A stretch of 23,887 bases of DNA from a virus. The stretch lies in IMG/VR virus record IMGVR_UViG_3300027973_001670, positions 1 through 23,887 of that record, one strand, 5' to 3'. A program made the position numbers and the translations under genes. The notes under the pieces were generated by a model. That model was not told the DNA's origin, ran no database searches, and was given only the letters and a program-made list of their open reading frames with translations. Positions within the stretch are counted from its first letter, which is position 1, and every line of letters begins with the position of its first letter. Below are positions 1 to 23,887 of this stretch, one piece after another.

Positions 1-617
1 TTACCACCAACAATATCACAGCCAACAGTATATCAGTGATTGATATTGACTCCACAGGCACCAGCACTCTTGCAGATTTATTGGTCACAGGTTCTACAGA
101 ATTACAGAACACTTTGGCAGTGGATGGTGATTCTATTTTTAATTCCACAGTATCCATCACAGATTCAACTGCTGCCACTTCACTGGTAGCGGCTGCTTTG
201 ATTGTGACCGGAGGAGTGGCCATACAAAGCAATTTGAGAGTCAACAGCGATATCAACATAGGTCAAAATTTATTAGCACAGAACAATGTGCAAGCCAACA
301 ATTCTTTGGTGTCCAACAGTATCACCACTGTGGATGATGGCAGCACTTTGAGCGATCTCACCATTGAACCTTTGGGTGATGTGATTTTTAGAACTGCCAG
401 TCAAAGTGTGGAAGTGGGCAGAATAGATGCCACAGGATCCAACTTGCCTGTGCAAAACACCACCATCAACAATACCACCATAGGATTAACTGTGGCCAGC
501 ACTGCTGCTTTTGTCAGCGGCACTGTGGTGAATACTCCCACCAATGCAGCCAATATCACCAGAAAAGACTACGTGGATCGTACTGCTGTGGCTTTTGCTG
601 TGGCTTTGGGAGCATAG
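1..617 (+). CDS. Tail-fibre-like structural protein, C-terminal part
   Basis: The reading frame is open from the first bases of the window (frame of position 3) to the TAG at 615-617, so this is the 3' end of a longer gene and its start lies outside. About 205 residues are visible. They are rich in Thr, Ser, Asn and Val, with repeats of the type ALIVTGGVAIQSNLRVNSDINIG, a pattern I know from fibre-like proteins of marine T4-type phages, where short beta-strand repeats build a trimeric shaft. The end, with ITRKDYVD followed by an Ala-rich tail, also fits a fibre or collar-type protein. No catalytic motif is visible. The gene precedes another very large virion protein on the same strand. Assignment to a tail or baseplate fibre is inference from composition and repeat style, and the exact component is unknown. 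Confidence 0.7.
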   Translation, partial: TTNNITANSISVIDIDSTGTSTLADLLVTGSTELQNTLAVDGDSIFNSTVSITDSTAATSLVAAALIVTGGVAIQSNLRVNSDINIGQNLLAQNNVQANNSLVSNSITTVDDGSTLSDLTIEPLGDVIFRTASQSVEVGRIDATGSNLPVQNTTINNTTIGLTVASTAAFVSGTVVNTPTNAANITRKDYVDRTAVAFAVALGA

Positions 618-624
618 GTAAATA
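617..624 (+). promoter_or_regulatory. Possible late promoter motif (GGTAAATA)
   Basis: GGTAAATA differs from the T4 late octamer TATAAATA at its first two bases. It begins on the last base of the preceding TAG stop codon and lies 27 bases upstream of the ATG at 652. A transcript from it would start near 630. The match is weaker than others in this window. Confidence 0.4.
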
Positions 625-626
625 CA

Positions 627-659
627 ATGTCTAAACACAACTCTGTAAAAAATGGCTAA
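627..659 (+). other. Ten-codon leader ORF overlapping the next start
   Basis: An ATG two bases after the GGTAAATA motif opens a short frame encoding MSKHNSVKNG that stops at 657-659, just past the ATG at 652 of the giant structural gene. The start at 652 has no visible Shine-Dalgarno sequence, so a terminating ribosome could re-initiate there. Short frames like this also arise by chance. It would be untranslated if transcription starts near 630, as the motif predicts. Confidence 0.2.
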
Positions 660-3600
660 AAAACAGTTAAAAAATTTTATATTTGAACCAGGTATTGGCA
701 AGGACGATGGTCTATATCCCAATGCTGCCACACTGGTACTGGCCAACAAAGCATTTTTACAACAACAGGTTGTGGCATACATCAACTACAACATCGCCAA
801 CGGTATTGCACCTTATGTGGGATATACCTACGCTTCACAAAAATGTATCAGAGACGTGGGGTATTTCATAGACGCAGTCACACACGATTTAAGATATGGT
901 GGCAATGTTAAATGTCGTCAGGTGGCAGATTATTTTTGGATAGACGGAGAACCTCAGATCCGAGGTGATGTCACACCAGAGACCACTGGACAGGCCTATC
1001 TGCGTGATATTATCAATCAATTCATACTGACCAAAACACCAGTCACTCCCACCTACGGCAATACCACACCTCAGGTATTCACTGCAGGCATCAGCACAGA
1101 GAGTGATGCTGCCACTGCCAACATAGTGTTGTGGAATATTTTCAGCACAGTGATCACCAACGGTCCCAGTGCAATGCCAGCCAAGGTACCAGGTGTGTCT
1201 TCCATCAGAGTGATTGGACAGATTGATCCCGCCAGCATATTATTGATTACTGATGTGGATTCAGGAAATATCTTATACAGTTTTGCTGATCCTGCCAATA
1301 GTATTTCTGTGACCTATAAACAAGGACGCAGCAGCGGCGACGGCAATTTATTAAGTGATTTGGATTGGCCCACTTGGTGGCAGACCAGTGATTCAATCAC
1401 CACCATAGACTTGAGTGCTGACACCAGCACACTCACTGTGGATTCCAATATACAATTTTTTGTGGAAGAAGCTGCACAAACAATCAGACCTTGGGAATTC
1501 GGCACAGATGCCATTGAACGTATGCGTGTGGCAGCGCCTCAGGCCATGTTGGATGCTGACTTTGAATATGGATTACAACCAACCAAATGGCAGGCTTTGG
1601 GCACTTTGAGAATGTATCCTTCCACATATGAAGTACCTGGCAGCGATCTAACTGTGTTGAGTTGTGTTACTGATGCATCAGTGAACACTGGATTTTTTGG
1701 TAGTTCATTGATCACTGTGACCACTTCAGGAGTGCATGGATTCACAGTGGGTCAACCCATTTCTGTGAAAGGATTAAACAGCACTGTGTCAGGATTTGCC
1801 AGAGCAGAAGGATCTTTTTTAGTGTACAGTGTGCCTAGTTCTGTGAGTTTCACTTACTATGCCAGTGCCAGAGTAGGCACCAGCAACGAACAAAGTTTGT
1901 TGACTTCATTCATACAGATACGTCAAGCACAATTTTTCACAGGTGCTTCCATAGGTCAGCCCAGTTTTTCAGTGTTCACCAATGGTACCACACTCAGTGT
2001 GGTCACTGCATTATTGGCCACCACAGGAGCCACGTCATTTGTTTACATCGGATCAGCACCCACTGTGGGTTCACCCATAACAGGTCCTGCAGAAATTCCA
2101 GTGGGCACCAGTGTGTCAGGCACAGTGGGCGCTGCTTCTGTGACCACCAATGTGTTATTGAACACTCTGGTCACTGACACTCAAATCAGTTTGACCAATC
2201 TCACTGGCATACAAACCAGCATGGCTTTGGACGTGGGCGGCACAGCATCCACCATCAACACCATAGTGGGCAGTGCATTATCATTGAGCAATCAATTGGG
2301 CGTGGCATACAAAGGTAGAGATGGTGTCAACAATGCTGTGACTGGCACTCTCACTGCTCCAGTAGGAGTAGGTGCACAATTTAATGTGACTCGCAGTGCT
2401 GGAGTATACACTTTGGTTCAAACTCCAGGAGCATCACCCACACCATTCAACTATCAAAAAGGTGACAGATTAAAAATATTAGGCACCAGTTTGGGTGGCG
2501 CTACACCAGCCAATGACGTTAATATTTTAATCACTGCCGCAGGCACTGGTGGTGACATAGACTCATTCACATTCACAGGCACTTCCATCTTGGGCGGTGC
2601 CACTTACCTCAACATAGGACACACCAGTTACACCGGCAGCACAGGCAGTGGATTTCAAATCAATGTCACCAGAACAGGTGGCACAGGCACATATTCTATC
2701 AGCTCAGTAGCAGCAGGCACTGGTTATGTTGTGACTGAACAGGTCACATTTGCAGGCACTCTTTTTGGTGGCACATCACCAACCAATGACATTGTGTTGG
2801 AAATAGCTTCTGTGACTGGCACAGGCGATGTATTAACTTTCACACCAGTGGGCTCACCAGTGGGGTCATCAGGAGATGTCACTTATTCAGGCACAGCAGC
2901 TCCCAACGTGTCACACTTGGGCAATGGAGCAGAATTCAATATAACCAGAAGCAATGGAGCATATTCAGTCACACTGAACAATGCAGGCACATTGTATGAA
3001 GAAGGCAACACAGTTGCAGTATCGGGTACCACACTGAATGGTGCTACTCCAACCAACGATGCCACCATTGAAATCACAGGAGTCACAGGAGGAGTCATAG
3101 ACACAATCACCATCAGTGGAGTGGGTTATGCAGGTGATTCCATCACAGTGTATCCTACAGTGAGCATCAGTGAACCCATCACTGGCAACATCGCTGCTGG
3201 CACAGCTCTAAACGTGGGAGCCATTGCCACTGTACAAGTGGATTTTCAAGCTCCACACGGATTGGTTCCAGGCACCACCATATTGAGTCAGGTCACTTCG
3301 CAACCTGCACCAGAATTAGCATCCACAGCTAGAACCATCACAGGCAGCGGCACATGGTCTGTGGCTGCTCTGGGTGGAACTTTTGTGGCAGTGAGATCCG
3401 GTGCCACAGCCACACAGAGATCCACCAACGGACAAACTTGGGCAGCAGGCGGAGCATTGGATTCAACAGCTTCATGGATTTCCGTGGCAGCTGGCAGAGT
3501 GAGTGGCGTTGATTATTTTGTGGTTATAGCTTCTGGCAGCACTTCTGCTGCTTGGTCTGTGAACAGTGGACAGAGCTGGACTGCTGCTGCTCTACCCAGC

Positions 3601-6600
3601 GGCGCCAACTGGAGCAAAGTGACCTATGGTGACGGTGTATTTGTGGCTGTGTCCACAGGTGGCACTGCTGCTGCCTACAGCACTGATGGTGGAGCCAATT
3701 GGTCAGCCAGCACACTGCCCAGCAGCGGCACATGGACCGGCGTAGCCTCAGGTTTGATAGGAACTTCCACATATTTTGTAGCAGTGGCTTCAGGCGGCAC
3801 GGTGGCTGCATATTCACCAGACTATGGAGTCAACTGGATTGCCACAGGAGCACTGCCAGCCTCAGCCACATGGAGTGCTGTGAGTTACGGCAACAACAGG
3901 TTTGTAGCCATCAGCTCCGGCAGCACCAATGCAGCATTTTCCACCAACGGAACCACTTGGACACTGAGCACTCTGCCCAGCAGCAGCACATGGAATGAAA
4001 TAATTTACGGCGATGACGTATTTTTAATCACTGCCACAGGCACCACATCAGCTCTCACTTCATTCACTGGTGAAACAGGATCATTCACTGCAAGAACTTT
4101 GGCCGCTTCATCCACTTGGGATTCGTTGGCTTACACTTATTACACTGGTCAAGGATTTGGAAGATTTGTGCTCACTGATCAAGCAACCACTGCATTGGAA
4201 ATCAATCTCACTTCAGCCAATCACCAGTTGGGCACAGGCCCACACGTGGTATCTTCAGTGCCCAGCCCAGCTACCATAAGATTTGTGGCCAGAACCACAG
4301 GCATCATCAATATCTCCGGCAGTTCTATCACAGGAGTGGTGTATGCCAGACCAGACAGTTTCTTTGTGCATAGACCATTTGATGGTGGAGTACAGTTGGG
4401 CACAGGTAACCCCAGCCATGGTGCACAGGCCATCAGACAGAGCAAGAAATATATCAGATATCAATCAGGCAAAGGCATCATGTACACCACTGGAGGATTA
4501 TTTGCTCCCAGTTACAATTTGTCAGGAGCCACAGCATCTGGCACAGCAGTGAACAGTTTGATCACGTTCACAGCAGATGACACAGATCACGGAGTGCAGG
4601 CAGGCTGTGTGATAGAAACCATAGGATTTGTGAGTTTTGAATACAATGGAGAATTCACTGTGGAGAGTGTGATAGATGCACGCAGTTTCACTGCCAGATC
4701 AGCAGTGGTATTGAGCACCACCACAGCACTGTTGGGCACTGAATGCAAAATGCTTATCAAATATTGGCATGGTTCAACTGTGCGTATAGGTGCATTTGAT
4801 GAACAGAACGGAATATTCTATCAGTATGATGGCGAAGAGATGGCAGTGGTGCGCAGAAGCAGCACCAATCAATTGACAGGTACCATTGCTGTGAACACAG
4901 ACAGCAATCAAATCACTGGCACAGGCACAAGATTTCAAGATCAATTAAAAGTAGGAGATAAGATTGTAATCAGAGGCATGAGTCATTTGGTGACTCAATT
5001 GAATTCTCAAACAGCCATGACAGTGGCTCCAGACTGGCGAGGTGCCAACAATATCACAGGAGCCAGAGTGTGTATCACTGAAGAATTATATGTGCCACAG
5101 AGTCAATGGAATTTGGACAAATTGGATGGCACAGGACCCAGCGGATATAATCTACTACCATGGCGCATGCAGATGTTGGGCATGCAGTATTCATGGTATG
5201 CAGCAGGATTCATTGAATGGATGCTGCGAGGAGCTGACGGAAAATTTGTGTTCTTACACAAGATAAGAAATTCCAATACCAACACCGAAGCTTACATGCG
5301 TACTGCCAACTTGCCTGTGAGATATGAAGTGGAAAATCGTTCAGCATTGAGTAAATTATACTCTGCAGTGAATTCTTCTCAAACCACCATAGAATTAGTT
5401 GATGCTCGTAGATTTCCTGACAATGGTGTAATTTACGTAGGCAATGAATTGATATCATACAATGGAAAATCAGGCAGATCTTTGACTGGATGTACCCGAT
5501 CAGCTTCATTTGGTTCATTCACTTCTGGAATCAACAGAGTATACACAGGTGGCACAGCATCATCATATTCCGTGGGCACTGGAGTCACATTGGTCAGTTG
5601 CACAGCCACTCCCACTATCAGTCACTGGGGGTCAGCGTTGCTCACTGATGGTTTATTTGATGAAGACCGAGGATACATTTTTAACTATGCTGCCACAGGA
5701 TTGAGTGTGAGCACTGCCAAACAGACTGCCTTTATGATCAGATTGGCTCCATCTGTTTCCAATGCATTGGTGGGAGATTTGGGTGAAAGAGATTTATTAA
5801 ACAGAGCACAATTGTTATTGAATGAAGTGGCAGTGACCACTGACACAGGCTCAGGCACTGTGGTTATAGAAGGAGTATTGAATCCAAGAAATTATCCTGC
5901 CAATCCATCCAACATCACTTGGACAGGTCTGGCCAGCTCTGCTGCAGGAGGTCAACCAAGTTTTGCGCAGATAGCACTGGGGGGTTCTATCAACTGGGGA
6001 GGTGTGCCACTGACCACCACCACTGCTACCATACAAGGAGCACTGACCACCACTGTGAATGCTAGAGGATTTACCACTGTCACACAGAACTTGACAGCCA
6101 TTGCCAACTCAGGATTTAGAACTCGTTCGTTTCAAACCACCTCCAATGATTTTTATATCACCAACACAGCTTATGATGCACTGACCAGTACTCCTTTGAG
6201 AGTGGGTGACAGACTGTCAGAGGGTACTTTTGTCACTGCAGGACAGAGTATTTCCAACATCACTCGTGCATATTTGGGGGGTATATACACCAGAATTGAA
6301 ATGAGTTCTGCTGCCAACGGCAACAGTACTATTGGTGTCAACGTGACCATCACTGTGCAGAACAGTATCACCACCAACTATGCCAGCGCCTATGTGAATG
6401 GCAGAACAGATTTTTTAATCACTAACGCAGAAGCAACATCTTCCAACATCACAGTGGGTGATGTATTGCTGGTCTCCACTTTTGTGATCAGCAGTCAGAC
6501 AGTGGCCACCATCACCAGTTCATATGCCACGGTCAGCGGAGTAGCTTACACACGCATAGTGATGAGCAGTGCAGCCAATGCCACTCAGGCAGTGAACACC

Positions 6601-7092
6601 GCCACTGCTACCACAGTCACAGCTGCCGGCACAGGAGCAACTTACACAGGTAACTTCATATTCTTCACACAGGCCACTTGGAACAACTCGGGCGCTTCCA
6701 ATGGTACCAGAGTGGCCACTTCATTCACACAATTTCCAGCCAACACTTCTGTGAGTGCTGTGAGCAATAGAAGATTGGGCAGCACCACTGTGATCAGAGC
6801 CACGTTCACACAGACACTGGTCACTCCGGTATCAGCTGCAGGCACAGTGACCTTCCAGTTTGGCGATCCACAGTTTGCACTGCCAGGTGAACAGGTGTTT
6901 TCATTCTTGTTGCAACCAGGAGCATTGGCTGCTTTGAGTTTGAAAGAATTAAAAGAGTTAACCACCACTGCCATAGGTGGCAGAGGCACGTTCCCCAATG
7001 GTCCAGACGTGTTGGCCATCAATATCTACAAGATATCAGGCTCAGCAGTGAATGGATCTGTTATTTTGCGATGGGGTGAAGCTCAGGCGTAA
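652..7092 (+). CDS. Giant repeat-rich virion protein (tail fibre/baseplate-associated)
   Basis: This is a 2146-residue protein, presumably part of the adsorption apparatus. The N-terminus holds a block around residues 64-88 (CIRDVGYFIDAVTHDLRYGG) that I recognise from large structural proteins of marine T4-like phages. A second such block lies at about 303-314 (DFEYGLQPTKWQ). Three tandem units of about 92 residues follow at about 572-850, then seven BNR/Asp-box-like units at about 896-1188 that look like a beta-propeller. Further conserved blocks lie at about 1504-1542 (starting WRMQMLGMQYSWYAAGF), 1587-1606 (RRFPDNGVIYVGNELISYNG) and 1709-1726 (GDLGERDLLNRAQLLLNE). A pair of about 80-residue repeats lies at about 1824-1992. 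There is no signal peptide or membrane segment. The start ATG lacks a Shine-Dalgarno sequence. The 3' end overlaps the cupin gene on the other strand by 32 bases. The fibre or baseplate role is inferred, and a glycan-binding role for the propeller is plausible but not shown. Confidence 0.8.
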   Translation: MAKKQLKNFIFEPGIGKDDGLYPNAATLVLANKAFLQQQVVAYINYNIANGIAPYVGYTYASQKCIRDVGYFIDAVTHDLRYGGNVKCRQVADYFWIDGEPQIRGDVTPETTGQAYLRDIINQFILTKTPVTPTYGNTTPQVFTAGISTESDAATANIVLWNIFSTVITNGPSAMPAKVPGVSSIRVIGQIDPASILLITDVDSGNILYSFADPANSISVTYKQGRSSGDGNLLSDLDWPTWWQTSDSITTIDLSADTSTLTVDSNIQFFVEEAAQTIRPWEFGTDAIERMRVAAPQAMLDADFEYGLQPTKWQALGTLRMYPSTYEVPGSDLTVLSCVTDASVNTGFFGSSLITVTTSGVHGFTVGQPISVKGLNSTVSGFARAEGSFLVYSVPSSVSFTYYASARVGTSNEQSLLTSFIQIRQAQFFTGASIGQPSFSVFTNGTTLSVVTALLATTGATSFVYIGSAPTVGSPITGPAEIPVGTSVSGTVGAASVTTNVLLNTLVTDTQISLTNLTGIQTSMALDVGGTASTINTIVGSALSLSNQLGVAYKGRDGVNNAVTGTLTAPVGVGAQFNVTRSAGVYTLVQTPGASPTPFNYQKGDRLKILGTSLGGATPANDVNILITAAGTGGDIDSFTFTGTSILGGATYLNIGHTSYTGSTGSGFQINVTRTGGTGTYSISSVAAGTGYVVTEQVTFAGTLFGGTSPTNDIVLEIASVTGTGDVLTFTPVGSPVGSSGDVTYSGTAAPNVSHLGNGAEFNITRSNGAYSVTLNNAGTLYEEGNTVAVSGTTLNGATPTNDATIEITGVTGGVIDTITISGVGYAGDSITVYPTVSISEPITGNIAAGTALNVGAIATVQVDFQAPHGLVPGTTILSQVTSQPAPELASTARTITGSGTWSVAALGGTFVAVRSGATATQRSTNGQTWAAGGALDSTASWISVAAGRVSGVDYFVVIASGSTSAAWSVNSGQSWTAAALPSGANWSKVTYGDGVFVAVSTGGTAAAYSTDGGANWSASTLPSSGTWTGVASGLIGTSTYFVAVASGGTVAAYSPDYGVNWIATGALPASATWSAVSYGNNRFVAISSGSTNAAFSTNGTTWTLSTLPSSSTWNEIIYGDDVFLITATGTTSALTSFTGETGSFTARTLAASSTWDSLAYTYYTGQGFGRFVLTDQATTALEINLTSANHQLGTGPHVVSSVPSPATIRFVARTTGIINISGSSITGVVYARPDSFFVHRPFDGGVQLGTGNPSHGAQAIRQSKKYIRYQSGKGIMYTTGGLFAPSYNLSGATASGTAVNSLITFTADDTDHGVQAGCVIETIGFVSFEYNGEFTVESVIDARSFTARSAVVLSTTTALLGTECKMLIKYWHGSTVRIGAFDEQNGIFYQYDGEEMAVVRRSSTNQLTGTIAVNTDSNQITGTGTRFQDQLKVGDKIVIRGMSHLVTQLNSQTAMTVAPDWRGANNITGARVCITEELYVPQSQWNLDKLDGTGPSGYNLLPWRMQMLGMQYSWYAAGFIEWMLRGADGKFVFLHKIRNSNTNTEAYMRTANLPVRYEVENRSALSKLYSAVNSSQTTIELVDARRFPDNGVIYVGNELISYNGKSGRSLTGCTRSASFGSFTSGINRVYTGGTASSYSVGTGVTLVSCTATPTISHWGSALLTDGLFDEDRGYIFNYAATGLSVSTAKQTAFMIRLAPSVSNALVGDLGERDLLNRAQLLLNEVAVTTDTGSGTVVIEGVLNPRNYPANPSNITWTGLASSAAGGQPSFAQIALGGSINWGGVPLTTTTATIQGALTTTVNARGFTTVTQNLTAIANSGFRTRSFQTTSNDFYITNTAYDALTSTPLRVGDRLSEGTFVTAGQSISNITRAYLGGIYTRIEMSSAANGNSTIGVNVTITVQNSITTNYASAYVNGRTDFLITNAEATSSNITVGDVLLVSTFVISSQTVATITSSYATVSGVAYTRIVMSSAANATQAVNTATATTVTAAGTGATYTGNFIFFTQATWNNSGASNGTRVATSFTQFPANTSVSAVSNRRLGSTTVIRATFTQTLVTPVSAAGTVTFQFGDPQFALPGEQVFSFLLQPGALAALSLKELKELTTTAIGGRGTFPNGPDVLAINIYKISGSAVNGSVILRWGEAQA
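2365..3200 (+). repeat. Three tandem ~92-residue protein repeats
   Basis: Within the giant virion protein, units begin near residues 572, 665 and 757. Each starts with G-x-G-(A/F)-(Q/E)-(F/I)-N-(V/I)-TR, continues with a Tyr and a G-(D/E/N)-x-(L/V) stretch, then GT-x-(L/F)-x-G-(A/T)-(T/S)-P-x-ND and I-x-I-(T/A). The spacing of about 277 bases and the shared positions show intragenic duplication. They are likely beta-sandwich modules of a fibre. Confidence 0.75.
3337..4216 (+). repeat. Seven BNR/Asp-box-like repeats (putative beta-propeller)
   Basis: Residues about 896-1188 of the giant virion protein contain seven units of about 40-45 residues. Each follows the pattern TW-x-x-V-x-Y-G-x-x-x-FVAV-x-S-G-x-T-x-AA-x-S-x-(D/N)-G-x-x-W-x-x-x-x-LPS. 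The S-x-DGG-x-NW core (YSTDGGANW in the third unit) is the Asp-box/BNR motif of sialidase-type propellers. Units six and seven are more divergent. No sialidase catalytic set was identified, so binding rather than hydrolysis is the safer reading. Confidence 0.7.
6121..6627 (+). repeat. Two ~80-residue repeats near the C-terminus
   Basis: Residues about 1824-1908 and 1909-1992 of the giant virion protein align to each other: (D)F-(Y/L)-ITN, then VGD-x-L, then TFV-(T/I)-(A/S)-(G/S)-Q, then Y-TRI-(E/V)-MSSAAN. This indicates an internal duplication of a small beta-rich module. Confidence 0.65.
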
Positions 7093-7465
7093 CAGTTTTT
7101 TGACTGTCACCAGGCACTATTCTATAATTGTCTTCCACGCTGTCTGCAGTGGAAACTTCTGTGATTGAACTGTTGTCCAATACAGCTTCCAATTGATGAG
7201 GTTGTAGAGGAGGATTGTGCCAAGTTTGACCTTCGCTTAATTCCTTCTGATATATTTTAGCATCCTTGGTGTCTATCCAACGCACTAAAAATTTTCCAGA
7301 ATTCACAAACCAAGTTTCCTCTTTGTGTTTGTGAAAATGCAGTGAACACTTGTTGCCTGCTTTGGTAAACACTAAAATTTTTCCACAGTAATTGTCATTG
7401 GTGGCCCATATTAATTCATAACCCCAACCTTTGTCTATTTTGCCTTCTTGTCTATTTACGGTCAT
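7061..7465 (-). CDS. Small cupin-domain protein (sugar-related)
   Basis: This 134-residue single-domain cupin shows an exact first cupin motif, G(x5)HxH(x4)E(x6)G, in GNKCSLHFHKHKEETWFVNSG; the two His and the Glu would bind a metal. The second motif (GQTWHNPPLQPHQLEA) keeps the His but lacks the usual Gly and Asn. The ending around STADSVEDNYRIVPGD is typical of small phage and bacterial cupins annotated as sugar-phosphate isomerase-like. It is much shorter than a complete mannose-6-phosphate isomerase, so I do not assign that reaction. Its ATG overlaps the end of hldD by 14 bases, indicating translational coupling and a role in the same sugar pathway. Its 3' end overlaps the convergent giant virion gene by 32 bases. 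The substrate is unknown. Confidence 0.8.
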   Translation of the reverse strand: MTVNRQEGKIDKGWGYELIWATNDNYCGKILVFTKAGNKCSLHFHKHKEETWFVNSGKFLVRWIDTKDAKIYQKELSEGQTWHNPPLQPHQLEAVLDNSSITEVSTADSVEDNYRIVPGDSQKTVTPELHPIAK

Positions 7466-8279
7466 TGCGAATGTATTCTTCTATGGTTTTGTATTGGATG
7501 TTCACATGAGTATTTAAAAGAGTTGTGTCAGCACAGGTATAAGTTTGATACTGTGCTTTTAATTGTGTTGGCATGGGCACTAATTCTATACGAGCATTGT
7601 ATTTTTTGGCAATTATTTCTGCTACTTCAGCAAAACTTGTGGGTGTTCCTGTGCCCACATTAAAAATACCACTCACATCTTTGGTCAACATTTGTTCATG
7701 CACATCACAAACATCATCCACGCACACAAAATCTCTCAGATATTTTTCACTATTTTCAAAAAGTTTAATTACTCCTGCTTGTTGAGCTTGTTGAATAAAT
7801 TTTGAAATGGGCGATGCTTGGTTGCCTTTGTGTTCTTCATGTGCTCCATACACATTAAAATATCTAAATCCTTGCACTGATATGTTGTATTCACTGTAAG
7901 GAACAGATTTAATCATTCTATCAAACAAAAATTTACTCCAAGCATAAGCACTCAATGGAGACATGGCAGCATCTTCTTTGAAATTTTTTGTTAGACCATA
8001 CACACTGGCTGAGCTGGCGTATTGAAAATTAATACCCATCATATCACACAGGTACAATAATTTACAACTGAAATCAAAATTTTGAATCATTATTTTTTCC
8101 ACATCTGTTTCTGTGGTGCTGCTGATAGCACCCAAGTGTATCACTTGATCGTGTTTGGTTACATCTGGCATCACATCAGGAATATAATCATATCCTTCCA
8201 CTGTGTGTCCTTTGTTCACAAGATGTTTGAATAGATTTTGACCGATAAATCCTTTGTGTCCTGTGATTAATATTCTCAT
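7452..8279 (-). CDS. hldD: ADP-L-glycero-D-manno-heptose 6-epimerase (HldD-like)
   Basis: This 275-residue short-chain (extended SDR) epimerase should convert ADP-D-glycero-D-manno-heptose to the L-glycero form, the last step of making the heptose donor for LPS inner core. The NAD motif GHKGFIG is at residues 7-13, SSASVYG at 89-95, and the catalytic pair Y112xxxK116 sits in SAYAWSK. HldD-specific blocks are clear: FRYFNVYGAHEEHKG (about 138-152), KLFENSEKYLRDF (about 172-184), GIFNVGTG (about 204-211) and LKAQYQTYTCAD (about 230-241). It is about 35 residues shorter than E. coli HldD (310 residues). Much of the loss lies between the second and later strands of the Rossmann fold (residues about 30-45). 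The ATG overlaps the hldE stop by four bases (ATGA). Another sugar-nucleotide epimerase activity is possible but less likely given the adjacent hldE. Confidence 0.88.
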   Translation of the reverse strand: MRILITGHKGFIGQNLFKHLVNKGHTVEGYDYIPDVMPDVTKHDQVIHLGAISSTTETDVEKIMIQNFDFSCKLLYLCDMMGINFQYASSASVYGLTKNFKEDAAMSPLSAYAWSKFLFDRMIKSVPYSEYNISVQGFRYFNVYGAHEEHKGNQASPISKFIQQAQQAGVIKLFENSEKYLRDFVCVDDVCDVHEQMLTKDVSGIFNVGTGTPTSFAEVAEIIAKKYNARIELVPMPTQLKAQYQTYTCADTTLLNTHVNIQYKTIEEYIRNDRK

Positions 8280-9526
8280 GATTGTAATCTATCTATAATT
8301 TTTGTGGTGGAAAATCCTTCCACGGTGGGAAATATAATCACTCGTGCCAACTCATTGCCCACTGTGGTGGACACTGTGTAATCTCCACCTTTGACAATAA
8401 TGTCTGGTTTAATTTCTTCTATGATTCTTTGTGGAGTATCTTCTGTGAATAGCACTACTTCGTCCACCCAAGGCAACATTTCCAATTGACGTTTTCTTGT
8501 GGCATAATCATTCACTGGTCTGCCTTCACCTTTTAATCTACGCACACTGGCATCATCGTTGATGCCTACTATTAACTTTTTACCTTGATTCCTAGCAAAC
8601 TTTAATAATTCCAAATGTCCTGTGTGTAATATATCAAACACTCCATTGGTCCATACTGTGCCTTTGTTCAAATCTTCTTTGGTGACAGGCACAACACCAA
8701 ACTTTTCCACATTTCTTGCTGCAGCATAGCATGCCAATTCACAAGCACGTGGCACAGTCATGCCTTGTTTGATACCATATGCTATCACGGCCAACACAGT
8801 ATCACCTGCTCCGGTGACATCTGCCACTTCTCTCACGGGTTCTTTCACATGTGAGTACGATCCTTCTTTGGAAATGATATGAATACCTTTGGCTCCATCA
8901 GTGATTATAAGCCATGTCCAACTGTGTGTTTGAGCAAATTTCACAGCTGAATCCACATCAAAAGTGCCATTCCATGATTCATATTCTTTCATGTTGGGCT
9001 TAACTAAAAATGCTCCATCATAATAATCAGCAGATTGTTTGGGATCTACCAACACCCATTGAGTTTTTTCTAAAATGTTTTTTACTGTGTGAGATTTAAT
9101 AACTCCTTTGGCATAATCACTGATTAATACCATACTTTTTTCTGTGAGAGAAAATAACAGTTGAGACAAACAACTATCTTTGATGTATTGTTTTTCTCTA
9201 TCCCAACGCAGTATGTGTTGCCCTCTTTGTTCAACCAATCTTATTTTTGTTGTGGTAATAGGAGCATCTTCTGCTATGGATAAAAATACATTGCTGTTTT
9301 TTAATAAGTTTACTAAACTGTAACCGTCTGTGTCTTTGCCCACTGCTCCATACAATTGTACATCATAGTGAATGGCAGCCATATTCACTGCTAAATTAGC
9401 AGCACCACCTGGAGAAACTTTTTGATTTTGTTCTAATAAAATAGGAATGGGTGCTTCAGGTGACATGCGATCAGCAGTGCCCACGATCCAACGATCCAGC
9501 ATGATATCACCAAGTATTTTGATCAT
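8276..9526 (-). CDS. hldE: Bifunctional heptose 7-phosphate kinase / heptose 1-phosphate adenylyltransferase
   Basis: This 416-residue protein has the two-domain order of HldE (RfaE). The N-terminal PfkB-type kinase has the GDIMLDRW start, SPGGAANLA at 38-46 and the catalytic DVTGAGDT with Asp242. It phosphorylates D-glycero-D-manno-heptose 7-phosphate at C1. The C-terminal cytidylyltransferase-like domain has TNGVFDILHTGH (residues 293-304, HxGH nucleotide-binding motif), RRLKGEGRPVN and VKGGDY. It transfers AMP to heptose 1-phosphate after a phosphatase step. E. coli HldE has 477 residues; this one is shorter mainly in the kinase and linker. The start overlaps the Nudix stop by one base (TAATG) and the end overlaps hldD by four. 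GmhA and GmhB counterparts are absent from this window, so substrate supply would have to come from the host or from elsewhere in the phage genome. Confidence 0.93.
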   Translation of the reverse strand: MIKILGDIMLDRWIVGTADRMSPEAPIPILLEQNQKVSPGGAANLAVNMAAIHYDVQLYGAVGKDTDGYSLVNLLKNSNVFLSIAEDAPITTTKIRLVEQRGQHILRWDREKQYIKDSCLSQLLFSLTEKSMVLISDYAKGVIKSHTVKNILEKTQWVLVDPKQSADYYDGAFLVKPNMKEYESWNGTFDVDSAVKFAQTHSWTWLIITDGAKGIHIISKEGSYSHVKEPVREVADVTGAGDTVLAVIAYGIKQGMTVPRACELACYAAARNVEKFGVVPVTKEDLNKGTVWTNGVFDILHTGHLELLKFARNQGKKLIVGINDDASVRRLKGEGRPVNDYATRKRQLEMLPWVDEVVLFTEDTPQRIIEEIKPDIIVKGGDYTVSTTVGNELARVIIFPTVEGFSTTKIIDRLQS

Positions 9527-9960
9527 TATAGAAATTTTAACATCTTAAAAACTGTTTCCAGTTTTATTTGATTATTTTTGTTTTGTAATGTATTTCTCAA
9601 TCCTTGATGTAAAGGTTTGGGCCATTTGCCAAATATTACCCAAGCGTAGCCATCGTGTTCTTCATTTAATTTAGGGATAAACTCATTTTTTACCACACAC
9701 AGATAGGTATGATATAAAAAGTTTTCATCATTGCTCACAAACGTTTCTAAAGGTATAGTTTTGGTAATATTTACAGAACCAATTTCTTCACTGATTTCTC
9801 TTTTGAGCGATTCCCAAGGTGTTTCGCTTGCAATATTCTTGCCGCCCACTAATCCCCACACGTTGGATTGTTTGCTTTGAGTTCTGTGTAAAAACAAAAA
9901 TCTTTTGGTGTCTAGATTATAGAACAAGGCTCCGCAGCCAATTATTTTCTTATTGGTCAT
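9526..9960 (-). CDS. Nudix hydrolase
   Basis: This 144-residue MutT/Nudix-fold protein carries a Nudix box that fits G(x5)E(x7)REUxEExG: it starts at GKNIASE, then seven residues, then REISEEIG. The Glu residues bind the metal that assists cleavage of a nucleoside diphosphate linked to another group. Flanking text such as GCGALFYN, WGLVGGK, EEHDGYAWV and PKPLHQGL resembles small Nudix proteins common in marine T4-like phages. The substrate cannot be read from the sequence; nucleotide sanitation or nucleotide-sugar turnover are both possible. The gene lies between gp15 (13-base gap) and hldE (one-base overlap), so it belongs to the same transcript. Confidence 0.88.
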   Translation of the reverse strand: MTNKKIIGCGALFYNLDTKRFLFLHRTQSKQSNVWGLVGGKNIASETPWESLKREISEEIGSVNITKTIPLETFVSNDENFLYHTYLCVVKNEFIPKLNEEHDGYAWVIFGKWPKPLHQGLRNTLQNKNNQIKLETVFKMLKFL

Positions 9961-9973
9961 ACTGATAATTATG

Positions 9974-11434
9974 CTATAGACTTAGGTTCCAGGTTCCTTT
10001 GCGATATTCACCTTCAAAGCTCAGTAACCATGCTGTGCCATCCCATTTGTACTGCACACCTGTGTTTAGATTGGTGATGTAGGTAAATTCAACTGCTGAA
10101 TCCACAGTGTTAGCATTGGCACTGGCATCAAATAATATGTTCCATTGAGTGCCATTCCATTCTATGATGTCATTGGATTGAGCCACAAAATCACTACTGT
10201 TGGAATTTTTCCATGCATCGGCTCCGTCCACATTACTGTTTGATCCTATGTCATTTAAGATTAATAATCGTAAACCAGAAATTTTTGTTGCTGTGGGATT
10301 GAATGTGAGTGGATCTATGATGTAATCCACAGTGCCTCTGTTGGTTACTCCATTGATAATTGTATTGGTTGGAATAGTATCAGTGTCCCAATTCACTATC
10401 AATTGATTTTCATTCAAACTGTTGAGAGCAAACGTTCCTGAAATTGTGGAATCCATATCAGAACGTTCCAAAAGTATTCTACTGATGCCTGCTTGATAAA
10501 TTCCTGGATATGCATCCAACACTTTTCTCCAATTGGTTACGCCCACAACTCCTTTGTCTACTATTTGAACTATGCTGTTCATTACCACAATATCCCAATC
10601 ACTGATAGTGGTTGCTGTCACAGAATCAGCATCGGTTCTTGTCACTTTGCTGGTATCTTGAGTGCCATCAGCTGTGGTATTGATATCTGATCTAGCAGTG
10701 TCGGTGGGATCATCTGAATATGCTTTGAGTTCAGGCATGCTCATGCCCAAATCAATATTACCTGTTTGTTCGTTAAAAATGCTGGTGATAATTTTTGTAA
10801 TTACTCCTAATTTTTTTACTTTGGTTGGTGCACTGATATAGATTGGAGTGGTAAATTGCAGTGTGGCAATGTCTATTTCACTTTCAGTGCCTGTGGGAAT
10901 TCCTCTGGAACTAAAAGTTATTCCATTAAGATCTAACACAGTTAAACTGGTCCAATCAATGTAATTGTCAGTGGTTTGAATTTCTAAACTGGGATTGAAT
11001 AACATCAATATTTGTTCTAATATTTGTAATTTTTGATCTGTATTGGTTGACCAAATGTCCACACTCACACCCAAGGTGTAAGGAGTAGGCATTAATCTTT
11101 CCACAGTAAAATTGGCTCCTTGAATGTTCAGATACTCTTCGTTATTCTCATCAAAAGCTCTTTCTCTCACATGTATTTTACTTACAAATGTAGCATCAGC
11201 TGTACGGGTACGATCCATTTCCAATGAAGTCACGTATACTGCCATTCTAGGAGCACTGGGAATTTTATTTTCACTGTTGTCTCTAATGATATGTGCCACT
11301 TGTCTAGTAATATCGCCATACATCACTGGTATGGTCTTCAATTGACCTTTGCCATCTTTATAAGAAAAATTACTCATTAATCTCACAATCTGAGTAATAT
11401 ATCTGCGTATTTGTCCGTCGTAAAAAAATTCCAT
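9974..11434 (-). CDS. 15: Tail terminator / sheath stabiliser, gp15-like
   Basis: This is a homologue of T4 gp15, the protein that caps the tail tube and sheath and joins tail to head. The N-terminal half matches the family: FYDGQIRRY near the start, IPVMYGD, an APRM-type region, then PTPYTLGVSVDIWSTNTDQ and LEQILMLFNPSLEI. T4 gp15 has 272 residues and this protein has 486. The extra part is a C-terminal extension of over 200 residues containing two aromatic modules, IIEWNGTQW (423-431) and YKWDGTAW (462-469), similar to modules in gp14 and gp18 here. The gp14 stop lies two bases upstream of its ATG and no Shine-Dalgarno sequence is seen, so it is probably coupled to gp14. It sits on the minus strand, opposite to gp13, gp18 and gp19. 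Confidence 0.87.
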   Translation of the reverse strand: MEFFYDGQIRRYITQIVRLMSNFSYKDGKGQLKTIPVMYGDITRQVAHIIRDNSENKIPSAPRMAVYVTSLEMDRTRTADATFVSKIHVRERAFDENNEEYLNIQGANFTVERLMPTPYTLGVSVDIWSTNTDQKLQILEQILMLFNPSLEIQTTDNYIDWTSLTVLDLNGITFSSRGIPTGTESEIDIATLQFTTPIYISAPTKVKKLGVITKIITSIFNEQTGNIDLGMSMPELKAYSDDPTDTARSDINTTADGTQDTSKVTRTDADSVTATTISDWDIVVMNSIVQIVDKGVVGVTNWRKVLDAYPGIYQAGISRILLERSDMDSTISGTFALNSLNENQLIVNWDTDTIPTNTIINGVTNRGTVDYIIDPLTFNPTATKISGLRLLILNDIGSNSNVDGADAWKNSNSSDFVAQSNDIIEWNGTQWNILFDASANANTVDSAVEFTYITNLNTGVQYKWDGTAWLLSFEGEYRKGTWNLSL

Positions 11435-11436
11435 GT

Positions 11437-12594
11437 TTAATTGTCCGCTTTGGGTTTAAGTGCTTGTGATAAACTTTGTCTTTGTGGGACAGTTTGACCT
11501 GCCACTGTGGTTGTGTTGGTGTTGTTGATAAATCCTGTTTTTTGTGTGTTTCTGGTGTCAGTGTTGGTCAACGTCATACGCACAGCATCTTCCATTTTGA
11601 TCCAACGTGTGCTGTCGTATCTAAATAATCTATTGGGTAAAAAATCTGTTCTTAAAAAATAATCACCTTTGGCAGCACCCAAAGGAAATCCTATGCCGTG
11701 ACCAAACACTTCACCGTTGGGCGCAAATCCATCTCCCAATAGATAACCGTCATAACCATTTCTGTCTGGTGTTTGATTGATTCTATCTGCCATTTCATTG
11801 GCAGTGCTGGCATCCAATGTGTTGATATCTGTGGTGACCAATTCAGGCTTGCCTTGTTCATCCACTTGCAAAGTGAATAAATTTTTAGTATTGTATCCAC
11901 TCTTGTTTGAGTCTGCTTCTGCTTGTGCCACAACAGCATTGTTAATTTGCATTTCTTTTTCATATGTGCTCAACACATCTCGTAGAGTGTTTTCACTGCC
12001 TTCTTCAGCAGGTAAATCCAGTATTTCTTTGAATTCTTGGCTGTCTACTATTTGTTTAAGTTTTAATCTATATAAATGAGGATACCAAGTGGGTGAAAAT
12101 CCTTCTGCTGCTCTGTTTATATCCTGTATCACATAAAATCTTTTCAATGCCACTTTGTAATCATTCAGTGCGTATTGGTCTTTTAAATGTGGTAATTCTA
12201 TCACATCTCCTGACATTAATTTTCTACCAATGGTTTTGACTGAACTGTTGATATGCACAGTTAAAAATATTGTATCATTTTGCAGAAATAATCCAAATTG
12301 ACTCATGTCAAAGTCAATGTCACTCACGTTGTAAATGCCTCTGATCTGATAGATGTTGGGATCGTATTTTCTATCTCTATTTTCTAAAAATAATAGGTCT
12401 TGAATATTGGTTTCTTTCACAGCATTGTATCTGGGCTGTGTGGCTGTGGCATCTTCTTCATCAGGATTCACAGGTCCAAGGTATTTGTGTACAAACACAT
12501 CAGTGCCGCCCACTGTGAACATTTCTGCGATTGTTTGATCTAAAAATGTGTAATCTTCGCCCTTTTCTGGCTTGTATAAACTGATTCTTGGCAT
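11437..12594 (-). CDS. 14: Neck protein, gp14-like
   Basis: This 385-residue homologue of T4 gp14 (256 residues) is a head-tail connector component that acts with gp13 and gp15. Family-typical segments are FDMSQFGLFLQNDTI, KLMSGDVIELPHL, LKRFYVIQD, and AAEGFSPTWYPHLYR. The C-terminal part holds GDYFLRTDFLPNRLFRYD followed by a Trp (about 310-336), an aromatic module also seen in gp15 and gp18. The ATG has no Shine-Dalgarno sequence. A late octamer AATAAATA ends five bases before it, so its mRNA is predicted to be leaderless or nearly so. It heads the minus-strand unit gp14-gp15-Nudix-hldE-hldD-cupin. Confidence 0.87.
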   Translation of the reverse strand: MPRISLYKPEKGEDYTFLDQTIAEMFTVGGTDVFVHKYLGPVNPDEEDATATQPRYNAVKETNIQDLLFLENRDRKYDPNIYQIRGIYNVSDIDFDMSQFGLFLQNDTIFLTVHINSSVKTIGRKLMSGDVIELPHLKDQYALNDYKVALKRFYVIQDINRAAEGFSPTWYPHLYRLKLKQIVDSQEFKEILDLPAEEGSENTLRDVLSTYEKEMQINNAVVAQAEADSNKSGYNTKNLFTLQVDEQGKPELVTTDINTLDASTANEMADRINQTPDRNGYDGYLLGDGFAPNGEVFGHGIGFPLGAAKGDYFLRTDFLPNRLFRYDSTRWIKMEDAVRMTLTNTDTRNTQKTGFINNTNTTTVAGQTVPQRQSLSQALKPKADN

Positions 12595-12599
12595 GTGTA

Positions 12600-12607
12600 T
12601 ATTTATT
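12600..12607 (-). promoter_or_regulatory. Late promoter octamer for gp14 unit (AATAAATA)
   Basis: On the minus strand AATAAATA matches TATAAATA at seven of eight bases and ends five bases before the gp14 ATG. It is the only good promoter candidate I see for the whole minus-strand block. It is back to back with a plus-strand motif 15 bases away. Confidence 0.7.
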
Positions 12608-12622
12608 CATGCTGTGTCTGGT

Positions 12623-12630
12623 GCTAAATA
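12623..12630 (+). promoter_or_regulatory. Late promoter octamer for gp13 (GCTAAATA)
   Basis: GCTAAATA matches the TAAATA core. CTAAATA-type late motifs are known in T4-like cyanophages. It lies 18 bases upstream of the gp13 ATG at 12649, with AGGA at 12637-12640 in between as a modest ribosome binding site. It is divergent from the gp14 motif at 12600-12607. Confidence 0.6.
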
Positions 12631-12648
12631 TGTTATAGGAACCTATTG

Positions 12649-13407
12649 ATGAGCGAACTACAAACACAAAGACAAGAAATATACAGTTTTGCTAAAGACA
12701 TGCTGGGTGGGGGCATGGTTGAGGTTGAACTGGATCCCAATCACTATGAAACAGCACTAACCAGAGCTTTGGGTAGATATCGTCAAAGATCCGACAATTC
12801 AGTGGAGGAAAGTTATTTGTTTTTGACCACAGTGTTGGATCAAAACAGTTATACCTTGCCCAACGAAGTGATGGAAATTAGACAGATTTTTAGAAGAAGT
12901 GTTGGTTCAAGAAGTGGTGGCGGAGATGGTGGCACAGTGTTTGAACCATTCAATTTGGCCTACACCAACACCTATCTATTGGCCAGTTCCAACATGGGTG
13001 GTTTGGCCACTTACAACATGTTTTCTCAGTATCAGGAAATGGTGGGTAGAATGTTTGGTTCTTTCATAGAATTCAAATGGAACTCAGTGACCAAAGTTTT
13101 AACGTTATTACAAAGACCCCGAGCAGAAGAAACATTGATGTTGTTTGCTTACAATTACAGACCCGAAAGCCAACTGTTGACCGATTACAAATCTAGAGAA
13201 TGGATCAAAAGTTACACATTGGCCAATTGCAAATACATGTTGGGTGAAGCCAGATCCAAATTCAACACTGTGGCAGGACCACAGGGTGGAACCACACTGA
13301 ATGGTGACACTTTAAAAGCCGAAGCTCAAGCTGAAATGGATAGATTGGATGCTGAATTGGCCACACAAATGGCTGGTGGCGTGGGCTATCATTTCACAAT
13401 CGGTTAA
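12649..13407 (+). CDS. 13: Neck protein, gp13-like
   Basis: This 252-residue homologue of T4 gp13 (309 residues) is a connector protein that with gp14 closes the filled head and forms the tail docking site. Family features include the N-terminal helix followed by VEVELDPNHYETALTRAL, an internal IFRRS segment, a long aromatic region ending in FIEFKWNSVTKVL, then SREWIKSYTLANCKYMLGEARSKF, GGTTLNGDTLKAEAQAEMDRL and a short hydrophobic C-terminus. I chose ATG 12649 over an in-frame TTG at 12646 because AGGA at 12637-12640 is then eight bases away. It is the first plus-strand gene of the second half and diverges from gp14, whereas T4 genes 13-15 are collinear. Confidence 0.87.
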   Translation: MSELQTQRQEIYSFAKDMLGGGMVEVELDPNHYETALTRALGRYRQRSDNSVEESYLFLTTVLDQNSYTLPNEVMEIRQIFRRSVGSRSGGGDGGTVFEPFNLAYTNTYLLASSNMGGLATYNMFSQYQEMVGRMFGSFIEFKWNSVTKVLTLLQRPRAEETLMLFAYNYRPESQLLTDYKSREWIKSYTLANCKYMLGEARSKFNTVAGPQGGTTLNGDTLKAEAQAEMDRLDAELATQMAGGVGYHFTIG

Positions 13408-13414
13408 TATTTCA

Positions 13415-13443
13415 TTGACATTATTATAAATTTAAAGTACAAT
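13415..13443 (+). promoter_or_regulatory. Near-consensus sigma70 promoter for the dNMP kinase gene
   Basis: A perfect -35 TTGACA (13415-13420) is followed by a 17-base spacer and TACAAT (13438-13443), five of six bases of the -10 consensus. The start site would fall near 13450, only about five bases before the ATG at 13455. Within the spacer is TATAAATT (13425-13432), one base off the T4 late octamer, so both early and late transcription are possible. Confidence 0.7.
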
Positions 13444-13454
13444 AGTGCTTTAAT

Positions 13455-14048
13455 ATGATTATCGGAATTTGCGGATTAATAGGCAGTGGCAAAGACACCA
13501 TTGCTGATTGCTTGGTGGAACAACACAATTTTCAAAAAATATCTTTTGCTGACAAACTCAAAGATGCTGTGGCTCAGATGTTCGATTGGGACAGACAATT
13601 GCTGGATGGCAAAACTGATGAAAGCAGAGCTTGGAGAGAACAGCCTGATGCTTATTGGAGCAAAGAAGTAGGCAGCACGATCACTCCTAGATTGGCTCTA
13701 CAAAAGTTTGGTACAGAATGCATGCGTAATGGATTTTATGATGGCATATGGGTCAGTTTGACCAAGAAAAAAATTATAGAAAATCCTCAGATCAACTGGG
13801 TTATTCCAGATGTGCGTTTTGTGAATGAAGCTGACATGATCAAAAGTGTTGGTGGAAAAGTTTGGTGGGTTAAAAGAGGCACATTGCCACTGTGGTTTAA
13901 AATATATCAAGATGTGGGCATAGAACCCAAAGACATACATGCCAGTGAATGGGCATGGGCTAGATTTGCATTTGATGCTGAACTAAACAACAATAGCACC
14001 ATAGAAGCTCTTAGAAGTCAGGTACAAGGTCTCCTTGCACCCATTTGA
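13455..14048 (+). CDS. Deoxynucleoside monophosphate kinase-like P-loop kinase
   Basis: This 197-residue protein has a Walker A motif at residues 7-15 (GLIGSGKDT), an ISFADKLKDAV segment that follows it in phage dNMP kinases, LQKFGTECMRNGFYDGIW, and PDVRFVNEAD, a signature of this family (T4 gene 1 type). The likely role is phosphorylating dNMPs, including modified ones, to feed viral DNA synthesis. Such a function is normally expressed early, and this gene alone in the window has a strong host-type promoter directly upstream. No Shine-Dalgarno sequence is visible. The 3' end overlaps the HNH gene on the other strand by 38 bases. Nucleotide specificity cannot be read from the sequence. Confidence 0.85.
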   Translation: MIIGICGLIGSGKDTIADCLVEQHNFQKISFADKLKDAVAQMFDWDRQLLDGKTDESRAWREQPDAYWSKEVGSTITPRLALQKFGTECMRNGFYDGIWVSLTKKKIIENPQINWVIPDVRFVNEADMIKSVGGKVWWVKRGTLPLWFKIYQDVGIEPKDIHASEWAWARFAFDAELNNNSTIEALRSQVQGLLAPI

Positions 14049-14460
14049 TACCTTGTGATTGCAGCACTCGCTGACAGTTGGCACACACTGTTTTAAGATT
14101 GTTAAATCTACAGTTATTAAGATTGCCATCCACATGAAACACATTAAACTGCTGAGCATGTTTGCTTTTGTATGAACACTTATCACACTCGTTTTTTTTC
14201 ACATAGCCCGACTGCTGCCATTTGGGCATGCCCATGGATCTGCCTTTGTAACGCACACACTGCTCGCACTGAGATCTATAGAATACCTTGTTTGCTTTGT
14301 GATAATTCACAGCACAGGGGCGTTGTTTGCAGGCTTTGCACAAAGGTCGCATACAGTATTTAGCTGCCCTTTTTTGGCCCTTTTTGTTGGGATTAATGAG
14401 GTGTATTTTTGAGCTATCTGAATAAATATATTCAAATAAGTCATAGATAGGAGAAAACAA
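14011..14460 (-). CDS. HNH/zinc-ribbon endonuclease-like protein
   Basis: This open frame of 149 codons encodes paired Cys knuckles (LCKACKQRPC at about 40-49, CEQC, then CDKC) and a treble-clef nuclease-like core FHVDGNLNNCRFNNLKTVCANC. The His-x-Asp-Gly-Asn and NNL-x-T-x-C-x-NC arrangement is that of small HNH proteins common in marine T4-like phages. They are often free-standing homing endonucleases. The frame has no ATG until Met37 (14352). The frame's first start is a TTG at 14460, overlapping the gp18 leader, and the residues between look protein-like, so the start is uncertain. It is wedged antisense between the dNMP kinase (38-base overlap) and gp18, which fits a late arrival. Confidence 0.72.
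   Translation of the reverse strand: MFSPIYDLFEYIYSDSSKIHLINPNKKGQKRAAKYCMRPLCKACKQRPCAVNYHKANKVFYRSQCEQCVRYKGRSMGMPKWQQSGYVKKNECDKCSYKSKHAQQFNVFHVDGNLNNCRFNNLKTVCANCQRVLQSQGIKWVQGDLVPDF
14421..14428 (+). promoter_or_regulatory. Late promoter octamer for gp18 (AATAAATA)
   Basis: AATAAATA matches TATAAATA at seven of eight bases. It lies 33 bases upstream of the gp18 ATG, giving a leader long enough for the AGGAG at 14449-14453. It also lies in a small inverted repeat, TGAATA-AATA-TATTCA (14419-14434). Confidence 0.75.
14449..14453 (+). promoter_or_regulatory. Strong Shine-Dalgarno site of gp18 (AGGAG)
   Basis: AGGAG lies eight bases before the ATG at 14462 and fixes that start. Full AGGAG sites are rare in this window, seen otherwise only before gp19. 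Confidence 0.85.
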
Positions 14461-14461
14461 T

Positions 14462-17400
14462 ATGGCACTAGTATCACCGGGCGTACAAGTTACAGTAATA
14501 GACGAAAGTTTTTATACACCAGCGGAACCAGGTACGGTTCCAATGATCTTTATTGCCACTGCTCAGGACAAAGCCAATTCAGCAGGCACAGGCACAGCAG
14601 AAGGCACAAGAGCAGCCAATGCTGGTAAACCTTATCTTGTAACTTCTCAAAGAGATTTGAGTGACACATTTGGTGATGCAATTTTCTACACAGATTCAAA
14701 CAACAATCCAATTCACGGTGGTGAATTAAATGAGTACGGTTTACAAGCAGCATATTCTTTCCTAGGAGTGAGCAACAGAGCTTACGTGGTAAGAGCTAAC
14801 GTAGATTTAGATCAACTTCAAGCATCAGCTGATGCACCAGCCGGAACTCCAGCAGCTGGCACATATTGGTTTGACACAGCTAATAGTTTGTTTGGTATAT
14901 TTGAATGGAATTCTAATCCTGTGACTTCTACAGGAGGTCAAACATTTACTAATAAAGTTCCAACGGTGATCACAGATGTTGAACAATTAGTGGGTGAAAC
15001 AGCAGGCAATGCTCCCAAAGGCGCAGTGGGCCAAATTGGAGATTATGCTATCAATGCCACAACAACTTTCAATGATTTATATTACAAAAATTATCTAGGC
15101 ACTTGGGTTCAAGTAGGATCAACTGCTTGGAAAGCCAGTCAGCCAACAGTAATAGGATCTAATCAAAACGTATTATCTACATCGGGTACTTTTACTATCA
15201 ATGGAACACCTATCACAGGAACTTCATACACTCAAGTAATTTCTAATATCAACTCAGCAAATATCGTTGGAGTCACAGCAGCCAGTATCGGCACTGCAGT
15301 GGCAATCTTTTCAACCACAAGCAATATTATTTTAGCTTCAGTTTCTGGAACTTTATTAGCAGACTTAGGATTTACAGCAGGCACAAAATACATTCCTTCA
15401 GTAGTGGTTCAACCTCACACACAAATTCCTGCGTTTAAATCTTCAGATGCTAATCCAAGACCAACTGGATCTTTATGGATTAAAATTACTACTCCAAATC
15501 TTGGTGCTAGATTTAAAATTAAAAAATTCAATGGTGTAACCAATTTATTTGAAGATATTTCTGCTCCAATTTACAACAGCAATGAATCTGCACTGTACAA
15601 CATTGACAGAGCGGGTGGTGGAGCAAATATTGCTGTGGGATCACTTTATGTGAATTCCAACAATGGCAGTGATGAAGTTGATTTCATAATTCAAAGAAAA
15701 GAAAATACTGGAGCAACCATTATTAAATCCAGTGCAATCACCACTCAGTGTGTGTCTGGCACATACAGTGTGACCATGCAAGAATCAAAAATCAATCAAG
15801 AAGCATTGGGATCTAGCACAACTTTTTCTATCACAACAGTGGGACAATCTGGTGATGCTGATACAATTGCTAATGCAATCAATGCTCAAGGGTTTGTTAA
15901 CATTGAAGCCAGTGTGGACACTTTGAACAGAGTTGTGATATCACACAATATCGGCGGAGATATTAAAATTACTGATACTGGTGATTTACTTACTTTGGCA
16001 GGATTCATAGCAGATTCTACAACCAATCTATACAACGATGATGCCACTGATGGATCAACCAATCCAGTGGTATTGAGAGCCAGCAATTGGAAAACATTAT
16101 CTTACACAGCTAACAGCAATGCTCCAACCAGTTTGACTGCAGATGGTCAATTATGGTACAATTCAATTGTGGACGAAGCAGATATCATGTATCACAATGG
16201 AACCACATGGAAGGGTTACAAAGATGCAGCAGCATTTCCAAATTCTAGTCCACTAGGACCTATCGTGTCAGCTACTAAACCAACAGTACAATCTGATGAG
16301 ACACCGTTAGTGACTGGTGATTTATGGATTGATACCAGCGATATTGAAAACTATCCTCAGATTTACAGATACAACTCAGCAACTGTTACATGGACTTTGA
16401 TTGACAATTCAGATCAAACCACAGAAGATGGTATCATATTTGCTGATGCACGTTACAACACTTCAGGAGCCAACAGCGACACACCAGGCACCATAGAAGC
16501 GTTATTAACTTCTAACTTTGTTGACTTTGATGCTCCAGATCCAACATTGTATCCAAAAGGCATGTTGTTGTTCAACACACGCAGAAGTGGATTCAACGTT
16601 AAAAAATTTGTGAGAAACTATGTTGATCTTACTGATCAAAATACAAGATTCAGTGATGAAAACATGACTGCATACTACCCTCATAGATGGGTTTTAGAAT
16701 CTGGCAATCAAACCAACGGTGCTGGTAGCTTTGGTAGAAAAGCACAGAGAAAAGTTGTTATCCAAGCATTACAAGCATTGGTCAACAACAATGATGCCAT
16801 CAGAGATGATGCTTCTAGAATATTCAACTTGATAGCATGTCCTGGTTATTCAGAATTGATCGGCGAAATGATTTCATTAAACTATGACAGAGGTTTAAGT
16901 GCTTTTGTTGTAGGAGATTCTCCATTTAGATTGACTCCAGATGCCACTTCATTAAACGAATGGGCAACCAACGTGAATCTAGCAGTGCAAGACAGTGACG
17001 AAGGTCTAGTTTCATTTGATGAATACATGGGCGTATTTTATCCATCAGGATTCACCAGTGATAACTTTGGCAACGACATTGTGGTGCCAGCCAGTCATAT
17101 GATATTGAGAACTATTGCATTGAGTGACCAAGTTTCTTATCCATGGTTTGCTCCAGCAGGCACAAGACGTGGTGGCATAACAAACGCATCAAGTGTGGGT
17201 TACATCACATCAGAAGGTGAATTTGAGAGCATAGCATTGAACGAAGGTCAAAGAGACACATTGTATACTTCTAATGTGAACCCAATCACTTTCATCACAG
17301 GTGCTGGTTTAGTCAACTATGGTCAAAAAACCAGAGCAAGAAATGCTTCAGCACTGGACAGAATCAACGTTGCTAGATTGGTTATCTACTTAAGAAGTCA

Positions 17401-17674
17401 ATTGAACAGATTGGCCAAACCATATGTGTTTGAACCCAATGACAAAATTACTAGAGACGAAATTAAACAGCAAGCAGAAGGTCTAATGCTAGAGCTAGTG
17501 GGACAAAGAGCACTATACGACTTTATCGTGGTGTGCGATGAATCCAACAATACTCCAGCCAGAATAGATCGTAATGAATTGTACTTGGACATAGCAATTG
17601 AACCAGTTAAAGCAGTTGAGTTCATTTACATACCGTTGCGTTTGAAAAACACAGGAGAAATAAGCGGTTTATAA
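14462..17674 (+). CDS. 18: Tail sheath protein, gp18-like (enlarged)
   Basis: This is the contractile sheath subunit. The N-terminus (MALVSPGVQVTVIDESFY, then VPMIFIATAQDK, and a SFLGVSNRAYVVRAN segment near 105) and the C-terminal third (from about 700: FNVKKFVRNYVD, HRWVLESGNQ, YPWFAPAGTRRGG, QKTRARNASALDRINVARL, and a conserved end around DIAIEPVKAVEFIYIP) match T4 gp18. In T4 the N- and C-terminal parts together form the conserved inner domain and the middle forms surface domains. T4 gp18 has 659 residues; this one has 1070, with the excess in the middle (about 120-700). That insert contains five aromatic modules (near 136, 193-220, 332-366, 558-590, 617-650) of the type GDLWID...YRYN...W. 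A late octamer and strong ribosome site precede it, consistent with very high late expression. Confidence 0.95.
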   Translation: MALVSPGVQVTVIDESFYTPAEPGTVPMIFIATAQDKANSAGTGTAEGTRAANAGKPYLVTSQRDLSDTFGDAIFYTDSNNNPIHGGELNEYGLQAAYSFLGVSNRAYVVRANVDLDQLQASADAPAGTPAAGTYWFDTANSLFGIFEWNSNPVTSTGGQTFTNKVPTVITDVEQLVGETAGNAPKGAVGQIGDYAINATTTFNDLYYKNYLGTWVQVGSTAWKASQPTVIGSNQNVLSTSGTFTINGTPITGTSYTQVISNINSANIVGVTAASIGTAVAIFSTTSNIILASVSGTLLADLGFTAGTKYIPSVVVQPHTQIPAFKSSDANPRPTGSLWIKITTPNLGARFKIKKFNGVTNLFEDISAPIYNSNESALYNIDRAGGGANIAVGSLYVNSNNGSDEVDFIIQRKENTGATIIKSSAITTQCVSGTYSVTMQESKINQEALGSSTTFSITTVGQSGDADTIANAINAQGFVNIEASVDTLNRVVISHNIGGDIKITDTGDLLTLAGFIADSTTNLYNDDATDGSTNPVVLRASNWKTLSYTANSNAPTSLTADGQLWYNSIVDEADIMYHNGTTWKGYKDAAAFPNSSPLGPIVSATKPTVQSDETPLVTGDLWIDTSDIENYPQIYRYNSATVTWTLIDNSDQTTEDGIIFADARYNTSGANSDTPGTIEALLTSNFVDFDAPDPTLYPKGMLLFNTRRSGFNVKKFVRNYVDLTDQNTRFSDENMTAYYPHRWVLESGNQTNGAGSFGRKAQRKVVIQALQALVNNNDAIRDDASRIFNLIACPGYSELIGEMISLNYDRGLSAFVVGDSPFRLTPDATSLNEWATNVNLAVQDSDEGLVSFDEYMGVFYPSGFTSDNFGNDIVVPASHMILRTIALSDQVSYPWFAPAGTRRGGITNASSVGYITSEGEFESIALNEGQRDTLYTSNVNPITFITGAGLVNYGQKTRARNASALDRINVARLVIYLRSQLNRLAKPYVFEPNDKITRDEIKQQAEGLMLELVGQRALYDFIVVCDESNNTPARIDRNELYLDIAIEPVKAVEFIYIPLRLKNTGEISGL

Positions 17675-17680
17675 TAACTT

Positions 17681-17688
17681 TATAAATA
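17681..17688 (+). promoter_or_regulatory. Canonical T4-type late promoter for gp19 (TATAAATA)
   Basis: TATAAATA is an exact match to the T4 late octamer, in the 32-base gap between gp18 and gp19. It is followed by CTAGCA, which recurs after other late octamers here. It lets gp19 be transcribed independently of gp18. Confidence 0.88.
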
Positions 17689-17696
17689 CTAGCAAT

Positions 17697-17701
17697 AGGA
17701 G
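17697..17701 (+). promoter_or_regulatory. Strong Shine-Dalgarno site of gp19 (AGGAG)
   Basis: AGGAG lies five bases before the ATG at 17707 and fixes the start. Confidence 0.85.
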
Positions 17702-17706
17702 AAACA

Positions 17707-18333
17707 ATGAGTATATCTACACTATCTAAATTGACAGTACCTTTGGCCAGCAACGCAAGTGCAGGCAGTCAGGGTCTGTTGATGCCAAAATTATCGTATC
17801 GTTTCAGAGTCACATTGGAAAATTTTGGTGTATCGACTCCAACCACAGAATTAACTAAACAAGTTATTGATGTTACAAGACCCAACGTAAGTTTTGAAAA
17901 CATCACATTAGATGTGTACAACTCTAAAGTTTATCTTGCTGGTAAACACACTTGGGAACCTATCACATTAAATTTAAGAGAAGATGTGAACAATAATGTA
18001 CAAAAATTAGTAGGCGAACAGCTACAGAAACAATTTGACTTTTATGAACAATCTGCTGCTGCTTCAGGATCTGATTACAAATTTGTAACTAGAATTGAAG
18101 TGTTAGATGGTGGTAACGGAGCAAATGCTGCCAACATTTTAGAAACTTTCGAATTGTATGGTTGCTATGTAGATTCAGCAAACTATAACACATTGGCTTA
18201 CAACACCAACGATCCTATCAGCGTGACATTATCTATCAGATATGACAATGCTATTCAAACGCCTCAGGGTACAGGAATTGGCACCGCAATAGGTCGTACA
18301 ATTAATACTCTTGCCACAGGCGGCGGACAATAA
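17707..18333 (+). CDS. 19: Tail tube protein, gp19-like
   Basis: This 208-residue protein matches the T4 gp19 tube subunit (163 residues), which stacks in hexameric rings inside the sheath. Supporting text includes LLMPKLSYRFRVTLENFG, QVIDVTRPNVSFENITLDVYNSKVYLAGKHTWEPITLNLRED, KFVTRIEVLD, and LETFELYGCYVDSANYNTLAYNTNDPISVTLSIRYDNA. The order of strands and the 'P-V-F-E...W-E-P-I-T-L' core are those of the tube fold. It follows gp18 directly, has its own consensus late promoter and strong ribosome site, and is followed by a terminator. This is the arrangement of a very abundant protein expressed as a single-gene unit. Confidence 0.93.
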   Translation: MSISTLSKLTVPLASNASAGSQGLLMPKLSYRFRVTLENFGVSTPTTELTKQVIDVTRPNVSFENITLDVYNSKVYLAGKHTWEPITLNLREDVNNNVQKLVGEQLQKQFDFYEQSAAASGSDYKFVTRIEVLDGGNGANAANILETFELYGCYVDSANYNTLAYNTNDPISVTLSIRYDNAIQTPQGTGIGTAIGRTINTLATGGGQ

Positions 18334-18355
18334 TTTAAACATCTTAAATTGATTC

Positions 18356-18384
18356 AAAAAGGGGTCTAAATGGCCCCTTTTTTT
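18356..18384 (+). terminator. Rho-independent terminator after gp19
   Basis: A stem GGGGTC / GGCCCC (18361-18366 and 18372-18377, one G-T pair) with a five-base loop TAAAT is followed by seven T residues. An A-run before the stem extends it by pairing with the T-run, so it could also work in the other direction. It starts 22 bases after the gp19 stop and is the only convincing intrinsic terminator I see in the window. Confidence 0.92.
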
Positions 18385-18409
18385 ATTTTAGCAGCATAGA
18401 TTTACAACA

Positions 18410-18417
18410 CATAAATA
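18410..18417 (+). promoter_or_regulatory. Late promoter octamer, five bases before a start (CATAAATA)
   Basis: CATAAATA matches the T4 octamer at seven of eight bases, just downstream of the gp19 terminator. It is followed by TTAGC and the ATG at 18423. It restarts transcription for the next unit, and the start codon would coincide with the 5' end of the RNA. Confidence 0.75.
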
Positions 18418-18422
18418 TTAGC

Positions 18423-19541
18423 ATGCCAAACATATTAAAACCTTTTTTAGATAATCTTTTCAAAGGAGCTTTAAATCCCAAAGGCAACCTTGCTGACTAT
18501 CAACATGGACAAAGATTATTTGTGGATGACAGTTTTAGATTGGCTCCAAAACAAAAGTTTCTTTACCACGTATCATTCAATATTAACTCTCGCGCCACAG
18601 CAATTATTCCTAATTTCAATTCCACTGTTGGCGAAGAATTAAACATGTTGGTAAAATCTGTGGATTTACCCAAATACACCATAGAAACTGTGACCAAAAA
18701 TCAATACAACAAAAAAAGAAAATTACAAACTAGAATAAATTATGATCCTATTCAAGTAGTATTTCACGATGACAACTATGGCATAACCACTGCTATGTGG
18801 CAGATGTATTATCAATATTATTTTAAAGATGGAAACTATGGCAAAAAAGATCAAACCAAAACCATATCCAGCACTGTGCCTGATCAGTACAACAGAGGAA
18901 ATACCATATCAGGAGACACGGCGAACAAATATAGATATGGAATGGATTCTGATTCTTTTGAACCTTTTTTTACCAGCATACAAATTTATCAAATGGCTAG
19001 AAAAAGATACACCTGTTACACATTGGTGAATCCATTGATAACCAATTGGCAAGGAGACACGTTATCATATGGCAGCAATGATCCAGTGGCCAACAGTATG
19101 ACCATAGAGTTTGAAACAGTATTCATGAGCAGAGGACCAGTAACTGCTGGATCAGCACCCAAAGGATTTGGTGTTAGACACTATGATAAAACTCCAAGTC
19201 CGTTGTCATTGCCTGGTGGAGGAACCACTAGTGTGTTTGGAGTGGGTGGAGTATTGAGTGGACTTTTTGGATTGGGTGGAGACAAAAGTGCTTTCAGTGA
19301 TATTGAATCGGGCGGTGCGGGATCTGGTAGTTTTTTAAAAACAGTTATAAGCAGTGCTAACAGACTTAAAAATTTAAAAAAATTAAACAAAGAAGGTTTG
19401 AGAGAAGAAGGATTCAATATAGTCAAAGAAGGAATTGGCAGAGTGGGTGGAACCAATGTGAGTGGTGTGGCCAACACACTGTTTCCTAAAAATACCCCTG
19501 TGGCTAATAACGTAACCAAAGCTGAGTTAAAAAGAAGATAA
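18423..19541 (+). CDS. Second tail-tube-family protein, possible tube initiator
   Basis: This is a 372-residue protein. The N-terminal part (residues about 45-125) has FLYHVSFNIN, ELNMLVKSVDLPKYTIETV, NQYNKKRKLQTRINYDPIQVVFHDDNYG and TAMWQMYYQYYF, and a later strand pair reads SMTIEFETVFM. This is the strand order of the gp19 tube-fold family, so I read it as a gp19 paralogue. T4 baseplate proteins such as gp54 (320 residues), which starts the tube, share that fold, so a tube-initiator or tube-cap role is a reasonable guess. The C-terminal third is Gly-rich, then Lys-rich (KNLKKLNKEGLREEGF), and has no assignment. It begins a new unit after the terminator and lies three bases before the next gene. 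Confidence 0.6.
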   Translation: MPNILKPFLDNLFKGALNPKGNLADYQHGQRLFVDDSFRLAPKQKFLYHVSFNINSRATAIIPNFNSTVGEELNMLVKSVDLPKYTIETVTKNQYNKKRKLQTRINYDPIQVVFHDDNYGITTAMWQMYYQYYFKDGNYGKKDQTKTISSTVPDQYNRGNTISGDTANKYRYGMDSDSFEPFFTSIQIYQMARKRYTCYTLVNPLITNWQGDTLSYGSNDPVANSMTIEFETVFMSRGPVTAGSAPKGFGVRHYDKTPSPLSLPGGGTTSVFGVGGVLSGLFGLGGDKSAFSDIESGGAGSGSFLKTVISSANRLKNLKKLNKEGLREEGFNIVKEGIGRVGGTNVSGVANTLFPKNTPVANNVTKAELKRR

Positions 19542-19544
19542 TTT

Positions 19545-20021
19545 ATGTCCAGTGAAAATATTATTAATTCTGATTTTCCTGAATTAGATGTTTCAATTCC
19601 TAATATTAATCCTAGAGAATTGAGTGTTACTAACAAAGAAAAAATCAATACCTCAAACAATGTTCCCAGCACTGTTTCAAACACTGATAGTGCTCAGCCA
19701 GTTAAAACATTTTTTGACAAATATTTTGTTGAGCCTATCAGTATTCCAGCTGGTGAAATAGATGCTGTGATAGGATTTTTTGAAAAAAGAAATTTTGAAA
19801 AAACTGCAGCAGTCAGTGTGTCCACAATTTTATTACAGCAGGCCAAGTTAGATAATGTGAATATTTTTCAATTGTTGGATACTTTAAAAGGATTGAGCGA
19901 ATTACAATTGAGTAGTGTTGTTGCAGAAATTTTAAATGTGAACAGATCAAAAATTTCCACACTAGGATTCAAAGTGACCAACAATCAAAACCAATTCGAA
20001 AAACGCAACATAGTGGTATAA
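19545..20021 (+). CDS. Conserved-style phage protein of unknown function
   Basis: I cannot name this 158-residue protein. Residues about 1-50 are Ser/Asn/Thr-rich and look disordered. From about 60, IPAGEIDAVIGFFEKRNFEKTAAVS is followed by LLQQAKLDNVNIFQLLDTLKGLSELQLSSVVAEILNVNRSKISTLGF, a predicted helical bundle. I recall similar text in proteins of marine T4-like phages next to tail and head-completion genes. There is no signal peptide, membrane segment or catalytic motif. It is separated by three bases from the upstream tube-family gene and four bases from gp4, so it belongs to their operon. A virion assembly role is inferred from context only. Confidence 0.8.
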   Translation: MSSENIINSDFPELDVSIPNINPRELSVTNKEKINTSNNVPSTVSNTDSAQPVKTFFDKYFVEPISIPAGEIDAVIGFFEKRNFEKTAAVSVSTILLQQAKLDNVNIFQLLDTLKGLSELQLSSVVAEILNVNRSKISTLGFKVTNNQNQFEKRNIVV

Positions 20022-20025
20022 TCAG

Positions 20026-20469
20026 ATGCCTCGACGTTTTGCTCAAGGTAAATTCACTTTAAAAAATCCTGAAAAATATCTAGGAACCAAAGACCCATTG
20101 TACAGATCCAGTTGGGAATTTGCTTTTATGAAATTTTGTGATGAAAGTCCTTCCATTGCCAAATGGGCCAGTGAAGCAGTGAGAATACCTTACAGAAATC
20201 CTCTCACCGGAAGATACACCATATATGTGCCAGACTTTTTTATCAACTATGTGGACAAAGGTGGACAACCACATGCAGAGATAGTTGAAATCAAACCACA
20301 GAATCAATCGTTGAGAGAAAAAGTGGGAAAAAATTTAAACAATCAAGCCAGTTACATTTTGAATCAAGCCAAATGGGAAGCTGCCACTGCATGGTGCCGT
20401 CAAAAAGGTTTAAAGTTCAGGGTGATCAACGAAACCGATATTTTTCACCAAGGCAGCAAGCGCCGATAA
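20026..20469 (+). CDS. 4: Head completion nuclease-fold protein, gp4-like
   Basis: This 147-residue homologue of T4 gp4 (also called gp50/65, 150 residues) is needed to finish DNA-filled heads before tail joining. Matching text includes the basic N-terminus GKFTLKNPEKYLG, YRSSWEFAFMKFCDESPSIAKWASEAVRIPY, YVPDFFINY, EIVEIKP, and the end AKWEAATAWCRQKGLKFRVINETD. Asp70 with Glu88-x-Lys90, plus Glu31 in the SSWE helix, make the E...D...ExK pattern of the restriction-endonuclease-like fold, so it may trim DNA at the portal. In T4 gene 4 is in another cluster (near 2, 64 and 53); here it sits directly before the terminase genes. Its stop codon lies inside the late octamer of gp16. Confidence 0.88.
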   Translation: MPRRFAQGKFTLKNPEKYLGTKDPLYRSSWEFAFMKFCDESPSIAKWASEAVRIPYRNPLTGRYTIYVPDFFINYVDKGGQPHAEIVEIKPQNQSLREKVGKNLNNQASYILNQAKWEAATAWCRQKGLKFRVINETDIFHQGSKRR

Positions 20470-20472
20470 ATA
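20465..20472 (+). promoter_or_regulatory. Late promoter octamer for gp16 (GATAAATA)
   Basis: GATAAATA includes the TAA stop of gp4 (20467-20469) and ends eight bases before the gp16 ATG. It matches seven of eight bases of TATAAATA. No Shine-Dalgarno sequence follows. Confidence 0.65.
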
Positions 20473-20480
20473 ATACTATC

Positions 20481-20972
20481 ATGACCAAAAAATTAGAAGA
20501 TCTATTGAATCTACCAGAATCCAAAGACATAGTGATGGAAGAAAAAAATAAAAAAGAACAAGAAAAATCTTTGGATGCTCAAAAAGAAACCCTGCGAGAC
20601 ATTGCTGAGTTTGACAAGATCACTGCAGCACTACCCATGGTGAAAGATTTGGGCACAATGGCTGATGAAGAACTGGATGAAATAGCCAAAAAAGCCATGA
20701 CTGCCTATGACGATTTGATGGACTTGGGCATGAACGTGGAGAGCAGATACAGTGGTAGAGTGTTTGAAGTGGCTGGTAACATGTTGAAAACCACACTGGA
20801 AGCCAAAGCTGCCAAAATAGACAAAAAGCTCAAAATGATAGACCTACAGATACGCAAGCAAAAGATGGACAGAGATGGCGGAATTGACGATTCTAACATG
20901 GTACAGGGCGAAGGCTACGTGGTTACTGATCGTAACAGTTTGATTGAAAAACTTAAAAATATGGATAAATAA
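20481..20972 (+). CDS. 16: Terminase small subunit, gp16-like
   Basis: This 163-residue protein is close in length to T4 gp16 (164). The gp16 ring recognises the concatemer and stimulates the gp17 ATPase. The protein is highly charged and helical: an acidic/basic N-terminus with an E/K-rich stretch (residues about 20-40), then LPMVKDLGTMADEELDEIAKKAMTAYDDLMDLGMNVESR, FEVAGNMLKTTLEAKAAKIDKKLKMIDLQIRKQKM as the central coiled-coil region, and a C-terminal tail with VVTDRNSLIEKL. The reading frame is open further upstream inside gp4, but ATG 20481 fits the family length and follows a late octamer. The last codons, Asp-Lys-stop, form the next octamer. Confidence 0.85.
   Translation: MTKKLEDLLNLPESKDIVMEEKNKKEQEKSLDAQKETLRDIAEFDKITAALPMVKDLGTMADEELDEIAKKAMTAYDDLMDLGMNVESRYSGRVFEVAGNMLKTTLEAKAAKIDKKLKMIDLQIRKQKMDRDGGIDDSNMVQGEGYVVTDRNSLIEKLKNMDK
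20964..20971 (+). promoter_or_regulatory. Late promoter octamer inside the gp16 3' end (GATAAATA)
   Basis: GATAAATA is written by the last two sense codons (Asp-Lys) and the first two bases of the TAA stop of gp16. It ends seven bases before the ATG at 20979. Confidence 0.6.
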
Positions 20973-20978
20973 ACACAT

Positions 20979-21557
20979 ATGGAAACAGAATTTAAAAAAA
21001 TACTGGCAGAAAGCAAAAAAACCTACAGATTTAAATTGGGTTTAGCTGGTGAATTGCCTGAAAATATCAATGATGCTTTGAAACAAGCACTTAGCAAATA
21101 TGAAATAGTGAGTTTGTCCAAAGGCAAAAAAACTCCAATCACAGAAAGACCACTGGATTTCCCCAAACTACAGAACATGGAAGTCACATACTTTGATGCT
21201 GAATTGGCCTATCCTACCACTCCAGAAATTTTAGAACAATACGTGAGTTTGATCACGAAGGTCCCAATGAGTCATGTGATAGTGAGAACAGACGTGCAGC
21301 ATACGGATTATCCCACAGACAAAAAAGAAGAACCCTATGTAGCAAAACTTGAAACACCATTGGAGCAAGCAGATAAGAAAGCACAAGATCAAGTGGGACA
21401 AAAGAGAGTCACAGAAATTTTAAAACAGATGGAAAAAGACAGAAAAGCAATCACTTTGGCCAAAGAAGATTCAAAAAATAAAAAAGAAAAACAATTGCAG
21501 GACAGAGAAGAGAAAGCCTCTGCATCACCTTTAACCAAAGTCAAACACGATAAATAG
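20979..21557 (+). CDS. Unrecognised protein between terminase subunits (192 residues)
   Basis: I cannot assign a function. Residues 1-125 look folded: KTYRFKLGLAGELPENINDALKQALSKYEIVSLSKGKKTPI, then PLDFPKLQNMEVTYFDAELAYPTTPEILEQYVS and MSHVIVRTDV. This alternates strands and helices in a ferredoxin-like or small alpha/beta pattern. Residues about 130-192 are a charged K/E/Q-rich helix, probably coiled coil. Similar text occurs, as I recall, in marine T4-like phages near the terminase genes. Placement between gp16 and gp17 suggests a packaging, prohead core or scaffold role, but that is inference. It ends in Asp-Lys-stop, whose bases form the late octamer for the next gene. Confidence 0.8.
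   Translation: METEFKKILAESKKTYRFKLGLAGELPENINDALKQALSKYEIVSLSKGKKTPITERPLDFPKLQNMEVTYFDAELAYPTTPEILEQYVSLITKVPMSHVIVRTDVQHTDYPTDKKEEPYVAKLETPLEQADKKAQDQVGQKRVTEILKQMEKDRKAITLAKEDSKNKKEKQLQDREEKASASPLTKVKHDK
21549..21556 (+). promoter_or_regulatory. Late promoter octamer inside a 3' end (GATAAATA)
   Basis: GATAAATA is made by the final Asp-Lys codons plus the first two bases of the TAG stop of the upstream gene. It ends five bases before the ATG at 21562. Confidence 0.6.
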
Positions 21558-21561
21558 AGTT

Positions 21562-22182
21562 ATGGATATCAGAGATATATTAAGCAGGATTGACAAAGTT
21601 CAAAACCCCAAAGAACTTGCCAGCGAGATTGTTAAGTCTAATCTCACAGAAGCAGCATCTATCAGTGTGAACATGTATGGAAATACACCTGACGAAGTTC
21701 AAGCCATGTATCAAATTTTTAAAAATGCAGGATTGACTCCTCCAACACCAGCAGTGGTTGGACCCGCTCCTGTAGAAGCTGAAGAAAAATCAGTGGGTGA
21801 GGATGACAGATATCAAGCCAGCACCACTCCAGATCCTAAATATGCCACAATACCAGACACAGTGGATCCCACAGGTGATGATCTTCATAAGAAGAAAAAA
21901 ATGTATGCCAGAAGTCAACCAGGCGACAATCCAATGGCTGTGAAAGAAGATGACATTTCATTAGCAGAAAAAATCAAATCACAATTAACTCAAGACTATG
22001 CTGCTTTTAAAGAAGGTGCAGTCAAAGGTTGGTTGATGGACATGGAATCAGACGCAGCTGAAATGAACAAAGACGAATTCATCAAAAAACACGGACAAAG
22101 ACATGCAGATATTTGGGATAGAATAAATTCTGAAAATCCTGATTCAAATTCTGATTCTTTTGAAGATATTGAACTAGAATAA
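21562..22182 (+). CDS. Unrecognised protein before gp17 (206 residues)
   Basis: No function can be assigned. The N-terminal helix (MDIRDILSRIDKVQNPKELA) is followed by EAASISVNMYGNTPDEVQAMYQIFKNAGL, a short strand-helix unit whose style I recall from marine T4-like phage proteins. The middle is Pro/Ala/Glu-rich and probably disordered. The region VDPTGDDLHKKKKMYARSQPGDNPM is basic. A helical acidic C-terminal region follows, with EGAVKGWLMDMESDAAEM and EFIKKHGQRHADIWDRI. The high charge and lack of a fold signature would fit a scaffold, core or internal head protein, but this is inference. A 48-base gap separates it from gp17. Confidence 0.8.
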   Translation: MDIRDILSRIDKVQNPKELASEIVKSNLTEAASISVNMYGNTPDEVQAMYQIFKNAGLTPPTPAVVGPAPVEAEEKSVGEDDRYQASTTPDPKYATIPDTVDPTGDDLHKKKKMYARSQPGDNPMAVKEDDISLAEKIKSQLTQDYAAFKEGAVKGWLMDMESDAAEMNKDEFIKKHGQRHADIWDRINSENPDSNSDSFEDIELE

Positions 22183-22216
22183 TCACTTCACAAACAAATT
22201 ACCTCACATTTAATCA

Positions 22217-22224
22217 GATAAGTA
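22217..22224 (+). promoter_or_regulatory. Weak late promoter-like octamer for gp17 (GATAAGTA)
   Basis: GATAAGTA matches six of eight bases of TATAAATA, in the 48-base gap before gp17. It ends six bases before the ATG at 22231 and is followed by CTAC, like other late sites here. Confidence 0.45.
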
Positions 22225-22230
22225 CTACAT

Positions 22231-23832
22231 ATGAGTACCAAAAGTCTGGATGGAGTTCTTACCAAAAAAGCACACACCAGGGAAAAATACACTGAATCAC
22301 AATTGAATGAGTTGGCTGCTTGTGCAGACGCCACTCTGGGATATCTTTATTTTGCCAAGAATTTTTTTAATATTCAACATCCTGTGAGAGGCAAACTGCT
22401 GTTTGAACCTTATGCGTATCAAACCAAACTGCTGGAAACCTATCACAAATATAGATTTAACATAAACATGTTGCCACGTCAAAGTGGCAAGACCACTTGT
22501 GCATCATCATACCTGTTGTGGTATGCCATGTTTCATCCTGATCAAACCATATTGATTGCTGCTCACAAATACACAGGCGCTCAAGAGATCATGCAACGTA
22601 TTCGTTATGGATATGAATTGTGTCCAGATCATATCAGAGCGGGTGTGGTAAACTACAACAAAGGATCTATGGAATTTGAGAATGGATCTAGAATAGTTTC
22701 AGCCACCACCACTGCCAACACTGGTAGAGGTATGTCCATATCATTGTTATACTGTGATGAGTTTGCATTTGTTAATCCAACCATTGCTAGAGAATTCTGG
22801 ACTTCAATATCTCCAACGTTAGCAACAGGAGGTCGAGCCATCATAACTTCCACTCCCAACTCAGATGAAGATGAGTTTGCTGTGATATGGAAAGAATCAC
22901 AAAATAATTTTGACGAACACGGCAATGAAACTGAAATGGGAATAAATGGATTCTTTGGTTACACAGCATCTTGGAATGAACATCCAGAACGAGATGAAAA
23001 ATGGAAAGAAAGTGAATTGGCACGTATAGGTGAAGAAAGATTTAGAAGAGAATATGGTTGTGAATTTTTAGTTTACGACGAAACATTGGTAAACAGTATT
23101 GTACTTGCTTCATTGGAAGGCAAGCAACCCATATTAACCATGGGCCAAACTAGATGGTATGAAAAAATAAATCCTGCTGCTACCTATGTGATATCATTGG
23201 ATCCTGCCATGGGCACTGGTGGAGATTATGCTGCCATTCAAGTGTTTGAAGTGCCATCATTTAAACAAGTGGCCGAGTGGAGACACAATCAAACACCCAT
23301 ACCACAACAGGTAAGAATATTAAAAGATATTGTAACATTTATCAAAGAAGAATGCAAAAGTCCATCGGCCAGCAACATCTATTGGAGTGTGGAAAACAAT
23401 ACCATAGGTGAAGCAGCACTGTTGGTAATCAGTGACTTTGGTGAAGAAAACATTCCAGGATTGTTTGTGAGTGAACCCATAAGAAAAGGACACATAAGAA
23501 AATTTAGAAAAGGATTTAATACCACACACAGAACTAAAATCAGTGCTTGTAGCAGATTGAAAGGCATGATTGAAAACAACAAAATGACCATCAGCAGCAA
23601 GGCTTTGATCAGTGAATTAAAAACATACGTGGCAGTGGGATCAGGATTCAAAGCCAAATCTGGAGAAACAGATGATCTTATCAGTGCTGTGCTGTTGATT
23701 TTAAGAATAGTCAGCATACTGAAAGATTGGGATCCTAGAATTTATAATTCATTCTTACAAGTAGAAAATGATGAGGATGGCGGAGAACGCATACTGCCCA
23801 TGCCAGTGTTTATCAGCACCACTAACAACTAA
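22231..23832 (+). CDS. 17: Terminase large subunit, gp17-like
   Basis: This is the DNA packaging motor: an ATPase plus the nuclease that cuts concatemers at the portal. The ATPase domain has Walker A RQSGKTT (residues 83-89), Walker B LLYCDE (172-177, Asp176-Glu177) and the coupling motif TSTPN (206-210). The RNase H-like nuclease has ISLDPAMGTGGDYAA with Asp324, YWSVENN with Glu388, and GETDDLISAV with Asp481/482, corresponding to T4 Asp401, Glu458 and Asp542. Length is 533 against 610 in T4, with the loss at the N-terminus. All catalytic residues look intact. It has no Shine-Dalgarno sequence. Two unrecognised genes separate it from gp16, and its TAA stop lies inside the next gene's late octamer. 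Confidence 0.96.
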   Translation: MSTKSLDGVLTKKAHTREKYTESQLNELAACADATLGYLYFAKNFFNIQHPVRGKLLFEPYAYQTKLLETYHKYRFNINMLPRQSGKTTCASSYLLWYAMFHPDQTILIAAHKYTGAQEIMQRIRYGYELCPDHIRAGVVNYNKGSMEFENGSRIVSATTTANTGRGMSISLLYCDEFAFVNPTIAREFWTSISPTLATGGRAIITSTPNSDEDEFAVIWKESQNNFDEHGNETEMGINGFFGYTASWNEHPERDEKWKESELARIGEERFRREYGCEFLVYDETLVNSIVLASLEGKQPILTMGQTRWYEKINPAATYVISLDPAMGTGGDYAAIQVFEVPSFKQVAEWRHNQTPIPQQVRILKDIVTFIKEECKSPSASNIYWSVENNTIGEAALLVISDFGEENIPGLFVSEPIRKGHIRKFRKGFNTTHRTKISACSRLKGMIENNKMTISSKALISELKTYVAVGSGFKAKSGETDDLISAVLLILRIVSILKDWDPRIYNSFLQVENDEDGGERILPMPVFISTTNN

Positions 23833-23835
23833 ATA
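23828..23835 (+). promoter_or_regulatory. Late promoter octamer over the gp17 stop (ACTAAATA)
   Basis: ACTAAATA includes the TAA stop of gp17 (23830-23832) and is followed by CTAGC and the ATG at 23841. TAAATACTAGCA also follows gp18 at the gp19 promoter. Confidence 0.65.
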
Positions 23836-23840
23836 CTAGC

Positions 23841-23887
23841 ATGAACCTAAATGACACGTCTAAAGAGCTATTTGCCAAGATAAGGGG
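23841..23887 (+). CDS. 5' end of the next late gene (partial)
   Basis: An ATG five bases after a late octamer opens a frame that runs off the window after 15 complete codons (MNLNDTSKELFAKIR). Too little is visible to identify the product. The start is supported by the same octamer-CTAGC-ATG arrangement found before other genes here. Confidence 0.6.
   Translation, partial: MNLNDTSKELFAKIR

Follow-up and report, generated by a model that had tools for sequence, protein, structure and literature searches.

The late genes of the phage clade described here are preceded, in many cases, by T4-type late promoters that appear to be placed so that leaderless or near-leaderless late mRNAs would be made, while a leadered version with a Shine-Dalgarno (SD) sequence is kept for proteins such as sheath and tube. 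Judging from sequence, we give this reading a probability of roughly four in five. Both the promoter and leaderless mRNA are known; what is new is their combination as a regular architecture that alternates with a short SD leader.

Octamers next to start codons in the window

The DNA analysed is the complete IMG/VR record IMGVR_UViG_3300027973_001670, whose 23,887 nt (hereafter "the window") are a fragment of a larger phage. It has no DNA-level match in the annotated phage collection, and contains T4-type virion and packaging genes (tail sheath, tail tube, tube paralogue, head closure, head-tail adaptor and terminase), with a terminase large subunit (TerL) that shares 55% identity with that of Pseudomonas phage PA5oct. 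The octamers and the genes that they precede are as follows.

18410..18417, plus strand: octamer CATAAATA, 5 nt before the ATG at 18423; +1 predicted at the A of that ATG
18423..19541, plus strand: tail-tube paralogue (phrog_4542/13438), predicted leaderless
20465..20472, plus strand: octamer GATAAATA, 8 nt before the ATG at 20481, overlapping the stop codon of gene 20026-20469
20481..20972, plus strand: possible terminase small subunit-like gene (phrog_445, E = 4e-4; phrog_16202), predicted near-leaderless
20964..20971, plus strand: octamer GATAAATA, 7 nt before the ATG at 20979, overlapping the preceding stop codon
20979..21557, plus strand: virion structural protein gene (phrog_14802), predicted near-leaderless
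21549..21556, plus strand: octamer GATAAATA, 5 nt before the ATG at 21562, overlapping the preceding stop codon
21562..22182, plus strand: gene of unknown function (ORF with orthologues among relatives), predicted leaderless
22217..22224, plus strand: variant octamer GATAAGTA, one mismatch to NATAAATA, 6 nt before the TerL ATG at 22231
22231..23832, plus strand: TerL (gp17-like; phrog_36964, E = 7e-126), predicted leaderless or near-leaderless
23828..23835, plus strand: variant octamer ACTAAATA, one mismatch, 5 nt before the ATG at 23841
23841..23887, plus strand: 5' part of a gene that runs past the end of the window; a virion structural protein in relatives (G001 orthologue phrog_13484)
12600..12607, minus strand: octamer AATAAATA, 5 nt before the gp14 ATG at 12594
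11437..12594, minus strand: virion structural protein gene (phrog_11591), called "gp14" in the first-pass annotation, predicted leaderless
17681..17688, plus strand: octamer TATAAATA, 18 nt before the tail tube ATG at 17707, with an AGGAG SD
14421..14428, plus strand: octamer AATAAATA, 33 nt before the tail sheath ATG at 14462, with an AGGAG SD

The first-pass annotation had reported six plus-strand octamers and the gp14 octamer at 5-8 nt from an ATG, at genes without SDs. Direct reading of the sequence confirms every position and spacing, and none of the seven sites has an SD. The exact ATAAATA core is present at five of the seven, those at 22217 and 23828 being one-mismatch variants, and these two weaker octamers are backed by conservation of the motif in orthologues (see below). 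Exact cores occur seven times in the window, each time with a gene start no more than 33 nt downstream; five of them are 5-8 nt from the ATG of a gene, against a mean of 0.25 and a maximum of 2 for permuted 7-mers, which have the same base composition as the core and were used as the composition control throughout.

The annotation had also proposed that leaderless messages are used systematically. This is supported for many late genes, but not for the sheath (14462) and tube (17707) genes, which it had omitted and which are leadered with AGGAG. As both of these are leadered and have an SD, the octamer-at-ATG arrangement is selective, one of two classes. On the best reading, one T4-type late promoter serves two architectures: with a leader and an SD for sheath and tube, and without a leader for terminase, neck protein and others. 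By membership, the leaderless class comprises terminase, the gp14 virion protein, the tube paralogue and some metabolic genes, and the leadered class sheath and tube. The tube paralogue provides a natural pair, in which L070 has ATAAATATTAGC followed by ATAGGAGATTAAGT and then ATG, and the window has ATAAATATTAGC followed directly by ATG.

Distances and their conservation among relatives

Relatives were retrieved via TerL (80 viral loci), and distances from the core to the ATG were counted over 81 loci (1.0 Mb), with genes called by a simple longest-ORF method. We observed 80 cases at 5 nt, 62 at 6, 8 at 7 and 28 at 8 nt (178 in sum), and none at 1-4 or 9-10 nt across the 81 loci; permuted 7-mers gave about 2-5 cases per position. 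A second peak, at about 14-22 nt, consists mostly of SD-bearing genes. To allow for the non-independence of relatives, genes were also clustered into protein families: the core stands at 5-8 nt in 17 of 191 families, against a mean of 3.5 and a maximum of 10 for the permutations, and some of the high-count permutations, e.g. TAAATAA and AATAAAT, are simply the motif moved by one base. The 0-4 nt bin is depleted (2 families vs 6.2 for permutations); a core at this distance would place +1 within the gene. The distance count against controls that the first-pass annotation had suggested therefore shows a marked surplus at 5-8 nt that breaks off abruptly below 5.

We also considered whether the pattern could be due to chance or to mis-called starts, i.e. 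AT-rich stop-codon contexts lying beside ATGs, with the true starts further downstream. Several octamers do contain the TAA or TAG stop codon of the upstream gene. Nevertheless, orthologue N-termini align from Met 1, so that the predicted start codons are right, the deposited start codons of the cultured phages HTVC008M and Mosig (see below) agree with the predicted ones where checked, and the 17 families far exceed the 3.5 expected, all of which makes this explanation hardly credible. AT richness as a source of chance matches is ruled out by the permuted 7-mers and the family-level counts.

Conservation of the spacing was observed directly, and was counted on distinct upstream sequences of orthologues using the relaxed motif NNTAARTA. 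The motif is found at 5-8 nt in all 29 upstream sequences of TerL, in all 32 of the gene at 23841 and in all seven of gp14, and in 28 of 29 of the tube paralogue (18423), there at 5-6 nt. Genes 20979 (12/23) and 21562 (10/20) keep it in about half of the sequences, and gene 20481 in only 6 of 26. As a control, eight other offsets pooled gave two motif matches for all genes together. Upstream of TerL, the weaker form ATAAGTA is conserved in many relatives. On the leadered side, orthologues of the tube gene have the octamer at 15-22 nt plus an SD in 42 of 42 cases.

Eight larger contigs of the TerL-retrieved set (G001-G008, 55-134 kb) were analysed whole. Together with the window they contain 111 octamer-bearing genes, of which 43 have the octamer at 5-8 nt. 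SD-like sites precede 4 of these 43 near genes (0/5 in the window, 4/38 in the contigs), and 53 of the 68 leadered genes (52/67 in the contigs). Start codons differ as well: at 5-8 nt there are 215 ATG, 2 TTG and no GTG, and at 11-22 nt 170 ATG and 28 GTG or TTG (28/198). In leaderless initiation AUG is strongly preferred, in both E. coli and Caulobacter (PMC4117421, PMC9031893).

Predicted RNA starts and translation

We propose that the octamers act as late promoters of the T4 type and that host RNA polymerase reads them together with a late sigma factor of the gp55 family. A gp55 homologue is directly observed in a relative, contig G001 (phrog_12791, E = 9.5e-81), and not in the 24-kb fragment. 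In T4 the first base of the late octamer is at -13, so that the octamer spans -13 to -6 (PMC2988020), and a spacing of 5 would therefore put +1 on the A of the AUG, while spacings of 6-8 would put it 1-3 nt before the AUG. Leadered promoters serve as an independent check on +1, since no start codon dictates the base there: at the sixth position past the octamer, a purine stands in 87% of them in this clade, 81% in T4 and 80% in the SAR11 phages. In the clade's spacing-6 class, the fifth base after the octamer is A in 86% and G in 13% of cases, giving an alternative predicted start 2 nt before the AUG. RNA 5' ends of near-class genes are thus predicted to lie at the AUG or within about three bases of it. 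The resemblance to T4 late promoters (gp55/gp33/gp45) extends to the octamer, to the gp55-family sigma factor, found in a relative, and to a preference for a purine at the same +1.

The outcome would be leaderless or near-leaderless mRNAs for many late genes of the clade, on which ribosomes may initiate by recognizing the 5'-terminal AUG, without an SD. In genes of the sheath and tube type, the same promoter would be shifted some 10-20 nt upstream and an SD inserted. The exact RNA start and the leaderless mode of translation are both inferred, and tuning of expression may be the reason for having two arrangements. Folding of the 5' coding region in the near class is weaker than in octamer-less genes and equal to that of leadered late genes.

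An alternative explanation accepts the octamers as real late promoters but has the protein made mainly from longer upstream messages, by coupling or reinitiation, with the leaderless RNA being minor or untranslated. Genes 20481, 20979 and 21562 closely follow the preceding gene, which ends at or inside their octamers, and messages from upstream could therefore also carry them. The tube paralogue, however, sits behind a terminator:

18356..18382, plus strand: intrinsic terminator between the tube gene (ends 18333) and the 18410 promoter

This element has 11 pairs and a T run (fold z = -3.3), and is conserved in orthologues of the tube paralogue with changed stems. Such terminators are found in 22 of 111 near-class upstream regions vs 1 of 116 leadered ones, nearly all of them at the tube paralogue. 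Since the terminator isolates 18423 from upstream transcription, this gene should depend on its own promoter. Furthermore, the near genes have no SDs, the spacing is kept in TerL, the gene at 23841 and gp14, and gp14 is transcribed divergently from its neighbour. We therefore consider translation mainly from longer messages unlikely.

One could also regard the AT-rich segment as a translation element, unstructured or bound by S1, rather than a promoter, since initiation without an SD can be aided by AT-rich upstream segments (PMC5397173). However, permuted 7-mers matched in composition give no peak of similar size, and the same octamer also occurs 14-22 nt upstream in SD genes. This makes it a very improbable explanation compared with late promoters placed at the AUG.

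Other phages and other leaderless systems

In the textbook picture of T4 late transcription, messages have leaders and SDs. In line with this, and with the first-pass annotation's view that the arrangement is not that of T4, the T4 genome has 27 octamers at 11-30 nt, 21 of 23 such genes having an SD, and none at 5-8 nt. Near (5-8 nt) and far (11-30 nt) counts are 0 and 12 in Syn9, 0 and 14 in S-PM2, and 3 and 16 in P-SSM4; PA5oct (2 and 22) and Atu_ph07 (2 and 24) are both at background level. A trait common to all T4-like or all jumbo phages is thus rejected, since near octamers are absent or at background in T4, Syn9, S-PM2, Atu_ph07 and PA5oct. The late promoters of the cyanophages S-PM2 and Syn9 are NATAAATA (PMC2984593); these two resemble the clade in the octamer and in having a gp55 homologue, but lack cases at 5-8 nt.

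In contrast, two cultured phages of SAR11 (Pelagibacter), a bacterium abundant in the ocean, have substantial near classes: 11 near and 5 far in HTVC008M, and 7 near and 19 far in Mosig. Their octamers at 5-8 nt include gp25 in both and a neck protein in HTVC008M, and SDs precede their sheath, tube and capsid genes. They differ from the clade in belonging to another lineage (Kyanoviridae) and in a preference for GT over CT or TT after the octamer. Melnitz, a relative of HTVC008M and Mosig that infects an OM43 host, has three near octamers and mostly leadered promoters. The gp25 octamer stands at 5 nt in HTVC008M, at 8 nt in Mosig and at 16 nt with an SD in Melnitz.

It is tempting, though only as a tentative suggestion that we consider somewhat less likely to be right than wrong, to propose that at least two marine T4-like lineages use promoter-AUG spacing to switch late mRNAs between an SD-led and a leaderless form, with the setting tuned to the host. 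The basis for host tuning is that near promoters are substantial in SAR11 hosts and rare in OM43, and that gp25 switches class; three phages (HTVC008M, Mosig and Melnitz) are too few for host dependence to be claimed. A phage-borne bS21 was considered as an aid to leaderless initiation and rejected, as its distribution does not track with the trait: it is carried by HTVC008M, Mosig, Melnitz, PA5oct and Atu_ph07, and none was seen in the clade's incomplete contigs. As to hints of the clade's own host, a tRNA scan of 20 stretches from relatives' contigs gave no tRNAs, and a scan of GTDB genomes for metabolic genes gave a single weak and uninformative match, to a MAG.

The lambda cI gene is a single gene under host sigma-70, unlike the late regulon considered here. 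Its message is a leaderless phage message (PMC9031893). Leaderless genes of Caulobacter, mycobacteria and Deinococcus are similar in that a core promoter element adjoins the AUG and there is no SD; they differ in using host sigma factors and in having mapped 5' ends, whereas here the promoter is a phage late promoter and the starts are predicted. Leaderless initiation is common in some bacteria; in one of them, the alphaproteobacterium Caulobacter, translation of leaderless mRNAs is roughly as efficient as that of leadered ones (PMC4117421).

We came across no account of leaderless late genes as a systematic feature of T4-like phages, HTVC008M and Mosig included, in the searchable literature, which leaves out most subscription journals, and mapped cyanophage transcripts elsewhere could hold related data; nor did the literature searched contain RNA-seq of HTVC008M or Mosig. 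It appears that, in an ocean phage clade and in cultured SAR11 phages, some of the virion and packaging genes are expressed from leaderless late messages. If so, the infected host would initiate leaderless mRNAs efficiently, and these phages would allow a clean comparison of what decides between the two initiation modes. The octamer-ATG spacing may also be used as a start signal by gene callers in these genomes.

Tail-tube region

18356-18382, terminator, immediately 3' of the tail tube gene
18423-19541, second tail-tube-like protein (372 aa), the next gene after the tube gene

The position of the terminator is kept in relatives, although its stem sequences differ, and a terminator-promoter-ATG unit like that of the window is also found in the SAR11 phage Mosig, upstream of the gene at 24964 (minus strand). 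The second tail-tube-like protein is longer than the tube protein and is kept throughout the clade, at about 370-460 aa.

Divergent virion genes and metabolic island

12594-12649, gp14 gene and gp13-like head-tail adaptor gene, divergently oriented
7061-9960, minus strand, metabolic island surrounded by virion genes

In relatives, the short intergenic stretch between gp14 and the adaptor gene holds late-promoter octamers for both, of the predicted leaderless class on the gp14 side and leadered on the adaptor side. The island comprises cysteine dioxygenase-like, nucleotide-sugar epimerase, heptose kinase/adenylyltransferase-like and NUDIX genes; an adenylyltransferase/cysteine dioxygenase-like gene of the relative contig G007 is preceded by an octamer of its own (spacing 5 nt).

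bS21 in the compared phages

Melnitz (L221) 35389-35661, ribosomal protein bS21 gene
HTVC008M 91228-91431, ribosomal protein bS21 gene
Mosig 9932-10141, ribosomal protein bS21 gene

In the ribosome, bS21 is located close to the anti-Shine-Dalgarno sequence. A homologue is also present in the jumbo phages PA5oct and Atu_ph07.
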